Shown: positions 1 to 64,000 of the stretch, one piece after another
Layout: each line of letters starts with the position of its first letter
Position numbering within the stretch: position 1 is the first letter of the stretch
DNA from: a virus
Virus record (IMG/VR): IMGVR_UViG_3300017613_001944
Coordinates: 1-64,000 of that record
Direction: 5' to 3' (one strand)
DNA length: 64,000 bases
Position numbers and translations under genes: made by a program
Notes under the pieces: generated by a model
Told to the model about the DNA's origin: nothing
Seen by the model: only the letters and a program-made list of their open reading frames with translations
The model's database searches: none

Positions 1-1
1 G

Positions 2-112
2 GGATTGTATAGAATAACAACCGCAGAGGACACGTTCTACTTTATTGTTGGGATGGATCTAAAGAATAAAAACCCCTTTGTCAGAATCACTAACTTCGAG
101 GAGGTGCAGTAG
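2..112 (+). CDS. 3' end of an unidentified gene, cut by window edge
   Basis: An open frame enters from the left edge and ends at a TAG at 110-112 after 36 residues (reading GLYRITTAED...ITNFEEVQ). The stop overlaps the GTG start of the next gene by one base (TAGTG), the coupling style used across this window, which supports it being coding. The Shine-Dalgarno of the next gene lies inside its last codons. No family can be recognised from this fragment. Confidence 0.45.
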   Translation, partial: GLYRITTAEDTFYFIVGMDLKNKNPFVRITNFEEVQ

Positions 113-897
113 TGCTAATCGCCATGGCGGTGTTTGATACCAAAGAGAATAAGCGCACTCAGCAGACGGAGGAGACTTTATGGGCGTTAAAGAAAACAGT
201 TAACTTTACAAGACATCGCCTGTTCGTGTGCGATAATGGTAGTTGTGATGAGACCATGAAGCTGTATGAGCGTATGCACAACGAGTTCCTTTTCGAGGTG
301 ATTGAGAATAAAAAGAATCTTGGGACGGCGGTTGCTATTAACAGGGCTTGGGCGAAGAGAGAGCCTGGTGAGCACTGCGTGAAGATGGATAATGATGTGA
401 CGATACACGAATCTGATTGGCCTGACCTGATGGAGTTTGTGTTTGCTAAGGAGCCGAAGATTGGGATATGTGGCCTCAAGCGTAAGGACATCTGGGAGTC
501 ACCGGATACTTCCCACGGCGAATACTACAGGAGCACTCTTGAGTTAATGCCCCACGAGCCGGGAGAGAGGTGGATCATCGTGGAGGATGTCAACCACGTC
601 ATAGGGACCTGTCAGGCGTATAGCTCATTACTGTTAGATGAGATCGGCTATCTTTATCAGATGCAGGACCAGGGCAACCTGTATGGCTTTGATGATAGTC
701 TGGCCTCACTGCGTGCGGAGATTGCCGGGTTCAGAAGGGTCTTTCTCCCTCACATAAGCATAGATCATATTGACCCTGGCGGCACGGAGTTCACCGATTG
801 GAAGAAGGTTAACGCCGGGGATTGGATGGGAGCTTATCATAAGGCGAGAGATGAATACAAATCTGGAGAGCGAAGCATTTTCTATCAAGGACCTTAG
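112..897 (+). CDS. GT2-like glycosyltransferase (GT-A fold)
   Basis: Predicted to transfer a sugar from a nucleotide-sugar donor. The N-terminal half shows GT-A signatures: the strand and turn FVCDNGSCDET (about residues 38-48), the NLGTAVAINRAW segment typical of GT2 enzymes (about 69-80), and a metal-binding DXD-type motif in KMDNDV (about 90-95). The length of 261 residues fits a single-domain GT2 protein without membrane anchor, so it should be cytoplasmic. The GTG start at 112 is preceded by GAGGAGGTG and overlaps the upstream stop. It opens a run of carbohydrate-related genes. The acceptor cannot be told from sequence; virion protein, host glycan or phage-made glycan are all possible. 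Confidence 0.8.
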   Translation: MLIAMAVFDTKENKRTQQTEETLWALKKTVNFTRHRLFVCDNGSCDETMKLYERMHNEFLFEVIENKKNLGTAVAINRAWAKREPGEHCVKMDNDVTIHESDWPDLMEFVFAKEPKIGICGLKRKDIWESPDTSHGEYYRSTLELMPHEPGERWIIVEDVNHVIGTCQAYSSLLLDEIGYLYQMQDQGNLYGFDDSLASLRAEIAGFRRVFLPHISIDHIDPGGTEFTDWKKVNAGDWMGAYHKARDEYKSGERSIFYQGP

Positions 898-908
898 AAG
901 GAGTAGAT

Positions 909-1148
909 ATGGCAAGAGAGACAAGAAATATTCTATCGGTGTGGGCAGACTTTTTCAGTAGTCTCATGGGTGGAACCACGACAAGGATAGACCCCACAGA
1001 GAGAGAACTGGAAATTGATGATGTTATGACTGATCGGCAGATTCGTGATATATGCCGTGGGGAGGATGCTCCCTTTTGGGGCTCCGTCCAAGAAGCTCAG
1101 TTGAAGAATCGCAAGCTCAAAGCTAAGTTCAGAAAAAGAGGAGAGTGA
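909..1148 (+). CDS. hypothetical protein, 79 aa
   Basis: Unrecognised. It begins with a hydrophobic patch (residues 7-20) followed by a charged, helical, lysine/arginine-rich C-terminus ending KLKAKFRKRGE. AAGGAG sits a few bases before the ATG. The stop is one base from the next start, so it lies inside the tightly coupled left operon. Confidence 0.55.
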   Translation: MARETRNILSVWADFFSSLMGGTTTRIDPTERELEIDDVMTDRQIRDICRGEDAPFWGSVQEAQLKNRKLKAKFRKRGE

Positions 1149-1149
1149 C

Positions 1150-1299
1150 ATGAACACAAAGATTGATCTGTTGAATGTTGTATGCGAGGCTGTTGAATTA
1201 CTGGATGAGTACATCGCGTATCAGGATCGTGTCAGCACGGTAGATGAAGTGCGCGACACGATGGCTGCTCTGGCAACCGAGATCTTCGAGCGAGGATAA
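1150..1299 (+). CDS. small helical protein, 49 aa
   Basis: A short frame (MNTKIDLLNVVCEAVELL... to EIFERG) predicted to be almost all helix, with regularly spaced leucines and valines and a net negative charge. The ATG follows the upstream TGA by one base, and GAAAAAGAGGAG lies just before it as ribosome binding site. No family recognised. Spacing and ribosome binding site are the main evidence that it is a gene. Confidence 0.5.
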   Translation: MNTKIDLLNVVCEAVELLDEYIAYQDRVSTVDEVRDTMAALATEIFERG

Positions 1300-1301
1300 T
1301 A

Positions 1302-1574
1302 ATGCTTCAGCTAGATGATTATAGGGTATGGTTCAAGCATAACAGAGACCCTGTGGGGATTCCCAATAGCTCCTATACCGCCCAGGGAATGACCACCTGT
1401 ATCATTGAGCGCAGCGAGATTGTAGTGTCTACGGGTAAGGCGTGGTGCTCATTTAGTGATATTTTCTGTAAGGGGACTGGAAGGAAGTTATCTTTTACCA
1501 GGGCGCTCTCCGCCTTTGATCGTCCTACCCGCGCGGCATTCTGGAAGGAATACCTTGGAAAAACATCCCCATGA
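1302..1574 (+). CDS. conserved phage hypothetical protein, 90 aa
   Basis: Function unknown. The layout AWCSFSDIFCKGTGRK (about residues 46-61) followed by FTRAL and a terminal R..FW.EYL segment resembles, from memory, a small protein common in phages. In that family a basal C..xDxFcKxxGRKxA..RAL pattern recurs. The recognition is at pattern level only. It overlaps the next gene by four bases (ATGA). Confidence 0.6.
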   Translation: MLQLDDYRVWFKHNRDPVGIPNSSYTAQGMTTCIIERSEIVVSTGKAWCSFSDIFCKGTGRKLSFTRALSAFDRPTRAAFWKEYLGKTSP

Positions 1575-2290
1575 CAGCAGTGTGTGTGTTGGGTCTTCAC
1601 TGCGGAGGGACTAGCGCCGTCGCCGGGGTTCTCCATCATCTAGGGGTATTCATGGGCGACGATCTCCTGGGTCCTAACTATAATAATCCCAAGGGACACT
1701 TTGAGGATCTCGAGTTTACAAGGTTTCATGACCAGATGATAGGCGACTGGAAGAGGCCCAGTAATGGATATGAGATAAACGATGAGTATGGTGCTCTTAT
1801 TGATAAACGCGCCAAAGAGCATGCTCTATGGGGAGTAAAAGACCCAAGAATGATATGGTGCTATTGTCAATTCCTTCATCATATCAATCAGGTAGACGAG
1901 ATACCATTAACTTTATTCGTTTATAGAAAGCCAAGCATCTGTGGACAGAGTCTTTATTTCAGAGGGGGACATGATCCAGCAGAGGCCCTGGGCATCTCGT
2001 ATAGATACTATCTTCGTATGTCGGAACATATGAAGGGTATCAAGTGGGAGAAGCTCTATGGACTAAGCACCGCAGGGAATGTCACTGGACCTAGCTTTCA
2101 GTCGAAGGATGGCTCTTGCGCCATAGTCAACTTTGACAACCTAATAAATCATACGAGAGAGGTAGTCAAAGGGATCATGTCCTGGATAGGATGGGTAGGC
2201 GGAGAGTGGCCCTTTGACGATTACGCACTGGATAGAGCTATTGATTTCATAGATCCAGAACTGCGTCATTGGAGGGAGGCAAATGGGTAA
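1571..2290 (+). CDS. sulfotransferase-like P-loop protein
   Basis: Sulfotransferases move sulfate from PAPS to a sugar, lipid or protein. The N-terminus has the P-loop-like binding strand GLHCGGTSAVAGVLHHLG (residues 8-25) and the following FMGDDLLGPNYNNPKGHFED, the arrangement seen in bacterial and phage sulfotransferase-family proteins. A typical 5'-phosphosulfate loop reads G-x-x-R-S-G-T-S; here RSG is CGG, so the usual arginine is missing and activity is uncertain. A central WGVKDPRM segment (about residues 93-100) fits the family's K-D-P/R element. At 239 residues it is a single compact domain. It overlaps its neighbours on both sides and sits beside sugar-nucleotide enzymes, which fits carbohydrate sulfation. 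Confidence 0.6.
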   Translation: MTAVCVLGLHCGGTSAVAGVLHHLGVFMGDDLLGPNYNNPKGHFEDLEFTRFHDQMIGDWKRPSNGYEINDEYGALIDKRAKEHALWGVKDPRMIWCYCQFLHHINQVDEIPLTLFVYRKPSICGQSLYFRGGHDPAEALGISYRYYLRMSEHMKGIKWEKLYGLSTAGNVTGPSFQSKDGSCAIVNFDNLINHTREVVKGIMSWIGWVGGEWPFDDYALDRAIDFIDPELRHWREANG

Positions 2291-2573
2291 ATCAACTAGA
2301 CGTGAGTTTCTACGGAACTCGATTACTGGATTGATAGCACTGACAGGGGCGAAGCTCCTCAAGCCGGTGGAGGGGATGCCAGAGGAGTTCTTAGAGGATG
2401 TTGAAGCAGAGTCTCTGGATACCGATGTCCCAAGTGATATGGAGTGGGTGCATGTTGCATACAGCGATGGTATGTCTAGCGCTTTCAGTTATTGGACTCC
2501 CCGTGTTCCAGACCCTGGGAGTTTTGAAGGTACAATCTTTATTAATGGCGTTCCCATGCGGAGGATAGGATAA
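2283..2573 (+). CDS. small protein with twin-arginine (Tat) signal
   Basis: 96 residues. Residues 5-12 read TRREFLRN, matching the Tat consensus (S/T)RRxFLK, followed by a hydrophobic segment (ITGLIALTGAKLL, about 14-26). The rest is acidic and then contains aromatic residues (MEWVHVAYS, FSYWTPR). A Tat signal would send a folded protein across the host membrane, which is unusual for a phage product. No mature-domain family is recognised. The next gene starts on the base after its stop. Confidence 0.55.
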   Translation: MGKSTRREFLRNSITGLIALTGAKLLKPVEGMPEEFLEDVEAESLDTDVPSDMEWVHVAYSDGMSSAFSYWTPRVPDPGSFEGTIFINGVPMRRIG

Positions 2574-3863
2574 ATGAATATCTGTTATATTGGAGGGGCT
2601 GGTAGACTTGGTTATCCACTGGCCTATTGGAGTGCTCAGTGTGGCTTTGATGTGATTATCGCTGATACCAACGAAGACGCCGTAGAGGAGATCAACGAAG
2701 GACGATACGAGCCCTACGAAAAAATCTCTAGTGCTCCAAAGTTCGCCGGAAGCATTGTAGCAACCGTAGACATCATCAAGGCAGTCTCTGTGTGTGAGTT
2801 GGTCTTTGTGATTGTTCCAACGCCCAGCGAGACCAGCGGCGCGTTTAACATCGAGTATGTACTTGATACTTGCGCCGAGATCGGTGAGGCCATATCCCAA
2901 GATGACATTTACCGCACCGTCGTCATCGTGTCCACGGTTAATCCCGGCGACACCGATTCTCTCATCCGTGCTAAGATACAGAAGCACGCCGGTAAGACAA
3001 AGAGAGTCGGCGTTGACTTTGGTCTGGTATACAGCCCAGAGTTCGTGAGGCAGGGCTCCATCATGGATGACTTTGCACATCCAGACGTGCTCCTGCTGGG
3101 CTCTACCCACAAGAAAGATTCAGTCCATCTGGTGAAGAGCTACTACAATGTTGTTACTGGACACAGTGTCGCTCCCGAGAGTGTACACTACATGAGTCCC
3201 ATCTCCGCAGAGATTGCCAAGATCACCCTGAATACCGCCCTCAATGCAAAGATGGCGGTAGCTAACCAGACGGCTTGGTTGTGCCACTTGATGCCGGGGG
3301 CTGACGCTAAAGACGTACTCGCCGCCGTAGGAGGGGATAAGCGTATTGGCCCCCAGTTATTGAAACCAGGTACACCTCCCGGTGGCCCTTGTCTTCCCAG
3401 AGATAACCGCGCTCTAGCCAGTATATGCCACACGAAGAACGTGGGCGGCTTTTTACCAGTAGCTGCCGCAGAGTTCACCGAGTGGCAAGTATCAGCTATC
3501 TGCCTGGTCCTGGGCGGGATGATGACAACCGCCAATAAGAACAAGCCCTGTATCCTTGGCCTCACCTACAAGACGGGTGTGGACATCTATGAGGAGAGCG
3601 CGGGGATGAGGGTGTTCAACGCCTTTGCAGATGTGCCGATGGAGTGCTTGAGCTACGACCCTGGCATTGATGGACCTGGCGGGTTAGCCGGGGCAATCGA
3701 GGGATGTGACTTCCTGGTCATCATGACGCCCTGGGAGGAGTTCAAGGAGTTGCAGGATATGGACTTGAGCGGTGTCGTAGTCTTTGATATGTGGCGCATG
3801 TTTGAGGATCTCGACTGTGAGACATACGTACCGTTCGGGGTTGGGAGAGTTCGGAGTGAATAA
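2574..3863 (+). CDS. UDP-glucose/GDP-mannose dehydrogenase family enzyme
   Basis: NAD-dependent four-electron oxidation of a nucleotide sugar to the uronic acid, such as UDP-glucose to UDP-glucuronate. Visible features are the N-terminal Rossmann fingerprint (IGGAGRLGYPLA, residues 6-17, a GxGxxG variant), VPTPS (81-85), SPEF with the conserved Glu156, the AEIAKITLN helix with Lys216 and Asn220, and the thiohemiacetal-forming cysteine in GGPCLPRD (Cys273). The length of 429 residues matches Ugd/WecC-type enzymes. The first glycine loop (GGAGRLG) and GGPC instead of GGSC are mild variants. It sits four genes from other sugar-modifying enzymes and just upstream of a GDP-mannose epimerase-like gene. 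The exact sugar cannot be assigned, so no gene symbol is given. Confidence 0.85.
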   Translation: MNICYIGGAGRLGYPLAYWSAQCGFDVIIADTNEDAVEEINEGRYEPYEKISSAPKFAGSIVATVDIIKAVSVCELVFVIVPTPSETSGAFNIEYVLDTCAEIGEAISQDDIYRTVVIVSTVNPGDTDSLIRAKIQKHAGKTKRVGVDFGLVYSPEFVRQGSIMDDFAHPDVLLLGSTHKKDSVHLVKSYYNVVTGHSVAPESVHYMSPISAEIAKITLNTALNAKMAVANQTAWLCHLMPGADAKDVLAAVGGDKRIGPQLLKPGTPPGGPCLPRDNRALASICHTKNVGGFLPVAAAEFTEWQVSAICLVLGGMMTTANKNKPCILGLTYKTGVDIYEESAGMRVFNAFADVPMECLSYDPGIDGPGGLAGAIEGCDFLVIMTPWEEFKELQDMDLSGVVVFDMWRMFEDLDCETYVPFGVGRVRSE

Positions 3864-4236
3864 TCTTGACATTCTTGTTGCTGAGAAGGTCATGGGTTGG
3901 ACCTTGATGAACTACGAAGACGAGAAGGTATCAGATGATTATGCAGGAGCTAGGGGCAATGACGGATGGTACTGGGAGGGGGTAAATTACGAAGTCTGGG
4001 AATGGTGCCCATCAGAGAAGATCGAGTGCGCCTGGGAAGTAGTAGAAGAGATGGTTCGACTGGGCAGATTTGTATCCATTGAGGCCCACGGCAATAAAGA
4101 GTCAATACCCGGTGACTGGGGATGGCGAATTGGAATCCAGGTCTCCGAAAGAATAATTGATTTTCACTATGCCGAAACCGTCTGTCTTGCTATCTGCGAA
4201 GCTGCACTAAAGGCGATGGAGAAAGAATATGCGTAA
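3856..4236 (+). CDS. phage ABA-sandwich domain protein
   Basis: 126 residues from a GTG start at 3856 that overlaps the dehydrogenase end by eight bases and has GGGAGAG upstream; an ATG at 3784 would add 24 residues inside the neighbour and lacks a ribosome binding site. The sequence begins LDILVAEKVMGW, has a central P/S-E...CAWEVVEEMVRLG segment and ends TVCLAICEAALKAME. That order is typical of the small phage alpha-beta-alpha sandwich domain family found scattered in tailed phages. The function of the family is unknown. Confidence 0.75.
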   Translation: MNNLDILVAEKVMGWTLMNYEDEKVSDDYAGARGNDGWYWEGVNYEVWEWCPSEKIECAWEVVEEMVRLGRFVSIEAHGNKESIPGDWGWRIGIQVSERIIDFHYAETVCLAICEAALKAMEKEYA

Positions 4237-5200
4237 CGTACTTGTCACTGGCGGGGCAGGCTTCATAGGGCACCACCTATGCCGTTATCTGAAAGGGCTT
4301 GGGTACCAGGTCTACGGCGTAGACATCAAGCCGCTGGAGGAAAGCTGGGGCAACCCAACCGATTATGATGTGTATGAGCAAGTGGATCTACGCAACTACC
4401 TCTCGGCACACAAGCTGATGTTCATGGGGGAATTTGACGATGTGTATGCTCTAGCCGCCGACATGGGCGGCATGGGCTTTATTGGCGAAGAGAGTAACAA
4501 CATGGCAATAATGAGGAACAACTCTCTCATTAATATCAATACCCTAAACACTGCCAAAAGATGCGGAGTGTCACGCTACCTCTTCACCAGCAGCGCCTGT
4601 GTATATCCAGAGCACCTGCAACTTGCCACGGATGCCTCTCCTCTCAAAGAGCACGACGCTTACCCGGCACTCCCTGACACTGTGTATGGATGGGAGAAGC
4701 TGTTCTCCGAGATCCTAGCTAGCCAGTATGCCCCCTATATGGACATTCGTATTGCCAGGTTCCATAACATCTTTGGACCCGAGGGCTCCTGGGACGATGG
4801 TAGGGAGAAGCTCCCGGCGGCTGCTTGCAGGAAAGTGGCTATGGCAAAGGGAGACCATGACATTGAGGTTTGGGGGGATGGAGAACAGACCAGGAGCTTC
4901 TGTTACATTGATGATTGCCTGGAGATGCTCTACGCACTGATGAACTCAGACTACGACCAACCCCTCAACATCGGCACAGATCGTTCTGTGACGGTGAATG
5001 AAATGTTTGATATTGTAGCCGACATCGCAGGAATCAAGATCAGCAAGGTGCACGATCTAACCAAACCTCAAGGGGTGCGCGGGAGAAATGCAGATCTCTC
5101 CCTGATGAAGAAGGTATTGGGCATTGAACCTATATACACCCTTGAGGCTGGACTCGAGAAGACCTATAGATGGATAGCAGAGGAGCTAAACAATGGGTAG
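4229..5200 (+). CDS. GDP-mannose 3,5-epimerase-like SDR enzyme
   Basis: Extended short-chain dehydrogenase. The NAD-binding GGAGFIG lies at residues 8-14. The match goes beyond generic epimerases: AADMGGMGFI, SSACVYPE with Cys124, the YGWEK pair Tyr153/Lys157, and GREKLPAAACRK with Lys194 all correspond to the catalytic set of plant GDP-mannose 3,5-epimerase (Cys145, Tyr174, Lys178, Lys217). The Cys-to-Tyr distance is identical. That enzyme converts GDP-D-mannose to GDP-L-galactose or GDP-L-gulose. The order of motifs and 323-residue length fit a complete enzyme. It overlaps the upstream gene by 8 bp. Other SDR epimerases are possible, but the AADMGGMG and GREK motifs favour this assignment. 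Confidence 0.8.
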   Translation: MRNVLVTGGAGFIGHHLCRYLKGLGYQVYGVDIKPLEESWGNPTDYDVYEQVDLRNYLSAHKLMFMGEFDDVYALAADMGGMGFIGEESNNMAIMRNNSLININTLNTAKRCGVSRYLFTSSACVYPEHLQLATDASPLKEHDAYPALPDTVYGWEKLFSEILASQYAPYMDIRIARFHNIFGPEGSWDDGREKLPAAACRKVAMAKGDHDIEVWGDGEQTRSFCYIDDCLEMLYALMNSDYDQPLNIGTDRSVTVNEMFDIVADIAGIKISKVHDLTKPQGVRGRNADLSLMKKVLGIEPIYTLEAGLEKTYRWIAEELNNG

Positions 5201-5318
5201 AAAGAAACCAGCTACTTGTCCAACGTGCGCGGGAAATAAAGAGATCTATGTGAACGGGAAGTGGGAGAAATGCAAAGAGTGCAAGGGAATAGGATTTATC
5301 CTGGTAGACGATAAGTAG
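5193..5318 (+). CDS. small zinc-ribbon protein, 41 aa
   Basis: MGRKKPATCPTCAGNK... has CPTC (residues 9-12) and CKECKG (27-32), a CxxC-x14-CxxC pattern close to half of a DnaJ-type zinc repeat. It overlaps the epimerase stop and its own TAG overlaps the next GTG start by one base. It probably binds zinc; partner unknown. Confidence 0.6.
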   Translation: MGRKKPATCPTCAGNKEIYVNGKWEKCKECKGIGFILVDDK

Positions 5319-6166
5319 TGGATAAGCTCATTATAGCAACATCGAGAAAGCTGATAGTATGGGATGGTGATGCCACCACTTTCGCGGAGACTACGGCTCC
5401 CTGGCAATACTTCTACGGTATTACCTGGGAGCCTGGTAGGTTATACGCAGTGTTTGGCGGAAACGTCCTTACCTTCACCCCCACGCTGATCCCCGGCAAG
5501 GATGTACCACTTGGCTTTGGTCTCTCTTCTCCCCGGCAGATATTTTCTGTAAAGGGCGAGTTGTATGTCTGCGAGGAGACGGGACATCTTTGGAAGTGGA
5601 ATCGCTCGACGGAAAGGACCACTCTTATCAAGCATTTCAAGAAGGAAACTTGCCTCAATTCGATATGGAACGATGGCGAGTTTTTTTACATTGTGGGAAG
5701 CTGTGGCACCAACATACCAAAGATGGTAGCTATTTACGATGGGAATTGGAGAGAGCAGGATAGATACCTGATTGACAGGGATGTCTTCCGCGACGGGATG
5801 TACTCCAACATCTATAATGTTTACATGGAGCGCGGAATCATATATACTCTAGCTAGAGGAACACTCATTCAGATAGATACAAGAACAGGCAAGACACAAA
5901 GCCTTTTCTTCTCCGACAAGATGTGCTTGAGAGGGTTGGCAAGAACGGGTCACTACTTCTACGTAGGTGTCTCGGATATGGCTCTCCCTGAAAATCACAC
6001 GAAGGGGAACTCCTCAATAATCGTACTGGATGATGATCTGGATTACGTGAATACTATAGAGCTCCGGGGCACAGGACAACTATATGATATCAGGGCGATA
6101 GACAGCCTTGATCTTGCCCATAACAGAATCAGATGTCCCATAAAGGGAGAGAGATGGAAGCGATAG
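5318..6166 (+). CDS. beta-propeller-like protein A, paralogue of 8044-8934
   Basis: 282 residues, rich in repeated short strands ending in W, F or Y (LIVWDGD, YFYGITWEPG, LYAVFGG, LYVCEETG, FFYIVGS), as in WD40/NHL-type propellers. The C-terminal third holds LRGLARTGHYFYVGVS and TGQLYDIRAID...AHNR, shared almost word for word with the gene at 8044. Starts (MDKLIIATSRKLIVWD against MDKLLISTSKRLVLWD) also match. The two genes are clear paralogues at roughly 40 percent identity by eye. A role in binding or recognising a glycan or protein partner is inferred from fold and context only. No catalytic motif seen. GTG start overlapping the upstream stop. Confidence 0.65.
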   Translation: MDKLIIATSRKLIVWDGDATTFAETTAPWQYFYGITWEPGRLYAVFGGNVLTFTPTLIPGKDVPLGFGLSSPRQIFSVKGELYVCEETGHLWKWNRSTERTTLIKHFKKETCLNSIWNDGEFFYIVGSCGTNIPKMVAIYDGNWREQDRYLIDRDVFRDGMYSNIYNVYMERGIIYTLARGTLIQIDTRTGKTQSLFFSDKMCLRGLARTGHYFYVGVSDMALPENHTKGNSSIIVLDDDLDYVNTIELRGTGQLYDIRAIDSLDLAHNRIRCPIKGERWKR

Positions 6167-6774
6167 TAGTCGTGGATATGTGGGAGAGGCACTGGTGCAG
6201 AACCGCTGCTGCCAGAATGACGCTGTTGGCAAACAAGATGCACAATGCCCTTCTCACTGCCAGAGATTTCAACATGCCCATAATATTTGCCGGTGTAGAG
6301 GATGATCCTGACGCTTTCCTTCTCCCGGAAAAGAAAAAAGCGCCGATTAAGCCAGTCCCCGAGATCCATGTCCATGTAACCAGTGTACCCTATGTCATAT
6401 GCGAGTGTTCCGGTTCTGTATGTGAGCTTGGCGGGTCCAATAAAGAATTGAACAAGAACATGGTGACAGCGCCGGGGGATTATCAAGTCCATGACATTGA
6501 CCACCTTTATGGACTCTGCCAGCAGAGAAATATCTCCAAGCTATACTACATGGGAGCTGCTGCCAATATGTGTATTCTCCACAAGAGCTATGGAATGATA
6601 ATGGCGCATTACTGTCTTGGGCTAAAGTGTGTACTCGTCAGGGATCTAGCCATTCCATGGTTGCCAGACTACAAGGATAACAGGATCACAGGGGAGGCCC
6701 AGGTGATCCGCGACATTGAGAAGTACCTTGGGCAAACAGTTAACAGGCGCGAGATGATAGATGGCCTCTCTTAA
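6154..6774 (+). CDS. isochorismatase-like cysteine hydrolase
   Basis: Isochorismatase-like hydrolases cleave small amides or vinyl ethers with an Asp-Lys-Cys triad. Here the Asp lies in VVVDMWERHWC (Asp8) and the nucleophile in MGAAANMCILHKS (Cys140), the usual G-A-x-x-N-x-C arrangement followed by a helix; the lysine is not obvious. The start is taken at 6154 because AAAGGGAGAG precedes it; an ATG at 6133 would add seven residues inside the preceding gene. The middle is Cys-rich (VICECSGSVCELGG). About 206 residues, typical for the family. The substrate is unknown. The gene lies between two carbohydrate-related genes. Confidence 0.7.
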   Translation: MEAIVVVDMWERHWCRTAAARMTLLANKMHNALLTARDFNMPIIFAGVEDDPDAFLLPEKKKAPIKPVPEIHVHVTSVPYVICECSGSVCELGGSNKELNKNMVTAPGDYQVHDIDHLYGLCQQRNISKLYYMGAAANMCILHKSYGMIMAHYCLGLKCVLVRDLAIPWLPDYKDNRITGEAQVIRDIEKYLGQTVNRREMIDGLS

Positions 6775-8044
6775 AGATGAAGTAAGGAGCTTTTGGTATA
6801 ACAATGTGCCTGGATCAATCCACGGTGTGAGCCGCCAGGAGATCCAGCTCTACGGTGGCCCCTCAAATAAATACGATGGGTGTGAGATGTGTCAGCGTTC
6901 AGAGTGGTTCTCACGCATTTACCAGAAGAATACTTTCGAGGAGCACAAGTGTGGTACGTCAGTGGAGTGCAAGGGCGTGTGTGCTCTACAGGGGAAAGAA
7001 GAGTGGGTGCACAGGCATCACGACTTTACATTCTCTCTTGGAATAGACCAGGGCCTCCCCGCCCCAAAGTGTCTTTTTCTTTTTCCTTACGCACCGGAAG
7101 GCGAAGTACATGCACGCTTTACAAGCATTGGCTGCGACCACTGGATGCTGAACTTGCGTCGGCAACTGGCACAGACGTGCCAGGTTGGGATACGTGGTCC
7201 AAGACCAACCGATTGCAATGAGTTTGACTTTGCGCTGGTGTTCAATCATCCAAGAGCTACAGACTTCACCAGGCCAGACATCCCAATTGTGATGTATGGA
7301 CATGATTTAAGAAAGGATCACGGGTTTATAGATCATCTACGACCAGACTATTTACTGACTCCTTGTCCAACCGCATGGCCCCAGGTGAACAAATTTCCAG
7401 AGAAGACAAAGGTAAGGTTCTATTGCCAGAGTCCCAGTGAGTATTTCACCAGAACAAATCTCGACATAAAGCACATAGACCTTCTGGCAACCGGAACTAT
7501 TCACGGGAGTACCTACAGATTCAGAGATGCACTTAATACACAGCTCTCTGCTCTTCCCAGCAAATATATTGTTCGGTGCTCAAATAACCTGGGGATGTTT
7601 AGTGCTCACTGTAGCGGAGAGACACAAACAGAGAATTGGGATGGAACAATAGACACAGATATCTCCTACCATTATCTGAACGCATACTCGGCTCTTTTGG
7701 GATCTGCCAAGTTTGTAATCTTTGGTCATCTTGCCGGGGAGCATCAGTTAGTACTCGCCAAGCACTACGAGTGTCTTGGAAGTGGAGCTATCCCCATAAT
7801 GCCAGGGTCCCCCGATCTACATCTACTGGGCGTTGAGCCAATGGTACACTACATCCCCCTGGAGTTTGTTTGGGAGGACAACACACAGCTTGAGTATTAC
7901 TTGTCCAATTACGAGGACTTCAGGTATATAGCATTTAACGCCGCAGGATGGCACCGAGAGAATGTGGACAGAATGCTCTTTGATGACTTTGAGAATTTTG
8001 TGCAAGAGGTGACAGACCACAAGTATCCCCGGAGATTAGTGTAA
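6761..8044 (+). CDS. GT-B-like glycosyltransferase with Cys-rich N-terminus
   Basis: 427 residues. The C-terminal part AKHYECLGSGAIPIMPGS (about 344-361) followed by LGVEPMVHYIPL is the donor-side signature of CgeB/YkvP-type and related GT-B glycosyltransferases, where E-x-L/M-A-x-G-x-x-P recurs. The N-terminal 70 residues carry CEMC, C and ECKGVC cysteines that could bind a metal. GHDLRKDHGFIDH (about 177-189) and the following strands resemble the acceptor-side Rossmann half. The end overlaps the second beta-propeller gene by one base. It is inferred to add a sugar in the same pathway as the flanking genes. Confidence is moderate because no complete family alignment could be made. Confidence 0.55.
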   Translation: MASLKDEVRSFWYNNVPGSIHGVSRQEIQLYGGPSNKYDGCEMCQRSEWFSRIYQKNTFEEHKCGTSVECKGVCALQGKEEWVHRHHDFTFSLGIDQGLPAPKCLFLFPYAPEGEVHARFTSIGCDHWMLNLRRQLAQTCQVGIRGPRPTDCNEFDFALVFNHPRATDFTRPDIPIVMYGHDLRKDHGFIDHLRPDYLLTPCPTAWPQVNKFPEKTKVRFYCQSPSEYFTRTNLDIKHIDLLATGTIHGSTYRFRDALNTQLSALPSKYIVRCSNNLGMFSAHCSGETQTENWDGTIDTDISYHYLNAYSALLGSAKFVIFGHLAGEHQLVLAKHYECLGSGAIPIMPGSPDLHLLGVEPMVHYIPLEFVWEDNTQLEYYLSNYEDFRYIAFNAAGWHRENVDRMLFDDFENFVQEVTDHKYPRRLV

Positions 8045-8934
8045 TGGATAAGCTATTGATCTCGACTTCTAAGCGCTTGGTCTTGTGGGACAAGGTAGCT
8101 CATACTCTTATGGAGATGGATGACCCCAATCATCTTTTCTATGGGATTACCTGGAGCCCCGAAGAGATATATGTAGTAGCGGGTCCCGACGTTCTAACAT
8201 TCGACAAGGACTTCAATCCAACCGGCAAGCTACCCTTCCACGATCTATGGGGTGCTCATCAGTGTTATTGGTGGGACGGCAAGGTGTATGTCTTCCAGTC
8301 CCCCACCAATGAGATATTCGTATGGGACGGCAAGGAAGTTACCACGCTGCCCTACCCCTATTTCAAGAAAGGGATAGAGGACCCGCACTTAAATTCAATG
8401 TGGTGTGACGACAACTTTTTCTACGTAGCAGAGCACTGGCAGCAGGAGCTCCCGAAGATCATCAGAGTGTTCGATCTGGATTGGAACCCGGTTACTACAG
8501 TCGAGATAGAGGAGGAGGCGTTTGGAGAAGGTGGTCACTCCGGCATCCATAATGTCTACTGGGAGGGTGGGTATATCATCACTCTTGGCCCCGGTGTTAT
8601 CATTTGCGCCAGGAGTCAGGACCTCACTGTTGGCATTGGTGTGGATGTCAGGGGTTATGAGGGATTACCCAATCTCACATTTACCAGCTACCTGCGTGGC
8701 CTTGCAAGAACAAACAGCAACTTCTACGTGGGGGTATCTCAGCTAGCCGGGAGAGACCAGAGGCACCTTGGCGGGGACGCTATGGTTCTAAAACTCGATG
8801 ATTCGCTAGGGCTTGAGGATGTTATCTTATTGAAGGACACAGGGCAACTCTGTGATATACGTTGCATAGATCCGTTGGACCACGCTCACAATAGAGTGCC
8901 ATGTCCATATAAGGGGAAGAATGTTACCATTTGA
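8044..8934 (+). CDS. beta-propeller-like protein B, paralogue of 5318-6166
   Basis: 296 residues with the same layout as protein A: N-terminal MDKLLISTSKRLVLWD, FYGITWSPEEIYVV, then LNSMWCDDNFFYVAE, HNVYWEGGYIITLG, YLRGLARTNSNFYVGVS and TGQLCDIRCIDPLD.AHNR. The repeated aromatic-ended strands suggest a six- or seven-bladed propeller. It has a longer insertion around residues 195-215 than protein A. As with protein A, the last codons (PCPYKGK) also contain the ribosome binding site and start of the next gene. The duplication with conserved downstream overlap implies the two genes arose by copying of a segment. Function unknown. Confidence 0.65.
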   Translation: MDKLLISTSKRLVLWDKVAHTLMEMDDPNHLFYGITWSPEEIYVVAGPDVLTFDKDFNPTGKLPFHDLWGAHQCYWWDGKVYVFQSPTNEIFVWDGKEVTTLPYPYFKKGIEDPHLNSMWCDDNFFYVAEHWQQELPKIIRVFDLDWNPVTTVEIEEEAFGEGGHSGIHNVYWEGGYIITLGPGVIICARSQDLTVGIGVDVRGYEGLPNLTFTSYLRGLARTNSNFYVGVSQLAGRDQRHLGGDAMVLKLDDSLGLEDVILLKDTGQLCDIRCIDPLDHAHNRVPCPYKGKNVTI

Positions 8935-10306
8935 TTTGGAGGATGCAGTGTCTCTTAACAAGGCGAGAATGGCTCATCTGGGATCTCTGGGGTTAGATTT
9001 TAAATCCAAGAGGGTACTGGAGGTGGGCGCAGGGGTGGGCTATCTCACAGGGTTCTTCGAGGCCAACAAGTGTGATATCGTTATAACCGAGGGGCGAGAG
9101 GAGAATGTCAAAAGGATAATTGAGAGATACCCACACAGAGCCGACAACACATTCGTGCGAGACCTGACGGTACCCGGATCACACGAGGAGTTTGGTGAGT
9201 TTGATGTTATCTTCTGTTACGGTACTCTGTATCACGTATCAGATCCCGCCTTCGTTATCGCAGAGCTTGCTAAACTTTGCACGGGGATGTTCCTGGTCTC
9301 AATGGTTGTGCATCCCAGTGACGATAACGCCTTTCTTCCCTGCCCCGAGGATGGGGGCGCAGATCAGAGCATGCACGCAATGGGATGCAGACCAGGTAGA
9401 CAGTTGGTGATGGATGAATTAAAAAAGCATTTCGAGTATGTCTATCACACTACAACGCAACCCTTCCACCATAACTTTATCATAAGTTGGCCTGCTGTTT
9501 CTGGACACACACGCTCTATCTTCGTAGCCTCAAGGGAAAAGCTAGATAGCAGGTTCCTCTCTGAAGAGTTACAGATGGATCAACAACGCTATGGGCGTAT
9601 ACTTGGAGGGGAGTTCTGTGGAAGTCCTGCCGAGGCGGTTCTGGTAGGTCCAGGGTCTGTGGGACATGGAGGTTCTTGGTCCCAGGCCAACGGCGAGATA
9701 CTGGCTTGGGATATTGCGTTGGTGACACACTTCTATAAAGAGATGAAGAAGCTAGATGATCCTATCATCCTTGATATTGGAGCCAGCACCGGCAGCTTCT
9801 CACTCTTGCCAGCCATAGACACCACTGCTGCCTGTCACTCCTTTGAGCCGTACCCCTTCGTCAATAAGATACTGAGGGAGAACGTCAGGATGAATGGGCT
9901 GGATGACAGGGTGACAATCTATGATTGGGCACTCTCCGACAGGAATGGAAGCGCCGTCTTCGTGGCTCCTCCCAAGAACAAGCAGATAGGCCATGCCAGA
10001 CTAGACTCGAATCATCAGCCGGGGGAGTGGCCTGAGATAGAGGTGCAGTGCAGGACACTGGACTCGCTCAATCTTGGCAAGGTAGACTTGGTAAAAATAG
10101 ACGTGGAGGGTCACGAGTTGCAGGTACTTCGCGGGGGAGAGGCCACTATCAGAGAGAACATGCCAGGGCTAATAGTTGAGCTCTACCCAGACCACGCCCA
10201 TCTATTCGACTATGAGGTAGAAGATGTAACCGATCTACTGGCGTCCTGGGGATATAATCACTTTGAAAGGGTGACATCGTGGGATACGTGGGCAAAAAAG
10301 ATATAA
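8921..10306 (+). CDS. fused methyltransferase: class I SAM domain + FkbM domain
   Basis: 461 residues with two Rossmann methyltransferases in tandem. Domain 1 (about 25-190) has the SAM-binding VLEVGAGVGYLTG and FDVIFCYGTLYHVSDP. Domain 2 (about 275-450) has LDIGASTGSFS, FEPYPF, LSDRNGSAVF, DLVKIDVEGHE and LIVELYPD, the order of FkbM-type methyltransferases that O-methylate sugars or polyketides. The second half is a confident FkbM call; the first is a generic methyltransferase. The fusion suggests two methylations on one product. It overlaps the previous gene by 14 bp and the next by 28 bp. In this setting the acceptor is probably a glycan, which is inference. Confidence 0.8.
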   Translation: MLPFDLEDAVSLNKARMAHLGSLGLDFKSKRVLEVGAGVGYLTGFFEANKCDIVITEGREENVKRIIERYPHRADNTFVRDLTVPGSHEEFGEFDVIFCYGTLYHVSDPAFVIAELAKLCTGMFLVSMVVHPSDDNAFLPCPEDGGADQSMHAMGCRPGRQLVMDELKKHFEYVYHTTTQPFHHNFIISWPAVSGHTRSIFVASREKLDSRFLSEELQMDQQRYGRILGGEFCGSPAEAVLVGPGSVGHGGSWSQANGEILAWDIALVTHFYKEMKKLDDPIILDIGASTGSFSLLPAIDTTAACHSFEPYPFVNKILRENVRMNGLDDRVTIYDWALSDRNGSAVFVAPPKNKQIGHARLDSNHQPGEWPEIEVQCRTLDSLNLGKVDLVKIDVEGHELQVLRGGEATIRENMPGLIVELYPDHAHLFDYEVEDVTDLLASWGYNHFERVTSWDTWAKKI

Positions 10307-11145
10307 TAGACGTTCAAAACTATTGGGACGATTTGCCTTGCAACATCAGACACTCTCAAACCCCATTACAGGAAGATCCCTTAGTATATAGTCATGAGGT
10401 CTCATTCCGCAAGTATCTGGTCGAGCCCCATATCCCATTTTTTGCAGAGCATGGTCTCTGGGAGAATAAGGAGGTTCTGGAAATGGGGTGTGGTATTGGC
10501 ACGGATACTATCCAATTCGCACTCTCGGGGGTAAAGAAAATACTGGGAATGGATATCTCCAGGGATTCGTTGGACATTGCCTTCCAGCGTCTTCAGGCAG
10601 AGAAACCGCCAGATAACTGGACCCTGGTACAGGGAGATATAGAGAATCTACGGGAGAATGAACACTGCTTTTTCTGGTCAGACTCCTATGACCTAGTCTA
10701 TTCCTTCGGCGTGATTCATCATACTCCCAGGCCCTGGAGGGCAATAGCCGAGGCGTACAGGATGCTCAAGCCGGGAGGGGAGTTCCGCTTGATGGTGTAC
10801 AACCGCTACTCCTGGAAGGCTTTTTGGATTATAATGAAGTATGGCAAGGGGAGATTCTGGAAATGGAAGGAACTGATCCCGAAGTACAGCGAGGCGCAGA
10901 CTGGATGTCCCATTACCTGGACGTTCACTCCAAGGGAGATGAAACATTTATTGGAGGCCAATGGTTTCCAAGTGGAATCTGTCACGAAGGACCACATTTT
11001 TCCATATCGGATCAAGGAGTATATCAACCACCAGTACAGGATGACGTGGTACTGGGAGATGTGCCCACCGAGACTCTTCGATTGGTTGCAGTCGAAATTC
11101 GGGTGGCACTTACTTATAAAGGCGAGGAAGCCGAAAGGACGATAG
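10279..11145 (+). CDS. class I SAM-dependent methyltransferase
   Basis: 288 residues. Motif I is VLEMGCGIGTDTIQFA, followed by the acidic MDIS, QGDIEN and the post-motif SFGVIHHTPRPW and MLKPGGEFRLMVYNRYSW. This is the UbiE/Methyltransf_11 style used for small molecules, lipids and sugars. The C-terminal third adds a region with FTPREMKHLLEANGFQVES. GTG start at 10279 with AAAGGGTG upstream, overlapping the fused methyltransferase. The substrate is unknown. Confidence 0.8.
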   Translation: MGYVGKKDIIDVQNYWDDLPCNIRHSQTPLQEDPLVYSHEVSFRKYLVEPHIPFFAEHGLWENKEVLEMGCGIGTDTIQFALSGVKKILGMDISRDSLDIAFQRLQAEKPPDNWTLVQGDIENLRENEHCFFWSDSYDLVYSFGVIHHTPRPWRAIAEAYRMLKPGGEFRLMVYNRYSWKAFWIIMKYGKGRFWKWKELIPKYSEAQTGCPITWTFTPREMKHLLEANGFQVESVTKDHIFPYRIKEYINHQYRMTWYWEMCPPRLFDWLQSKFGWHLLIKARKPKGR

Positions 11146-11146
11146 A

Positions 11147-11824
11147 ATGGAAGACCTTCAAATCTATGAAGAGTGGAGACTGGCACTTGCCAAGCTGCAA
11201 GGAGGAAGAACCTACTACCGGGACCAGACTCCTGAAAGTATCAAGCAACTGGTTGATCTGGCAAGAGCTTACGAACCAAACAAAATTATTGAGATAGGCA
11301 CCTCTTATGGCCTCTCTCTGAGAGCGTGGCTGCACGCATTGCCGGAGGTGCACGTCACCGCCATCGACTTTACATTCAACCCGCTCCGCATGACCACAGA
11401 TGTTGTGCCATACGATGAGAGCCGGGTCACTCTGGTGGAGAGTGACGTATCTAATGTGGAGCTTCCGATGTACTGGCACGGCACCGACAAGGTGATCCTG
11501 TTCTTCGATTGCCACGGTGCGGCTAATATGCGCTACACCCTGAAACACGCGGAGTCGTTACCCAAGGGCAGTGTCTTCGCCGTGGACGATATGTGGTATA
11601 GCGAAGAGAAGCTTCACGAGGGCAACCTTGAAGAGTTCTATGACAGGGTTGTTCTGCCGACAGTAGATCCCCACTGCCCTGTCAGGCCAGTGGACTATAG
11701 TGACTATTGGGTTGGTGGTTCATTCTATTGCTTCGATGAGGTTCATCCTCTGATGAGGTATCTCGAGAGGAACCGAATCGTAGCAACCCATGAGCCGCCC
11801 AAGTTACTTTACTGGGAGGTATAA
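11147..11824 (+). CDS. Rossmann-fold methyltransferase-like protein
   Basis: 225 residues. IIEIGTSYGLSLRAWLH (about 46-62) matches SAM motif I in the form found in class I methyltransferase and cephalosporin-hydroxylase-like proteins, followed by AIDFTF, VESDVS and an FFDCHGAAN strand with acidic residues (about 119-127) and FAVDDMWYS. The DCH and VDDMW motifs are compatible with a metal- or SAM-dependent enzyme of the CmcI or methyltransf_24 type. The reaction cannot be named. The start is one base after the previous stop. Confidence 0.6.
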   Translation: MEDLQIYEEWRLALAKLQGGRTYYRDQTPESIKQLVDLARAYEPNKIIEIGTSYGLSLRAWLHALPEVHVTAIDFTFNPLRMTTDVVPYDESRVTLVESDVSNVELPMYWHGTDKVILFFDCHGAANMRYTLKHAESLPKGSVFAVDDMWYSEEKLHEGNLEEFYDRVVLPTVDPHCPVRPVDYSDYWVGGSFYCFDEVHPLMRYLERNRIVATHEPPKLLYWEV

Positions 11825-11825
11825 G

Positions 11826-12449
11826 ATGGAGTACTTACAAGATCCATTTTCTGTGATATGTGATCTTGAGGGCAATCCAGTCTACACTCAACACGTCATC
11901 AAGTATCAGGCGACCTACGGCTTTCCTCTCTATTCGCAGAGAGATCCGCAGTGGGCAGGAGATCAGTTGGGCTACGGTACTACCACGATTGGACAACAGG
12001 GCTGTCTTGTTACCGCCCTCTCCGAAGCGCTGACGGTGGTTTATCAAGAGCCTATCACACCCAACGTCCTCAATGAGAAGTTGAAAGAGATCAACGGTTT
12101 CTCTGGGAGCAATCTCTACTGGACAAGGGTGACAAAGGCGTATCCCTCCTTTCAGTTCGTTGAAAGGGTATATTGTAAATTGGTCCCCGCCCCTGCCGCA
12201 GAGATTGAGACTTGGCTTGGGGAAGGGCAGTACGTAGTTGTGGAGATAGATATGAATCTGAAGACCAAGGCAGTAGATCAGCATTGGCTACTGCTGGTCG
12301 GCGGCGACAAGGATCAGTTTGTCTATCACGACCCCTGGCTGACGGTAAATCAGCAGGAGGCCAGGACTATGCCTCCCGGCTACTGCAAGCAGGACTGGGA
12401 CCCGGCGAGAGCCATCTTCCAATACGCACGTTACAGGATGACACCATGA
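11826..12449 (+). CDS. C39-like cysteine peptidase
   Basis: 207 residues from ATG 11826 with GGAGGT just before it; an upstream start at 11790 lies inside the previous gene. FPLYSQRDPQWAGDQLG (33-49), GQQGCLVTALS with the nucleophile Cys60, QHWLLLVGG with the His and VYHDPW with the Asp-containing turn follow the Peptidase_C39_2 pattern. Such proteins cleave peptide bonds. In phages they are found as lysis- or virion-associated peptidases, but they also occur in bacterial secretion. No signal peptide or cell-wall-binding domain is seen. It could be the phage's only peptidoglycan or prohead peptidase in this window, but that is not proved. Confidence 0.75.
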   Translation: MEYLQDPFSVICDLEGNPVYTQHVIKYQATYGFPLYSQRDPQWAGDQLGYGTTTIGQQGCLVTALSEALTVVYQEPITPNVLNEKLKEINGFSGSNLYWTRVTKAYPSFQFVERVYCKLVPAPAAEIETWLGEGQYVVVEIDMNLKTKAVDQHWLLLVGGDKDQFVYHDPWLTVNQQEARTMPPGYCKQDWDPARAIFQYARYRMTP

Positions 12450-13237
12450 TAACACTATTCACCACACTGAAGCCCAGCGATAACGGTGGGCGCATCGACG
12501 TAATTCAGTACAACGCCCTGATGAGTTGGTCCTATCTGCCAGCAGAGATTATGGTCTTCGGGGATGAAACTGGAACCAAGGAACTGGTGGAGGAGGTCTC
12601 GTTGAGATCTGCTTACAACAAACGTCCCGCCACCTTTGCCTCAGTTCAAGAGCACCGGGGCGTGAATGAGTTTGGCACACCGTTGATCGAGCCAATGTTT
12701 CGACATGCCAGTGACGTAGCCCAATATGACATCCTGGGCTATGTCAACGGGGACATCATTTTGAAGCCCAGCTTTACCTTGGCTGTCAAGCTGTCCAGCG
12801 TTATAAATAAGTTTCTGATGGTCGGCAGACGCATAAACCTGGAGGTCAAGGAGAAGCTGGACTTTGAGGGCGACTGGCGACTTGAACTGGATGCTATGAT
12901 AGACAACGATGCCTACGCCGCAGTTGGTGCTGCCATTGACTACTTTGTTCACACCCGCTACCTATGGGATAACATTCCTCCCGAGCTTGCCATAGCGCGT
13001 TACTATTGGGACAACCATCTAACATGGCTGGTCGGGACAGAGCTACGCTTGCCGGTGATAGACGCAACGGGTGTTACGCTTGCCGTGCACCAGTCCCATG
13101 GGCAACCGATTGGGTTCGATTCGCCGGAGGGTTTAAAGAACAGAGACGTGGTGGCATACAGGATGGCGGGGGTGGAGCATTCCACTCATCATCTAAACTC
13201 TGATGGCGCAGTCGCGCCGGGGGCATACAATGGATAA
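12446..13237 (+). CDS. GT-A-like glycosyltransferase
   Basis: 263 residues from an ATG overlapping the previous TGA (ATGA). Strands MITLFTTLKP and AEIMVFGDETG resemble the donor-binding half of GT-A enzymes, and ILGYVNGDIILKPSF has the acidic N-G-D metal-site position. LMVGRRINLEVKE and a C-terminal DATGVTLAVHQSHGQP follow the pattern of a nucleotide-diphospho-sugar transferase found next to FkbM methyltransferases in bacteria. The sugar and acceptor are unknown. It is the last sugar gene before the packaging genes. Confidence 0.55.
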   Translation: MITLFTTLKPSDNGGRIDVIQYNALMSWSYLPAEIMVFGDETGTKELVEEVSLRSAYNKRPATFASVQEHRGVNEFGTPLIEPMFRHASDVAQYDILGYVNGDIILKPSFTLAVKLSSVINKFLMVGRRINLEVKEKLDFEGDWRLELDAMIDNDAYAAVGAAIDYFVHTRYLWDNIPPELAIARYYWDNHLTWLVGTELRLPVIDATGVTLAVHQSHGQPIGFDSPEGLKNRDVVAYRMAGVEHSTHHLNSDGAVAPGAYNG

Positions 13238-13493
13238 AGTAGCTTGTGCCATTGAGAACCTTGCAAAGAGTATGGATAGAATGGCGCTGTGTCAGCTATT
13301 CGATGCTGGCATTATCACACTGGATGAAGCGAGAGACTTGCTTGGTCTTCCCGAGGTCACAGAACACCGTCGCCTACAGTTACGTCGTGCAACAAACTTT
13401 ACCTACAACAGTGCATTGGTCCTACCGGGTTATGCACTGAGCGAGATTGGTGTAAGGCGTGAACAGGAGCCCTCAAAGAATGAGCCTGAATGA
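13230..13493 (+). CDS. hypothetical protein before terminase
   Basis: About 87 residues from the ATG at 13230, which has GGGGG eight bases upstream; an ATG at 13203 adds nine residues but lacks a ribosome site. All-helical, with LFDAGIITLDEARDLLGLPEVTE, a short helix pair also seen at the C-terminus of some phage portal proteins. Its place directly before terL would suit a small terminase subunit, but no helix-turn-helix can be confirmed, so the call stays open. It overlaps the terminase start by 14 bp. Confidence 0.5.
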   Translation: MDKVACAIENLAKSMDRMALCQLFDAGIITLDEARDLLGLPEVTEHRRLQLRRATNFTYNSALVLPGYALSEIGVRREQEPSKNEPE

Positions 13494-15237
13494 CGAAGAG
13501 AGATACATCATCTCTGAGGCATCCAAGGGGAATATGGGCCTCTTTATAGAGTACTATTTCCGTCTCCCGTTTTCAGGAACCTGGTTCACTACGGAAGATC
13601 GTGTTGAGCAATACGACATTCTCCATCAGGTGTGGGTAGGATTGGGCAAGCCGGATGAGATATTCGACGCGGAGATAGGGGACAAGCTAGCTGAGATAAG
13701 GATTACGTGGGACCCCTACTATGGCGAGTATCCCATGTTCCTCCTTCACCACGGTTTCAAGACACTGGAGTGGATGCAGAAGTTCCTGTCTCCAGGCGTC
13801 ACCCACGGCGTGGCTACTACTGGGACTGGATCGGGTAAGACTGCCGGGGTAGCCGTTTATGCACTGGCATGTTGCGCCGTGATCCCAGGGTTCAGGTTCC
13901 ACAACGCTGCCCCTACTCAGTACCACGCTAACTTGATGTTGGGAGAGATCACCAAGTGGGTTGGGACTGACGCTGACAAGTTCCGCAAGTTCATCAAGTT
14001 GAGCAAGGGAGCCAATGAGCTGTGGAATGAGAGAGAGGGCTATCCGGTAATCACCATTCAGTCTCCTCTCAATCCCAAGATACAATCCTCATTCTCTTGC
14101 CAGACTGTAGGTCAGAATGCCAATAGCATCCTGGGGAGGGAGCAGGACTGGATCAACATTGAGGAAGCGCAGTTGATGTATAACATCACTGATGCGGAGC
14201 CGAAGCTAGCCACTCGTTTACGTGGCACCAGGGCCACTGGTTTGCCACGCTGGTCCAAGCAAACCTGGATCTCAAACCCCGGAGATAATCCCGAGTTCAT
14301 TGGTCTCATCGAAAAGTACAAGGAATTGGAAAAGGACGGGATGGCGGGGGTCTTGGTTCTTGAGGATGTACCATCAGATGTCAATCGTTACATCACCAAA
14401 CGCCAACTAGAGAAGCAGCGCTTGACCATGAGTCAGCGGGAGATTGACAGGTGGATGGGTGGACAGATGTCTGCGGTAAGAGAAGATTCTGAGATCACCA
14501 CCGCAATGCTGGAAGCCTGCAAGAGCGACGAGCTCACCAAGGAGGTGGATAAGGTGGGCAAGTTTGCCGATGACCTTGGCCTGGTGCGCTATGAGCTGCC
14601 CCATGAACCTGACAGACACTATGTGGTGGTGGGTGATGTTGGGAAGAGCCCACGATCTGCCTTGAGCAGTATGAACGTCCCGGCTATAATGGTCTTTGAT
14701 GTGACCAACTTCCTAGAGGAGCCCTGTAGATTGGTGGCATTACGATGGATAGATGGCAAGGGATCTTACGAGCCGTTCGTCACGTCTATGAAGTATCTGA
14801 TCCTCAAGTACAGGGCCAGGGGCTATTACGACGCGGGTAACGTACAGACTGCCTTTGAGGATGTGGGCGGCTTCGAGGATGTTCCCTACACGGAGCCTGT
14901 CAGCTTTGCTGGTCACGCCTCCATTAAAAAGTGGGCTGTGGCAGTAACAAGCATCTTGATGCAGAATGGATTGTTTGAGTGGCCCTACATAAAGGCGCTA
15001 TGGTATCAGGGCAGGATCTTCAGAGTCGCCTCCAAGAAAAATCCCGATGACCTGATAGCCTGTCTCTTGGTATTCTCGAGGGTACTACAGATAGAGGGAA
15101 CACTGTGGAACAGGTTTGTGAGCAGATTCGATTGGGACGTGGAGGACATTAAAGAGGATGAAGTGGACGAAGAGGATGATTACGAAGTTTCGCGTGGCCC
15201 TGTTTTTGATAGGCACACAAGAATACCGACGCGATAA
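13480..15237 (+). CDS. terL: terminase large subunit
   Basis: The DNA-packaging motor and headful or site nuclease. The ATPase half has a Walker A ATTGTGSGKTAG (about 112-123, Lys120) and a Walker B WINIEEAQ with the catalytic Glu pair (about 224-231). The RNase H-like nuclease half has VVVGDVGKSPRS, RGYYDAGNVQTAF and PDDLIACLLVF, giving the three acidic positions. The 585 residues are a normal full length. ATG 13480 is chosen with CAGGAG upstream; a GTG at 13459 would add seven residues. It follows the usual order just before the portal. The Walker A is slightly unusual in having threonine before each glycine. Confidence 0.93.
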   Translation: MSLNDEERYIISEASKGNMGLFIEYYFRLPFSGTWFTTEDRVEQYDILHQVWVGLGKPDEIFDAEIGDKLAEIRITWDPYYGEYPMFLLHHGFKTLEWMQKFLSPGVTHGVATTGTGSGKTAGVAVYALACCAVIPGFRFHNAAPTQYHANLMLGEITKWVGTDADKFRKFIKLSKGANELWNEREGYPVITIQSPLNPKIQSSFSCQTVGQNANSILGREQDWINIEEAQLMYNITDAEPKLATRLRGTRATGLPRWSKQTWISNPGDNPEFIGLIEKYKELEKDGMAGVLVLEDVPSDVNRYITKRQLEKQRLTMSQREIDRWMGGQMSAVREDSEITTAMLEACKSDELTKEVDKVGKFADDLGLVRYELPHEPDRHYVVVGDVGKSPRSALSSMNVPAIMVFDVTNFLEEPCRLVALRWIDGKGSYEPFVTSMKYLILKYRARGYYDAGNVQTAFEDVGGFEDVPYTEPVSFAGHASIKKWAVAVTSILMQNGLFEWPYIKALWYQGRIFRVASKKNPDDLIACLLVFSRVLQIEGTLWNRFVSRFDWDVEDIKEDEVDEEDDYEVSRGPVFDRHTRIPTR

Positions 15238-15370
15238 GAGGATCTACTATCAGAGATGTTTCTTCAGAGCAATTATAAACATACTGGAGTTCGGGGTGAG
15301 GGACAGGATCAGGGACGGGTTACACAGAAACGCTTATCCAATGTACGACGATAGACATTGGAGGCATTGA
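15176..15370 (+). CDS. possible small basic protein overlapping terL end
   Basis: An open frame from ATG 15176 (MITKFRVALFLIG...) to 15370, 64 residues and very rich in arginine and tyrosine, overlapping the last 62 bases of terL in another frame. AAGAGG is nearby but not well spaced. It fills the only sizeable gap between terL and the portal. It could be a chance frame; the strong promoter right at its end argues that the region is at least partly regulatory. Confidence 0.35.
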   Translation: MITKFRVALFLIGTQEYRRDKRIYYQRCFFRAIINILEFGVRDRIRDGLHRNAYPMYDDRHWRH

Positions 15371-15396
15371 CATTCATCTTTCCTTAATGGTAAAAT
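15367..15396 (+). promoter_or_regulatory. sigma-70 promoter upstream of portal
   Basis: TTGACA (15367-15372), an 18 bp spacer, then TAAAAT (15391-15396). The -35 is perfect consensus and the -10 differs at one position. Transcription would start near 15403, about 11 bases before the portal ATG at 15414 and close to its GGAGGAG ribosome site, giving a very short leader. Confidence 0.75.
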
Positions 15397-15413
15397 GAAT
15401 TGTGGAGGAGATT

Positions 15414-16940
15414 ATGAGCGATAAAGATATTTGGAATGATGAGGAATGGATAAAGCGCCGGAGTGAGAGCAACACTTATCGACGCAGGTATGCCGGTAAG
15501 CATCTGGATGAACTGCTGCCGGGTAGAGATCGCGATAGTGGAGATGCTGCCAAGCGCTTTCCATTACGCCTGAACCTGGATAAGCTGGCGTGTGACATCC
15601 ACCGAGACATCACCCGTGGGGTCCCCAACGACGATGACACACTTTTCGTCAAGTCGATTATTGGTCGGGGGGAAGACCCGGAACGCGCAGAGTTGATAGA
15701 GGACATCATCAACGAGGGTGTGTGGAGGCCATCCAGCGCCGGAGCTATTCAGCAAGAGGCGCTGCTCTCTATGAACATCTATGGGGGAACCGCCTTCAAG
15801 CTGTCCTGGGAGCCGTGGCTATTCGACTTACCATATAGCTTGGCTGTTAGACCTATCAAAGATCCCGCTTTGATAAACCCCAAGATGGACTTCCTCAATC
15901 CGTGGCGAATGACTGAGTGTTACTTTGGCTATGAGATTGACAGAGATATAGCGGAAGCCAAGTACGGCATCGCTCCCAGTAGCGCAGATAAGTGCTTGTA
16001 TATGGAGCATTGGACGGAGAATGCGTGGAAGATTCAGGTGGACGACCAAGTACCCACCATCAAGTTTGGGAATGGGCAGAAGGTGGAGTTGCAGGGGGAG
16101 AACATCTTTGGATTCGTCCCCTTCTACTACATCCCCCACGAGCGCACTGTTGAGATGTATGGCGAAAGCCAAGCCTTCGGTAAGGATGGTCTCACCCGAG
16201 AGGTGAACAGCCGAACAGTGTCCATCTCTGACCTGGTGGCCTCCATCAAGTCTGACGTGTTGTATGGTACCGATATGCGCGGGACCACGGGGCAGTTCAA
16301 GATGATGTCCTACGAAGGGCAACCGATGAAACTGGTCTTGGATCTTGGGGATACCAAGGCTATGCAGAATGCCAAGACACCGGCGCTTCACGCCATCCCC
16401 ATGCCGGATATCCCAGGCAACCTTGTCGATTGGCCTATGCAGCTCTTTAGCTTGTGGATGATGATAGAGCGTGTGTCACCCGCCGCCTTCGGGTTGGATG
16501 ACACAAGCAGTGGCAGGATCACAGGACCCGCAATCTCCCAGAGAATGTGGACCAGTGTAGCCCACTGTGTGACAGAGCGCACCAACTTCAGCACGGCTAA
16601 AACGATGATCGACAGAGACATCATCAGGATGTTGGCGAATGAGCAATTCAAAAAGGATCTGGAACTCTACGGGATAGACGTTCCTGATATTAACGAGAAA
16701 GATGCTAGACGTAAAGTAAAACAAAACTGGCCTACCATGCTCCCCATTGATAGGGCGGAGAGACACAAGGAATTGATAGAGATGCTGAGAGAACGCGGCA
16801 TGTCCATCGAGGAATATGTGGAAGAGCGTGGCAAGGAAGACATCACAAGAATACGCCAGGAGATTCTGGACTGGCAGAGGGATTTAGCAGAAGTGGCACC
16901 AGTCAACAGGCCACCTATGATAGCAAATGAAAAAGATTAA
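15414..16940 (+). CDS. phage portal protein
   Basis: 508 residues from ATG 15414, with GGAGGAG at 15404-15410; the upstream GTG at 15402 would put the ribosome site inside the gene. Forms the dodecameric ring at the packaging vertex. Recognisable traits are FPLRLNLDKLACDIHRDITRG near the N-terminus, NIYGGTAFKLSW, the central YIPHERTVEMYGESQAF segment followed by a helix, and a long C-terminal helical wing ending in an acidic, arginine-rich region (ERGKEDITRIRQEILDWQ). Position directly after terL and behind a strong promoter supports the call. Length is normal for siphovirus portals. Confidence 0.85.
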   Translation: MSDKDIWNDEEWIKRRSESNTYRRRYAGKHLDELLPGRDRDSGDAAKRFPLRLNLDKLACDIHRDITRGVPNDDDTLFVKSIIGRGEDPERAELIEDIINEGVWRPSSAGAIQQEALLSMNIYGGTAFKLSWEPWLFDLPYSLAVRPIKDPALINPKMDFLNPWRMTECYFGYEIDRDIAEAKYGIAPSSADKCLYMEHWTENAWKIQVDDQVPTIKFGNGQKVELQGENIFGFVPFYYIPHERTVEMYGESQAFGKDGLTREVNSRTVSISDLVASIKSDVLYGTDMRGTTGQFKMMSYEGQPMKLVLDLGDTKAMQNAKTPALHAIPMPDIPGNLVDWPMQLFSLWMMIERVSPAAFGLDDTSSGRITGPAISQRMWTSVAHCVTERTNFSTAKTMIDRDIIRMLANEQFKKDLELYGIDVPDINEKDARRKVKQNWPTMLPIDRAERHKELIEMLRERGMSIEEYVEERGKEDITRIRQEILDWQRDLAEVAPVNRPPMIANEKD

Positions 16941-17994
16941 AGTAATAGGTTTTGTCAGGGACACACCTAATGGAGGACTGAGCCCAGTGAATTACTACAG
17001 GGCCTACCTTCCTTTAAGGGCACTGCAAGAATTAGACAAGCGCTTCGAGGTGACCATCTTCAGTCAGGCGCAGGTAGGAGAATTGATAAGGCAATACGGG
17101 TCCCGCTCCGAGGAGATCCTCATGGGGCGGGATCTGTACGTTATCTCGAGACTGTTCACCCGTCAGTACCTGGACAGGTTCGTTGACGCTATCCATGAGG
17201 ACGGCGGCAAGGTTATCTTTGATACAGATGACGATCTCACAGACGACTACCGTGATCTGGGTAGAGGTGAGGACTTTAAGATCACTATTGGGGCGATGGA
17301 TCTGGTCACTGTGTCAACCCCATTCCTCTCCAAGAGAATACACAGATACGTGAACCACAAACCTCCCATACTGATGAATCACATCGACTTCAAGTGGTTC
17401 AGCAAGGAGAGCAGGAAGGCTCCCAGAACTGTCCCCGGCTTAACGGTGGGGCTGGTGGGAACAGCCTCTCACTACGATGACTGGATCTATCCGGTGAGAG
17501 CTTTGAGGAAGTTAGCTGAGGAGAGCACGGATATTAACCTGGTTGTTGCCGGGTTTTTCCCAGACTACCTGGATGATCTGCCGAACCTGCATCAGATCAA
17601 ACCAGTTCCCTATTTAAAGTATCCCGGCATGATTAGGCAATTTGACATCATCTGCTGCTCGTTAGATCCCGATGATATGTTCAATAAATCCAAGTCGGCA
17701 ATTAAGGCCATAGAGGCCATGTCGTCGGTACGACGCCTCAGTGATGGGAGATGGGGAGGAGCTGTGCCGGTATGCACCAACATGCCGGTGTACCGGAGGG
17801 CTGTGAACCACATGCACAACGGGATCTTGACATCGAATGACGGCTGGTACGATGCTCTCTCGGAGATGATACACAACACCAAGCTACGAAATAATATTGC
17901 TGTAAATGGAACGAAGTGGGTTCAAAAGAATAGGGACATCAACGTAGGGTATAAATCCTGGGCGAAACTCTACAAGAGGGTATCGCGTGGCTAA
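16927..17994 (+). CDS. GT4-like glycosyltransferase within structural module
   Basis: 355 residues with a GT-B layout. The N-terminus KKIKVIGFVRDTPNGGLSP is a family-typical glycine loop. Acidic VIFDTDDDL, LTVGLVGTASHYDDW, INLVVAGFFPDYLDDLPN and a C-terminal IKAIEAMSS...GGAVPVCTN.PVY complete the donor half of a GT4/GT1 enzyme. It overlaps the portal end by 14 bp, so it is translated together with packaging genes. That placement suggests glycosylation of a virion component, but no target is indicated. It is far from the main sugar island. Confidence 0.75.
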   Translation: MKKIKVIGFVRDTPNGGLSPVNYYRAYLPLRALQELDKRFEVTIFSQAQVGELIRQYGSRSEEILMGRDLYVISRLFTRQYLDRFVDAIHEDGGKVIFDTDDDLTDDYRDLGRGEDFKITIGAMDLVTVSTPFLSKRIHRYVNHKPPILMNHIDFKWFSKESRKAPRTVPGLTVGLVGTASHYDDWIYPVRALRKLAEESTDINLVVAGFFPDYLDDLPNLHQIKPVPYLKYPGMIRQFDIICCSLDPDDMFNKSKSAIKAIEAMSSVRRLSDGRWGGAVPVCTNMPVYRRAVNHMHNGILTSNDGWYDALSEMIHNTKLRNNIAVNGTKWVQKNRDINVGYKSWAKLYKRVSRG

Positions 17995-18202
17995 CCTCTT
18001 TACTGCGGCGGAGAAATATGCTATACTGCAAGACAAGGTTGATGTGCGATGCCCAAATTGCGCGAAGCTATTGCTGAGGGCCTTTGCCCTGGAGTCTAAA
18101 AATGAGCTTCCGGCGGCTTGGGCACTCGCCCTTGAGATAGTATGTCCTAGATGTAAAACTAAAACAGTGGCACCAACGCTAACACTGCCAGCAGAGAAAT
18201 AA
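17987..18202 (+). CDS. Com-like zinc-finger protein
   Basis: 71 residues from GTG 17987 with GAGGG upstream. CPNC (22-25) and CPRC (53-56) frame a helical segment, the layout of phage Mu Com-like translational regulators, which bind zinc through CxxC pairs and melt or bind an RNA hairpin. It lies 33 bp upstream of a strong hairpin that ends directly at the ribosome site of the next gene, so a role in controlling that hairpin is tempting but unproved. It could also be a generic zinc ribbon. Confidence 0.55.
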   Translation: MANLFTAAEKYAILQDKVDVRCPNCAKLLLRAFALESKNELPAAWALALEIVCPRCKTKTVAPTLTLPAEK

Positions 18203-18235
18203 GAGCGCCGAGAGCGCCAAGAACAAATCAGAACG

Positions 18236-18271
18236 CCCCTGAGCGTCGTGAGCTCAGGGGTCTTTTTATTT
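18236..18271 (+). terminator. rho-independent terminator or attenuator
   Basis: CCCCTGAGC (18236-18244), a seven-base loop, GCTCAGGGG (18252-18260), then TCTTTTTATTT. A perfect nine-bp GC-rich stem with a T-run. The next ribosome site CAGGAGG starts right after the T-run, with no promoter between, so readthrough must feed the structural genes downstream unless a promoter lies further upstream. Confidence 0.85.
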
Positions 18272-18283
18272 CAGGAGGATCAG

Positions 18284-19684
18284 ATGACAGGAAACAGGAA
18301 GTATCTACAAACCGCAGCAGCAGCGACAGGAAATGGCAGTCCCTTTGAAGTGAGGGGTTATGCCACAACGGTGATACAGATCACCGGAACCTTTGTCGGA
18401 ACAGTCACATTTGAGAGCTCTCTTGACGGGGCTAACTGGGTTGCTGTCCAGGCTGTCAATCTCAATGATGGCACGGTTGGAACCACGGCAACCGCCCCTG
18501 GACTTTACAGGATTCCAACGGCAGCGCTAGCAGACATTCGCGCCAGGGTCTCCGCTTGGACCAGTGGCACTATCACTGCTCAGGCTCGTGGCGTCAAGCA
18601 GGGCGCAGGATTGAGCTTGGCTGACGTTGACATCGGCGATGTGGAAGATGTCATCATCACAGACATCGAGGGCTTTGATACCGTCAAGGGCCAAGCTACG
18701 ATGGCAGAGTCTCTCCCCGTAGTAGTCGCCAGCGACCAACCTGGGCTGTCTGTGGTAGGCGGTGGCACAGAGGCGGCTGCCCAGCGGGTCACAATAGCCA
18801 ACGATTCAACCGGCCTGGTAAGCGTAGACGATGGGGGAGGGGCGCTCACGGTAGACGGAACCGTGACGGCAAATCTTAGCGTAACGGACAACGCAGTCCT
18901 AGATCAGATAGAGCTTAATACTGATCCATTGCTGGTTGTGGGCGGCGGCACGGAAGCAACCGCGCAAAGAGTCACTATAGCCAACGATTCAACCGGCCTT
19001 GTAAGCGTAGACGATGGTGGTGGTTCTTTCACTGTAGATCAGGCCACTCACGACAACCTCAACGCAAATGCAAATCTCCAGGTAGCCGACGCTGATGTAG
19101 CTGCTGGCAACCCTGTATTCACAGACATGCGTGCCATCTCGGGGATTGCCCCGGTACTATTACTTCTCGATGGTGACAGGCATGGTCAGATGGACGTGCT
19201 CACTATTGCCGCCGGGGAAAACCACATAGGCCAGGTGGGCAGTACGGGGATATCAATCGCCCAGATACCCACCGTTACAGCAGGGGCTTACGCTGCCGAC
19301 GATAATGTCGGTGGGCTCTTGACCTTCGCCAATGCCGCCAGAGTTAGTGGTGGCGGTGGGGTCATCAAGACTGTGACTATCGTAGATGACGCCGAACAAG
19401 ATTCCCAACTGGAGTTGTGGCTCTTTAACCAGACCTTTACCCAGGGGGCTGACAACGCTGCTTGGACGGCGGTGGAGGCTGATCTCGAGAACGTGGTAGC
19501 TATCATCAGCACTACGGGGGGAGAGTACTTCTCGGGTAATGGAAACTCTGTTTGCACCATAGAATGCTCTCTAAGATTTGACCTGGACGCCACAAGCCTT
19601 TTCGGAAGACTGGTGACCAGAGACACACCCACCTACGCGGCAACAGATGATGTCACGGTGATAGTTGGACTACTCCAGGACTAA
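18284..19684 (+). CDS. virion structural protein, repeat-containing
   Basis: 466 residues from ATG 18284, with CAGGAGG at 18272-18278. Beta-rich, low in cysteine and rich in Gly, Thr, Val and Ala, as for fibre or decoration proteins. The start (YLQTAAAATGNGSPFEVRG...) and TGTFVGTVTFESSLDGANW resemble the N-terminal beta-sandwich of phage tail or head fibre proteins. SLPVVVASDQPG is a motif often seen in such proteins. Two nearly identical 35-residue units begin at residues 157 and 218. The C-terminal 150 residues look globular. Function is inferred from position and composition. Confidence 0.6.
   Translation: MTGNRKYLQTAAAATGNGSPFEVRGYATTVIQITGTFVGTVTFESSLDGANWVAVQAVNLNDGTVGTTATAPGLYRIPTAALADIRARVSAWTSGTITAQARGVKQGAGLSLADVDIGDVEDVIITDIEGFDTVKGQATMAESLPVVVASDQPGLSVVGGGTEAAAQRVTIANDSTGLVSVDDGGGALTVDGTVTANLSVTDNAVLDQIELNTDPLLVVGGGTEATAQRVTIANDSTGLVSVDDGGGSFTVDQATHDNLNANANLQVADADVAAGNPVFTDMRAISGIAPVLLLLDGDRHGQMDVLTIAAGENHIGQVGSTGISIAQIPTVTAGAYAADDNVGGLLTFANAARVSGGGGVIKTVTIVDDAEQDSQLELWLFNQTFTQGADNAAWTAVEADLENVVAIISTTGGEYFSGNGNSVCTIECSLRFDLDATSLFGRLVTRDTPTYAATDDVTVIVGLLQD
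18752..18856 (+). repeat. 105-bp repeat copy 1 within structural gene
   Basis: Encodes VVGGGTEAAAQRVTIA..., a 35-residue unit. The core ATAGCCAACGATTCAACC and its flank are shared with copy 2, 183 bp downstream, with only scattered third-position changes. Confidence 0.8.
18935..19039 (+). repeat. 105-bp repeat copy 2 within structural gene
   Basis: Encodes VVGGGTEATAQRVTIA..., the second 35-residue unit, differing from copy 1 at three residues. An in-frame duplication. Confidence 0.8.
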
Positions 19685-19690
19685 AAGCAT

Positions 19691-20395
19691 ATGTTATCAG
19701 GAATAGGCGCTTATCACGACGTAGTAAACACGGTACTGGCTACAGACCCCATAGCTTTCTGGCCGTTGTGGGAGGGGACTGGTGCAACAGCTGCCTGTCT
19801 CATCAACCCTGCTCAAAACGGCACTTACACAGGAGTGACTCTTGGAGATACTCTGACGCCGTGGGGAGAGCAAGCACCGTTCTGGGATGGAGCTACCGAC
19901 TTTTGTTCCATCCATTCGGCAACTCTTGAGACAGCATTTAACGATGATGAAGGATCTGCTGCGATATGGGCACAAGTGTTCAATGCCGGTGTATGGACTG
20001 ATGGTGTGACACGCAGGGCATTACAGATCCGAGACAGTGGCGCAAACCAACTGTTTTTCACTAAAGTGGTTGCGAATGATACACTCACGTTTTCATACAC
20101 GGCAAAAGACATCGCTAAGAACCCCATATCTACGACCTCTTGGATGTTTCTTGGTATGAGCTGGTCGCTATCTGCTAATGAAGTTAAGTACTTTTATAAC
20201 GGAGCTCAGGAAGGCGCTACGCAAATCTATGCTGGTGGATGGACAGGATCAACTCCGACACGTTGGAATATAGGCTGCTTTGATAACTCTATCCCCAACC
20301 TAATTTGGCACGGCTGGCTTGCCGGTGTTACTCTTTGGGACACGGTACAGGCAGAGGCCACGCTATTATCCATCTACAACACAGGGACACCCTAA
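19691..20395 (+). CDS. LamG/concanavalin-like domain protein
   Basis: 234 residues. The order of DPIAFWPLWEGTGATAA near the start, AQNGTYTGVTLG, a central ISTTSWMFLGMSWS strand, VKYFYNGAQEGATQ and a final TPTRWNIGCFDNS.IPNLIWHGWLAGVTLWD follows the LamG-like jelly-roll used for carbohydrate or protein binding. The start codon comes soon after the previous stop, with few other signals. Probably a short fibre or fibre-tip protein; together with the next gene it forms a LamG fibre pair. Confidence 0.65.
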   Translation: MLSGIGAYHDVVNTVLATDPIAFWPLWEGTGATAACLINPAQNGTYTGVTLGDTLTPWGEQAPFWDGATDFCSIHSATLETAFNDDEGSAAIWAQVFNAGVWTDGVTRRALQIRDSGANQLFFTKVVANDTLTFSYTAKDIAKNPISTTSWMFLGMSWSLSANEVKYFYNGAQEGATQIYAGGWTGSTPTRWNIGCFDNSIPNLIWHGWLAGVTLWDTVQAEATLLSIYNTGTP

Positions 20396-20450
20396 TGAGA
20401 AGTGATCGCCCAGGGTTTTTGCCCATTAAAGAAAAAGATCAAGGAAATAA

Positions 20451-23400
20451 ATGGGACTTCTAACAGGAACAAGACGCGGATTAATAGGCGGAACAAGAAT
20501 AAGACCCTTCGACTTCGACCTGGATGCCACCACCTTCACCGCAGGGATGGCAAAGCGTACTGCGCCAGGCCCCTTCACCGCCGCCCCGATTGTGCAGGGG
20601 ACTTGGGCATCTGAGGTGACGACCAGGGACCAGCTTACCGGTCCCGTTGCAACAGCTGTCCATGATCTTTTTGAGGACACTGGCGACGCCTATCAAGGCA
20701 CTTTTGTTTTTTGGGTAACGCCAGAGTGGGACGGTGATGATGGAAAAGAGCACCGGTTAGTTGGGTTAGGCAATCATGCCTACGTTTTCAAGAGTACTGG
20801 TGGCTACCTTGTCTTTATGTTCAACGATGATGGAGCTTGGTCTAGTACGAGCGTTGATATTTCTGGCTGGTCGGCAGGTGCTACTTATAATGTGGTGGCC
20901 AGATGGGATGTCAAGAACACGCTAGATGGGACTAATTATGCCTGCATTTCCATCAATGATGTTCATTCTTTTGGATACACAACAGCAATAACTCCAGCCG
21001 ACATGGATAGGGTGCTGGTTGGGGATTACTCAAACAACAAGCCACCCAATGCCATCATCGAAGGACTCACCATCTACCGCCGCCCCCTCTTCGACGGCAC
21101 TTACGGCGTGGACGCCAACAGCGGAGTGGATGAGATCAACGCCATCTACGCGGCGGGTGCTGGCGCAGACCCGTGCTTGATAACGGGTTCGTGGGATGCG
21201 GTGTTCTGTCTGCCCACTGACAGCGCGGTAGGCGCGTTGGCGACGGGAACGGGTGAGGCGTGGAGCCACCCGCACAGTTCGGCGGTACTGAACCACTGGA
21301 TAGCGGAGGATGGCTATTACGGTGGTGGGCAGTGGGCGCTTATCGGTAACGCATCCAATACAGGGGTCAACTGCGGAAGCGCGGCGGCTTTGGATGATTT
21401 ACCACTGGCTGACTTTACCGTGGAAGGTTGGTTCCGCTGTGATGGGGGTGGAAGTGGTCACGACGGGGCGCTTGTATGGAAAAGCGGTGGATGGGACACT
21501 GACGGATTTTATCTTAATATCTACAATGGATATATCTCTGTAAGAATCAATTTTAACAATACTGATGTCGTGATGAACACTACCCCGACCTACAACGACA
21601 GTGCTTGGCATCACTGGGCGCTAGACTGGGATCAGGGAACTCTCACTGCCACACTATACGTGGATGGTAAAGAGGAGGCCACCGGCACGGCTGTCGGTGC
21701 GTATCAATCAGATGCAGCCGCAGAGTTCAGGATTGGAGTAGAGGGTGATTGGGGCAATCCGTTCAATGGCGCTATGGGTTGGGTGCGTCTTTCTGATGTT
21801 AGGCGCTACACAGCCGATTTCTTACCTTCCCGCGCATTTCCTGGTGCTGACGGTAACACTGTTGAGGCGTGGAATATAAACGACGGAACCGGCGCAACAG
21901 TGGTTGCACAAGTCACATCGCCGGGGAACGACGGAACCGCTGCCAATCCCGAGTGGGAGCAACAGTGGTGGCCCACCGGCACGCCGGTGATCGCGCCGTG
22001 CTTGAACTTGACAGCAGATTGGGCAAATGTGAATGGTGGATCAGGGGCCAATATTGACGATATGCCAACAGGTGATTTTACGGCAGAGCTTTACTTTTGC
22101 TATACAGATGCTGTTGCCTGGAATGTTATTGCTCAGAAGAAAACGGGGGGACTGGGCTGGTCCCTTAGTTTTGGCAGCAGTAATAAAACGCTCTTTACTA
22201 CTTTTGAATTTAATACAACAGATGCGGCTTCAGAAACAGTGGCTAATACAGTCCAACCTGGTAGATGGTATCACATCGCAGTCACTTTTGATGGCGGCAC
22301 AACCGATACGCCTATAATCTATGTGAACGGAATAAACAGATCGTCTTATTCGACTGCTGGTGTTGGTGTGTACCAAGCTGATGCTGCACAGAACTTTCTT
22401 GCCAGTAATGCAGCGACTAGAAATTTTAGATATGGCTGGCTTCGCCTCTCTGATTCAATTCGATACACTGATACCTTTGTTCCCAACAGCAGGGCCAACC
22501 CGCCAGGAAATGACGCCAATGCACAATTGCTTTGGAATATGGACGACGGAGAAGGCACAACCGTTACAGATACAAGTGGAAACGCTTATCACGGCTCTAT
22601 GTCGGCGGCAACTTCCGAGGGCTGGCTCAACACCCCCGACATGCCCACAGTCGCACCCGGCGCACGCGAATACCAGTGGGGCTACGCCATCGGCAGCGAC
22701 GGCGCTAACGACGGGGTGATCCAGAACTTGGCAGGACTGAGCGCGGGTGATGATTTCGTGGCTCGCATCCCCATTCGGTATGAGGATGTGAACGCGCAGC
22801 CGAGCATCCTTGTGTACGACGAGATTGGCGCGGCTAATATCACCAACTTCCTTGGACCCAAGCTCACAGGCGTTCACAGCGGTGGGAACAACAGCGCAAC
22901 TCTCATCGTCGCGACAGGCGCTTTCCCTCAGAGCCTAATAGGAGCTGCACTATACAACATCACCGATGGATCAAGCACTACCATCACCGCTGTGTCAGGA
23001 GACATGACGACGATCACAGGTGTGTTGTCTGGCGGCACCGACGACGATTGGGACACGAACGATGTGTTTATGATCGTCCCTGATCCGACGTGGGTGTGGT
23101 GCGAGACGTTCACCTGGGAGCTTCCGGCAGGCTGTACGGAGATGAGCGTGCATCTGCGTAACGCGGCGGGGTTGGGCGTGCTGTACTGGAACCAGGCGGA
23201 GGTTCAGGAGAATCTTGTCACTAATCCGTCAATGGAAGATCAGCGGTTGTGGGACATTGATCTTGAAACAGCAGACTTTTCCCAGTTCGACGCCACCACG
23301 GATGTGGACGGAGATATGACAGTGGGAGGCGCTGGCGCATTAGCCGGTTCTTCTAACGGCATCTCGTTCCTTGTTGATGATGCTAACGTCATGTATGCTG

Positions 23401-24782
23401 ACAAGAACCAGACTAACCCAGCGTCTGACGAGTTTAGGCTCCGCTTTTTTGTTGACCCTAACGGGTATACGCAAAACGACACTCAGGAAACAAGGTTGGC
23501 GCAGTGGCTGGATACCGGGGCTGGACTTTACACATGCATTATCGCTCTTAGGGATGATGCAGGAGCGCCGTCCTTCAAGATGCACTATTGCGATGACGCC
23601 GGTTACGGAGGCGGTGACGTTTCGGCAGAAATCACGGATGATCCACACTATGTAGAGTTCCACGTTGTTAGAGCGACAGGCGCTGTCGCCGCTGATGGGA
23701 CGGTACAGTGGTGGATTGATGGAGTGGACCAGGGGACAGTCACAGGTATAGACAACTGGGACCTGTTCGCAAACATGGACGTAGTTCGTGTGGGGGCAGA
23801 AGCAGTTGGGACTGGCGGATCAGGTACGATCTTTATTGACGAGATCACGGCTAACGACACAGGAGAAGAAATTGGACCTACGTACATTCCGATGGGGTGG
23901 AGTAATTCAGGTCTTGGTGCAGGGGATTCGGTTCAAGATAATGCAGAGCCGCATTCTGACTCGTCTTGCGTGGAATTTGTTACCGCACCGAACGCTTCTG
24001 CACTTTATTACAGCGTTAGTTTTGCTCCGGCTCCGGCGTTCGTTGGCATAGGTGGGTGGGCGCGTGAAACCGCAGGCAATATTATGTTGCGCGATGCTAG
24101 TCAACGAGCGATTCAAAACACACTCAGCACTAGAGCAGAGCTTGAAGCCTCTGGCGATGTGTGGCAACACCTTACTGGTGTTGTGAGACAAGATAGTGGC
24201 GGTGGCTGGTTTGCTTTGCGTAGTCATGAAGCCAGCTCCAGTGGTCGTTTTGATGACGTTTATGGTTTCCGTCTCGACGACGTATCCCTCACCGTCACCC
24301 CCGCGTCGGAGGCGAACAGCCTGGAAAGCGGCGGGATTCGGGTGGATGGAACGGATGACTTAGCTCAGCCCCTTTTAGGAATGACGCCAACGCGATTCCG
24401 CATTCGCTGGCGTTGTATTCCAAGGCACGGCGCAGGCGATTTTGAAAAGTTCGGCGGTGATGTATGGATGTATGCTTGGCAGGGTGTGGGCGGCGAATAT
24501 CTCTATGTGGATTGTGTGTCTGACACAACCATTAGGCTCGGTTTTGACGATGGCGGGGGTTTTCACGGCGCAAACTGGGACGCAACGGGAGTTATTGCAG
24601 CCGATACGGAATACCTGTTTGAGATTAGAACTGTTCCTACTCGAATGCAGCTTCTTGTTGATGGTGTTGTAAGGTCTACAATAAATACACCGATAAACTT
24701 TGGTGACTTTCCCGCCAATATCCATTGGGGTGTGGATGCTTGGTCGCTGGGTCAAATTGACGCCGTATTCCTTGAGCCATAG
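20451..24782 (+). CDS. 1443-aa multi-domain LamG fibre-like protein
   Basis: Large beta-rich virion protein. Repeated LamG-like modules are visible: about residues 80-225 (GTFVFWVTPEWDG..., NVVARWDV), 317-458 (FTVEGWFRCDGG, HHWALDWDQG, GWVRLSDVRRYTADFLPS), 537-676 (FTAELYFCYT, YHIAVTFDGG, GWLRLSDSIRYTDTFVP) and a last one at about 1312-1443. Between them lie beta-sandwich, CBM-like segments (about 745-1230, including FVGIGGWARE). Modules 2 and 3 share the GW.RLSD..RYT.FVP end. Such modules bind sugars or proteins. The location between portal and capsid genes suggests a head or neck fibre rather than a classic tail fibre, which is inference. Confidence 0.7.
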   Translation: MGLLTGTRRGLIGGTRIRPFDFDLDATTFTAGMAKRTAPGPFTAAPIVQGTWASEVTTRDQLTGPVATAVHDLFEDTGDAYQGTFVFWVTPEWDGDDGKEHRLVGLGNHAYVFKSTGGYLVFMFNDDGAWSSTSVDISGWSAGATYNVVARWDVKNTLDGTNYACISINDVHSFGYTTAITPADMDRVLVGDYSNNKPPNAIIEGLTIYRRPLFDGTYGVDANSGVDEINAIYAAGAGADPCLITGSWDAVFCLPTDSAVGALATGTGEAWSHPHSSAVLNHWIAEDGYYGGGQWALIGNASNTGVNCGSAAALDDLPLADFTVEGWFRCDGGGSGHDGALVWKSGGWDTDGFYLNIYNGYISVRINFNNTDVVMNTTPTYNDSAWHHWALDWDQGTLTATLYVDGKEEATGTAVGAYQSDAAAEFRIGVEGDWGNPFNGAMGWVRLSDVRRYTADFLPSRAFPGADGNTVEAWNINDGTGATVVAQVTSPGNDGTAANPEWEQQWWPTGTPVIAPCLNLTADWANVNGGSGANIDDMPTGDFTAELYFCYTDAVAWNVIAQKKTGGLGWSLSFGSSNKTLFTTFEFNTTDAASETVANTVQPGRWYHIAVTFDGGTTDTPIIYVNGINRSSYSTAGVGVYQADAAQNFLASNAATRNFRYGWLRLSDSIRYTDTFVPNSRANPPGNDANAQLLWNMDDGEGTTVTDTSGNAYHGSMSAATSEGWLNTPDMPTVAPGAREYQWGYAIGSDGANDGVIQNLAGLSAGDDFVARIPIRYEDVNAQPSILVYDEIGAANITNFLGPKLTGVHSGGNNSATLIVATGAFPQSLIGAALYNITDGSSTTITAVSGDMTTITGVLSGGTDDDWDTNDVFMIVPDPTWVWCETFTWELPAGCTEMSVHLRNAAGLGVLYWNQAEVQENLVTNPSMEDQRLWDIDLETADFSQFDATTDVDGDMTVGGAGALAGSSNGISFLVDDANVMYADKNQTNPASDEFRLRFFVDPNGYTQNDTQETRLAQWLDTGAGLYTCIIALRDDAGAPSFKMHYCDDAGYGGGDVSAEITDDPHYVEFHVVRATGAVAADGTVQWWIDGVDQGTVTGIDNWDLFANMDVVRVGAEAVGTGGSGTIFIDEITANDTGEEIGPTYIPMGWSNSGLGAGDSVQDNAEPHSDSSCVEFVTAPNASALYYSVSFAPAPAFVGIGGWARETAGNIMLRDASQRAIQNTLSTRAELEASGDVWQHLTGVVRQDSGGGWFALRSHEASSSGRFDDVYGFRLDDVSLTVTPASEANSLESGGIRVDGTDDLAQPLLGMTPTRFRIRWRCIPRHGAGDFEKFGGDVWMYAWQGVGGEYLYVDCVSDTTIRLGFDDGGGFHGANWDATGVIAADTEYLFEIRTVPTRMQLLVDGVVRSTINTPINFGDFPANIHWGVDAWSLGQIDAVFLEP

Positions 24783-24862
24783 GAGAGTATGAGTGAGTGG
24801 ATCGTGCGGTATTTTATCTAGTAGAGGAAAAGACTTTTCTGATAATTTTCAGGAGGGACAAA

Positions 24863-25273
24863 ATGACAGAGTATGATTTCAGATATCAGTTGGAGGCTCT
24901 CGAGGCCAAGAACGATGGGACTGGAGTAATCAAGCATCAAACTGCTGCGGTGTCCAGACCATCCGACGCTTTGCCAGAGGATGGTTGGAGTGTGATTGGC
25001 GGAAGACGCAAAGAGATTCAGATCCATCACGTTGACTTGGCTGTGGTTAATGCCATGGACCCCGGCGCTGCGCGGAACCAGGCTTACAAGGCGTTGCTGG
25101 TGTCAAGTCTTAACTCAACCTTTGAGCCGGTGCTTGGGTGGGATGGGGATTCTTTGGCGCTCTTCATGGCAGAGAATGATGCTGCTATGTCGGTGTGTGA
25201 GGATGCTGTGGCATACCTGGCTACCATCGGGGCTTTCAATTTCCCAGAAAATCCTATTCCCTTTAACGTGTAG
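24863..25273 (+). CDS. hypothetical structural-region protein, 136 aa
   Basis: Begins at ATG 24863 with a perfect AGGAGGG upstream; a start at 24797 would be 22 residues longer but lacks a ribosome site. Helical and mixed sequence (YDFRYQLEALEAKNDG..., MAENDAAMSVCEDAVAYLATIG). No family recognised. It lies 80 bp after the fibre gene, the stretch between holding nothing else recognisable. Confidence 0.6.
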   Translation: MTEYDFRYQLEALEAKNDGTGVIKHQTAAVSRPSDALPEDGWSVIGGRRKEIQIHHVDLAVVNAMDPGAARNQAYKALLVSSLNSTFEPVLGWDGDSLALFMAENDAAMSVCEDAVAYLATIGAFNFPENPIPFNV

Positions 25274-25282
25274 GAGGTCGGT

Positions 25283-25651
25283 ATGATTGTGCCAGATGCG
25301 TATTCTCTTAAAATGATTATCAATATCCTTGCTGATGGGCGTACTGTCTCGTCACCAGGTCCCAGGGCGGCGGAGACAGGTACTTTAACGGAGGGGTATG
25401 GCGGCTTACCGTTCCTGGTGAGCCCCGGCTCAACCACGCCTGTTGGCCTTGGCACGATCACTAGACCAAAGTTTGTCGGGGTGTGGGGGGATGAGGGGAT
25501 TAGCTTCAAAACCTCTGGCAGCGGAGATGAGATCAGCGCCAACCCCTTCGCCTTCATCGCGAATATCAGTGATGGTATGGATGTCGTCAGTCTTCAGATT
25601 GTTAACGCAGATACAGTCTCTCATAACGTGATAGTTATGGCGGCAGAGTAA
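25283..25651 (+). CDS. hypothetical protein, 122 aa
   Basis: Beta-rich with glycine and serine in the middle (FLVSPGSTTPVGLGTI) and a final VVSLQIVNADTVSHNVIVMAAE. Probably a small virion component because of its neighbours. AGGAGGT lies before the ATG. Its TAA overlaps the next ATG by one base. Confidence 0.55.
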   Translation: MIVPDAYSLKMIINILADGRTVSSPGPRAAETGTLTEGYGGLPFLVSPGSTTPVGLGTITRPKFVGVWGDEGISFKTSGSGDEISANPFAFIANISDGMDVVSLQIVNADTVSHNVIVMAAE

Positions 25652-25884
25652 TGACTAAAAGAAAGACCACTAAGAAAAAGAAGTGGATCGGCAAGGCTTC
25701 CAAGAGTATCAAGAAGAGGGGTACTGCTGGCAGCTTTACCGCATATTGAAAGAGGGTGGGATATGGTGGCGTGACCACCGCCTGTATCGCCCAAGGTCTC
25801 AGGAGTAAAAATCCGTCTATCCGTAAAAAGGCACAATTCGCCAAGGCAAGTAGGACTATAGCGCGGAGGAAAAAGAAGAAATGA
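25651..25884 (+). CDS. small basic phage protein crossed by in-frame UGA
   Basis: From ATG 25651, overlapping the previous stop (TAATG), 32 codons (MTKRKTTKKKKWIGKASKSI to GSFTAY) are followed by TGA at 25747-25749. The same frame then continues for 44 sense codons (KRVGYGGVTTACIAQGLR to ARRKKKK) to a TGA overlapping the next start (ATGA). Both halves look like one small basic phage protein of the KWI..A.K....G.FTA..K..G type with an NPSIRKKAQFA end, which I recall as a family in tailed phages. Options are recoding or readthrough, a recent nonsense mutation, or an assembly error. TGA is used as a normal stop elsewhere here, so the code is not globally changed. Confidence 0.55.
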
Positions 25885-26276
25885 TTCCGGTTATTAAGAC
25901 TAAAGAGGATATCCTGACTGTGATGCGGCAGAACCGGCGATGGCGTCGGCGTCAGCGCATCTTTGCACTGCGACAGTGTGTGAAAACCCTGGGGCTCCTG
26001 CGCCAAAAGCTGGAGATAGATGCCAACGAAGGCTTTAGCATCCGTAGGCCATTACTCCTTATGTTGAAGAGGGAGGAAAAGATCTGGCAGGAACGGGGCG
26101 GCGAATGGCCTTTAAAGAAAGGGAAAAAACTGCCAGCAGAGAAGAAAGTAATAACAACGGGTCCCGCTAGGAAAATGGCTAAAGAGCATGATGTACCACT
26201 AGCCATACTTGAAGGGACAGGAAAGAATGGAAAGATCACCGTGAAGGATGTAAGGGAATATGTCCAAGCCCAGTAG
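25881..26276 (+). CDS. basic protein with C-terminal E3-binding-like domain
   Basis: 131 residues. The first 75 are arginine-rich and helical (NRRWRRRQRIFALRQ). Residues 92-128 (TTGPARKMAKEHDVPLAILEG...GKITVKDVREYV) match the peripheral subunit-binding domain pattern (x-x-P-x-A-R-K-x-A-x-x-x-x-V-x-L...G-T-G-x-x-G-x-I-x-x-x-D-V). That fold normally docks subunits of 2-oxoacid dehydrogenases, and its relatives act as protein or DNA docking modules. The ATG overlaps the previous TGA and the end overlaps the next gene. Confidence 0.65.
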   Translation: MIPVIKTKEDILTVMRQNRRWRRRQRIFALRQCVKTLGLLRQKLEIDANEGFSIRRPLLLMLKREEKIWQERGGEWPLKKGKKLPAEKKVITTGPARKMAKEHDVPLAILEGTGKNGKITVKDVREYVQAQ

Positions 26277-26613
26277 TGTCAAGATAGTACAGGGTGACAC
26301 GGTTTATGATACCGTACATGCTGCGTGGCTGTCCAATGGTCAGCCATCTCAGTTTGAGCGTTACGGAGAGTTTGGTGGAGCTCTATACAGGGTGCTAGAC
26401 ACCACAGAAACGTATCCAGATTTCTACCAGTTCGGTTCACTGGGGCCAACAGTGTTCAGTGAGGACAGCGCCAGTGAAAGGCCAACCGAAAGAGGTTGGC
26501 ATATCCTCAATAGACGTTATCACTACTTGAAGGCGAAGTGGAAGTTCAATGGGAGGGTCAAGATAACCGCCCCCGAACTTCCGAATGAGTTGAGTCCAGA
26601 TGAAACAGCGTAG
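26260..26613 (+). CDS. hypothetical protein, 117 aa
   Basis: Unrecognised mixed alpha-beta protein (VKIVQGDTVYDTVHAAW..., YRVLDTTETYPDFYQFG, GWHILNRRYHYLKAKWKFNG). Overlaps both neighbours by 14 to 17 bases, so it is translated in the same run. Aromatic-rich. Confidence 0.55.
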   Translation: MSKPSSVKIVQGDTVYDTVHAAWLSNGQPSQFERYGEFGGALYRVLDTTETYPDFYQFGSLGPTVFSEDSASERPTERGWHILNRRYHYLKAKWKFNGRVKITAPELPNELSPDETA

Positions 26614-26908
26614 TGATACTCTCAGGTTCAACAGCGAAGGCCAGGTAGTTCTTGGTGATATAAGAAAACCTGGACATGACTATCTGTGTGATATGTGCGC
26701 CGAGTTATTTGAGGTGAGATACAGCCAGGACAAGAAACCTATTGCCGTGACCTGTCCCATCTGCGGTTCTGGACGCACAAACAAGGTGTTGAATATGCCA
26801 GCCACCAGCATTTGGTGGAAAGATGCTATGTCTAGCAGTGATGTGGGGGACTTGACTCCCAGAATGAGACGTGCATCAAAGAACAGGCATATTCAAAGAG
26901 ATGAGTAG
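26600..26908 (+). CDS. FmdB-like zinc-ribbon protein
   Basis: 102 residues. YLCDMCAELFEVRYS (CDMC) and VTCPICGSGRTNKVLNMP (CPIC) form a rubredoxin-like zinc ribbon in the arrangement of the FmdB small-zinc-ribbon family, where the second pair is followed by S-x-x..V.K. A C-terminal tail of 35 residues is charged. Role unknown; such proteins are frequent next to capsid genes in phages. Confidence 0.65.
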   Translation: MKQRSDTLRFNSEGQVVLGDIRKPGHDYLCDMCAELFEVRYSQDKKPIAVTCPICGSGRTNKVLNMPATSIWWKDAMSSSDVGDLTPRMRRASKNRHIQRDE

Positions 26909-26917
26909 GAGGGTTGT

Positions 26918-27301
26918 ATGGCAACTACTACCAGTTTTCTACAGTCTCGAGCCGTAAGAGAAGCGACGTTTACACTTGTCTTTGGTGATATAGCTGCTGC
27001 CAGGATGTTTACTCTCCCGGCGGGAGCGCGGATCATCCACTGGATTGTAAATGTCAAAACAGCCTTTAGTGGCGGTACAACTACCATAGATGTTGGTACT
27101 ACCAGTGCCAGCAGCAATGAGATTATCGACGGTGAGTCGGTAGCCGCAGTAGGAAATATTGACATTGGGGTTCATCTTCTTTTACCGGGTCACGAGACGA
27201 CGGCGGTTACCGATATCTATGCGGTAGTCGGCGCTTCAAACTCAGCGGGTGAGGTTGATGTAAGCTGCGTGTTCTCACTAGAAGTAGACACGCCGAGATA
27301 A
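26918..27301 (+). CDS. capsid decoration-like protein 1
   Basis: 127 residues, beta-rich: FTLPAGARIIHWIVNVKTAF, TTTIDVGTTSASSNEIIDG, VHLLLPG and a final VDVSCVFSLEVD. The segment order corresponds to the following gene (PRGSLIVDCFLRLDEAF, DTVDIGDSNVADGYAVD), so the two look like paralogous jelly-roll-type decoration or stabilising proteins. AGGAGG upstream. No transmembrane or enzymatic motif. Confidence 0.55.
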   Translation: MATTTSFLQSRAVREATFTLVFGDIAAARMFTLPAGARIIHWIVNVKTAFSGGTTTIDVGTTSASSNEIIDGESVAAVGNIDIGVHLLLPGHETTAVTDIYAVVGASNSAGEVDVSCVFSLEVDTPR

Positions 27302-27314
27302 GGGAGGAATAAGT

Positions 27315-27881
27315 ATGGCTGATGCGATTTTTGCACGCAAAGAGAGGGCCACTGATACCACATACGTGACCTTCAAACAAGTCCATTCCTACCGTGATGT
27401 CCTGGAAGGCGACGCCTCCAGTGATGTCGATACCGGCAAGTCCCCAGTTACTCGCTGGCTCACGTATGTCTTTGACTACGCTGACCTCGCCAGCAATACT
27501 GGCGGAACTGCTGTTGTAACCAACTGTCTGGTTCCACGCGGATCTCTGATCGTAGACTGCTTCTTGCGTCTCGATGAGGCATTCGATGGCGACGGTGCGG
27601 ATACAGTCGATATCGGTGACTCCAATGTCGCTGACGGATATGCGGTGGACTTGGACCTAACCACAGCTCCAGGTACTACGGCTCTGTGGTTCCGAGATGC
27701 GAATGCCGTTTACATTAACAAGGCAAGCGACATTTCGGCGGGGGCCACTGGCGCTCAGTACTACAGAGAGGGTGGCGCAGTAATTGTCGCCATCGGAGAA
27801 ACAGTACCTACTCAGGGTAAAGCCATCGTGTTCTTGGTATCACCAAGCTACAACGAGCCGCTTAACTCAGAGTGGACCTAG
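27315..27881 (+). CDS. capsid decoration-like protein 2
   Basis: 188 residues with GGGAGG upstream. It shares the P-x-G-x-x-I-x-x-x-x-x-x-x-x-x-A-F...D-x-G-x-S-N-x-x-D-G order with the 127-residue neighbour but has a longer N-terminus and ends IVFLVSPSYNEPLNSEWT. Position just before scaffold and capsid genes fits a head-stabilising protein. Inference only. Confidence 0.55.
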   Translation: MADAIFARKERATDTTYVTFKQVHSYRDVLEGDASSDVDTGKSPVTRWLTYVFDYADLASNTGGTAVVTNCLVPRGSLIVDCFLRLDEAFDGDGADTVDIGDSNVADGYAVDLDLTTAPGTTALWFRDANAVYINKASDISAGATGAQYYREGGAVIVAIGETVPTQGKAIVFLVSPSYNEPLNSEWT

Positions 27882-27893
27882 CAGGAGAGTTAA

Positions 27894-28676
27894 ATGACTG
27901 AAGAGCAGACCACGAATGTGACGGATGGAAATGCTGCACCGGCAGTAACACCTGTTCCTGCTGTAACTACTCCCACTCCGCCGCCTTCAGGCCAGCAAAC
28001 TACTTCTTCCAAGCCGAATTCAGATGTTGTGGATGCCGACGGGAAAAAGTGGAAAGATAAGTTTTATGGTCGCGAAGGTGCGATTGGGCAGTTGCAGAAA
28101 GAAAAAGCTGAGTTAGAGGGGATGTTTAAAACCCGCCTCGATTCCGCCCAACAACAGTTGGACGAAAGAGATGCGAGTATACTCGTCCTGCAAACCCAGG
28201 TTGGAGATCTACAACCCCAGATCGAAGCCATTGGCGACCTCCAGGAACAAATCGACAATCTTAGTAAAGAAGCCGGGTTAGCCACCAAATACAAAATATT
28301 GACTGAGTACCCAACGCTGCTTGGTATGCAGGTAGAAGAAGAGATCCCCGCAGAGGGAGAGGGAGAACCCACGAAAGTGTTAGTTAACCCTCTAGTAAAT
28401 CTCGTGGAGAACTCAACTTTAGAGGGAGATGCACTGCGTGCAGAGATTGCGCGTCTTGCAACCCTTTATAGTAGCGTCCCCCAGCAAGAGACGCCACCTC
28501 CTGCTGCACCAGTAGCTCCCACACCCGCTGAACCCGTTCAGGACAGTCCTCAGTTCCATTACAACAAAGCAATGGAGATAAAGGACAGAATGAACTCGGG
28601 AGAGGGCGGGTTGATGGATGAGTTTAGGGAGGCTTGGGAGCAGTACAACAAATCGAATGCGGCAGCAACCGGCTAA
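27894..28676 (+). CDS. putative head scaffolding protein
   Basis: 260 residues. The N-terminal 55 are proline- and threonine-rich and disordered. Residues about 60-130 form a coiled coil (QLQKEKAELEG, DSAQQQLDERD, IEAIGDLQEQIDNLSKEAG). A second proline-rich stretch lies at about 198-220. The C-terminus is helical and charged (FHYNKAMEIKDRMN). Disordered, coiled-coil architecture immediately before the capsid gene is the usual look of scaffolds. No protease domain seen in the gene. Confidence 0.65.
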   Translation: MTEEQTTNVTDGNAAPAVTPVPAVTTPTPPPSGQQTTSSKPNSDVVDADGKKWKDKFYGREGAIGQLQKEKAELEGMFKTRLDSAQQQLDERDASILVLQTQVGDLQPQIEAIGDLQEQIDNLSKEAGLATKYKILTEYPTLLGMQVEEEIPAEGEGEPTKVLVNPLVNLVENSTLEGDALRAEIARLATLYSSVPQQETPPPAAPVAPTPAEPVQDSPQFHYNKAMEIKDRMNSGEGGLMDEFREAWEQYNKSNAAATG

Positions 28677-28688
28677 GGAGGATTAAGT

Positions 28689-30143
28689 ATGGCAGGCGAA
28701 GTTGAAAAATACCTCGACTCCCATCCATTTCGGATCTGGGATCAAAATAGTTGGGATGAGCGTTCTGCCTTGATCGACGTAGCTTTTCACGGCACCGACG
28801 TGTTGTTCACCCCTCTCATTGGCTCGACAATGACGATGCCAGCGGGGGTTGGTTGGAACGACTATTGGTACGCGGGAGCTGAGTTGGTCAAAAGCCATGT
28901 GAACCACGAAACCATTGGTCGATACCAGAGAATGATGAACCCGCTATACGTGGACACACGACAGCGCAGGCTGCGTGCACGTTATCGCTGGGGCGTTAAG
29001 GCTCAGTACGATCAAATGGATGAGATGGTCACACGGTACGGCAACGACAGCGATCAGTTCATCAGCCGAGTATTGCAAGCTCAGTTAGCCGACCAGATCG
29101 TCGGCATTACCGAGAAGGTAGCTCGTGACGGCATTCTCGACAACGCTCTTCACAAGTTTATCTTCGACGGTAGGGCCTTCGTGAATGGCACTGCTGACTA
29201 TAGCGATATCGGCACCACCGCCGCAAGTGCCTTCAGCGTCAAGATGTTGGAAGACATCGCCCTCCGCATGAGCTATCGTGCAGAGGAGACTACGAAGGCT
29301 TGGGGCGACTACGCACAACCCGTCCCTGGAAGCAACTTCCGAGGCTCAGTACTCGTGATGGTCACCACTGGTGTCTATGACAGTATCTGGAACTCTGAGG
29401 AGCAAGACTGGATGATCGACCTGCGACAGTTGCAGGATGATCGGATCATCAATGGTGGTCGTGTGCAGTATCGCAACATGACTATCCAGGATACGGGGCA
29501 CACCATGGTGCAATGGAATGCTGGCAATATCACCAGGCAGGTAGGCGTTAACGCTCCCATTCAATGGGGAGATGGCGCACCTGATCCTGATAGCACACTG
29601 GTTGACAGTGTGTGGCTGGCAGGACAGAGCTCCAGTGACATGGTTCACTATGTGAGCTGTACGGATCTAGGCACGTCCCAGTTTGCTGCTGGTGACTTTG
29701 TCTCGATTCACACACAGCGCACCAGTGCAAACGGTGTCACGAACGCTTGTGATCCTCTACACGGTAAGACCTTCCTTGCGGAGGTTTACAGTGTTGATGA
29801 GGATAACGAACGCTTGACGTTCCGCAAACCCATCACCGAGCAGTATCTCGATGCGTTCAATGATGCTACCCATGGTCAGGTGTATGCTTACGTGACCAAG
29901 GCCCAGCACATTCACCCCATCGTCATAGTCGCTGCAAGGGAAATGGTGCAGTTCGTAAAGCGCAATCACACTGATGGCAGCTTCATCCAGTTCAACCGCC
30001 CCACCGATAACGACGTGGACTTCCCGTCGATTGAGCGTGTGACGGCTAACTGGTATGGCGAAGTCAACCCGTGGTCACTGGACCTCTTTGAGGTTTGGTA
30101 CGCCGCTGGACGCTTCGGAAACCGTGGTGCTGTGAGCTACTAG
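28689..30143 (+). CDS. major capsid protein candidate (HK97-type)
   Basis: 484 residues, the longest gene in the head region and preceded by the scaffold-like gene, with AAGGAGG upstream. GSTMTMPAGVGWNDYWY and VNHETIGRYQRMMNPLYVDTRQRR lie in the N-terminal part. The central helix ISRVLQAQLADQIVGITEKVARDGI and the strand YVTKAQHIHPIVIVAAREMVQFVKR resemble the HK97-fold spine helix and P-domain strands found in phage capsids with cleaved or scaffolded N-termini. The aspartate-, tryptophan- and tyrosine-rich C-terminal end (NWYGEVNPWSLDLFEVWYAAGRFG) fits. The assignment rests on position and fold hints. Confidence 0.7.
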   Translation: MAGEVEKYLDSHPFRIWDQNSWDERSALIDVAFHGTDVLFTPLIGSTMTMPAGVGWNDYWYAGAELVKSHVNHETIGRYQRMMNPLYVDTRQRRLRARYRWGVKAQYDQMDEMVTRYGNDSDQFISRVLQAQLADQIVGITEKVARDGILDNALHKFIFDGRAFVNGTADYSDIGTTAASAFSVKMLEDIALRMSYRAEETTKAWGDYAQPVPGSNFRGSVLVMVTTGVYDSIWNSEEQDWMIDLRQLQDDRIINGGRVQYRNMTIQDTGHTMVQWNAGNITRQVGVNAPIQWGDGAPDPDSTLVDSVWLAGQSSSDMVHYVSCTDLGTSQFAAGDFVSIHTQRTSANGVTNACDPLHGKTFLAEVYSVDEDNERLTFRKPITEQYLDAFNDATHGQVYAYVTKAQHIHPIVIVAAREMVQFVKRNHTDGSFIQFNRPTDNDVDFPSIERVTANWYGEVNPWSLDLFEVWYAAGRFGNRGAVSY

Positions 30144-30144
30144 T

Positions 30145-30816
30145 ATGGCAACTGGAACATGGGATTCAGTTAACGATAAGCTGGATTTGTTTCTGGGTAA
30201 ATCCTGGGAGGCAGATGGCACGAATCTAAAGTCATTGCCTCTCAGGATAGAGGCGTGGAACTGGGCACAACGGGTGTTTGTGCACCACACGCCGCTGCAA
30301 CAATATGCCACTCTGTCCTTCCTAGCAGGAGGGCGTTCAGCGCTTTTACCAGAAGACTACTATGCTATAGACGGCATATACGATTCTACGGAGGAGCGTT
30401 GGTGGAAGCCTATGCGCCGTCGTCCAGGCGACATTAGGTACGTAGATGATGAGGTACTGGAGTATTGGGTGTGGGCTGACAAGATCATTCTCGAGAATGA
30501 ATACACTGTCGGTGCTACGGATCTTACCCTTTACTACTGGGCTTATTATCCAGACGTTACTTATAATGTCGAGACGGTTGGCGAAGATGTGCTGATGACA
30601 CCAAGATGGGCAGAGTTGGCATTGGCGCACCTGACCACTGCTAATATCATGCAGCCGATGGAGGTCTTTGCATCTGATATCAATCAGTACAAGATCCGCA
30701 TCGAGTCAGGCAACCCGGAACACAATCCAAGAGCACAATCTGCACTATACCATCTCAATTGGTACAATATGCTGTTGTCTCTACACCCACCAGCAAACAT
30801 GGAGAGGTCTGGATGA
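30145..30816 (+). CDS. head-tail connector / adaptor protein
   Basis: 223 residues, starting one base after the capsid stop. ALLPEDYYAIDGIYDSTEERWW and AWNWAQRVFVHHTPLQQYA followed by a helical C-terminus match the helix-strand layout of phage adaptor proteins that join portal ring and tail. No catalytic motif. It overlaps the next gene by four bases. Confidence 0.6.
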   Translation: MATGTWDSVNDKLDLFLGKSWEADGTNLKSLPLRIEAWNWAQRVFVHHTPLQQYATLSFLAGGRSALLPEDYYAIDGIYDSTEERWWKPMRRRPGDIRYVDDEVLEYWVWADKIILENEYTVGATDLTLYYWAYYPDVTYNVETVGEDVLMTPRWAELALAHLTTANIMQPMEVFASDINQYKIRIESGNPEHNPRAQSALYHLNWYNMLLSLHPPANMERSG

Positions 30817-31367
30817 CACGTCCCGATAACGTGCCGACCACTCTCGAGGCGATGATTGCCGATGGATTGGAGGGTGCATGTACTGAGTACTGCATCACTA
30901 ACGTCGATGACGACGATCCATCAATGTCAGACCACGTTATTCTTGGTAAGCCTACGGAGGAGTTGGCTGACGAAATCGTAGTATCTATTCACATGCAACA
31001 CCCTTTTGGCCCAACGATGGACAAAGACTCGGCTATCACAGGCAAGACTGGTGTTACAGGCTTTCACTTCCCGGATGAGACTATCGGTGGTGGGCGAGTG
31101 GATCAGATAATGGGAGCCGTGCAAGTTAATATACGTCAGGATCTAGAATATGCTGACGCTATGTGGATTAGCGCGGTAGTCGTGGAGCGTGTCAAACAGG
31201 CCATCAATCTCCATCCAGATGTGCGGAGCTTGACGGATAGTTACGGTAATGTCATGTTCAAACTGCAAACTTTTAGAGCGATTGGCTATGCTAGCGGCGG
31301 TGGCGATGTCTCTGTCTATTTTAGATGGGTTGACTTTGTCGCTTACGTCAGCTACACCAATTGCTAG
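30813..31367 (+). CDS. neck / tail-completion-like protein
   Basis: 184 residues. The ATG at 30813 lies within the ATGA overlap and has GGAGAGG upstream; a longer frame from 30759 is less likely. Beta-rich middle (HPFGPTMDKD, AVQVNIRQDLEYADAMWISAVVVERVKQAI) and final VSVYFRWVDFVAYVSYTNC. Position between adaptor and tail tube genes suggests head-tail closure or tail terminator. The exact class is not resolvable. Confidence 0.55.
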   Translation: MTRPDNVPTTLEAMIADGLEGACTEYCITNVDDDDPSMSDHVILGKPTEELADEIVVSIHMQHPFGPTMDKDSAITGKTGVTGFHFPDETIGGGRVDQIMGAVQVNIRQDLEYADAMWISAVVVERVKQAINLHPDVRSLTDSYGNVMFKLQTFRAIGYASGGGDVSVYFRWVDFVAYVSYTNC

Positions 31368-31379
31368 GAGGGATAGGTT

Positions 31380-32567
31380 ATGGCTGGGTTACAAATGCCA
31401 AATGAGACCAGGTTTGGCTTGGGCATTCAACAGGGAGGTGGAGGCCAAGGTGTCTCTGACTACTTGAAGATGGCCCTGGGCTATGAGCATGTGGTCTCGA
31501 ACAACGACAACTTTTCATATTTCCCTCTAACCGACGTTGGTATCTCCCCTGTTAAAACTATGGGAACTCTTCCACCGGAGATTGGTGGACGAGCCCTGGC
31601 GACAGGAGCTTATGCAACCGGCACTTGGGCTGCTGGCCCAGTGACAATGATCCCACGCTTGGACAATCGGCTGGGGTGGTTGCTATTGGCTGGAATGGGG
31701 GATGTCAGCACAGTTGCGGATACGAAAGCTGAGAATCTCGCCATCCTTGGCGGGGTACACGGCGCTGATGCTGGTATCAACAGCCACATCTTCCAGTTCA
31801 ACATTGACGATCAGTACTTCGTCCCGTGGCTCACGCTACGTCGTTTGCTTCCGCATTCGACCACGGCGCTGCGCTTGGGCGAGACGTTCCAAGATGGAAA
31901 GATGGCTACCTTCACGCTCACGGCAACCGCCGGAGCGCCCTTGCAAGTAGACGTTGACTTCCTGGCTAGATTGAAGCAGAGTAACTACATCTTTGACTTT
32001 GATCCAAGCTGGGGTACGTTCGTCAACGATGACTTTGACAAGTTCGGCGTTACGAGTTGTGATGGTCACTTTAACGTGGAAGACGTGGCATTCGATGTCA
32101 CTGCGGTTACGATCACGGTAGGTAACATCTTGTTGCCTCCAACCCAATCAATCATCATAGGAACCACACATCCTGTTGACTTCCCGAATCTCAACAGGAC
32201 GATGACGGTGACGGCTTCCTTCCTGGTGAGCACTTGGGACTTCTATGTCAGCACTTTCGCTGGGTCTGCGGTTACGGCTACAGATTCCAATGTTGAGTGT
32301 GCGGTTTACAAGGCAGACATAGATGTGATGTTGGCGAGTCAAGTTAACATCACCGGATCTGAACCGTATCGTATTCGGATACTGTCCAACCCGAACGAGG
32401 ATAATGCGGCTTGGACTGTTCAACCCGTTAGGATCATGCCTAACAGACCAGTGGTTGTTCAGGCTAACTGCACCGTCCTGGCGTTGGAGGGATCAAGTTG
32501 GGAGAACCATCCGGTTTTCATCGTTCTTCAAAACGACAAAGCCGACTACAACCTTCCAACACCATAG
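31380..32567 (+). CDS. major tail tube protein
   Basis: 395 residues. Sits after the neck genes and before chaperones and tape measure, the place of the tube gene in siphoviruses. The core FTLTATAGAPLQVDVDFLAR is typical of the beta-sandwich of tail tube proteins, where a long strand is followed by a G-x-P-L/F. Later TMTVTASFLVS and TGSEPYRIRILSNPN support a second beta domain, an Ig-like or decoration addition. No sheath gene follows, so the tail should be non-contractile. GGAGGG upstream. Confidence 0.75.
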   Translation: MAGLQMPNETRFGLGIQQGGGGQGVSDYLKMALGYEHVVSNNDNFSYFPLTDVGISPVKTMGTLPPEIGGRALATGAYATGTWAAGPVTMIPRLDNRLGWLLLAGMGDVSTVADTKAENLAILGGVHGADAGINSHIFQFNIDDQYFVPWLTLRRLLPHSTTALRLGETFQDGKMATFTLTATAGAPLQVDVDFLARLKQSNYIFDFDPSWGTFVNDDFDKFGVTSCDGHFNVEDVAFDVTAVTITVGNILLPPTQSIIIGTTHPVDFPNLNRTMTVTASFLVSTWDFYVSTFAGSAVTATDSNVECAVYKADIDVMLASQVNITGSEPYRIRILSNPNEDNAAWTVQPVRIMPNRPVVVQANCTVLALEGSSWENHPVFIVLQNDKADYNLPTP

Positions 32568-32579
32568 GGGGTTAGAGAA

Positions 32580-32888
32580 ATGGTACTGACTGTGGGCCAA
32601 ATGCTCCAGTTGGTGCGTGCTGATCTTGAGAGTGAGACAGTTTCCATGAGCAGGAATGCTTGTATAAGGAAACTGTCTCATCTCGAGGGTCAGCTTGGAC
32701 CTAGACTGGGGAAAGGGATTAACATCCCGGTAGAAGAAAAGGATGAGAGGCTTGTCCCATCTGAGGATTTTTCAAAGCGCTCTCAGAAGCAGAGCGTCGT
32801 CGCGGAAGATCCAAAAGATGCGGAAACTGTTGAGGAAAAAAAGAAACCAACCAGAAAAAGAAGGACATATACTAAGAAAGAGGTGTAA
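32580..32888 (+). CDS. hypothetical protein, 102 aa
   Basis: N-terminal helical segment (LTVGQMLQLVRADLESETVSM) followed by an acidic linker and a lysine/arginine-rich end (KKPTRKRRTYTKKEV). No family recognised. Lies between tail tube and chaperone-like genes and could be a tail accessory or nucleic-acid-binding protein. Confidence 0.5.
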   Translation: MVLTVGQMLQLVRADLESETVSMSRNACIRKLSHLEGQLGPRLGKGINIPVEEKDERLVPSEDFSKRSQKQSVVAEDPKDAETVEEKKKPTRKRRTYTKKEV

Positions 32889-32890
32889 TA

Positions 32891-33376
32891 ATGGCTATCA
32901 AAGTCGCGCCTATCTTCTCGGAGCCGCTGTATCTCGGTGATCTGAGCGAAGAAGTGGCTAAGATGGAGAAGGATTGTGACCAAAACGACAGAGCATGGAT
33001 AAAAGCACGGCAAGCGACAGAATCTGATGAGATGGAGATCAGTTCACTGTACTCTAAATCAAAGACTGTGTGGACTGGTGAGGCTACGGAACAGGTCCAA
33101 GAAATCAACCCCAGGGAACGGCAGGCCATGGAGATCTACCTGTGTATGGTAGACGCCGGTAACATTGACGATGAAGATGGCCCACTGTTCACCTTTGTAG
33201 AAAATGGACCTTACGCCAAAGTGGACGGAGGCTTCCAGATATTCAAGGAAGCATACGGAAGACTTCCATCCGAGGCCACATTAGCTATGTTGCGTGCCGT
33301 GTATACTGTTAACCCCGGCTGGGGTTGGTGGTTGAGCCAAGAGAAATCGGAGGGGGAAGCGAAGACGGGGGAGTAA
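32891..33376 (+). CDS. tail assembly chaperone-like protein (gpG position)
   Basis: 161 residues. The position just before the tape measure and the acidic helical C-terminus (LSQEKSEGEAKTGE) match the gpG-type chaperone of siphoviruses. The next frame overlaps it in the -1 register by 50-60 bases, the arrangement used for a G-T frameshift. The family cannot be recognised by sequence alone. Confidence 0.55.
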   Translation: MAIKVAPIFSEPLYLGDLSEEVAKMEKDCDQNDRAWIKARQATESDEMEISSLYSKSKTVWTGEATEQVQEINPRERQAMEIYLCMVDAGNIDDEDGPLFTFVENGPYAKVDGGFQIFKEAYGRLPSEATLAMLRAVYTVNPGWGWWLSQEKSEGEAKTGE

Positions 33377-33717
33377 ACCCCCTTCTACAGCATCTCGATG
33401 TACTGGAGAACGCAGTTCTTGAGTGGTTAGAGAGGAGCTTCTATGAGACGGCTGACCACGAGCTCCAGAAAGCTCTACGTAAACAAGCGCTGCTCCCAGT
33501 AAATATGCAAGCCGAAATGCCGGAGGCTTACCGCATCTGGCGTACCTGTCAAAGACATAGTGAGTTGTTCTGGCCTGGTGGTATAGCCAATCAACCGGCA
33601 ACCCTTATGTTAGAGATGGAGGCTTGCGAGAGAGTTTCAAACCAGTTCCAGGATCAAATCAAGCGAATGTACGGCATTATCGAGGATAAAGGCAGTGGCG
33701 CTTCGCCCATCGGATAA
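33328..33717 (+). CDS. second tail chaperone-like protein (gpT position)
   Basis: About 129 residues if started at the GTG at 33328 (a TTG at 33325 is just before it); in the -1 frame relative to the 161-residue protein. Helix-rich (LLQHLDVLENAVLEWLERSFYET, DHELQKALRKQALL, MLEMEACERVSNQFQDQIKRMYG). The upstream frame is open back to 33313, so the product may be made only by slippage from the upstream gene. No canonical slippery heptamer is visible. The next gene starts inside its last 23 bases. Confidence 0.5.
   Translation: MVEPREIGGGSEDGGVNPLLQHLDVLENAVLEWLERSFYETADHELQKALRKQALLPVNMQAEMPEAYRIWRTCQRHSELFWPGGIANQPATLMLEMEACERVSNQFQDQIKRMYGIIEDKGSGASPIG
33367..33382 (+). promoter_or_regulatory. 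short hairpin across the stop codon of the chaperone-like gene
   Basis: GGGGG (33367-33371), loop AGTAAA (33372-33377), CCCCC (33378-33382). The stem straddles the TAA at 33374-33376, where the -1 frame continues. Could influence slippage or coupling; a chance structure is possible. Confidence 0.4.
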
Positions 33718-36700
33718 CCCAGGGAGAGCTCTGCAAGACAGGGCAGAACAACGCGCTCAACAGCTTATGCGTGAGCGGCGTGGTTGGTCTTATTCTGCTG
33801 CACTCAACTTTGCTATGAATGAGTTGACGTATCAGCAGCAGCATGTCGTCCTGGATGTTGAGACAACGGGTGTAAAGAAGGGCGAGAACGAGCTCATCCA
33901 GATTGGTGCCAGGAAGTTTGGTCCTGGTGGAAAACCCGGAGAGACCTATCAAACCTTTGTTGATCCAGGTGGTCCAATTCCCCAGGACATCACTAATCTA
34001 ACCGGCATCAGCACCCAGATGGTAATGGGTGCTCCCTCTCCACAACAGGCAGTCTCAGAACTGTCTCAGTTTGTAGGCAATCTCCCCGTCGTTGGTCACA
34101 ATGTTGGCTTTGACATTGGCTTCCTGGGGATGCACGGCTTTGAAGCATCAACAGCAGCAGACACTCTAGCTGCATCCAGAGCCGCTATGCCACAACGTCG
34201 CAGCCACTCTCTTGCCAACATCGCCGCAGAGCAGGGGTGGGGAATACAACAGCACGAGGCCATGGCTGATGTTGGCATGACCTCCTTACTTCATAGTCAG
34301 CTAGCAACAATGTATCAAGGAGGTGTTCCTCCACCGAGTGGACCACCTCCACCTGCAAACATCTCCCGCTCCATGGGACCCACGCAAAGGGCGTTGCCCC
34401 CAGCAGTGCACGGCGCTGCTATGCAGTTGGGGATAGACGCACAGCAGGCTTCTGAGATCGTCAGCTCGGCTGGTGGTGGATCTATCCGCCAGCAGATAGA
34501 AGCCGTACAACAGTTTGTATACAACAAGATAGGCAAACCCGCCCCCTTTGGCGGTAGTGCAGATCCCATGCAGGCTCTCTCCCCCACACAGTGGGTGCAA
34601 ACCACAGAGAGTGGGCGTGCGATGACACGCACCATGACACCCTTGCCATCATCCTTTGATCCAGCTAAAGCGCAGGAGACATGGGACCCAGGGCAGATAT
34701 CCTATCCTGGGAACAAGATGCAACTTGATCTTGAGCGCAGTCTTGGTGCTTCGATATGGCCTGTTCGAGGTGGGGCGATTCAGACGGGACTAGAAAAGCC
34801 TGAACAATTCCCCAAGCGAATTAAGCAAGCAATCTCGAACTATCAGCAGATTTATCTCAAGGACATGGAGATAGAGGAGGCTCCGTGGTTGACAGGGCCA
34901 ACCTCTCAAGCTCCCGAGAAGGGGCAGACTCTTCGCACTGCTGTGGTGTTTGGCGGCTTTGCTCCCGAGGGCATGTCCTACATTAAGCAGGATCTGGGCT
35001 CCGCCGGGGACTTCAAGTATCACAAGCTCCCTATTCCAGCAGGGGTGGTGCCAGAGGATATAGCTCCTGTCGGAACTGCATTTACTAGATCTCAGGGGGC
35101 ACAGCTATTCAAGGGGCACACCGGCATCAAGTTTGGTGACTGGGAAGAGCAGCATGTTCAGGACATTAGATTTGAGCCTGGAGCCATCAACCAGCCAGGC
35201 GCTCTACACGTCAGAATGGGAAGGGGCATTCCTCTAACACGCGGTATCGGCTACTCGATGCACTCTGGTAAGGAGTTGCTGGTGGGTGCCGATGTCGAGA
35301 AGATGACTGGCAGAAGCGACATCCAGGTGGTGAAAGCTGGTCCCAGGGATGTGCTTGGTCTGGCATTCCAGGCATACAGCTCCATGGCTCCAGCCGAATA
35401 CGAGAGGGTAACTGGCAAGCCGCGCCCTGCCACTTGGCAACAAGCTGCCGCAGATGAAGAGTCTATGGCAGCTTTTGATCGGATGGCTAGTGACAACGCC
35501 ACGATGCTCCAGTTCCCCGACCAAATTATCTCTAAAGCCAACCTTGAGGCTTTTAAAGAGGGCAATAGGATAGTTCCCGGCACATTAGAAGAGCTCGGCG
35601 GCGAGAGATACCGTGCCACCCTGGAGTATCCAGCGGTGGTAATGGATCTCTTTACCCAGTTCACCCGTGGGGCCTATGAGCATGGTCAACCATTTGTTGG
35701 GGAGGGTACTCTCCGGCGAATAAGAGACGCCAACCCTCAACTCTACAACCAGATGATGGGTGAGGGAAAGCAGCAGCGTGAGTGGAGACAGCAAAACGTC
35801 CAGGCATACACTGCCAGCAGAGGAATACCGGGATTAAGGCAAGCTCCAGACCAATACACTATGGCAAGGGATCTTCCCTGGACTAACATTACACAAGACG
35901 CTACTCGCAGAGCCATGAAGATCAGCGGTGTTGATCGCCCCGAGGATATCCCTTACGGCGCAGAACAAGCAGCACTGTTACAACGAATCCCTCTAACTCA
36001 CGAGGGTCGAGCCACAGGAGCTCTCGCCTTCGAGAGCCGTGGCAAGGATTATTTCTTCCCCCATCCCAGGCATGTCCCCGCCGTACCAGGGACCTTGGGC
36101 TATGAAGAACGAAGCGCCTATAGGCACCGCTACGCAAATCTACTCCAGGAACAAATGAGGTATCAAGAGACTGGTGAGGAGGAGCCGTATCGCTCTGCCC
36201 TTGCTGGTACAATGCTAGCTAGTCACCGTCTTGTAAGCTCCGGCGAATTTCTAAAGCGCACGCTGGGCGTAGAGCCACGAAGTCTATATGGTGGCATGGG
36301 TGCTGCATCTTTCGCCAATCTTCCCGAAGAGCTGTATATGCCAACAGAGGCTGCTGCAAGAGCCAGTGGTATCAAGGTTGGCACTCCCGAATATGAAAGA
36401 TTCCAGCGCAATTTCGAGTCAGGCGGTTATCAGTTTGCTGCCTCTGTATTCCGGGAGCCTACCACTGATACGGCGGGAGTGCTGGTGAAGGGACTGGTCA
36501 AGTGGATAGGCACACATCCAAACGAAACTCTTCGGGACGCACGTATACCAGTCTTGTCTGCGGAGATGGGCCAGACACTAAGAGGCGACTTTGACAAGGA
36601 CGCCTACACCATTGCCAGGGAGTGGGGCATTGATCTAGCAGATGCCCAAACTCTCAAGATACAAATGCGCGACTTCAATCTTTCAAATGCCCAGGCTGAC

Positions 36701-39700
36701 AAGGCAGGACAGCGAGACAAGCAATTCAAGGAGATTGGAAAGTTTGGCACTATTAGATCCATGCTGGATAGAATAGGCCAGAGAACAGCAATACCTCTTA
36801 GAGATGCTATTGGGCAGATGAGCGAGAGGTCCAGTGTCGGCAGACAGATGGGTTATGGCTACAATATTCAGCAAGAGCTAGAAATGTCGGCGGTAGATCC
36901 AGAATCCAAGGCAGCAGCAGAGCTATTGGGCTCCAATATGTATATGCAGGGCCAGGACTTTGAGAAGTGGAGCAAGGAGCTTGAAAGTCTGGTAGTGCAT
37001 CGCAGTGCCAACCTTGCAACAGGCGGTGCATATAATATCATTACTGGTGAGCCGTCACGCATCCCATTCGGCAGGTCAGAGACGGGAATGATGCTCTCTG
37101 CCATTAGGATGGGATCAAATCTCCCAGGCTTGAGCTCCAGAGAGAAGGCAGCAATGATGACCCCTGCTGGTAATGAGGGGCTTCGTGCAGCAGTGGAGGG
37201 AGCTCTTGAGTCTGGTGACATTGACTCAATAGCACACTTATTGGAGGGTGCTCTTCCCGGCGGGGCACAGGAATGGGGAGAGAATACATTATTAGGGCGA
37301 CAAGTGTTAGGTCGCGCAGCAGATTTAGGACAAAGGAAAGGTGCCAAAGGAATCCGTGAATCACTAGCAGAAATCGGCAGATCATTAAGGTCTGTCGGTG
37401 CAGTAAGACGTTCTTATCCATTTAAGGGACGTGTGGAGGCGCTTAGAGAAAGAATGCGTCTAGGCGGAGAGCCTCCATCACCCGTTATGCAGGCTCTCTT
37501 GCCTGGCAGCGAAGCGCCTCTGGATGTCTCAGGTATGACACCAGAGGAGCAAGATGCTATGGCTATAAAAGCAGCCTCAGCCTCCTCTGGTAGGGGGCAA
37601 GGGCAAACACCAGAAGAAACAAGACGATTCGCTGATCGACAAATGGAGTGGCAAGCTGAGATAGCAAGAGGTACCGCTGACCCAGCAAACTATCCCGATC
37701 TATTCCCAACGAAGGAAGAGTACGCGAGATACGCGGCTCAAAGAGCCGGGGCACCCCCACGCCCACCCGATCCGGCACGTTCTGCCGGTTCAGGCGGTAT
37801 GGGAGGTGGAAGATTACCGCCTGTCACCACCGCTACCCCAGATCCGTCAGATCCACGTCAGTCTGGTGAAGGTGATCCCAAGAAGTGGGTTGTCAACCTG
37901 AACTATGGTGCTGTGAAGATAGGAGACTTTAACCGAGCAATTGAGACAATGACCAGCCGACTTGGTGATTGGTCTGAAGAAATGGACCCGATTGTCACCG
38001 GCGGTAAGCAGTTCACAAAAGCCCAGCAGCAGATGACTGAGAAGTTAATCTCTGCACGCAGAACTCTCGAAAGAGCAGATAGAGGCGAGGGGGATTTTAC
38101 GTCTGCACAGATACAAGCTGCCCAGCAAGCTCTTGCCACGCCTGGTATGGGTGTTCTTGGGCAAGCAGAAGAGCAGATCACCAATCGCTGGTGGGGCCAG
38201 AGAATGGATCAGGGCGCAAGAGGGCGCGTAGGTCGCTTCTATGAGCGCTTTGGTTCACGAGGAATGGGAGACGCCTCACCAACAGAGCGCATGGAGCGCG
38301 GATTCAGAAGTGTATTCTCTGGATGGGAGCTCATGCGCTTACAGCGTATGTGGGGTCTGACTGGTGGACGAGCGTTTGGCGCTATGCCAGTTGCCGCAGA
38401 AGCACAGCAAGGTGCTATGCAAGCCGCCATGGTTGGACAGCCTATGGGCCAGTTTGGGATGGGCGATATCACTGCTGGCTTACTTGAGACGGGTGCAAGA
38501 CAACAACAGTTCCAGGTTCAGATGGGCACTGCTACTAACCAGGCTTGGGGCTGGATGCCTAGAGCTATGGCAAACACAGGACTGGGCACAGCGGCTGGCA
38601 TTGGATTACCTGCACTTGGCATGGGTGCTGCTGCTGGATGGGGAGCTGGGGTACTTGGACTTGGCGCTCTTTCTACTCCCCTTGGTTTAGGGGTTGCAGC
38701 AGGAGCGGGTATATATGGCGGGATCAACTATCTAAGAAATAGGCCAGAAGAGGACATAGATGTTGCGGCAGCGGAGCAACGAAAGCGAGATCTGACGCGA
38801 CAAATAGCGACACCTCAAGGGCTGGAGCGCTTCAGGCCACCGGGATGGATGGGTGGTGCCTTTGGCCCAAGCGTTGAAGGCTACTCTGAAGAACAAGCAG
38901 AGAGAGGCGAAACGATCCTTAGCGGAGAGCTAACTGGTCTTTCTGTTCCACAACGGATGAAGGCCATTCAGGAAGCATATCAATATGCTCCGCAATGGAT
39001 GGAGCCAACGGCTGCACAGGGCCTTGCTCAACAGTGGATGCGCTATGATCCCGAAGCAACTAACATCAGAGAAATCTACGAGGACCCACGCTTCGAGGCA
39101 ATGGCTGCACGCGGCACTGATGTTGAAACCTACGCTAAAATGGCAGAGGGTTTTGGTATGCGCCCAAGCCAAGCCTTTGATATTTACAGTATCATGGCTG
39201 GCGTGTCAGAGCAAGAGTTTGGTCCAGTTTCTGAGACTGCTCAATCGTGGATGGGACTTGGTAGAGCTGCTGGCATGAAGCCAGAAGACATCTTAAGTCG
39301 CTCCAAGCCAAGAACACAGACTCCTGGGGATACCCGGTGGGGTGATGTATATAATCCTGAGCGACTGGCGGGACCAAGATTGGAGCGATTGTCAGGCGAT
39401 CCGATGGTACAGCAAAGAGCGCAAGCTATCGAAGGTATGATGATACAGCGGCGCACAGCAGGGATGGAGATCCCGTTTGAACCCCCCACCACTGAAGCGG
39501 CGGTGATGGATATCTACCAAGGTGGGCAGATGCAGCTAGGCACTGCTGGATTGGGGCTTGCCAATCAGTTTATGGGAATGGGAGCTACTCCGCTAACTGC
39601 CGGGGCTGGTGCTGGTGCCGCAGAGCGTTACGGTATGATGGGGGTACGAGGTGTCAGTGGCTTTATGGGCGGGGACAGGAACATAATGGCTATGCTTGGT

Positions 39701-40942
39701 CAGGCCAATGTTCAAGGTCCATTCTCCCAGGTGAATGTCGGTGGTGGAATGCAATATAACGCAGGTCCACTGCGACAGGGCATCGAGGACGCCCTGGCAC
39801 AAGTCATGTCCCCAGAGGGAGCACAGAGTATAAGGGGAATGATGGGGGATATTCGCCCCTTAGTGGAACCAGAGACTGGCATGCAGATGGGTACCACTCG
39901 CATGTACGAGGGTTTCGCTGATGAATACCAGTTGCCTAGAGGCACAGATCAAGGAGCGTTTGATAAATATACTCAAATGCTGGTTACTGGTGGTAGACGT
40001 GACGTTGAGCGGGAAAAGGCCAGTCTCCAAGGTGACTTCCGAACATTCCAGCAAGATCAGCAAAGAACACAGCTAGAGTTACGCGGTGTATCTCAGTTCG
40101 GTGGGACCTTTGAGTCGCCCTACGGTGGTACATTAGATACCAAGGGCACCTTTGAGCTCACGCGGGAGATGAGAAATCTCTCCAGGACCTTCCAGGACTA
40201 TAACCAAGAGTACAATCAGGAGTCTCGACAACTGGGCTACAACCAGTTCCAAGAGAATTGGCAAGTACGAGCTCAGAGAATGCCTATCCAATTCCAGAGG
40301 CAGCGTGAAGACCTGGCTTTCCAGGGCAACCAGGCGGCTATGGGCTTCGGTTGGCAGATGGAAGACATCCAGGAGAACCTGCGCTTTGCCACTGGCAGGG
40401 ACAGGCGACGGCTATTACGCCAGCAAGAGCGTGCAGCCATCAGCTTTGGGATGGGACAGGGCCAGCGAGAAACACAGGCTGGACGAATAGACCAGAATGA
40501 GCGCTGGGCTGCTGAAGATCTTGAGCGACAGAAGCGACATTTTGAAGAGCGCTTCCGCTTACAGGATGATTACCAGGAAAGGTACCGTCAGTACACAGAA
40601 GAGCGTAGGGCAATAGAGGATCAGCTCCAAGAGATCCAGGAATTCAATGCCCAGTACAACTTAGAGGCTTCGACAGAGCAGCTAGACAAGTCCATCGCTC
40701 TCAACGAGCAGCTAAACGGGATACAAGAAGCATACACGGCAATGAACCAGGATCTCGAGAAGCAGGTTGGACTACAGCAACAGATCGTCAAGAACATCGA
40801 GTACTTGATAGCTCAATTTGCCGATGATGGTAGAGCAACCAACGCATTCAACGGTTTCATTTCACACATCGAGAACTCCTTCTCTCGGGAATCCGCCGAG
40901 ATAGGGCTGATGATCGACAGAATTTACGGCAACGATAGCTAG
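33695..40942 (+). CDS. 2415-aa tape measure protein with N-terminal exonuclease and RNAP-like region
   Basis: GTG start 33695 with GAGGA upstream. Residues 50-200 form a DnaQ-like DEDDh 3'-5' exonuclease with VVLDVETTG (Asp54, Glu56), VGHNVGFD (Asp140), and HEAMAD (His187, Asp192) all present. Residues 920-969 contain REPT and, 45 residues later, GDFDKD (Asp965, Asp967, Asp969), resembling the second double-psi barrel of two-barrel RNA polymerases. A proline- and glycine-rich linker ends near 1390. The last 1000 residues have the tape measure look: hydrophobic glycine/alanine helices (about 1625-1685), then a long glutamine-rich coiled coil at 2110-2400. It fixes tail length and is injected in such phages. 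The activity of the N-terminal parts is inferred. Confidence 0.85.
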   Translation: MALRPSDNPGRALQDRAEQRAQQLMRERRGWSYSAALNFAMNELTYQQQHVVLDVETTGVKKGENELIQIGARKFGPGGKPGETYQTFVDPGGPIPQDITNLTGISTQMVMGAPSPQQAVSELSQFVGNLPVVGHNVGFDIGFLGMHGFEASTAADTLAASRAAMPQRRSHSLANIAAEQGWGIQQHEAMADVGMTSLLHSQLATMYQGGVPPPSGPPPPANISRSMGPTQRALPPAVHGAAMQLGIDAQQASEIVSSAGGGSIRQQIEAVQQFVYNKIGKPAPFGGSADPMQALSPTQWVQTTESGRAMTRTMTPLPSSFDPAKAQETWDPGQISYPGNKMQLDLERSLGASIWPVRGGAIQTGLEKPEQFPKRIKQAISNYQQIYLKDMEIEEAPWLTGPTSQAPEKGQTLRTAVVFGGFAPEGMSYIKQDLGSAGDFKYHKLPIPAGVVPEDIAPVGTAFTRSQGAQLFKGHTGIKFGDWEEQHVQDIRFEPGAINQPGALHVRMGRGIPLTRGIGYSMHSGKELLVGADVEKMTGRSDIQVVKAGPRDVLGLAFQAYSSMAPAEYERVTGKPRPATWQQAAADEESMAAFDRMASDNATMLQFPDQIISKANLEAFKEGNRIVPGTLEELGGERYRATLEYPAVVMDLFTQFTRGAYEHGQPFVGEGTLRRIRDANPQLYNQMMGEGKQQREWRQQNVQAYTASRGIPGLRQAPDQYTMARDLPWTNITQDATRRAMKISGVDRPEDIPYGAEQAALLQRIPLTHEGRATGALAFESRGKDYFFPHPRHVPAVPGTLGYEERSAYRHRYANLLQEQMRYQETGEEEPYRSALAGTMLASHRLVSSGEFLKRTLGVEPRSLYGGMGAASFANLPEELYMPTEAAARASGIKVGTPEYERFQRNFESGGYQFAASVFREPTTDTAGVLVKGLVKWIGTHPNETLRDARIPVLSAEMGQTLRGDFDKDAYTIAREWGIDLADAQTLKIQMRDFNLSNAQADKAGQRDKQFKEIGKFGTIRSMLDRIGQRTAIPLRDAIGQMSERSSVGRQMGYGYNIQQELEMSAVDPESKAAAELLGSNMYMQGQDFEKWSKELESLVVHRSANLATGGAYNIITGEPSRIPFGRSETGMMLSAIRMGSNLPGLSSREKAAMMTPAGNEGLRAAVEGALESGDIDSIAHLLEGALPGGAQEWGENTLLGRQVLGRAADLGQRKGAKGIRESLAEIGRSLRSVGAVRRSYPFKGRVEALRERMRLGGEPPSPVMQALLPGSEAPLDVSGMTPEEQDAMAIKAASASSGRGQGQTPEETRRFADRQMEWQAEIARGTADPANYPDLFPTKEEYARYAAQRAGAPPRPPDPARSAGSGGMGGGRLPPVTTATPDPSDPRQSGEGDPKKWVVNLNYGAVKIGDFNRAIETMTSRLGDWSEEMDPIVTGGKQFTKAQQQMTEKLISARRTLERADRGEGDFTSAQIQAAQQALATPGMGVLGQAEEQITNRWWGQRMDQGARGRVGRFYERFGSRGMGDASPTERMERGFRSVFSGWELMRLQRMWGLTGGRAFGAMPVAAEAQQGAMQAAMVGQPMGQFGMGDITAGLLETGARQQQFQVQMGTATNQAWGWMPRAMANTGLGTAAGIGLPALGMGAAAGWGAGVLGLGALSTPLGLGVAAGAGIYGGINYLRNRPEEDIDVAAAEQRKRDLTRQIATPQGLERFRPPGWMGGAFGPSVEGYSEEQAERGETILSGELTGLSVPQRMKAIQEAYQYAPQWMEPTAAQGLAQQWMRYDPEATNIREIYEDPRFEAMAARGTDVETYAKMAEGFGMRPSQAFDIYSIMAGVSEQEFGPVSETAQSWMGLGRAAGMKPEDILSRSKPRTQTPGDTRWGDVYNPERLAGPRLERLSGDPMVQQRAQAIEGMMIQRRTAGMEIPFEPPTTEAAVMDIYQGGQMQLGTAGLGLANQFMGMGATPLTAGAGAGAAERYGMMGVRGVSGFMGGDRNIMAMLGQANVQGPFSQVNVGGGMQYNAGPLRQGIEDALAQVMSPEGAQSIRGMMGDIRPLVEPETGMQMGTTRMYEGFADEYQLPRGTDQGAFDKYTQMLVTGGRRDVEREKASLQGDFRTFQQDQQRTQLELRGVSQFGGTFESPYGGTLDTKGTFELTREMRNLSRTFQDYNQEYNQESRQLGYNQFQENWQVRAQRMPIQFQRQREDLAFQGNQAAMGFGWQMEDIQENLRFATGRDRRRLLRQQERAAISFGMGQGQRETQAGRIDQNERWAAEDLERQKRHFEERFRLQDDYQERYRQYTEERRAIEDQLQEIQEFNAQYNLEASTEQLDKSIALNEQLNGIQEAYTAMNQDLEKQVGLQQQIVKNIEYLIAQFADDGRATNAFNGFISHIENSFSRESAEIGLMIDRIYGNDS

Positions 40943-40951
40943 AGGTGAACC

Positions 40952-41377
40952 ATGGCGGCAAGTGTGCATAGCAGTATCAGGTTAGACTGTGATCTTACCG
41001 GAGAGTTACCAACAAACGAGTACGGCGTGACATTTGATGGCCTATCTCAGATGTATGAACCTGCCATTGTGGTGGAGCGCTCTCTCACCGGGACCATGCA
41101 CGTACACCGCATCCTCACCGGCAGTACCCCAATGGTATTCGACGGGTTTGAGTATGTTCTACTGCTCACCAGGGCAGAGAAAACTCAGCTTGCAGAGGAC
41201 CTGGGCAAACTGGTGTACTTTATGCCTCACTATCGAGACGAGAGTGATGTAGACGCCTATCGCAGTGTGATGTTATTCAGGGGTATGCAGGATGTTCGGA
41301 ATCTCGATCCTCACCTGGAGTACTATCACGCCACAATCATCTTAGAAGAGGCAACAGGACGGGTAGCTGATTCATGA
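40952..41377 (+). CDS. tail protein downstream of tape measure
   Basis: 141 residues: FDGLSQMYEPAIVVERSLTGTMHVHRIL, VFDGFEYVLLLTRAEKTQLAEDLGKLVYFMPHYRDES and HATIILEEATG. Mixed beta structure. In siphoviruses this place holds a distal-tail or tail-tip protein. It overlaps the next gene by four bases. The exact type is not recognised. Confidence 0.55.
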   Translation: MAASVHSSIRLDCDLTGELPTNEYGVTFDGLSQMYEPAIVVERSLTGTMHVHRILTGSTPMVFDGFEYVLLLTRAEKTQLAEDLGKLVYFMPHYRDESDVDAYRSVMLFRGMQDVRNLDPHLEYYHATIILEEATGRVADS

Positions 41378-44300
41378 TAACGAAGAGTGGAGACCTCACT
41401 TGGTGGCTGCAAGCCGCCTACGATAACTTTGTCAGTGATACGGGAGATCCCGTGTTCCAGTTCTTGTTGGAGGCATACAGCCTCTCCATCTCATCTGTCT
41501 CAGAGGTGAGTGGTAGTGGCTACGCGCCGGTAAGTGAGGTTGACGCTATTGTCTGCGGTGATACCATCATCAAGGCTTGGGTGGTAGATCCGTGGGCACA
41601 GGGGGGTGGCCTTCACATCGCAACCCTGGCTGATGAAGATGCTGCCGATCAAACCTGGACAGAACAAATACTCATTGATGTAAACCTTGACGAGACGGTT
41701 CCCCCCTCTCTGGCAGTAGATGGCAACACCGCCAGGGTGTTTTACTACGATGGTACCAGCATCGAGTATTTCGAGAGTGCTGATAAGGGGGCGACTTGGG
41801 GGGCCTCCCAATCAGTACAGGCTATCAACAACTGTACCTTTATCGCGGCGACTACCCTCACGAGGGTGCATTATATGTATGAGACGGCGGAGCATAACCT
41901 CCTACTGGGGGTACTCAACTATGCCGCCGCTGTATGGACGGCTACGGATAGTGATATCTACTGGCCCTTCAGACCCGGCTCATTCGACGCTATCACCGGC
42001 AACCAACTGGATGATGGAGCAGCCTCCGATAATGACATAATAGCCTTCACCACAGACTTTCCGCCGTTAATAGCAATGAGGGTTGACGGTACGGAGACAG
42101 TGAGGTTCTATGAAAGAGTGCAGGGGATAGCCGTTATACGTTATCAGAACGGTAGATGGAGTGACCACTACGAGTTTGATGTAGTGGACAACCAGCCGAC
42201 TATCCCGGCAAGAACAAATCTGCGTCTATCCAAGTACGGTGAGTTCATGTTCATGACCTACTTGCGTGTCGATGGCACAGAGAACTACCCTCACAACTCT
42301 CTGGCTCTCTCCCGCTCTAGGACAGGGCTGGACTGGGAGATGCCCTACCTTATGCCGTCCAGCGTTGTGGGTACGGCGGCTGTTTTACTGAAGCGTGGGA
42401 TATATGCGTATCTGGTGGACTCCACCGGGAAAAAGATGCGCTCCTACTCCTGCGGCTACGTGGGAGATCCCTACATAATCCATGATCTCTCTGACTACTG
42501 CCTCTCCGTGGACACCCGCATGGGGGACCTGAAGGAAGTCTCTATCACTTTGGGTAACCCCAACGGCGTTCATAATGACATATTCGATGATGAGATAATG
42601 TGGCAGATGCGGGTCAAGCAGGGCTACCATATCGACGCATCAGACTATATCATAGATACTGCCGTAGCCGACCTGTATGAGATCTCCCGTGATCGTAATA
42701 TCCCCACGGATCACCTTGTCCTTACTGGTAGGTGTGAATTGGGTAGAACAACTTCTCTGCGTGCAGATACGGTGCAGGAGAGGGAGAGCCACCAGATAGG
42801 TGGGGATGACTTTGAGAGCATGGACGGTACCAAGTGGTCTGGATTGAGGCACACCGCTGCCTTCGTGGGCTACTATGAGGCGGAGAACAACATCCTGTAT
42901 CTTAAACCCACCGCCAACCAGGGTGTTGCCTTTACCACGCTGGTCTCTGAGGTGTGGAATGGAGCTGTTCAGTCGGGTATTTACGTGGCTGGTACCGATG
43001 CCCAGGACTATGCCGGTGTGATCTTCAGGGGCTATGACCTCTATAATTTCTGGTTTGCCGCTTATAGGGCAGATACCGATAAGATCATCCTTGCCGAGAG
43101 GGTGGATAATGTAGACACGGTGATTGCCTCTGTCTCTAACATGGGCTGGTCGTTCGGGACCTGGTATTATATCAAGGTGGTGTTCCGTTACAACTACATC
43201 AAAGTCTACAGTTCTACCGATGGTAAGACGTGGACAGAGAGGATTGCCTTCCAGATAGATGGTACCCCCTCTACTGCTGACTGGACCACCTTTGGCGGCA
43301 TCTCTGTGATGTCAGGAAGTATGGGATACTGCGGCTATGGCTACTCGGAGGAAGAAACCTACTATCCTGACCCACCTGACCCACCTCCTCCGCCTGTTGT
43401 GGACCCCGTGTGGCCCAGTATTGTCATGGTTGCCACTCAGGGAGGGACTGGGAAAGTGGGCGGAATCTATCTAACGGAGGATTTTACTGAACCCGGTGGT
43501 ACAATGCCTACCTGGACGGCAGCTAATACCGGCTTGCCTGATGGTGCCGGTGAGCCGGATATACGATTACTGGGAGTTGATACATTCCATAGAGCCTATC
43601 GGCAATACTGCTTGACTGAGGATGGTCGAGAGCTGTATGTACGCACCACCTCTGATCTCGGGGGTGATGGTTCCTGGAGTTTGATCCTCAACAGAAGCAT
43701 GATTATAGACCAGTTCACCGGGGATTTCGCCCTGGCACAGATTCTCTATTTCGACACAGACCCACAGAATGATGGGCACATCTACGTCCTGTTCCAGCAC
43801 ACTACCGGAGCCGCCAGGGTACCCTTTGTAGCCAAGTCTACCGACTATGGGGCTACATGGGAGAATATGGGACAGGTGAAGTACGATGAAGCAGGCAGTT
43901 TATTCTACCGTATCTGCTCCATTCACGCTTATGGCGGCAAGGTGTTCGTCCTAGTTAACAGATCCTACACTCCGTGGGGTGTGTGCATATACTACAGTGA
44001 TGATGGAGCCGCCAACTGGGTGGATAGGAGCGAGAGGGTCGGCAATTACCGGGGTACCTACGACACTCTTGGCAATTTCAATCACACCGAACCCGATATA
44101 CTGCACATGCAAGCATACGAGGTGACACATCCCATTGAGTTTACCCAATACGACCTATGGTTATGGCAGAATGTGGGTAGTGGGGTTGACACATTTGAGT
44201 GTGGTCATGATGCTATTACTGGGCTGAGGTTGGGGGTCAACAGACCTGACTTTATCTGCTATGATCGTAGTGTTGCGGCTAATGCCAAGATGATTAAACT

Positions 44301-44664
44301 TGGTGATCCTACTACTGTCCCGGCGAGAATGGCAAAATACTACATAACCACCTTGCGTTTCAAGACTCTGACCAATGGTATAGCCGATTTCTCTAACTGG
44401 AATGTCATGTGCTACGCCTCTGAGGGTGGTACCTCCTGGGTGAATGACGCCGATGACAGTATGCTGATCTATGGGGCGAATAACTGTGACCACAGCCACG
44501 CCTCAACGACTCGCCATCACATCCTGGCGGCGGATACCACCGTAGATCACACCACCACCTCTGGAAAAGCAGGGTCAAACGTGACAAATGGACCAGCTTA
44601 TACCGACTCGATCCCATACGCTGCTGGCGGAGTTAGTTGGCGTGGAATCCAGGTGCTAAAATGA
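41374..44664 (+). CDS. 1096-aa tail-tip protein with Asp-box (BNR) repeats
   Basis: Large beta protein with several Asp-box-like turns (SADKGATWG at about 135, STDYGATWE at about 822, YSDDGAANW at about 874), the hallmark of sialidase-type propellers. A LamG/concanavalin-like section covers about 475-650 (DDFESMDGTKWSGL, GVIFRGYDLYNFWFAAY, GTWYYIKVVFRYNYIKVYSS). A proline-rich hinge (DPPDPPPPPVVDP) lies at about 670, before a second propeller-like half. Likely part of the tail tip or receptor-binding complex, possibly sugar-binding or sugar-cleaving. ATG 41374 lies in an ATGA overlap. Confidence 0.7.
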   Translation: MITKSGDLTWWLQAAYDNFVSDTGDPVFQFLLEAYSLSISSVSEVSGSGYAPVSEVDAIVCGDTIIKAWVVDPWAQGGGLHIATLADEDAADQTWTEQILIDVNLDETVPPSLAVDGNTARVFYYDGTSIEYFESADKGATWGASQSVQAINNCTFIAATTLTRVHYMYETAEHNLLLGVLNYAAAVWTATDSDIYWPFRPGSFDAITGNQLDDGAASDNDIIAFTTDFPPLIAMRVDGTETVRFYERVQGIAVIRYQNGRWSDHYEFDVVDNQPTIPARTNLRLSKYGEFMFMTYLRVDGTENYPHNSLALSRSRTGLDWEMPYLMPSSVVGTAAVLLKRGIYAYLVDSTGKKMRSYSCGYVGDPYIIHDLSDYCLSVDTRMGDLKEVSITLGNPNGVHNDIFDDEIMWQMRVKQGYHIDASDYIIDTAVADLYEISRDRNIPTDHLVLTGRCELGRTTSLRADTVQERESHQIGGDDFESMDGTKWSGLRHTAAFVGYYEAENNILYLKPTANQGVAFTTLVSEVWNGAVQSGIYVAGTDAQDYAGVIFRGYDLYNFWFAAYRADTDKIILAERVDNVDTVIASVSNMGWSFGTWYYIKVVFRYNYIKVYSSTDGKTWTERIAFQIDGTPSTADWTTFGGISVMSGSMGYCGYGYSEEETYYPDPPDPPPPPVVDPVWPSIVMVATQGGTGKVGGIYLTEDFTEPGGTMPTWTAANTGLPDGAGEPDIRLLGVDTFHRAYRQYCLTEDGRELYVRTTSDLGGDGSWSLILNRSMIIDQFTGDFALAQILYFDTDPQNDGHIYVLFQHTTGAARVPFVAKSTDYGATWENMGQVKYDEAGSLFYRICSIHAYGGKVFVLVNRSYTPWGVCIYYSDDGAANWVDRSERVGNYRGTYDTLGNFNHTEPDILHMQAYEVTHPIEFTQYDLWLWQNVGSGVDTFECGHDAITGLRLGVNRPDFICYDRSVAANAKMIKLGDPTTVPARMAKYYITTLRFKTLTNGIADFSNWNVMCYASEGGTSWVNDADDSMLIYGANNCDHSHASTTRHHILAADTTVDHTTTSGKAGSNVTNGPAYTDSIPYAAGGVSWRGIQVLK

Positions 44665-45890
44665 CAGATTATGAGTGCGTAAAGTTCAAGTCGTCTTTCT
44701 TCACCGATCACAAGCATCCAATGACGCTGGAGGATAGCATCCGTTGGGCGGGTGCTTACTCTGGAGCTCACAAGTGGGACTTTCAGAATAAAATAGACGA
44801 GACCTTTGGGGGCGATCTGAGTGAGTGGACTGACGATGACAACATAGGCACCATTGTGGGCGGGGAGCTCTCCATCACTGGTACGGCGGCTGTTGGCTCT
44901 TGGCAGTCTATGTACCACGATACCCAGGTTCCCCCCTCCTTTCTAGCCTCTTTTGACAGGATTTCTGGAGAGGGTGCGTTCTGCTTCCGGCACAATCAGA
45001 CCACATCAGAGTGCTTTTTGGCCTGGTGGGGTACTGCCACCTGCGGAGTGGCCTATGTGGACAGTGACGGTGTGGGGCACGACCTCTCCACTATGCCATA
45101 CGGGATAAGTACTAGCGCTTCTCGCATCCAGGTGGAGGTAAAGTACTCCCTTGACAGTCTGGATGATGAGCGGAAGTGGCTACAAGTGGGCCTCTTTGCC
45201 GATGGGCGCTATCTGGTGGGTTTCGCCAAGGATATTGGAGAGACAGAGCTCGACTGGGAGGGCGATGGAGTAGGGTTTGGTGTCTATCACGACGCCACAT
45301 TTGTGGTGGATAACCTAACCATATCAGAAATTCACCGTATTGCAGAATGGACCACCATAGATGTGGGCAAGACCCCTGGGTCAGGTATCTCCCGTGTCGT
45401 AGGCACCACAAGGCTACAGTATATGACCCGTTACGATGGCACCGTCAGGGTGTGGCGTCCTGGGAACAGGGACGTGGATTGGACAGCGCCCTCCGGCTAT
45501 GCCAGTATCGTCAGAATGTCTAATAGAACCAGTGCCGTAGCACCCACTCACGCCAGGGTGCAAGCTGCCCTACATGAGGCTGACGGATTTGATGATACCG
45601 GCGGCGAGGCCAGGATGCACAGGTTCATCATTCACAACGATCCTAACATTATGACTGAGTGGGAGACCTACGACGAGACGGCTAGAGTGCTACACGACTT
45701 CAAGGAGAGGAAGAGCTCGGTTCGTGTGAGGATGCCTCCCAACTGGACACTCGAGCCCAATGACAGAATCACCATAGATGGTACCGATTACAGGGTTTTG
45801 TCGATTGGCACCGTTCTAATGAAGACTGAGGGGGGTGTTGAGGTGGCCTGTCAGATAGAGGCACAAGTTTACCTGGAGTTGAGCTTATGA
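44661..45890 (+). CDS. tail-tip protein, beta-sandwich
   Basis: 409 residues from ATG 44661, overlapping the previous stop. A beta domain at about residues 50-200 (FGGDLSEWTDDDNIGTIVGGELSITG, VEVKYSLDSLDDERKWLQVGLFADGR, VGFGVYHDATFVVDNLTISE) resembles LamG/concanavalin folds. The C-terminus PPNWTLEPNDRITIDGTDYRVL resembles an OB-like phage tail domain. Position supports a receptor-binding or hub role. Confidence 0.6.
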   Translation: MTDYECVKFKSSFFTDHKHPMTLEDSIRWAGAYSGAHKWDFQNKIDETFGGDLSEWTDDDNIGTIVGGELSITGTAAVGSWQSMYHDTQVPPSFLASFDRISGEGAFCFRHNQTTSECFLAWWGTATCGVAYVDSDGVGHDLSTMPYGISTSASRIQVEVKYSLDSLDDERKWLQVGLFADGRYLVGFAKDIGETELDWEGDGVGFGVYHDATFVVDNLTISEIHRIAEWTTIDVGKTPGSGISRVVGTTRLQYMTRYDGTVRVWRPGNRDVDWTAPSGYASIVRMSNRTSAVAPTHARVQAALHEADGFDDTGGEARMHRFIIHNDPNIMTEWETYDETARVLHDFKERKSSVRVRMPPNWTLEPNDRITIDGTDYRVLSIGTVLMKTEGGVEVACQIEAQVYLELSL

Positions 45891-48163
45891 CCACCGGCAG
45901 AAAACCAAGAGTTATGCCTGTCAGAAGGGCAGGTAGGCGAGAAGGCATACCAAATCTCACGATTGGCTATGTCACCAACCGTCCTCCCGGCTCTACCAGG
46001 GCCAGTGTGCGCTTGTCAGGCCAGTCCTCACGCGCAATCCGCAATGTGAAGGCGGCTGACGGGGTTGAGTTCAGGAGTGGGGATCAGGTTCTTGTCGCCA
46101 ACATCGCAGACTCTCAGGAATGGGTGATTGTAGCACGTATTTTGGACGTTTCCGAAGCAGCCGGATATTTGGCTAGTGGCGCTGCATCTAGCCAATTGCA
46201 CCCGCCGTCGGGATTCACTGTTTTTGGGGCAATTGGTGCTGTTGTAGCCAATTGGCAAAGCTGGTCGGGTAGTACTGTCTGCTGGCAGGTACAATATAAT
46301 AGTTCAGCCTCCGAATCTGGTGCATCTACACTCTATACTTACGGCTCTTATTTCTTTTATCACGCCGCATCTCCCGCAACTCAGTACATTCGGGTGCGCG
46401 GCATCAGATACGATGTCTCCACAGGCAGCGCTCACTACTCCGGGTGGACGGAGTGGGCTGGAGACACCTCTCTGGCAACTGCTGAAAGCCTGGAGGTCAA
46501 CAATAACACCATAGTAGCCACTGCCGGTGGAAATTACTCTATCATTCAATCAGCCGTCAGTGCCAACCCAGACACTACCATCATCACCGCTCCAGGGGAC
46601 TATGGGGAGGACATCACTCTTACTGAGAGTGGCACTACTTTAATTGGACAGGCTCCCACATTCCAGGAATATGGTGGGGATGTGCGTGTGACAGGGTCTG
46701 GTCTCGAGAATGACCCGGTTCTAGCCGCCCTAGCCAACTGCTCCATCTCTGGTTACATCCTGGAGGGTGTACTTACAGACTCTCTTGCCTCCGAACCCAC
46801 CTTCCCAATAGTGGAGTGCAGTGAGGTGAGCATGGTTTACTTCACGGATGTCACAATCAAGGGAGATGCTGGCGATACAGGTCGGGATCTCACCGGGATC
46901 AAGATACACACTGGTGGGCTGTCCCGGTGCAGCATCACCGTAGAGAATGAGGGTAGCGGTTACGCAGCAGAGCTCCTGGGTGGCACTGTTTCGCTGGATA
47001 ATTGCCTGGTAACAGGGGACATCTGCGCTACAGCCGCCTCCGATCTCTACCTTTACAGTGGCTCCGTTACTGGAGACGTGACTGGCATGGCTGGGAGTGC
47101 CCTGTACTTGAGAGGATCACCCCATATATCAGGGACTGTTTCCGGCTGGGACTCTGTTGTCGGTGAAGAGACGAAAGGAGCACCTTTAACCGTTTACAAG
47201 GACACCAGGGCGAATGTAGAGGCGGATCATACCGACGCCGGTATGATCGCCTATGCCACGGATACCGGCAGACAGGGCTATTATGATGGCGCAGTGGGTC
47301 AGTGGGTGTGGTTATCCACTGGGGGAGGTGTGTCTGGTGGAGATGCGGCTACTGTAGATGGTTATAGTGCTTCAGGCACCCCGGTTGCCAACTTCTTACT
47401 AGCTCTGAACAGTGATGCACAGTTCACCAGTGAGGTGATTCCATCGGAGATCAACGCCCTCTGCTACCCTCCCGTCTGGAAGTTTGATATAGATGAGCCC
47501 AAGGAGTTCTCTACTTCATTTGATGATGACTTTACCAGTGGGTCATTGGACGGTAAATGGACTGTTGTTGATGGTACGCTGGGCGCAGTGGATCTGTTTG
47601 GAGTATTAGCCGGGGGGAATGGACTTTATGACCTCTCCACTCGTTCAGGACAGCTCCTCATTCAGGGTAGGGACAACGATGAGGTTCTTTTCCGGCAAGA
47701 CTATACTCTCCCTGATGGGCATAGCATTATATTGGCAGTGGCTGCTTCGGTGAACCTTGCAGGCAGTGTTAGCTCTGACGAGCTGATTGTTGGCGTGAGC
47801 CTCAATGACAACGACACGGATTTTAACGCTGGCAATTGCGCCTATATGTGCTATGATGCCCAGGCAGGGGGTTATCAGTATCAGTACGTCACCAGTGGCA
47901 GTGGGGAGGTAGGCGCTACAGAGGAGGATGGGCCATTTACATCATCTATGGTGTATCTCAGGATATCCAGAGTCGGAACCGCTTATTACGGCTTCTTTAG
48001 CATAGATGGTCAGATGTGGGCACCCTTCGGCAGTGACGATATGAGCGTCGTGATGGACAATGTGTGGATCTTTGTGATGGGCACCGCCGCGATGAGTGGT
48101 CCAATACCCATTCAGGCGGTGAACTGGATACGCCAGGGCTCAAATGAGGTCGATCCCTGGTAG
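45887..48163 (+). CDS. 758-aa tail protein with beta-helix region
   Basis: N-terminal OB-like region (GVEFRSGDQVLVANIADSQEWVIVARI) about residues 58-85, then a fibronectin-like segment (PSGFTVFGAIGAVVANWQ...). A right-handed beta-helix starts near 214 (GGNYSIIQSAVSANPDTTI, APGDYGEDITLTESGTTLIG) and runs to about 430, and a LamG-like C-terminal domain is present (about 545-745, FDDDFTSGSLDGKWTVV). Beta-helices of this kind are used by phage tailspikes to bind or cut polysaccharide. No catalytic residue can be named. It is the last tail gene before the holin promoter. Confidence 0.7.
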   Translation: MTTGRKPRVMPVRRAGRREGIPNLTIGYVTNRPPGSTRASVRLSGQSSRAIRNVKAADGVEFRSGDQVLVANIADSQEWVIVARILDVSEAAGYLASGAASSQLHPPSGFTVFGAIGAVVANWQSWSGSTVCWQVQYNSSASESGASTLYTYGSYFFYHAASPATQYIRVRGIRYDVSTGSAHYSGWTEWAGDTSLATAESLEVNNNTIVATAGGNYSIIQSAVSANPDTTIITAPGDYGEDITLTESGTTLIGQAPTFQEYGGDVRVTGSGLENDPVLAALANCSISGYILEGVLTDSLASEPTFPIVECSEVSMVYFTDVTIKGDAGDTGRDLTGIKIHTGGLSRCSITVENEGSGYAAELLGGTVSLDNCLVTGDICATAASDLYLYSGSVTGDVTGMAGSALYLRGSPHISGTVSGWDSVVGEETKGAPLTVYKDTRANVEADHTDAGMIAYATDTGRQGYYDGAVGQWVWLSTGGGVSGGDAATVDGYSASGTPVANFLLALNSDAQFTSEVIPSEINALCYPPVWKFDIDEPKEFSTSFDDDFTSGSLDGKWTVVDGTLGAVDLFGVLAGGNGLYDLSTRSGQLLIQGRDNDEVLFRQDYTLPDGHSIILAVAASVNLAGSVSSDELIVGVSLNDNDTDFNAGNCAYMCYDAQAGGYQYQYVTSGSGEVGATEEDGPFTSSMVYLRISRVGTAYYGFFSIDGQMWAPFGSDDMSVVMDNVWIFVMGTAAMSGPIPIQAVNWIRQGSNEVDPW

Positions 48164-48165
48164 TA

Positions 48166-48194
48166 TTGACTTTCGACAATCGAGATGGTAGTAT
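48166..48194 (+). promoter_or_regulatory. sigma-70-like promoter for holin region
   Basis: TTGACT (48166-48171), 17 bp spacer, TAGTAT (48189-48194). The holin ATG at 48215 follows with AGGAGG a few bases before it. Transcription would start near 48201, at or inside the ribosome site, giving a near-leaderless transcript, so the hexamer assignment is moderate. Confidence 0.5.
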
Positions 48195-48214
48195 TCTAGT
48201 AGGAGGTAAGCAAA

Positions 48215-48526
48215 ATGGAATGGACTTGGTTGGCAGTACCTGGTGGAATTGGTCTTCTCTTGGGCGCTCTCATTGAAGTTTTGAAAGCGTTCGGCATCGT
48301 GAAGGACTCCTTTGGCGGCATTCTTGCTATGGGTGGCAGTATTATCATCGCTGCTGTTCTCACACTTGCCGTTGAAATTGGTGGCCTTGATGTAGCCAAT
48401 GAGCAGTACGTAGCTCTTGTGGAGTTGGCAGGGTTGATGGGACAAATACTTGTGACGTTCCTGGGATCTTTCGTTACACACAAGACTGCAAAGACTGCGG
48501 AGCTTTTGCCACAGTACAGGGAATAG
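48215..48526 (+). CDS. holin-like membrane protein
   Basis: 103 residues with hydrophobic segments at about 7-26 (LAVPGGIGLLLGALIEVL), 34-55 (FGGILAMGGSIIIAAVLTLAVE) and 67-88 (VALVELAGLMGQILVTFLG), ending in a charged tail (THKTAKTAELLPQYRE). Three helices suit a class I holin that opens the host membrane at lysis time. AGGAGGTAAG before the ATG. It lies directly after tail genes, the usual place for lysis genes. Confidence 0.7.
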   Translation: MEWTWLAVPGGIGLLLGALIEVLKAFGIVKDSFGGILAMGGSIIIAAVLTLAVEIGGLDVANEQYVALVELAGLMGQILVTFLGSFVTHKTAKTAELLPQYRE

Positions 48527-48533
48527 GGGAGCC

Positions 48534-48562
48534 GGGGAGCTAGTTTCGGCTAGCTCCCCTTC
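48534..48562 (+). terminator. hairpin terminator after holin
   Basis: GGGGAGCTAG (48534-48543), loop TTTCGG, CTAGCTCCCC (48550-48559), then TTC. A perfect ten-base stem. The T-run is weak, so it may be a terminator needing help or an mRNA-stabilising end. The cupin gene starts 15 bases later. Confidence 0.65.
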
Positions 48563-48576
48563 TCACAGGAACAGCT

Positions 48577-48960
48577 ATGGAAAATATTGAAGTAATAAAA
48601 GAGTTAACACCGCATTTAACAGATATGTTAAATCGTTCAAATGATGGCGTTATAGAGTATAGTGTTGAGTGTGGAACCGTGATAGGCTTTGGCCTATTTC
48701 ACAATGATGTTGTTGCTGTGCAGAGGGCATTTGCATCTTTCGGTTCACTTTTCTCCCGTCACGAGCACGCCGAGCACGAGATTCTGATTGTTATCTCGGG
48801 TCACATGGTGGTTATTTATGACGATGAGACTAAGGTATCACTCAATTCTGGAGAGTCAGTCAATATACCTCCAAACACACCTCATAGGGTGGATGTTCTG
48901 GATGACACCTGGATGATAGGTGTTACGGTGCCAGCGTCGGAGGGATACCCGGATGCCTAG
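48577..48960 (+). CDS. cupin-domain protein
   Basis: 127 residues. RHEHAEHEILIVISGHMVVIYDD (about 66-88) and GESVNIPPNTPHRVDVL (about 92-108) give the two cupin motifs with a His-His-Glu set and the second-motif His. Cupins bind metal and act as isomerases, dioxygenases or sensors. The chemistry is not determined. It lies between holin and an XhlA-like gene. Confidence 0.75.
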   Translation: MENIEVIKELTPHLTDMLNRSNDGVIEYSVECGTVIGFGLFHNDVVAVQRAFASFGSLFSRHEHAEHEILIVISGHMVVIYDDETKVSLNSGESVNIPPNTPHRVDVLDDTWMIGVTVPASEGYPDA

Positions 48961-49270
48961 TGGATTGAAACCAGATACAGGCAGTCTCCAAGCAGAGTGG
49001 ATGAGGCGTGTCTCTAGCGAGTTGGCAGAGATGAACGTCAATAGCAAGAATGAGGCGGAGAAACTCCACGAGCTCGACAAAGACATCATTCGCCTCCAGG
49101 TTAAAACAGGCACCCTAAATGAGACTGTCAGTAAAATCACTGTACTCGAGGAGAGAATTGCCGCACTGGAAAGTGGGCAAGCCGCTCTCAACGTCAAAGC
49201 TGGTGTGTTCGGGGGCCTAGCAGGCTTGATATCGGTTGCTATAGCGTTGGCTGCTGGGTTGTTAAAGTAA
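48953..49270 (+). CDS. XhlA-like coiled-coil membrane protein
   Basis: 105 residues from ATG 48953 with CGGAGGG upstream. Residues 15-80 are a coiled coil (LQAEWMRRVSSELAEMN, DKDIIRLQVKTGTLNETVSKITVLEERIAALES), followed by one hydrophobic C-terminal helix (GVFGGLAGLISVAIALAAGLL, about 84-104). This is the layout of XhlA-like haemolysin and lysis-helper proteins. It overlaps the cupin end by eight bases. Confidence 0.65.
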   Translation: MPSGLKPDTGSLQAEWMRRVSSELAEMNVNSKNEAEKLHELDKDIIRLQVKTGTLNETVSKITVLEERIAALESGQAALNVKAGVFGGLAGLISVAIALAAGLLK

Positions 49271-49289
49271 CTCTCAAAGGAAAACACTA

Positions 49290-50135
49290 TTGACTGTCAT
49301 ACTTGCTGTAAATGCGGATAAGCACAGTGGATCAAGGCTGGGCTTATGTCCTCCGTACTTTGAGTTCACTGATGGGGGGATGTATAGGGCCAACAAGGGA
49401 CAATTGTGGGCCTGGGAGAGGTGGCTAGGCTACTGGGATTACGTGGCTGCTCTCAAAGAATCTCTGCTGGCAGTTGATCCAAGTACAGAGGTGTGGTCTA
49501 TTGACAATGGTGATGCTCAGGAGAGGGGAAAGCATGCCTCTCATCAGTATATCACCTCAAATAAGACAGATGTTGAGCGGTTGGCTGTGAGGGTAAATGA
49601 GCCAACCGCTCCTGTTGTGGATAAGTACTGGTTTTCCCGTGGAACAGGCGCTCACGATGGTAAGAGTGGCTGGATGGCGGAGTGGCTAGCCGAGGACTTG
49701 GGCGGAGAACGCCCCGACGATAAGGCTTGGTCGTGGTGGTACATCCCTATGGAGATAGAGGGGATACTGATAGACTTCTACCATCGCCCTCCGACCAGCG
49801 GAAGAATGCCCTGGACGGAGAATGCTGCTGCATCCAGGGCTTCAGCCATTATCAGGACACGCTGTGTAGAGATAGGAGATCCTGTGCCGGATCTGTGTGT
49901 CTTCAGCCACTTTCACTACTACGCTGACAGTGGTAGGGCCAAATATCCACGGGTTCTCTACACTCCTAGCTGGGCGCTGCCCTCTGACTGGATTCACGAT
50001 ATTGGAAAGGGCGTTTACCCACCAAGAATTGGTGGGCTTATTTTTGTTATCACGGAAGGAACATACAAGCTAGATGATAGCCAGTTGTTCCGACCCAAGA
50101 GGACACCAAGATGGAGTTTACAGAGCAGGAACTAG
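49290..50135 (+). CDS. metallophosphoesterase-like protein
   Basis: 281 residues from TTG 49290, with AAAGGA eight bases upstream. The motif order DKH (10-12), NGD (73-75), GTGAHDG (118-124, in place of GNHD) and SHFHYY (in place of GHxH) follows calcineurin-like metallophosphoesterases that use two metals. The asparagine of the third motif is changed, so activity may be altered. Possible roles are nucleic-acid or nucleotide phosphoester cleavage. No signal peptide. It ends the plus-strand late run, after the lysis-like genes. Confidence 0.6.
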   Translation: MTVILAVNADKHSGSRLGLCPPYFEFTDGGMYRANKGQLWAWERWLGYWDYVAALKESLLAVDPSTEVWSIDNGDAQERGKHASHQYITSNKTDVERLAVRVNEPTAPVVDKYWFSRGTGAHDGKSGWMAEWLAEDLGGERPDDKAWSWWYIPMEIEGILIDFYHRPPTSGRMPWTENAAASRASAIIRTRCVEIGDPVPDLCVFSHFHYYADSGRAKYPRVLYTPSWALPSDWIHDIGKGVYPPRIGGLIFVITEGTYKLDDSQLFRPKRTPRWSLQSRN

Positions 50136-50365
50136 CTGATCTGGTAGCCGCCATAAAGGAGGAGTACCCCGAAGGATTTACATCTCGGGAGTACTGCACT
50201 GCTCGTGGGTGGGATTACGACATTAGCTACCGTGCCGCTAAAGCAAGAACAGAGCTACGAAAGCTCTGTTCTAAGGGAAAGATAGAAGCGGTGCATGTTA
50301 CTCGTGAGGATATTCATGGGCGAGAGTATCCAGCCCTTGGTTTTCGGATTCTAGGTCCTTTCTAA
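50111..50365 (+). CDS. small HTH-like protein, last plus-strand gene
   Basis: 84 residues with GAGGA upstream. FTEQELADLVAAIKEEYPEGFTSREYCTARGWDYDISYRAAKARTELRKLCSKGKIEAVHV is a likely winged-helix layout: helices, then a basic recognition helix and beta wing. It would bind DNA. Its last 68 bases overlap the 3' end of recA on the other strand, which is unusual. Confidence 0.55.
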   Translation: MEFTEQELADLVAAIKEEYPEGFTSREYCTARGWDYDISYRAAKARTELRKLCSKGKIEAVHVTREDIHGREYPALGFRILGPF

Positions 50366-51338
50366 TCAGGTTTATCTTTTCGGGGTGTTCCTCTATATGA
50401 TTCATCACACCCCCCTCACTCTCCCATCCCTTTAAATGGAAACCAATCTCTTCGTCGGGACGCCAATCGTACCACGCCCCCCTCTGCTCTATGACTGTGC
50501 CCTTGGCGGTTTCCATCACGTCAAAGTTTACGTCTAGTCCCCTGTCAAACTTGATTCTATAATTGGCCTGTAGGTATGGGGGTCCTGCTTGGTTCTTCTG
50601 GAAGTAGGCTCTGGCGTCAATGCCAATGGTGTTTTTGCCCCTCTTTACTCTACCCACCTGCTGTAGTTTCATTATCATGATGTTATCCTGCATGACGACC
50701 CTTCCGCCGGGGATGGTCTCGGGGTTGGCTCCAGGCATCGACGCAAACTTATAGCGCATCTGATTGGTCATTAGGAACACGCAGTTACTAGCTCCCAGTA
50801 TGGACTTCAGCGCCTTCATGTTGGGGCTCAGGAGCTTGGAAAGGTGGGCAGGAAAGTTGTCACCGGCTGAGTTAGCATCAAGCACATTGGCGGGGACCAG
50901 GTGATAGATGCTATCCAGTATCACTGCATCCACTACGGGGACCATTCCCCTGATGACATCCAGGGCCTGGGGGCCTGTCTCTGGTTGAGCGATATAAAGC
51001 TCATCGGGGTTCACATCGTACTGAGAGATGCAGGTACGTATCCAGTCCTCTGATCCCTTCTTCTCCATATCCACAAATAGGGGTGTCCCTCCGCCACGGA
51101 TAACACTGGCGGCGAAGCATTGGGCCAGTGTGGTCTTACCGCCATTCTCTTTGCCCCAGTACATGACTGAATGTTTTCGCGGAAACCCCCCTATTCCCGT
51201 CGCCTGGTCAATAGCCATACATCCCGATGAGATCACATCGAACTTCATGGGCTTGTCTTTTAGCTTGAGGATAATGTCACCCCCAAACTTTTTACGGAGT
51301 GTCTTTAGCTGGGCCTTTACCTTGCTTTGATCCGCCAT
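50298..51338 (-). CDS. recA: RecA-type recombinase
   Basis: 346 residues, close to bacterial RecA. SGCMAIDQATGIGGFPRKHSVMY leads to Walker A WGKENGGKTT (Lys68). FVDMEKKG, VVDAVILDSI (Walker B), and FLMTNQMRYKF (L2 region) follow, with a C-terminal region that has no obvious extra domain. It would catalyse strand exchange in replication and repair. The 5' end overlaps the ATPase gene upstream by 47 bp. It reads out towards the plus-strand late genes and ends convergently with them. Confidence 0.9.
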   Translation of the reverse strand: MADQSKVKAQLKTLRKKFGGDIILKLKDKPMKFDVISSGCMAIDQATGIGGFPRKHSVMYWGKENGGKTTLAQCFAASVIRGGGTPLFVDMEKKGSEDWIRTCISQYDVNPDELYIAQPETGPQALDVIRGMVPVVDAVILDSIYHLVPANVLDANSAGDNFPAHLSKLLSPNMKALKSILGASNCVFLMTNQMRYKFASMPGANPETIPGGRVVMQDNIMIMKLQQVGRVKRGKNTIGIDARAYFQKNQAGPPYLQANYRIKFDRGLDVNFDVMETAKGTVIEQRGAWYDWRPDEEIGFHLKGWESEGGVMNHIEEHPEKINLIRKDLESENQGLDTLAHEYPHE

Positions 51339-52089
51339 CTTCTTCCTTTCCGCATACCAGATCAGCGATTGTGCTGTCAGGCCATCCCGTGTCTGAGGTG
51401 ATGTCGATTAACATTGACTCTGGGTCCCCCAGACTTTTCAATAGGTTGTGTCTATCCTTCGCCAGATAGCGTATGTTCCCTCTGGTTAGAGGTTGCTTTA
51501 CTACATAGCGCTTTGCCTTTTCCTCCGCAATGACGTGTAGAGTGAGAGAGAACCATCCTGGTAGCTCATCCCTTAAAGCACCCTTCACTGCCAGCATAGC
51601 ATCCTTCACTCTGGCGTCATCGTCTCCCCTCACCTTTACGTGCCCCACCACGACTACTGTGATAGGCAGTCCCGACCACTCGAGAACGATAGGGTACATG
51701 GTGTTTAGCAGCGTACCCCAGTCTCGCATCTGCATGGTGGTCTTGGTGCCCAGGATCTTAGTCTCGGCGGCACGCTGTATTTGATCTATGGGGTCAATAA
51801 CCAGTGTTCTCACAGGTCCAGTCTCTAGCTGGTAGGCCCCATTCTCAAACTTGCTGCTCTTGAGCCTCTTGATAGCAGCGATGGTGTCCTGGACGGTGTT
51901 GGACGATAGTGGTAACACGATTCGCGGGGTTGGTACTGGTCTGGCAGTGGTAGCGCCGTCACTCTCAATGTCGATGAACAGTGGATCGGGGAATGTACCG
52001 GCAAGACGCGTCTTGCCTGTACCCGGTTCTCCTAAGATGAGCACTCTCGCAGGGTCTCGCTCTCCCGATTCAGTTAATACGATCTTCAT
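51292..52089 (-). CDS. Sak4-like RecA/AAA ATPase
   Basis: 265 residues. Walker A ILGEPGTGKTRL (19-30, Lys26), FIDIESDG, RTLVIDPIDQ (Walker B) and VVVVGHVKVRGDDDAR match the AAA_24/Sak4 type of single-strand annealing or recombination ATPases. Its ATG has GGAGGT upstream and a strong promoter precedes it. Overlapping recA suggests joint control and a recombination partnership. Confidence 0.75.
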   Translation of the reverse strand: MKIVLTESGERDPARVLILGEPGTGKTRLAGTFPDPLFIDIESDGATTARPVPTPRIVLPLSSNTVQDTIAAIKRLKSSKFENGAYQLETGPVRTLVIDPIDQIQRAAETKILGTKTTMQMRDWGTLLNTMYPIVLEWSGLPITVVVVGHVKVRGDDDARVKDAMLAVKGALRDELPGWFSLTLHVIAEEKAKRYVVKQPLTRGNIRYLAKDRHNLLKSLGDPESMLIDITSDTGWPDSTIADLVCGKEEDGGSKQGKGPAKDTP

Positions 52090-52092
52090 TTA

Positions 52093-52139
52093 ACACCTCC
52101 CATACTTTTGTACAGTATAGCATGGGGTATGGGAGGTGT
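52093..52139. repeat. 13-bp perfect inverted repeat centred on the -10 box
   Basis: ACACCTCCCATAC (52093-52105) and its exact complement GTATGGGAGGTGT (52127-52139), 21 bp apart. The centre is at 52116, inside the -10 hexamer. One arm covers the ribosome site and the other the -35 edge. A paired operator or looped regulatory site is likely. Confidence 0.8.
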
Positions 52140-52142
52140 CAA
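52114..52142 (-). promoter_or_regulatory. sigma-70 promoter for the Sak4-like/recA operon
   Basis: On the minus strand TTGACA (52142-52137), 17 bp, TATACT (52119-52114). Near-perfect consensus. Transcription would start near 52107, giving a leader of about 18 bases with GGGAGGTG as ribosome site. The strongest match in the window. Confidence 0.85.
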
Positions 52143-52144
52143 GT

Positions 52145-52324
52145 TTATGTTCCAAACACTGCCATGATTATGATGAACACCAACAGTGCAGCAACCGCCG
52201 ATCCCACCATGGCCTTGAGAAAGTCTCCCTTGGCAAGGTAGTACGGCGCTCCCCTGGGGTATTCGTCACGCCAGCAGTCCCCAGCATAATCATAATCTAC
52301 ATCATCGTAACCATTGTCACTCAT
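52145..52324 (-). CDS. small single-pass membrane protein, 59 aa
   Basis: MSDNGYDDVDYDYAGDCWRD... acidic and tyrosine-rich N-terminus, then one hydrophobic helix (KAMVGSAVAALLVFIIIMAVFG, about 37-58). GGAGGCAAA precedes the ATG. It overlaps the upstream gene (ATGA). No family recognised. Confidence 0.6.
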   Translation of the reverse strand: MSDNGYDDVDYDYAGDCWRDEYPRGAPYYLAKGDFLKAMVGSAVAALLVFIIIMAVFGT

Positions 52325-52521
52325 TTTGCCTCCTCCATTGCAGTATTCAGCTTTGCTTGTAGCTCTCGTGCTTCTCCGAATGCTTGTTGCATTATCTCTA
52401 GTGTGTATTCAGACTGGATGTCGAGCTCTTGCTTGGCCCCGTACATCTCACGAAACCATCTTGCCCAGAACAAAAGATACAAGCCAATCACGACAAGCGA
52501 AAACACTACCTTCAGCACCAT
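52321..52521 (-). CDS. small membrane-anchored coiled-coil protein
   Basis: 66 residues. One hydrophobic N-terminal helix (LKVVFSLVVIGLYLLFWA, about 3-20) and a helical rest (QSEYTLEIMQQAFGEARELQAKLNTAMEEA). ATG and stop are both overlapped with neighbours. Role unknown; could be a lysis or membrane-interaction factor. Confidence 0.6.
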   Translation of the reverse strand: MVLKVVFSLVVIGLYLLFWARWFREMYGAKQELDIQSEYTLEIMQQAFGEARELQAKLNTAMEEAK

Positions 52522-52522
52522 T

Positions 52523-53164
52523 TCACAATCCCATCAGGTACTCTAGCCAGTACCCTTCATCTAGTAAGAACCTCACTCTACCTGTGTCTATCCCTGCCCA
52601 TGTCTTGGGGACAGAGCCTTTTGCCCACTTGGGCCTACTCCCCTGCCAGCGGGTCACGATCAATGCACGGATGTCTCTAGCTCGAGATGTCCCTGGTTGA
52701 TCTATCCACTCTTCATCAGGCGGGAGGGTAGCGCCATGCAGGTGTGCACCCAGTTCAAGATATTTGAATGAAGTACTCATGCGTGTATGCTTTGGATCGA
52801 GTAACAACCCTTTTGGTACATGTAGCATCATCTCTTCCCAAAGACTCTTGTACCACCTACCAACTCTGCTGGCAGTTATTCTTTGGGCGACCATGAATAA
52901 ACACTTCTGTTTCGTCCCCCTGGTTTGTCCTTCTTGCATGTGGCAAGTCGCACATACAGGGCAGCAGTTTTCTGGAACGAAGATGAGATGCTGTTTTCCC
53001 TTCGGGACTGCACTCCTCTTGACAAGGTATTCGTGGAGGTGCCACTCCCCGGCGCGAACGCCACAGATGGGACAGTCAACACCTGACCCCTTTCCAGTAT
53101 CCCACCTGCTATAGAGGTGTTGTACCTCTTGCTTTAATGCGTTTCTTCTATCGGCAACATCCAT
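52523..53164 (-). CDS. HNH endonuclease-like protein
   Basis: Start ATG 53164 (a GTG at 53179 would add five residues with a weaker ribosome site). CPICG...GEWHLHEYLVKRS and LIFVPENCCPVCATCH give a zinc-supported HNH arrangement with the histidine pair and two CxxC motifs. Around 213 residues. The C-terminal 120 residues are a separate helical, tryptophan-rich part. Could be a homing or packaging-related endonuclease, but no conserved active-site H-N-H triad can be fully confirmed. Confidence 0.6.
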   Translation of the reverse strand: MDVADRRNALKQEVQHLYSRWDTGKGSGVDCPICGVRAGEWHLHEYLVKRSAVPKGKQHLIFVPENCCPVCATCHMQEGQTRGTKQKCLFMVAQRITASRVGRWYKSLWEEMMLHVPKGLLLDPKHTRMSTSFKYLELGAHLHGATLPPDEEWIDQPGTSRARDIRALIVTRWQGSRPKWAKGSVPKTWAGIDTGRVRFLLDEGYWLEYLMGL

Positions 53165-53337
53165 ATCGTTCTTCCACACTCTGGGCAGAGATCAACTGCT
53201 AGAAAACCAAGCAAGTTAATCCCCACTCCAGAGTTCCTATCTCCACAGGTACAGAATCCATAGAATAGCTGTAGGTTGAGATCCTGTGCTTCTTCCTTCG
53301 CCGTTGCGAGTGCCTCATCAAAGACACTCTTCGGCAT
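53134..53337 (-). CDS. zinc-ribbon protein, about 67 aa
   Basis: From ATG 53337, whose A is shared with the upstream TAA (TAATG); a longer ATG start at 53379 overlaps the neighbour by 43 bases. FCTCGDRNSG and LCPECGRTIW are two CxxC pairs of a zinc ribbon. A leucine-rich helix lies before them. Overlaps the HNH gene start. Confidence 0.55.
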   Translation of the reverse strand: MPKSVFDEALATAKEEAQDLNLQLFYGFCTCGDRNSGVGINLLGFLAVDLCPECGRTIWMLPIEETH

Positions 53338-53675
53338 TACAGGTAACTCAACTGGGTCCCGAACGTCTCTGTCAGCCAAGATTCAAGCTCCTTTCCATTT
53401 TCCTTCGCCCACTTCTCAAGATAGTGTAGCTCGGAATCGGTGAGTTGATTGTAGCTCTGGAGGCTCTCTTTATTTAGAGCGTCCTTTGCTAGCTTGATCC
53501 TAGCATACCGGAATCCGCCGCCAAATTCAAGGGGTGGGGAGAGTCTAGCCGCAGCCCTCTCTAAGGCATCGTCTATGCTGCCCACACGCCAGCCTCTCCC
53601 TCCCTTGGTGAGTTCGTAACCTAACTCCTTCTTGGCGTCTCTACGAATCAGTCTTGCTCTTTGATCGAGCTCCAT
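53337..53675 (-). CDS. hypothetical protein, 112 aa
   Basis: Charged and helical, with RRDAKKELGYELTKGGRGW and YLEKWAKENGKELESWL. No family recognised. Coupled to both neighbours by overlaps. Confidence 0.5.
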   Translation of the reverse strand: MELDQRARLIRRDAKKELGYELTKGGRGWRVGSIDDALERAAARLSPPLEFGGGFRYARIKLAKDALNKESLQSYNQLTDSELHYLEKWAKENGKELESWLTETFGTQLSYL

Positions 53676-53964
53676 CCTTCTCCTTTGCTGGCGGGTAGCG
53701 CCACGTCTCTATAGCACCTCCGCAACTTGGGCAATCGTGCCCTTCCTCCAGCCCACCACGCCCAACCGTGCTATTCATCATGCCCATGCACCATGGGCAG
53801 ATGGGAGGGGACAGTAGCTTGATTACGTCTTGGTCTAGCATAACCTCTACTGCTGGTATCCCCTCGGGGAGTAGCTGCCTACCCTCTATCGCTCTGATGG
53901 TGATCCCTGCATTCTGTATCGCTTCATAGTCTTCCAGGCTCATACGAAATTCTATTATCTGCAT
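53641..53964 (-). CDS. zinc-ribbon protein, 107 aa
   Basis: N-terminal alpha-beta part (IIEFRMSLEDYEAIQNAGI), then CPWCMGMM and CPSCGGAI, two CxxC pairs 19 residues apart, followed by a basic, unstructured tail. Unassigned. Confidence 0.55.
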   Translation of the reverse strand: MQIIEFRMSLEDYEAIQNAGITIRAIEGRQLLPEGIPAVEVMLDQDVIKLLSPPICPWCMGMMNSTVGRGGLEEGHDCPSCGGAIETWRYPPAKEKDGARSKSKTDS

Positions 53965-53973
53965 ATCATTCTC

Positions 53974-54789
53974 CTAGTAATCTTCTCCTTCTATGAATGG
54001 ACCTTCGCCCAGTTGAGGCCAGCATTTATGGAACCATTGGCAAGCAACTGCCTTTCCCTTCAGGGCCTTCACGTTCTTTGTGCAAGCAAAGTTTTCTGTA
54101 AATGGGCTATCGTATGTGGGCGGCAGCTCTGTCTCCCCCCAATGCTCTTCGTAGAGGGACATCTCTGCTGGCAGTGTTGTGTCCAGTGACCCTGATCTTA
54201 TCCTTCGGTTAACCTGCCCCTCATACCCGATACCGTCATCAGTCTCGAACACTTCAAACTGGGCGAAGTTGTTCCAGCAGCGATAGTATAGGACCACCGG
54301 CAGCATCCCGCCATGGGTCTCGTAGTACAGCTTCTGGTAGGCCAGCGCAGATAGAACGTGGTGCTTGTAGGGTAATCTCTTGGCGTGGAAATTCCAGGGG
54401 GCAGTACCCTTGTGCTCGATGATGACACCACTGGGGAAGTCTTCGCAGGTCTCGACCACGAAGTCAATTCTCCCCGACCAGATGTCATTCCTCACACTTA
54501 CCTGCTCGTGCAGATTGTCTTTGAAGATCCAGCGGAAGGTCTCTTGACTGTTGAGCTCGAGCTCGGTGCCCATACGCATCACCTCGATGACGTAATCATC
54601 GAACGGATTGGTCACCTTGTTACCCGTCCTTACCCTGAAAGCGTCCAGGTATGCCTTCCTCACGCACATCCCTAGACTGGATACGAATAGCCGGGGGTCA
54701 GTGCCGTCGTGCTCAATCTCCCATGCCTCGTCCCTCAGTCTTGACGCATCCTTGTACTCCTTTACCATCAAGTCATGTAATTGAATCAT
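53974..54789 (-). CDS. Cas4/RecB-like PD-(D/E)XK nuclease
   Basis: 271 residues. SSLGMCVRKAYLD (Cys42), WSGRIDFVVE (Asp109), VIIEHKG (Glu125, Lys127), then C-terminal Cys236, Cys250 and Cys256. This is the Cas4/AddB order: an N-terminal Cys, PD-(D/E)XK centre and C-terminal Cys triplet that bind an iron-sulfur cluster. The C-terminal spacing (C-x13-C-x5-C) is wider than the usual C-x2-C-x5-C. Such enzymes resect DNA ends for recombination, matching the neighbouring recA. Confidence 0.8.
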   Translation of the reverse strand: MIQLHDLMVKEYKDASRLRDEAWEIEHDGTDPRLFVSSLGMCVRKAYLDAFRVRTGNKVTNPFDDYVIEVMRMGTELELNSQETFRWIFKDNLHEQVSVRNDIWSGRIDFVVETCEDFPSGVIIEHKGTAPWNFHAKRLPYKHHVLSALAYQKLYYETHGGMLPVVLYYRCWNNFAQFEVFETDDGIGYEGQVNRRIRSGSLDTTLPAEMSLYEEHWGETELPPTYDSPFTENFACTKNVKALKGKAVACQWFHKCWPQLGEGPFIEGEDY

Positions 54790-55035
54790 TTACTCCTCCA
54801 TCTTGTTTAGCAGATATACTCCGTATGTGTCTCGTGGAACCCAGATACCCTCCTCAACCTCCACGAAGCACCCGTTGATGAGCCTGAACTTGACATTAAG
54901 ATCAATATCGCCCTCCAGAGCCCTGCATGCAACGTAGTTTCCCGTCTTCTCAATTGTTATCCCCAGTGCGATCAGTGCTACTAAGAAGAGAGCCACTATT
55001 AGCACTGCACATGTTACAGAGTACGACTCACTCAT
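54790..55035 (-). CDS. membrane protein, 81 aa
   Basis: From ATG 55035 with GGAGGGAAG upstream. VTCAVLIVALFLVALIALGI is a single transmembrane helix (about 7-26). The rest has YVACRALEGDI, INGCFVEVEEGIWVPRD. Its TAA directly borders the next gene. Seems to belong to a run of tiny membrane proteins. Confidence 0.55.
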   Translation of the reverse strand: MSESYSVTCAVLIVALFLVALIALGITIEKTGNYVACRALEGDIDLNVKFRLINGCFVEVEEGIWVPRDTYGVYLLNKMEE

Positions 55036-55127
55036 CTTCCCTCCTTTAGCCAGTATATCATCAGCAGGACAATTAGTATAATGTCCAGCCCACACAGAAA
55101 CATCGCCATAACTCTATCTCTTTTCAT
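55032..55127 (-). CDS. 31-aa membrane microprotein
   Basis: MKRDRVMAMFLCGLDIILIV... a basic start and one hydrophobic helix, ending KEGR. ATG and stop are both in ATGA overlaps. No good ribosome site, so it would rely on coupling. Confidence 0.45.
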   Translation of the reverse strand: MKRDRVMAMFLCGLDIILIVLLMIYWLKEGR

Positions 55128-55213
55128 GGTGGAGGAAACAGTATCAGCAGACTAATCACAATAATAGTCAAAAGCAATGCTGCGACGATGTACTTTTCCA
55201 TTGTTTTATTCAT
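55124..55213 (-). CDS. 29-aa membrane microprotein
   Basis: MNKTMEKYIVAALLLTIIVI... ending FPPP. One hydrophobic helix. AAGGAGG lies upstream of ATG 55213. Overlaps the next reading frame (ATGA). Real but unassigned. Confidence 0.5.
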   Translation of the reverse strand: MNKTMEKYIVAALLLTIIVISLLILFPPP

Positions 55214-55222
55214 CATTCCTCC

Positions 55223-55381
55223 TTATACCAGACTAGCTCTTATCGCCCATAGGATTACGAATGCAACTAACCCAACACCTATAGACAGATCCAGTGGTAC
55301 CCCGAGATTGTATGCAATTGCCCCTGCCAAAAGTGCCCCTGCTCCCATGCCAATAGCATCTTCTACAAACTCACGTAGCAT
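55223..55381 (-). CDS. 52-aa membrane protein
   Basis: Two hydrophobic stretches (AIGMGAGALLAGAIAYNLG and LSIGVGLVAFVILWAIRAS). AGGAGGG precedes ATG 55381, inside the end of the methyltransferase gene. Unassigned. Confidence 0.5.
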   Translation of the reverse strand: MLREFVEDAIGMGAGALLAGAIAYNLGVPLDLSIGVGLVAFVILWAIRASLV

Positions 55382-56168
55382 CTGGTAATCCCTCCTGACT
55401 GAGTGCCTCCCCGTCTGTTGTCACAATCTCTACTAGTGGACTTGCCTTCCTGAACTCGAAATCTCTTGTGTCCAGCGAAGAGGTTTCTATGATCCCTCCA
55501 GTAGCCTTCTGCCACTTCTTGTATACTCTGGAGTTGGTTGGCCCATGGTGTGGCGTACTTAGCCCATATTGACAGCTCATTTGCGGCATAATCATCACGC
55601 CTCCGCGTTCTGCAATACGGATGGAGATCTCTGCCACCATCAGGTCTGCCTTGCCTTGATATGACAGCCAGTCTGTAAGATCCTTGTTAATCCCTGGCGG
55701 ATTGCCAAATGGTGGATTACTCACTGCAACATCGAATGGTCCATAGGCTTGCTTTAAATGCTGAAGCAGCGGGAGATCAAACACGTCTCCTTCCACCCAC
55801 ATTACGTCTGGGAACAGTCGCTTGCCCACCTTTACAAACTCTGGGTTGATCTCAATGGCTGCTACTTCATCGTAGTCCTTTCTCCAGGGATCTGAATGGT
55901 ACAGCCCATAGATCAGAGATCCTATCCCCGCGCAGAGATCAATCACCCTGGCGACATCATGGTTGATCTCGAGTTGCATCATTGCCAGACTCATCTCTAC
56001 CGGCGTGAAGAATGATGCACCTATTGTTTGAATGTTCTTGGCGTCGGGATACCAATGGCGGAGGACAAACTCAATCTCCTCATCCTTCAATATCCTACCA
56101 TTGGTATCCCACAGGATAGCCTCAGCCTCCTGAAATAGCTTGGCCTCCTGTTTAGTCAGCTTTGCCAT
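55371..56168 (-). CDS. DNA N6-adenine methyltransferase-like protein
   Basis: 265 residues. FFTPVEMS, VIDLCAGIGSLIYGL (motif I) and VAVSNPPFGNP (motif IV NPPF, 151-154) match amino-methyltransferases that modify adenine. EINPEFVKVGKRLFP carries the acidic motif II. No target recognition domain is obvious. Could modify DNA or RNA. Its stop codon overlaps the downstream start. Confidence 0.8.
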   Translation of the reverse strand: MAKLTKQEAKLFQEAEAILWDTNGRILKDEEIEFVLRHWYPDAKNIQTIGASFFTPVEMSLAMMQLEINHDVARVIDLCAGIGSLIYGLYHSDPWRKDYDEVAAIEINPEFVKVGKRLFPDVMWVEGDVFDLPLLQHLKQAYGPFDVAVSNPPFGNPPGINKDLTDWLSYQGKADLMVAEISIRIAERGGVMIMPQMSCQYGLSTPHHGPTNSRVYKKWQKATGGIIETSSLDTRDFEFRKASPLVEIVTTDGEALSQEGLPDAT

Positions 56169-57190
56169 TACCGTTGTTGACTCCTCGTCACCAGTACTGC
56201 CCCTGCCATCAACTGCATATCAGCCGCCTCGGTGGGGTCATCCATCCTGTTGGCAGCGTGACTAATACCCTGCACCACACCAAACAGAGACTCGTGACCC
56301 TCACTGCCGATCAGAATCTCGTCACGGGTCTCAGTCGTGAAGCTGTATTCCTCTGCTAGACTGTCGATGTAATCAGCAAAGTCAGGAATCTCCTGCTCTT
56401 CAGCCCTTAATAGAAGATCCAATCCTTCGGCAGCGCCCTTCAGCACTTCAAAGATAGCCCCCATAAAGAGGCTACGAAGTACTGCCCTACTACCAGTGTG
56501 GTTGTGCTCCCAGCTAAACTCATCTTTGGGGATCACGATGGAGTTGGTGCAACTGTGCCTCTGGATCAGTGGATATGCGCCAATGCGCCGGTTACCGATC
56601 TCCCCGGTGGTGAAGTACCCACCAACAGCATAGCCTCCATCATTGACATCCTTGAACAGCACCCGCAGGTGCAAGATGTCTGGTGTGACAATGGGGTTAT
56701 GGATCACTGGTGTCAAGCCATTACCCTTGGAATCGAGAGCTTGCTTCACCCAGCCAAGTGTCTCCGTTACGTCAACGACGGAGAACCTATTGGACAGTAC
56801 AGCCCTACAGGTGCTGCCATCGTCATAACCCCTGACAAACCACTCCTTAGCCGTACCGTTCTGATTGTCGGGTAGTCTCTTGACCCAGTGGTTGAGTTGT
56901 CGTGCCCTCATGCTGGAGGGGCACTGAAGTAGATACTCTCCCGGCAGAGATTTATTCTCCCCAGGCCAACAAGCTACACCCAGCTTCTGACAAATCTGGT
57001 TCTTGAATGCCCAGTCAGTGGGTAGCATTCTGACTTCACTCTCGCCGCTCATGGTGCTCATCAAATCCGGCGGAAGCACTAGCTCTGCGGTGACATCATC
57101 AAACTGCACCATCTCTCTAGCTGGCACTGGTCCATAGTCCCTTTTCAACTCATCGAACTCGCAACTGGTGTTAATCAATTCATCTAACAT
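56168..57190 (-). CDS. DUF932-like protein
   Basis: 340 residues from ATG 57190, with GGAGGTGCAGA upstream; a longer frame from 57277 is not supported. MLPTDWAFKNQICQKLGV, VRGYDDGSTCRAVLSNRFSVVDV and RHSCTNSIVIP follow the layout of the DUF932/phage-plasmid-like family. Function is not established; members occur with replication and anti-defence genes in mobile DNA. Overlaps the next gene by one base (ATGGCA shared). Confidence 0.65.
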   Translation of the reverse strand: MLDELINTSCEFDELKRDYGPVPAREMVQFDDVTAELVLPPDLMSTMSGESEVRMLPTDWAFKNQICQKLGVACWPGENKSLPGEYLLQCPSSMRARQLNHWVKRLPDNQNGTAKEWFVRGYDDGSTCRAVLSNRFSVVDVTETLGWVKQALDSKGNGLTPVIHNPIVTPDILHLRVLFKDVNDGGYAVGGYFTTGEIGNRRIGAYPLIQRHSCTNSIVIPKDEFSWEHNHTGSRAVLRSLFMGAIFEVLKGAAEGLDLLLRAEEQEIPDFADYIDSLAEEYSFTTETRDEILIGSEGHESLFGVVQGISHAANRMDDPTEAADMQLMAGAVLVTRSQQR

Positions 57191-57593
57191 TCTGCACCTC
57201 CTGTAGAAAATCTGCAAACTGTTCGGCTTGCTCTTGGGTGAGAGATATAACAGTGTGTTTGTATCCGGGACGTACATCTAATCCCTCTATTGGAATTAGA
57301 TCTTTTATCTTGTCGCTTAGTTTCTGCCTTTCTCTTGATCTTTCTCTTGCTTTTTCGTGCTTTTTCTCTCTCTCTTCTACTAGCTCGACTTCCTTATCCC
57401 ACGTATGCTTTAGGTTGCGTGCAGGGATATTTCTCTCTGAGAGACTTCTGACATCCTGTACCCTTACACCTGGATATGTGTAATAACCCAGCTTGACACC
57501 TTTTTCTATTACCATCACTCTGTTTGGCTTCCAGTCGCCTCTCCATTTGCAGTAGGCGTACTCTTTCCCGACCTCTATATCTGTGTATCTCAT
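57180..57593 (-). CDS. hypothetical protein, 137 aa
   Basis: From ATG 57593 with GGGAGA upstream. N-terminal beta part (RYTDIEVGKEYAYCKWRGD, VMVIEKGVKLGYYT), then a highly charged helix (EVELVEEREKKHEKARERS) and a C-terminal VISLTQEQAEQFADFLQEV. Unrecognised. Confidence 0.5.
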   Translation of the reverse strand: MRYTDIEVGKEYAYCKWRGDWKPNRVMVIEKGVKLGYYTYPGVRVQDVRSLSERNIPARNLKHTWDKEVELVEEREKKHEKARERSRERQKLSDKIKDLIPIEGLDVRPGYKHTVISLTQEQAEQFADFLQEVQNVR

Positions 57594-57697
57594 TTGGTCT
57601 CCCACTTATACCAGCCGCACATCTTGCAGCGATACCAACCGTCCCTCCACTCGAATGGCCTAGCACGTTTACATCCCTCACAGTACCAGATAATCAT
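57590..57697 (-). CDS. 35-aa zinc-ribbon protein
   Basis: MIIWYCEGCKRARPFEWRDG followed by WYRCKMCGWYKWETK, with two CxxC pairs and aromatic residues. Both ends are in ATGA overlaps. Zinc binding is likely; function unknown. Confidence 0.55.
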   Translation of the reverse strand: MIIWYCEGCKRARPFEWRDGWYRCKMCGWYKWETK

Positions 57698-57864
57698 TTA
57701 TCTTGACTCCACTCCGCCGCGACACAGGCTTCGTCAAAGAGCAGTTCCATCTGACAAAAGTCACACATCTCAAGATGTTCTACCCAGCAATCCAGACACA
57801 TATTGGATCTGAATGGATTCTCCATTCCCTCTTGCACATGCACACAGGTGTCTTCGCAGTTCAC
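57694..57864 (-). CDS. 56-aa cysteine-rich protein
   Basis: From GTG 57864 in a GTGA overlap, with AAGGAGC upstream. Cysteines lie in CEDTC, MCLDCW and MCDFCQ, followed by a final acidic helix. A small zinc-binding protein, possibly a treble-clef or LIM-like fold. Confidence 0.55.
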   Translation of the reverse strand: MNCEDTCVHVQEGMENPFRSNMCLDCWVEHLEMCDFCQMELLFDEACVAAEWSQDK

Positions 57865-58286
57865 TGGCGCTCCTTTATAGCATACTCTTCAGATGTCTCT
57901 ACTACATATTCTGCGATGGCACTTCTCATCTTACGCATCGCCTTCCATAATGGGGTTTGATCTGCCGTACCCTCACTGCATTGGTACAGCCAGCTTCTCA
58001 GGAATTTGTATATTTGCATGGTTGTGACGTTAAGAGTGAATGCCCACTTGAAGTTGAGCTCCCTGAACTCACTTGCTTGCCCAGGGCCATATCTAGCATC
58101 GACGGCTCTGACATTCAGGTCAAACATATCATGAGCTAGTCTTGCCTCATCTCCGCTCTCAAGATGGTAACCAATGGGCTCCAGGATGGTTCTATAGCTG
58201 CGCTCAAAGTGAGGATCTCTCTGCTTGAGTATCAGCCAAGACACTACCTCATTGATAACTCTATCGTCCACTACAAAGGCGCTCAT
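57861..58286 (-). CDS. hypothetical protein, 141 aa
   Basis: All-helical: VVDDRVINEVVSWLILKQRD, RLAHDMFDLNVRAVDARYG, TTMQIYKFLRSWLYQC. I recall no family. Overlaps both neighbours. Confidence 0.5.
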   Translation of the reverse strand: MSAFVVDDRVINEVVSWLILKQRDPHFERSYRTILEPIGYHLESGDEARLAHDMFDLNVRAVDARYGPGQASEFRELNFKWAFTLNVTTMQIYKFLRSWLYQCSEGTADQTPLWKAMRKMRSAIAEYVVETSEEYAIKERQ

Positions 58287-58534
58287 TCTTGCCCCGCTAT
58301 CGTGTTCCAGTTCTCAAAGAAGTAGTCGTAATAGATACAGCCGTAGTATGCAAATGAGGTTGACATACTACCATCATCCTCCTCATCAGGGCGTGTCTCA
58401 AACCGAATGTCTATAAAGCGGTTGTCCTCCATGTTCTTGACGAACCAAGCCATGTCTTTCAGTAACTCGGCGGGGTCTCCATTCAAAAACTCTACACTCT
58501 TTGATCTGCCGTATCTATACGTTATCTTCGTCAT
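58283..58534 (-). CDS. hypothetical protein, 83 aa
   Basis: Mixed alpha-beta (TKITYRYGRSKSVEFLNGD, ELLKDMAWFVKNMEDN) with a tyrosine-rich end (YYGCIYYDYFFENW). No family recognised. Overlaps neighbours. Confidence 0.5.
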   Translation of the reverse strand: MTKITYRYGRSKSVEFLNGDPAELLKDMAWFVKNMEDNRFIDIRFETRPDEEDDGSMSTSFAYYGCIYYDYFFENWNTIAGQE

Positions 58535-58706
58535 CTAGCACCTCCATAAACTCAGGCCATAGGTGTACCGAGTACATGCTAACCTTGTCCCACAGCCCCA
58601 TCCTTGCCTTTTCTATTGCTACCTCTTTACTGAATGCGGATACGTGAAGGATAAACTCTCGCCGGTACTGTATCAGATATTCTTTTTGCAGCTTACTCTT
58701 CGACAC
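58515..58706 (-). CDS. hypothetical protein, 63 aa
   Basis: MSKSKLQKEYLIQYRREFIL and VSAFSKEVAIEKARMGLW. A small ferredoxin-like or helical fold is possible. Unassigned. Overlaps both neighbours. Confidence 0.5.
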   Translation of the reverse strand: MSKSKLQKEYLIQYRREFILHVSAFSKEVAIEKARMGLWDKVSMYSVHLWPEFMEVLDDEDNV

Positions 58707-59118
58707 TCGGGTTTGTCCTTTCCATTTCGTAGAATGGACCTAGCTTGTTGGGATGCTTTCTAATTGTGAGAAACTTCTTCACATTCTCTCCTGCCCTCCA
58801 CTCCCAATAGTGAGACTCTGTCTCACATTTCCAGAAAGGTCCCTGACATCTGAATGGGAATGTCACTTCAATGTCATGTCCACACACTGGGCACGTTTCT
58901 GGAATATTCCGAATGAGAACCTTCCCTTCGACGCGGGTAGCTCTCTTCCCGCCGTCCTTGAGGTAATTCTCAACTGCTTTGATGTGCTTGCACACTGCAT
59001 ACTCTGTCCCGCCGCAACTGCACTTCTTATCGGTATTGACAGAGTGCATGTGCAGCATGGTACCATCCCACTCTGATGTGAAGTAGTGCCACGTTCTAGG
59101 CGTTACGTCTATCGTCAT
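58693..59118 (-). CDS. SWIM zinc-finger protein
   Basis: 141 residues. CSCGGTEYAVCKHI (Cys33, Cys35, Cys43, His45) is a CxC-x7-CxH SWIM signature, found in DNA- and protein-binding proteins. A second zinc ribbon has CPVCG (76-80), Cys91 and Cys98. Probably acts in DNA handling with the neighbouring genes. Confidence 0.7.
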   Translation of the reverse strand: MTIDVTPRTWHYFTSEWDGTMLHMHSVNTDKKCSCGGTEYAVCKHIKAVENYLKDGGKRATRVEGKVLIRNIPETCPVCGHDIEVTFPFRCQGPFWKCETESHYWEWRAGENVKKFLTIRKHPNKLGPFYEMERTNPSVEE

Positions 59119-59402
59119 GTTTTCTCCCAGCAGTCCCGGTATATGGGATTGTGGCTCACTATTCTTGCCTCTCCATCAAGCCCCTTCTCGATGATCTTAC
59201 AAGAGAACTTTGGCATATCTAGGATGCAGGGCCAGGTACCGTAAGAATTGTCATTCTTCCAGGCCAGGTACCTGGCTTGACTGTGGTTTCTGGCTATCAC
59301 CAACTCCGCTATGCAGTATGGCTCATAGTAGAATACGTTACCCTCACGGCATATCCACATCTTATCCTGTAGTTCTTCTGATAGCACGAAGTATAGATTC
59401 AC
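59115..59402 (-). CDS. hypothetical protein, 95 aa
   Basis: GTG start at 59402, overlapping the upstream TAG. Mixed alpha-beta with YCIAELVIARNHSQARYLAWKND. Unassigned. Confidence 0.5.
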   Translation of the reverse strand: MNLYFVLSEELQDKMWICREGNVFYYEPYCIAELVIARNHSQARYLAWKNDNSYGTWPCILDMPKFSCKIIEKGLDGEARIVSHNPIYRDCWEKT

Positions 59403-59557
59403 TAGTCCTCCTCTTCGTCATCTTCTTCAAGGTCTTTACCGCCGCAGTTGGGACAGTAGCTAAAGTCCTGGTCATCCAGATCATCAGTCAGAGCAACCAG
59501 TTCGTCTGGTTCCCCTTGCCAAAGGCACTCATTGCATATCAGATACACAGTCATCAT
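59402..59557 (-). CDS. 51-aa acidic zinc-ribbon protein
   Basis: MMTVYLICNECLWQGEPDEL with CNEC, then YCPNCGGKDLEED. A CxxC pair at both ends of an acidic linker, ending in seven acidic residues. AAAGGA lies before the ATG. The TAG overlaps the next GTG (TAGTG). Confidence 0.55.
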   Translation of the reverse strand: MMTVYLICNECLWQGEPDELVALTDDLDDQDFSYCPNCGGKDLEEDDEEED

Positions 59558-59595
59558 ATTTCCTTTCACCCAACCCCCGCCGGAGGCGACAACGG

Positions 59596-60957
59596 TTACA
59601 CTATTGCAATCCCCTCCACAATACGGCGGTGCCTGGTCTCAATCCAGTAGTCCTTGTACTTCTCGCGTGGGTCTATGGTATGTCCATTCTCATCTACAAG
59701 GATGGTTGCTCTCGCCTTCCAGCACTTCCCTCTCATCATCTTGTTACCCATGGCGTCGATGAGGTTCATCGACCAGAGATGGATCATCGTTGACGCAATG
59801 TTTTGGACTACTGATCCACCAAACTGGGCGTCAGGTCCCCTCTCCTCCTCCTGCCGAGCCCCCTTGGTGTACTGGTTTAACATCACACCGACGTGATTGT
59901 TTCTGCTAACTGCTTGCAGAGTTTTTGAGAACAGGGATATGTACCTTTGGTACTCCCTCATATTGCTAGCTGCCTCGCTTTGTCCTACGATAGCGAAGGC
60001 GTGGTCTATTATCACTAGGCTTGGTTCTGTAATGGATGAGACGATTGATACTACTTCGTCCTCTCCACGGCTAGTCCTGTATATTCTTATTGGCAAATCT
60101 CCGTAGTACTCATCCCATAAGTCACGCACTTTCTTTAGATTGTTCTTGGTTCTGTATCCAAAGTCGTAGCGTATTCTCTGGGCGAAGCTGGCATCCAATT
60201 TGCCTGTCTGTAATAGCATACCCATCTTGATCTCGAGCTGATCCGTCTCTGCTGCAATTATCACAGTTGATACAGGTGGACGCGGCTTGAAACCTGGCGG
60301 GTCCATGATGGTTATACCTCTAACGTTGGCTGTCGCCATCTGGATAGCACCAGTAGTCTTACCTGCCCCCGGATCTCCCGCTATGAAGTGGAGTTCTCCC
60401 GACACTAAACGTAACCACTCATCAATGAACGGTATTCCGGTGAAGGTGAACCATCCATCGGCACCCTCCAACTGATCTGCTGGGTTGGTGGTGAGAGGAT
60501 TCCTCATCCTCACGTAGCGTGTACTGAGCCTGTCTAGCTCTGACTGAGAGACAACAATCCTCTCCTGGGGATCTGTCTCCTCATCGTAGGCTGATGTGAT
60601 TAGCTCCCTGCCCACCAGGATCTCCTCCCGGCGCACAGCCTTGCTGATTACAATCTTGATCCAAGTCTCCACTTCATCTAGTGGTACCTCTGGCGGCTCC
60701 TTCAATAGCTTCTGTACTTTAGTGTTCCACCTGTCTCTTATTACCAGGTATTCATACAGTGTCTCTGGTGTAACTACATCACCATCGTCCCTGAGTGCCA
60801 CGATGCCCTCCCACATCCAGCCAAGGTATATCCAGTGAAAATCTTCCACACTCAGCCCTCTTCCCTGAGCCATGGGGATCACTTTGTCTGGATAGGACAG
60901 CCCTGCTGTTACAAGTCTTCTCTCTGCCTCAATGCTACGTGGTTGTTCTCTTGGCAT
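59596..60957 (-). CDS. dnaB: DnaB-type replicative helicase
   Basis: 453 residues. An N-terminal helical domain (about 1-110) is followed by the RecA-like motor with Walker A IAGDPGAGKTTGA (192-204, Lys200), IIAAETDQLEIKMGM, SLVIIDHAFAIVG (Walker B), and LNQYTKGAR...AQFGGSVVQNIA with motif H4-like elements. This unwinds the replication fork. It sits downstream of the possible loader gene and a zinc-rich gene. The region between Walker A and the next motif has an unusual insertion of about 20 residues (GITIMDPPGFKPRPPV). Confidence 0.88.
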   Translation of the reverse strand: MPREQPRSIEAERRLVTAGLSYPDKVIPMAQGRGLSVEDFHWIYLGWMWEGIVALRDDGDVVTPETLYEYLVIRDRWNTKVQKLLKEPPEVPLDEVETWIKIVISKAVRREEILVGRELITSAYDEETDPQERIVVSQSELDRLSTRYVRMRNPLTTNPADQLEGADGWFTFTGIPFIDEWLRLVSGELHFIAGDPGAGKTTGAIQMATANVRGITIMDPPGFKPRPPVSTVIIAAETDQLEIKMGMLLQTGKLDASFAQRIRYDFGYRTKNNLKKVRDLWDEYYGDLPIRIYRTSRGEDEVVSIVSSITEPSLVIIDHAFAIVGQSEAASNMREYQRYISLFSKTLQAVSRNNHVGVMLNQYTKGARQEEERGPDAQFGGSVVQNIASTMIHLWSMNLIDAMGNKMMRGKCWKARATILVDENGHTIDPREKYKDYWIETRHRRIVEGIAIV

Positions 60958-61334
60958 GATGCTCCTTCCTGTACTTTATACCAGTCAGCCCACTGCCCAC
61001 AGTAGCCGTGTCTCTTCTGCCCTGACACCGCCTCGCCGGGGTTAATTGGCTGTAAACATATCCAGCTATGCTTGACTGCCAGGTCCTTGTATTGCCAGTG
61101 ACAATTGCAGCAGCATTTCCCCAGTATCTCAAGTCTACACTCCGGGTCAGTGATACGCTTCTTTGTTGATCCGATCACGCGCCATATAGCACCCGACGCA
61201 CGCTCCTTAATCACCATCCCAATAGGCCAACAGCCTATTGACAGTGTCTCTGCGAAGTCTAGCTTACCAAACTTTGCCCCACTGTACATCCTGTCGGGGC
61301 AGTAGATCACCTTGAACGCATTACTTGTTGTCAT
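60909..61334 (-). CDS. cysteine-rich protein, 141 aa
   Basis: From ATG 61334, GAGGAG upstream. An OB-like or small beta part (FAETLSIGCWPIGMVIKERASGAIWRVIGS) then CRLEILGKCCCNCHWQYKD and further cysteines (ICLQP, YCGQWADWYKVQEGASC). Likely zinc-binding. Overlaps the helicase start by 49 bp. Confidence 0.5.
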   Translation of the reverse strand: MTTSNAFKVIYCPDRMYSGAKFGKLDFAETLSIGCWPIGMVIKERASGAIWRVIGSTKKRITDPECRLEILGKCCCNCHWQYKDLAVKHSWICLQPINPGEAVSGQKRHGYCGQWADWYKVQEGASCQENNHVALRQREDL

Positions 61335-61940
61335 TTACTCCTCGACTATGAAGGTGTAACCGTATTGTCTGCTCTTGGCTAGTCCCAGTGAACGACCATT
61401 CTGGCGACCATCTCTGTTGTGCCAGTACACCAGGACAGGAGCATAGAGGATGAGATCATCTACTTCTTGATCCCGTTGACTGTATGAAAAGTTAATTATC
61501 TGTGAGTGGTGGACAAAGAACACAATATGTCCTTCGTCTCTCATTGTTCTTGCCAAGATCCCAGCGTACTCACTGGAGTCCTTGCTTGGTGGCTTGAGCA
61601 TTGGCTCCTTGCTAACCCCCAAGGGGTTTCTCTCCAGGCCACTGTAGTATTCCTCTACTTTGATCTTGGCTGTGGATGCTATCCTGCTCTTGTTCCATAT
61701 CTTTGGGATTGGATAGCTTAACCCGGCAGCTTGAATTGCCCACTGTGCTTCTTTTGATCGGTGTTCCCACTCGTGATAGGGGCAGCGCCGGGGCTCATTA
61801 TCTACGAATAGATTGGGCCATGTACCTTCTGCGTTATCACAGGCACACGTTGCTCTCTCTTTATAGAAATGTATATACGATAGGCAGATGCTGCGGATCA
61901 CGGGGGTCTTTATGGTGGCGTAATCAAAGGATGTTGTCAC
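61335..61940 (-). CDS. possible P-loop-less helicase loader
   Basis: 201 residues from GTG 61940. The N-terminus has a cysteine pair (CACDNAEG) and CPYHEW, as in zinc-finger DnaC-type loaders. SKDSSEYAGILARTMRDEG followed by HIVFFVHHSQIIN and DDLILYAPVLVYWHN resembles the order of a DnaC/IstB ATPase, where G-x-x-G-x-G-K-T precedes an LA...AR...G..V.FV strand. Here the P-loop is missing. Its place next to dnaB supports a loading role, but this is inference. Confidence 0.45.
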   Translation of the reverse strand: MTTSFDYATIKTPVIRSICLSYIHFYKERATCACDNAEGTWPNLFVDNEPRRCPYHEWEHRSKEAQWAIQAAGLSYPIPKIWNKSRIASTAKIKVEEYYSGLERNPLGVSKEPMLKPPSKDSSEYAGILARTMRDEGHIVFFVHHSQIINFSYSQRDQEVDDLILYAPVLVYWHNRDGRQNGRSLGLAKSRQYGYTFIVEE

Positions 61941-62370
61941 CCACTTTCTCCTCTCTAATTCCTTGCTTACGTGCTTTCTTGTGAAGTGTGTTGATGGTGA
62001 AGGCCATGGTACCTCTGCCCTTGCGTTGCTTTACGCAGTAGTCTATGGTTCTACGTACATCAGAATCACTTAGCGTGGACACCGCCTCACTCCAGCGGTG
62101 GTACTGTGCGCCATTCTTGAATTTCTCTGTCCCTACTTGTTCCATCAGGTATATAGCTAGATCTGTTTCTGGAAAGAGGAAAAGTTGGTCCCACTCTTTG
62201 CTGTAGAGCCACACTACCCGCTCATCACACACTTCACATCTGTCTACCTGTTGTGTCAGTTGTTCCCCGCATTTGCAGTACCCCGTGTATTCGGATGCGA
62301 TGAACGGATCGTAGTGGTCCCCGAGTCCTCGTGTGATATTTCGTAAGTTGAGTGTTGTGTACTTCCGCAT
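61924..62370 (-). CDS. zinc-ribbon protein, 148 aa
   Basis: From ATG 62370 with GAGGTG nine bases upstream. YCKCGEQLTQQVDRCEVCDERV is a zinc ribbon at about residues 31-50. The C-terminal half is helical (AVSTLSDSDVRRTIDYCVKQ, TINTLHKKARKQ). Possible primosome or DNA-binding part. It overlaps the following gene by 17 bp. Confidence 0.5.
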   Translation of the reverse strand: MRKYTTLNLRNITRGLGDHYDPFIASEYTGYCKCGEQLTQQVDRCEVCDERVVWLYSKEWDQLFLFPETDLAIYLMEQVGTEKFKNGAQYHRWSEAVSTLSDSDVRRTIDYCVKQRKGRGTMAFTINTLHKKARKQGIREEKVGDNIL

Positions 62371-62447
62371 CTACATTTACACCTCATCGCTTCACTATAG
62401 GATCTGCACGGTTCTTTCCTTTGCTTGCCGCAGTTCAGACAAGTCAC
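62256..62447 (-). CDS. possible small zinc-ribbon gene overlapping next gene
   Basis: A frame with CLNCGKQ, C, CKCRCGS cysteines, starting at a GTG 62447 or a TTG 62468 with no good ribosome site and overlapping the 148-residue gene by 115 bp. The cysteine pattern is attractive, but the long overlap and start make it doubtful. Confidence 0.3.
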   Translation of the reverse strand: MTCLNCGKQRKEPCRSYSEAMRCKCRCGSTQHSTYEISHEDSGTTTIRSSHPNTRGTANAGNN

Positions 62448-62454
62448 ATAGATC

Positions 62455-63336
62455 TCAGGTGATGACAATTTCCACGCTCCCTTTCTTCCGACGGATGTCT
62501 GCTACTACCAGGTCCCACTCTACTTGCTGGCCCAGTAGTCTAACCGCTGGACCAATGCTATCCTTGTCGGCAAAGTGGACGACTATGAAAGCATCCTCTC
62601 CATTCACGTTCACACTGGCGTGACCAGGCTTGTCTCTCTGCTGTCGAAACTTGGTCCTCACCGCATCTCTCGTGGGGATCTTCTGTATTTCCTCGAGTAC
62701 CTTTGCAATCCTCTTGGGCGATTGCTTCTCTTTCACCATCCCACGGATAGCGGATACCGCCTCCATTGTCTTGCCCAGGTGCTCCTTGGTGAGGTTGTCC
62801 TCAATGGCTACGTCACCTGCATCCAGGTAGGGTACGATTTGTGACAGGGCTACCAACTCATAGAATCTACTGGTGCCCTGGATACCGGCATTCCTCATGA
62901 AGTCTTTGATGTCCTGCATCTTATCGGGGTACATCGCGGTGGGGGGATGGTATAACCATAGCTGCTCTCTTGCCACCTTGAGGACTACTGCTACTTGCAT
63001 CTGACCAAGACTGAGCTTGCGGTTCTCGATCTCGGTTAGCATATTCATTGCCACCTTGGATTGATATGTCCTCGCCTCAGCGTCTGGGTCATCAGCGGTG
63101 GCGGTGAGCTCTGCCTCTGCGGAGATCTCCAGATAGGTACGCTCTAGCTGTGTCATGCGTACTATTTCCTCTGCTGGCAGTTCTCCCATATCCACTTCTA
63201 AATACTCAGTACCCCCTCCCATTCCTGCCGCCTTCTTCGCTTCCTTCTCACTATCGTATAAGATGGGTGCGTTGTCCTCATCCGTCAATGTCAGACCCTC
63301 AAAGTCAAAAGCATGCCATCTGTCAACCTTTACCAT
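62455..63336 (-). CDS. hypothetical protein, 293 aa
   Basis: AGGAGGAGC before ATG 63336. Acidic N-terminal part, then a helical core (QMQVAVVLKVAREQLWLY, DIKDFMRNAGIQGTSRFYELVAL, EHLGKTMEAVSAIRGMVKEKQ) and a C-terminal small beta domain (EDAFIVVHFADKDSIGPAVRLLG). The helical middle looks like DNA-binding, ParB-like helices, but no clear motif is seen. Confidence 0.55.
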   Translation of the reverse strand: MVKVDRWHAFDFEGLTLTDEDNAPILYDSEKEAKKAAGMGGGTEYLEVDMGELPAEEIVRMTQLERTYLEISAEAELTATADDPDAEARTYQSKVAMNMLTEIENRKLSLGQMQVAVVLKVAREQLWLYHPPTAMYPDKMQDIKDFMRNAGIQGTSRFYELVALSQIVPYLDAGDVAIEDNLTKEHLGKTMEAVSAIRGMVKEKQSPKRIAKVLEEIQKIPTRDAVRTKFRQQRDKPGHASVNVNGEDAFIVVHFADKDSIGPAVRLLGQQVEWDLVVADIRRKKGSVEIVIT

Positions 63337-63344
63337 AGCTCCTC

Positions 63345-63860
63345 CTATGTTGCTGGGTGTGTGTAAGGTACGGTGATCTTTCCGCCCTCGTAGACTAGCT
63401 TGTAGTGGTAGAACTGTGAGACAATATCGTATCGTACTATCGGGGATTCCTCTCCCTTCTTCAACCTAAAGGGGATTGACTTTTCGCCCAGGGATTCCAC
63501 CTCTTTCCAGAAAATCCATGGCACAAGATAGGCTGCAACTAGCGTGTCTTTACTCTTCTGTTTGTCGATGATCCCCAGCCCAATGTAGGCTATCTCCTCT
63601 ATCTTATCTAGCTTGTCCCTCTGGTCACTGGTGATACGCCCAAACGCAAATGACTTGGCATCCTTCAGCTTGAGAACCTTAGCCTCCATCGCCATACCCA
63701 CTCCCTGCTCACGAAGGAACAGGACATCGGGGACCCCGCTGGGCGGGACTATCAGGGTGCCGCACTTGTAGCACTTGGCGGCATCCCGTTGCTTGTACCA
63801 TTCATACCCATGCTCATGTAACCCGTGACAAATCTTCAGTCTGACAAACGCTTCGTCCAT
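63345..63860 (-). CDS. VRR-NUC-like PD-(D/E)XK nuclease
   Basis: About 171 residues from ATG 63860 (a GTG at 63899 or 63884 is also possible). CYKCGTLIVPPSGVPDVLFLR then MAMEAKVLKLKD, with the Asp of GVPD and the Glu-Ala-Lys triad of the VRR-NUC/Holliday-junction-resolvase type fold, and TSDQRDKLDKIEEI with the expected Q..K helix. Could act on branched DNA or ends. A zinc-type Cys pair lies in CYKC. Confidence 0.6.
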   Translation of the reverse strand: MDEAFVRLKICHGLHEHGYEWYKQRDAAKCYKCGTLIVPPSGVPDVLFLREQGVGMAMEAKVLKLKDAKSFAFGRITSDQRDKLDKIEEIAYIGLGIIDKQKSKDTLVAAYLVPWIFWKEVESLGEKSIPFRLKKGEESPIVRYDIVSQFYHYKLVYEGGKITVPYTHPAT

Positions 63861-63999
63861 TGACTGCCTTGTACCTTCGTGCACACCCCACCTCTCCACA
63901 CTCTTCTACCAAGCCCTGCTCCTGCAACTTGAGGATGGTATGACGTGCACTACTTCGCCAATTGATCTCGTCCACTGCTTCTACTATCTCCGCCAGCGT
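63814..63999 (-). CDS. partial winged helix-turn-helix protein, cut by window edge
   Basis: The last 61 residues are in the window, ending in a TGA at 63814. LAEIVEAVDEINWRSSARHT (helix-turn-helix), ILKLQEQGLVEECGEVGCARRYKA (recognition helix and wing). Probably a DNA-binding regulator or replication factor. It overlaps the nuclease gene by about 47 bp. The start lies outside. Confidence 0.5.
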   Translation of the reverse strand, partial: TLAEIVEAVDEINWRSSARHTILKLQEQGLVEECGEVGCARRYKAVNGRSVCQTEDLSRVT

Positions 64000-64000
64000 C

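Follow-up and report, generated by a model that had tools for sequence, protein, structure and literature searches.

The closest described system is the Thermus phage P23-45, whose tape measure gp96 has an RNA polymerase, a proven virion enzyme, fused into its N-terminal part (PMC10770324). The polymerase of gp96 is active as residues 327-1124 and has its DFDGD motif at 779-783, with residues 1-326 being dispensable for activity, and its structures were deposited as PDB 8H2N and 8H2M (PMC10770324). This N-terminal polymerase is reported to be virion-borne and to act on the pre-early genes (PMC10770324). In the prevailing view, tape measures leave the particle at infection and make up a conduit for the DNA, and the P23-45 polymerase was proposed to transcribe during entry; RNA polymerases fused to tape measures are known from P23-45 and close Thermus phages (PMC10770324). 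Large injected phage proteins that combine unrelated enzyme domains also occur among the polyvalent proteins (PMC5512222).

We analyzed a window of 64,000 nucleotides, which comes from a virus record of 82,211 bp and for which a preliminary description had proposed a complete DnaQ-type exonuclease fused to the N-terminus of a tape measure protein. The features of this locus are collected in Table 1. None of the tape-measure family models in Pfam or PHROG matched the 2415-aa ORF, and since its group is divergent, we identify it as a tape measure by its position and architecture: the ORF is very long, follows the gene for the tail tube and two small ORFs in the position of tail chaperones, encodes a hydrophobic segment and has homologous giant ORFs in related phages. 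GAGG is found nine bases upstream of the GTG at 33695, the likely start. The alternative in-frame ATGs (aa 25 and aa 41) both stand, like the GTG, before the DEDDh domain, so that exonuclease and tape measure are read as one translation product. The two small ORFs gave no significant family match in Pfam or PHROG and are a possible -1 frameshift pair of tail chaperones. GGGGGAG is located just ahead of the stop of ORF 32891-33376, and the overlapping ORF 33325-33717 is in a different frame.

Table 1. Features of the tape measure locus, with positions in the window (aa, residues of the tape measure protein)
Feature	Position	Strand	Details and basis
Tail tube protein	31380..32567	+	Pfam Phage_tube_2 9.1e-8; upstream context
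Two small overlapping ORFs	32891-33376, 33325-33717	+	tail-chaperone position, from position and frames
Tape measure protein ORF	33695..40942	+	2415 aa, GTG start; open throughout
DEDDh 3'-5' exonuclease domain	33845..34282	+	aa 51-196; Pfam, PHROG and PDB matches
Exonuclease motif I, D54-V-E56	33854..33862	+	sequence; kept in L009
Exonuclease catalytic D140 (FDIGF)	34112..34114	+	sequence; kept in L009
Exonuclease motif III, H187..D192 (HEAMAD)	34253..34270	+	sequence; H and D kept in L009
Probable two-barrel RNA polymerase region	34862..37411	+	aa ~390-1239, limits approximate; L022 homology, Foldseek, gp96 profile match
R-x-P motif (REP, aa 920-922)	36452..36460	+	upstream of the predicted catalytic aspartates; proline invariant in the 12 aligned rows; aligns with gp96 FRNP
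Predicted DxDxD catalytic motif DFDKD (aa 965-969)	36587..36601	+	aligns with gp96 DFDGD 779-783
Tape-measure body	37901..40942	+	aa 1403-2415; HHalign to G001, blastp to L009
Hydrophobic segment	38615..38707	+	aa 1641-1671; hydropathy scan
Conserved C-terminal motif region	40271..40519	+	probe for finding the group; alignments and scans

The exonuclease domain was recovered as the preliminary description had placed it, with all five catalytic residues (D54, E56, D140, H187, and D192) present and in order. Pfam RNase_T (PF00929) matched aa 51-196 with E = 5.8e-23 and 82.7 bits against a cut-off of 24, and the match covered positions 1-160 of the 164 in the profile, i.e., the curated family cut-off was exceeded over the whole domain. 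PHROG 192 ("DNA polymerase exonuclease subunit") matched at 5.3e-34, and in a sequence search of the PDB the best match was the PolC exonuclease 2p1j (1.3e-14), followed by DnaQ, Cas2-DEDDh, and DinG. As a sequence match the domain is far above chance, and an RNase H-like fold is very likely, judging by these matches to solved DEDDh structures. The domain thus appears to belong to the same fold family as the DnaQ/PolC-type DEDDh exonucleases (PF00929, PHROG 192), having the same five catalytic residues. Unlike them, it is situated in a tape measure instead of a protein for replication or repair; among the proteins scanned, none was recognized as a DNA polymerase. Our search of the open-access literature is consistent with the assertion that enzymes of this kind are normally absent from tape measures: we found no published case of it, nor any of a DEDDh domain, a polymerase, and a tape measure in combination.

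Scans for viral relatives with the tape measure and the tail tube of the window found none, as did scans of genome contigs, and a scan with the major capsid protein yielded a single relative (G001). With the tape measure of G001, that of the window has two C-terminal parts in common: the body, which HHalign matches over aa 1403-1691 at 99.5%, and a short well-conserved motif (aa ~2187-2286). The remaining relatives were gathered by this C-terminal motif alone, which resulted in 15 distinct tape measures, the one of the window included. When the tape-measure region was compared with named phages by tblastn, the outcome was either DEDDh matches elsewhere or nothing significant, hence no cultured phage of this group is known here.

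One of these relatives, L009, has the same N-terminal DEDDh fusion in frame, with the five catalytic residues kept at 38% identity, so the search for this fusion in other phage tape measures, as had been suggested, did find another case. Two contigs whose IMG/VR sample numbers differ have an identical L009 ORF, which makes an assembly chimera unlikely. The bodies of the two tape measures align over aa 1738-2368 (blastp, 40%), and in the tree of the DEDDh domain the window and L009 were sisters (99/97), although this tree is small, with few rows and a long branch for L009. Only 2 of the 15 distinct tape measures, those of the window and L009, carry the exonuclease. The proposed in-frame fusion is therefore borne out by a single open frame and by its recurrence in a divergent phage, and these two facts together rule out that the domain belongs to a separate gene. 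A match in L007 was rejected as a further fusion, its open frame of just 633 aa not being tape-measure-sized. The sequences thus show directly that the domain is present, that its catalytic residues are intact, that it is fused in frame, and that the fusion is kept in a second phage.

While the exonuclease fusion of the preliminary description stood, the polymerase-like residues behind the domain had been missed. This part of the protein was alignable with L022 over aa 245-1239 (31%, 1e-127); the match to L009 covered aa 401-969 (26%, 3e-27). A DxDxD motif is present in 13 of the 15 distinct tape measures (it is absent from L031 and L032), which is not a selection effect, as the relatives were picked by their C-terminal motif. 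The polymerase region was aligned in 12 rows, chosen among the relatives having DxDxD; the invariant columns included all three aspartates of the motif and, upstream of it, the proline of R-x-P, and each of the 12 aligned regions contained exactly one DxDxD, an occurrence for which shuffling gives 0–21% per sequence. No significant sequence match to known polymerases was obtained for the region behind the exonuclease, no polymerase was found in a profile search of the PDB sequences with the polymerase region, and the search for a second polymerase by its DxDxD gave no convincing candidate. A single-chain two-barrel RNA polymerase, in which two double-psi beta-barrels would make up the active site, is the probable identity of aa ~390-1240, its catalytic DxDxD being the one at aa 965-969. 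L017 has two ORFs in place of the single one of its relatives, one for the polymerase-like part (L017:3024-7784) and one for the tape-measure body (7754-10693). They are in different frames and have 31 bases in common, an arrangement due to splitting of the gene, to a frameshift, or to an error in sequencing.

An AlphaFold model of aa 245-1240 had a mean pLDDT of 62.7 and was poor in the catalytic barrel. When this low-confidence model was searched blindly with Foldseek against 350,542 PDB chains, ranks 1–14 were all large subunits of multisubunit RNA polymerases, spanning beta-type and beta'-type subunits. None of the PDB matches of the polymerase models had an E-value below 0.009, and TM-scores were around 0.1. 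A second, cropped model was worse (mean pLDDT 49.4) and again had poxvirus polymerase subunits ranked first and second. Among predicted viral structures the best match was an uncharacterized Microcystis phage protein (1.1e-4), with giant-virus polymerases lower in the ranking and having weak E-values. By their ranking the structure searches support the polymerase reading, short of proof.

A profile of the 12 sequences was also compared with residues 1-1500 of gp96. Its best local match put FREPTT...GDFDKD on FRNPVM...VDFDGD, the known active site of gp96, with a score of 27.8, and 30 shuffles of gp96 in which DFDGD was planted at the same place scored at most 20.5. The match comprises 51 columns only and has an HHalign probability of 1.2%, i.e., the likeness to gp96 appears to be one of the active site, with full-length homology not being detected. 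If the polymerase reading is right, the window resembles P23-45 in having an N-terminal polymerase in its tape measure, and both proteins have one FRxP..DFDxD motif as well as an accessory region ahead of the polymerase. They differ in that gp96 is 5002 aa long and no exonuclease was reported in it, the paper on gp96 being free of the word nuclease (PMC10770324).

Several other proteins bear comparison with this architecture. The crAss-like phage phi14:2 gp66, which is also virion-borne, and QDE-1 have, as in the window, a single chain with DxDxD; there was no direct sequence match between them and the window, and they were not recovered by Foldseek with the weak models. Polyvalent proteins, which the window ORF resembles in combining unrelated enzyme domains in one large chain, are not tape measures, and no combination of DEDDh, polymerase, and tape measure occurs among those described in the part of the source considered (PMC5512222). 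Microcystis phage Ma-LMM01 gp80 and its counterpart in MaMV-DC are giant proteins with a GDFDGD motif and an annotation as PLD-type nuclease (BFVD). The window model matched the MaMV-DC counterpart at 1.1e-4 and Ma-LMM01 weakly (E 0.32); unlike the window ORF, gp80 is not known to be a tape measure. Ma-LMM01 gp80 (L037:8700-19388) has 3562 aa with GDFDGD at aa 2537 and may be another giant protein combining nuclease and polymerase.

The other tape measures of the group, which lack the DEDDh domain, carry other motifs. Stretches resembling PD-(D/E)XK nucleases are found before the polymerase region in L020 (aa ~60-200), behind it in L023 (aa ~1225-1360), and after the polymerase in G001, all with Pfam support below the threshold (DUF3799 in L020 and L023). 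HExxH metallopeptidase-like motifs were observed in L019 (aa 1235) and L022 (aa 1431), and the N-terminus of L022 has a zinc-finger-like CxxCxGxG. It looks as if the exonuclease occupies a variable accessory slot of the tape measures of this group. Trees of nine rows each placed the window differently for the two modules: with L022 for the polymerase module (100/99), and with L009 for the body (85/90), inside a clade (100/100) without L022. The simplest reading of these trees, given the small sampling, is an exchange of the polymerase module that left the exonuclease with its body.

We put an even chance on the following mechanism, in which one tape measure unites an intact-looking DEDDh exonuclease, a two-barrel RNA polymerase, and a body. 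By analogy with P23-45, the protein would be ejected at infection, its body (aa ~1400-2415) would become the conduit for the DNA, and the fused polymerase would transcribe the first genes while the DNA enters; the exonuclease would arrive at the entry site together with it and trim 3' ends of nucleic acids there. That the tape measure is injected with its exonuclease may reasonably be inferred from this analogy, whereas the domain itself is read from the sequence; its activity and substrate we infer likewise. For the substrate, we consider DNA more likely than transcripts that would be proofread, because in the trees it is the body, not the polymerase module, whose grouping the exonuclease shares, because relatives have a nuclease-like domain of another kind (PD-(D/E)XK-like) in the same protein, and because the nearest named families are DNA enzymes.

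A role in the service of the fused polymerase, i.e., proofreading or trimming of the 3' ends of transcripts or clearing of short abortive RNAs, would fit the presence of both enzymes in one chain, ~200 residues apart. RNA is the substrate of some DEDDh enzymes, coronavirus ExoN and oligoribonuclease among them, which lends this role a precedent. We nevertheless regard it as rather unlikely, considering that the trees put the exonuclease with the body, that L022, the nearest relative of the polymerase, is without a DEDDh domain, and that PolC, DnaQ, and DinG, the nearest named families, act on DNA. A broader version, in which the tape measures of the group are injected machines for transcription and nucleic-acid cleavage, with exchangeable nucleases (DEDDh or PD-(D/E)XK-like) beside the polymerase at the entry pore and with the DEDDh domain of the window and L009 proofreading the transcripts, is quite unlikely in our estimate; if true, it would mean an exonuclease proofreader built into the virion RNA polymerase of a DNA phage. 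The exonuclease might, on the other hand, be the lone enzyme of the protein, with the region behind it being no polymerase but some other conserved domain of the tape measure that happens to have an acidic motif, as could be argued from the absence of a significant match to known polymerases and the weak structure models. The invariant aspartates and proline, the polymerase subunits filling the 14 top Foldseek ranks, and the match to the gp96 active site make this improbable.

Two further alternatives concern where, and on what, the exonuclease acts. It might not be injected, or might be cut off before ejection, and have its role in the cell that makes the phage or in particle assembly, where it could act on DNA ends, say, or be no more than an unused passenger. 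Tape measures can be processed, which would allow for such an early removal. We consider this distinctly unlikely, given that the N-terminal polymerase of P23-45 is reported to be virion-borne and to act on pre-early genes, meaning that the N-terminal region is delivered there (PMC10770324), and that a mere passenger would hardly have kept five catalytic residues in two divergent phages. The domain might also counter host defences by destroying, at entry, the DNA of the host or signals made of nucleic acid; this would have parallels in injected multidomain phage proteins with roles in conflicts (PMC5512222), and in the host nuclease SNIPE, which works at the tape measure during injection (PMC13190303). 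The preliminary description had likewise raised defence evasion; our analysis gave it no direct support, and we regard it as very improbable.

What we favour, a tape measure injected with its polymerase and an exonuclease that would act on 3' ends at the entry site, has several implications. Beyond the reported Thermus phages, a wider set of uncultured phages looks to have a fusion of polymerase and tape measure like that of P23-45, here with an exonuclease in addition. If our reading is right, the P23-45 design has 13 or more further occurrences in divergent tape measures, and many phages for which no early-gene strategy is described may couple transcription to the entry of their DNA. The exonuclease would provide a defined, mutable enzyme at the place and time of genome entry, where SNIPE also acts (PMC13190303), and the module trees suggest an exchange of polymerase modules between tape measures.

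Some additional observations were made outside the tape measure. The stand-alone ORF at window positions 53974-54789 on the minus strand has a Cas4/RecB-like pattern (GRIDF...IIEHKG), with no Pfam match even at an E-value of 10. On the right arm (L002), a TGTACA-centred and partly palindromic sequence is repeated at 61-82, 9275-9296, and 10589-10610, with two of the copies being exact at the core; it was rejected as a promoter, its count, as scored, not being above chance. A cluster for sugar and methyl transfer (an epimerase, an FkbM-type methyltransferase, and a weak glycosyltransferase match) spans window positions 4229-17994 and adjoins phage structural genes.

Follow-up and report, generated by a model that had tools for sequence, protein, structure and literature searches.

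A probable diverged two-barrel polymerase core within the tail tape measure protein of an uncultivated phage

The N-terminal half of the tail tape measure protein encoded in the DNA analysed here (the window, 64,000 nucleotides, positions 1 to 64,000 of IMG/VR record IMGVR_UViG_3300017613_001944) is probably a single-chain polymerase of the two-barrel type that has diverged strongly and is best read as a virion RNA polymerase (RNAP), with D965, D967 and D969 as predicted Mg2+ ligands. The three aspartates belong to a DxDxD motif that is kept in register in distant relatives of the tape protein, and the region around it aligns at the profile level with the beta-prime-like double-psi-beta-barrel (DPBB-A) of known polymerases.

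Results

The tape measure protein and its metal-binding motif

An open reading frame of 2,415 codons on the plus strand (33695..40942) lies downstream of a tail tube gene (31380-32567; Phage_tube_2, E=9e-8) and upstream of large distal-tail ORFs. It was assigned as the tape measure protein because of this position and its size, and it also carries the C-terminus of the tape family described below. The RNAP-like core, recognised by DPBB-A homology only, and the tape are thus parts of one ORF (33695-40942). The core common to relatives spans residues 320-1130 (34652..37084, plus strand), as delimited by matches to the closest relative and by family alignments. Apart from a DEDDh exonuclease domain near its N-terminus, the protein gave no match above noise in Pfam, PHROGs or PDB sequences, and no sequence match to an RNAP was found in these libraries or in the phages that bear P23-45 gp96.

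The translation bears out the motif pair given in the preliminary description, with REPT at residues 920-923 (36452..36463, plus strand), the counterpart of the beta-prime R-x-P(T) in family alignments, and GDFDKD at residues 964-969 (36584-36601, plus strand). The spacing from R920 to D965 is 45 residues, compared with 39 in the RNAP of Cellulophaga phage phi14:2 and 35 between RAPT and ADFDGD in E. coli beta-prime, a measured value that agrees with the earlier figure of about 35. DFDKD (36587..36601, plus strand) is the sole DxDxD in the whole tape protein. The motif alone is weak evidence, because a DxDxD is expected by chance in about 1-3% of 300-residue stretches of such a protein and because GDFDKDAY, searched as a DNA pattern against 2.9 million viral contigs, matched once, in an unrelated protein. 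Relatives of the tape protein were therefore sought.

A family of giant tapes in uncultivated phages

Several searches returned nothing: protein-pattern scans with tape, tube and terminase gave zero matches, the core found no relative among genome contigs, and tblastn against phages gave no match for tape, terminase, capsid or portal, nor for the window core, gp96 phages included. The capsid protein led to one relative at 64% identity (L005/G001), whose tape has its C-terminus in common with the window tape and carries GRDADGD mid-protein. A degenerate pattern drawn from this C-terminus, WQxED....xR[FY]x[ST]GR (40235..40642, plus strand), matched 15 viral contigs in IMG/VR in large tail ORFs homologous to the window tape, where by our own estimate well under one match was expected by chance. 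None of these 15 contigs turned up in phage GenBank searches with the window tape.

The closest relative, G012/L024, matches the window protein at 38% identity over residues 211-585 (E=2e-57) and at 35% identity over 605-1240 (E=3e-78); its residues 161-1249 align end to end with window residues 245-1239 at 31% identity. Ten full-length relative tapes were collected by C-terminus or capsid linkage, and the motif played no part in their selection.

A contig assigned to the bin of NC10 bacterium CSP1-5 (L032, LDXR01000011.1; L052) bears a tape that matches that of IMG/VR contig L022/L026 in length and motif sequence (GDADGD), which may be a hint to the host or a binning artefact. Among 95 NC10 genomes searched with the core, only this already known contig gave a match.

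Conservation of the three aspartates

DxDxD is in register in 7 of the 10 relative tapes (8 of 11 full-length tapes with the window protein), and it is this retention in distant relatives that turns the motif into strong evidence. The in-register sequences are DADGD in L008 and L026, DYDKD in L024, DWDVD in L025, DFDLD in L027 and L030, and DKDDD in L018, while the tapes of L010, L028 and L029 lack a DxDxD at the corresponding place. An eight-row MAFFT alignment of the tapes with the motif has only 11 invariant columns, among them D965, D967, D969 and P922, and a seven-row alignment has 13, which are ten Gly, Pro or Ala columns and the same three Asp. The P922 of REPT is nearly invariant across the family, but several of the relatives do not have the Arg of R-x-P.

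The earlier observation that all three metal-binding Asp are kept, with the Gly between them changed to Lys, holds for the window protein, and the Asp are invariant in 8/8 aligned tapes. The motif Gly is replaced elsewhere in the family as well, by K, L, V or D. Since crAss-like RNAPs, which read DFDID, DFDVD or DYDID, have Ile or Val at this position, the Lys does not disqualify the motif. The suggestion that the region might be a remnant now appears unlikely, as L024 aligns with it end to end at 31% identity and the Asp are kept in far more distant relatives.

An alternative is a two-barrel domain that is catalytically dead or has been repurposed as a structural part of the tail, such as a channel plug or a DNA-end binder; the many swapped domains borne by tail tapes, the loss of the R-x-P Arg in some relatives and the replacement of the motif Gly would fit such a role. 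We consider this quite improbable, since a purely structural role would not need the three Asp, the sole invariant residues besides Gly, Pro or Ala, and crAss-like RNAPs also do without that Gly.

Profile homology to DPBB-A

The barrel predicted to hold the motif covers residues 874-976 (36314..36622, plus strand), which hhalign places in register on a DPBB-A profile. The comparison set comprised P23-45 gp96 and gp64 with their relatives, seven crAss-like RNAPs and three beta-prime sequences. Against gp96, the top match of the family profile was in register, with a score of 36.9 and a pairwise E-value of 0.003, and the top match always fell in the same register when gp96, crAss-like, beta-prime and gp64 profiles were used separately, while the top match of a reversed family profile fell outside it. 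Against the combined DPBB-A profile (gp96/gp64, crAss-like and beta-prime), the family scored 41.0 with a pairwise E-value of 1e-4, and 39.2 without inserts.

Because these E-values are pairwise and come from few sequences, we relied on shuffles. The best of 150 column shuffles scored 17.3, and 150 shuffles that kept nine motif columns in place had a mean of 21.5 and a maximum of 27.4. With five motif columns masked, the top match kept its register, at the R-x-P strand, with a score of 21.0, which none of 100 masked shuffles reached (maximum 18.9). The proposal of a beta-prime-like DPBB-A is therefore supported both by conservation in relatives and by a profile-profile alignment that reaches well beyond the motif. 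Our confidence in the polymerase reading is kept short of high because column shuffles miss some properties of real proteins.

These controls bear most directly on the possibility that the region is no polymerase at all and that DxDxD arose by chance or convergence in a metal-binding or tape domain of unrelated origin. Consistent with this are the lack of a direct match in any curated library, the low confidence of structure prediction and the failure of profiles to detect the other barrel; hmmsearch of the family against the PDB also gave chance matches only. Yet homology extends beyond the motif in both the motif-kept and the motif-masked controls, and the register is the same against four RNAP groups, so that this explanation is already strained by the shuffle controls and has in our view only a slight chance of being right.

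The candidate first barrel and the predicted fold

The probable place of a candidate DPBB-B-like barrel is at about residues 411-540 (34925..35314, plus strand), with a conserved (L)PEGQ-type turn at 422-427. This PEG-type motif, with variants, occurs in all eight tapes that have DxDxD, and a comparable motif was not seen at that place in the three tapes that do not. Seven of these eight tapes have 543-633 residues between this motif (near 422) and the Asp; the remaining one has 789. By eye, K526 resembles the Lys of the G-x-K of beta and is a candidate catalytic-type Lys. Residues 411-540 gave no match to a gp96/gp64 DPBB-B profile, and a match to the flap region of beta was not significant, as 3 of 150 shuffles exceeded it.

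The two barrels would be separated by a helix-rich connector, residues 541-873 (35315..36313, plus strand), with helices in a low-confidence model; judged by position only, it sits where single-chain RNAPs have their clamp-connector element. A helical region follows the metal motif in the family alignment (36623..37084, plus strand) and contains a conserved GxGYN (1053-1057); we infer that it may correspond to the bridge helix and trigger-loop region.

Structure prediction, proposed in the preliminary description as a check on the barrel fold, gave models of low confidence. AlphaFold models from one sequence and from five sequences, a set without the closest relative L024, had a mean pLDDT of 38, but in the five-sequence model residues 874-976 reached a local pLDDT of 50-70 with a strand and helix order compatible with a DPBB. 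Foldseek with the low-confidence model returned nothing significant, and its matches were meaningless.

The exonuclease and other tape-borne enzymes

Residues 51-196 (33845..34282, plus strand) form a DEDDh 3'-5' exonuclease domain (Pfam RNase_T, E=6e-23; PHROG 192, E=5e-34; PolC/DnaQ in the PDB) with intact motifs LDVETTG, NVGFDIGFL and HEAMADVGM. No such domain was detected by Pfam in the tapes of L008, L010, L018, L024, L025, L026, L027 and L030. The L008 tape instead carries a Cas4-like PD-(D/E)XK nuclease (9092-9688, minus strand; PHROG E=3e-8), and weak matches point to an M78-like metalloprotease domain in the L024 tape and to SLOG/DprA-like and JAB-like domains in that of L010. The exonuclease thus looks like an exchangeable passenger, since it was detected only in the window protein and L008 has a PD-(D/E)XK nuclease in its stead, and tape-borne enzymes in this family look like exchangeable injected passengers more generally. 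The N-terminus of the L026 tape (10256-11096, minus strand) also resembles a PD-(D/E)XK nuclease by eye, with no PHROGs match.

An exonuclease in the same chain raises the question of whether the enzyme makes DNA. A two-barrel DNA polymerase, primase or repair polymerase with PolD-like chemistry and DEDDh proofreading could be injected to start replication or to protect the incoming DNA. PolD has both DPBBs in common with two-barrel RNAPs (PMC10770324), and a scan of part of the genes of the record identified RecA and a DnaB-like helicase but no DNA polymerase. Against this stands the detection of the exonuclease in the window protein only and in none of the eight relatives scanned by Pfam. 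Moreover, every two-barrel enzyme that we know to be tape-fused or carried in virions is an RNAP, and we judge a function other than transcription to be rather unlikely. A bolder proposal, which we also regard as unlikely, is a tail-injected, self-editing two-barrel polymerase, for RNA or DNA, whose DEDDh exonuclease would proofread its product and would share a single chain with polymerase and tape. It would be one member of a widespread family, so far overlooked, in which tape-fused polymerases exchange their nucleases.

Discussion

The closest functional parallel to the virion RNAP that we favour is gp96 of Thermus phage P23-45, a tape whose N-terminal part is a flat RNAP that lacks a clamp, is active and transcribes the pre-early genes (PMC10770324). 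Both gp96 (PDB 8H2N/8H2M) and the window protein are giant tapes with the polymerase core towards the N-terminus, the tape gene follows small tail genes in each case, and the profiles match in register. The two proteins have no BLAST-level similarity, and the DxDxD of DPBB-A reads DFDGD at residue 779 in gp96 but DFDKD at 965 here; the connector is much longer in the window protein, which also has the DEDDh exonuclease attached. With gp96 as the query, only Thermus phages and two chance Salmonella matches were obtained. P23-45 has a second, non-virion RNAP, whereas the rest of this 82-kb record showed no further motif of RNAP type. Our best reading is that the window protein works like gp96 but is no BLAST-detectable homologue of it.

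The crAss-like RNAPs offer a second comparison. Like the window protein, gp66 of Cellulophaga phage phi14:2 (PDB 6VR4) is a single chain with an R-x-PT-like element, then D-F-D-x-D with a spacer other than Gly, and a long connector. CrAss-like virions carry RNAP-related cargo, which is proposed to leave the virion in a partly unfolded state (PMC10172136). These RNAPs are separate proteins of short-tailed virions, in contrast to the tape part considered here, and no BLAST similarity was found. Annotations of some crAss-like RNAPs name a different enzyme activity, for example 'exonuclease V' in cr118_1. Cellular beta-prime has the same arrangement of R-x-PT and ADFDGD in DPBB-A and matches the family profile in register over the metal motif; it differs in its spacing (35 as against 45 residues), its multisubunit enzyme and the Gly of its motif.

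The idea of a tail-carried polymerase, raised in the preliminary description, gains support for its DPBB-A part from the profile homology, and the tape as carrier has a precedent in P23-45 gp96 (PMC10770324). By analogy with P23-45, the polymerase, being part of the tape, would travel inside the tail tube and be injected ahead into the cell with the first DNA, where it may transcribe the leading, earliest genes independently of the host RNA polymerase. D965, D967 and D969 would hold the catalytic Mg2+ in the DPBB-A barrel (about 874-976), and the predicted barrel order, B then A, would be that of P23-45 gp96 and the crAss-like RNAPs. A scan for promoter-like repeats, of the kind of the AT-rich motif that precedes pre-early genes in the gp96 group, found no 11-mer shared by at least four non-coding stretches of the record, which may be incomplete.

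In the literature searched, the only tape-fused RNAPs described are those of P23-45 and related Thermus phages. If our reading is true, tape-fused polymerases recur in diverse uncultivated phages without BLAST-level similarity to the Thermus ones, and early transcription that is independent of the host and brought in through a long tail would be a more general strategy. The family would also provide new, very divergent two-barrel enzymes for studies of polymerase evolution and of the tolerance of the DFDGD motif.

The remainder of the phage genome has several recognisable regions. Glycosyltransferase-like, sugar epimerase/dehydrogenase-like and methyltransferase genes are clustered at the left end (112-11145). 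RecA, an AAA_24 ATPase and a DnaB-like helicase are encoded on the minus strand (50298-60957 and L004). A protein of 1,443 residues with laminin-G/concanavalin-like domains (20451-24782) is likely to be a receptor-binding or fibre protein.
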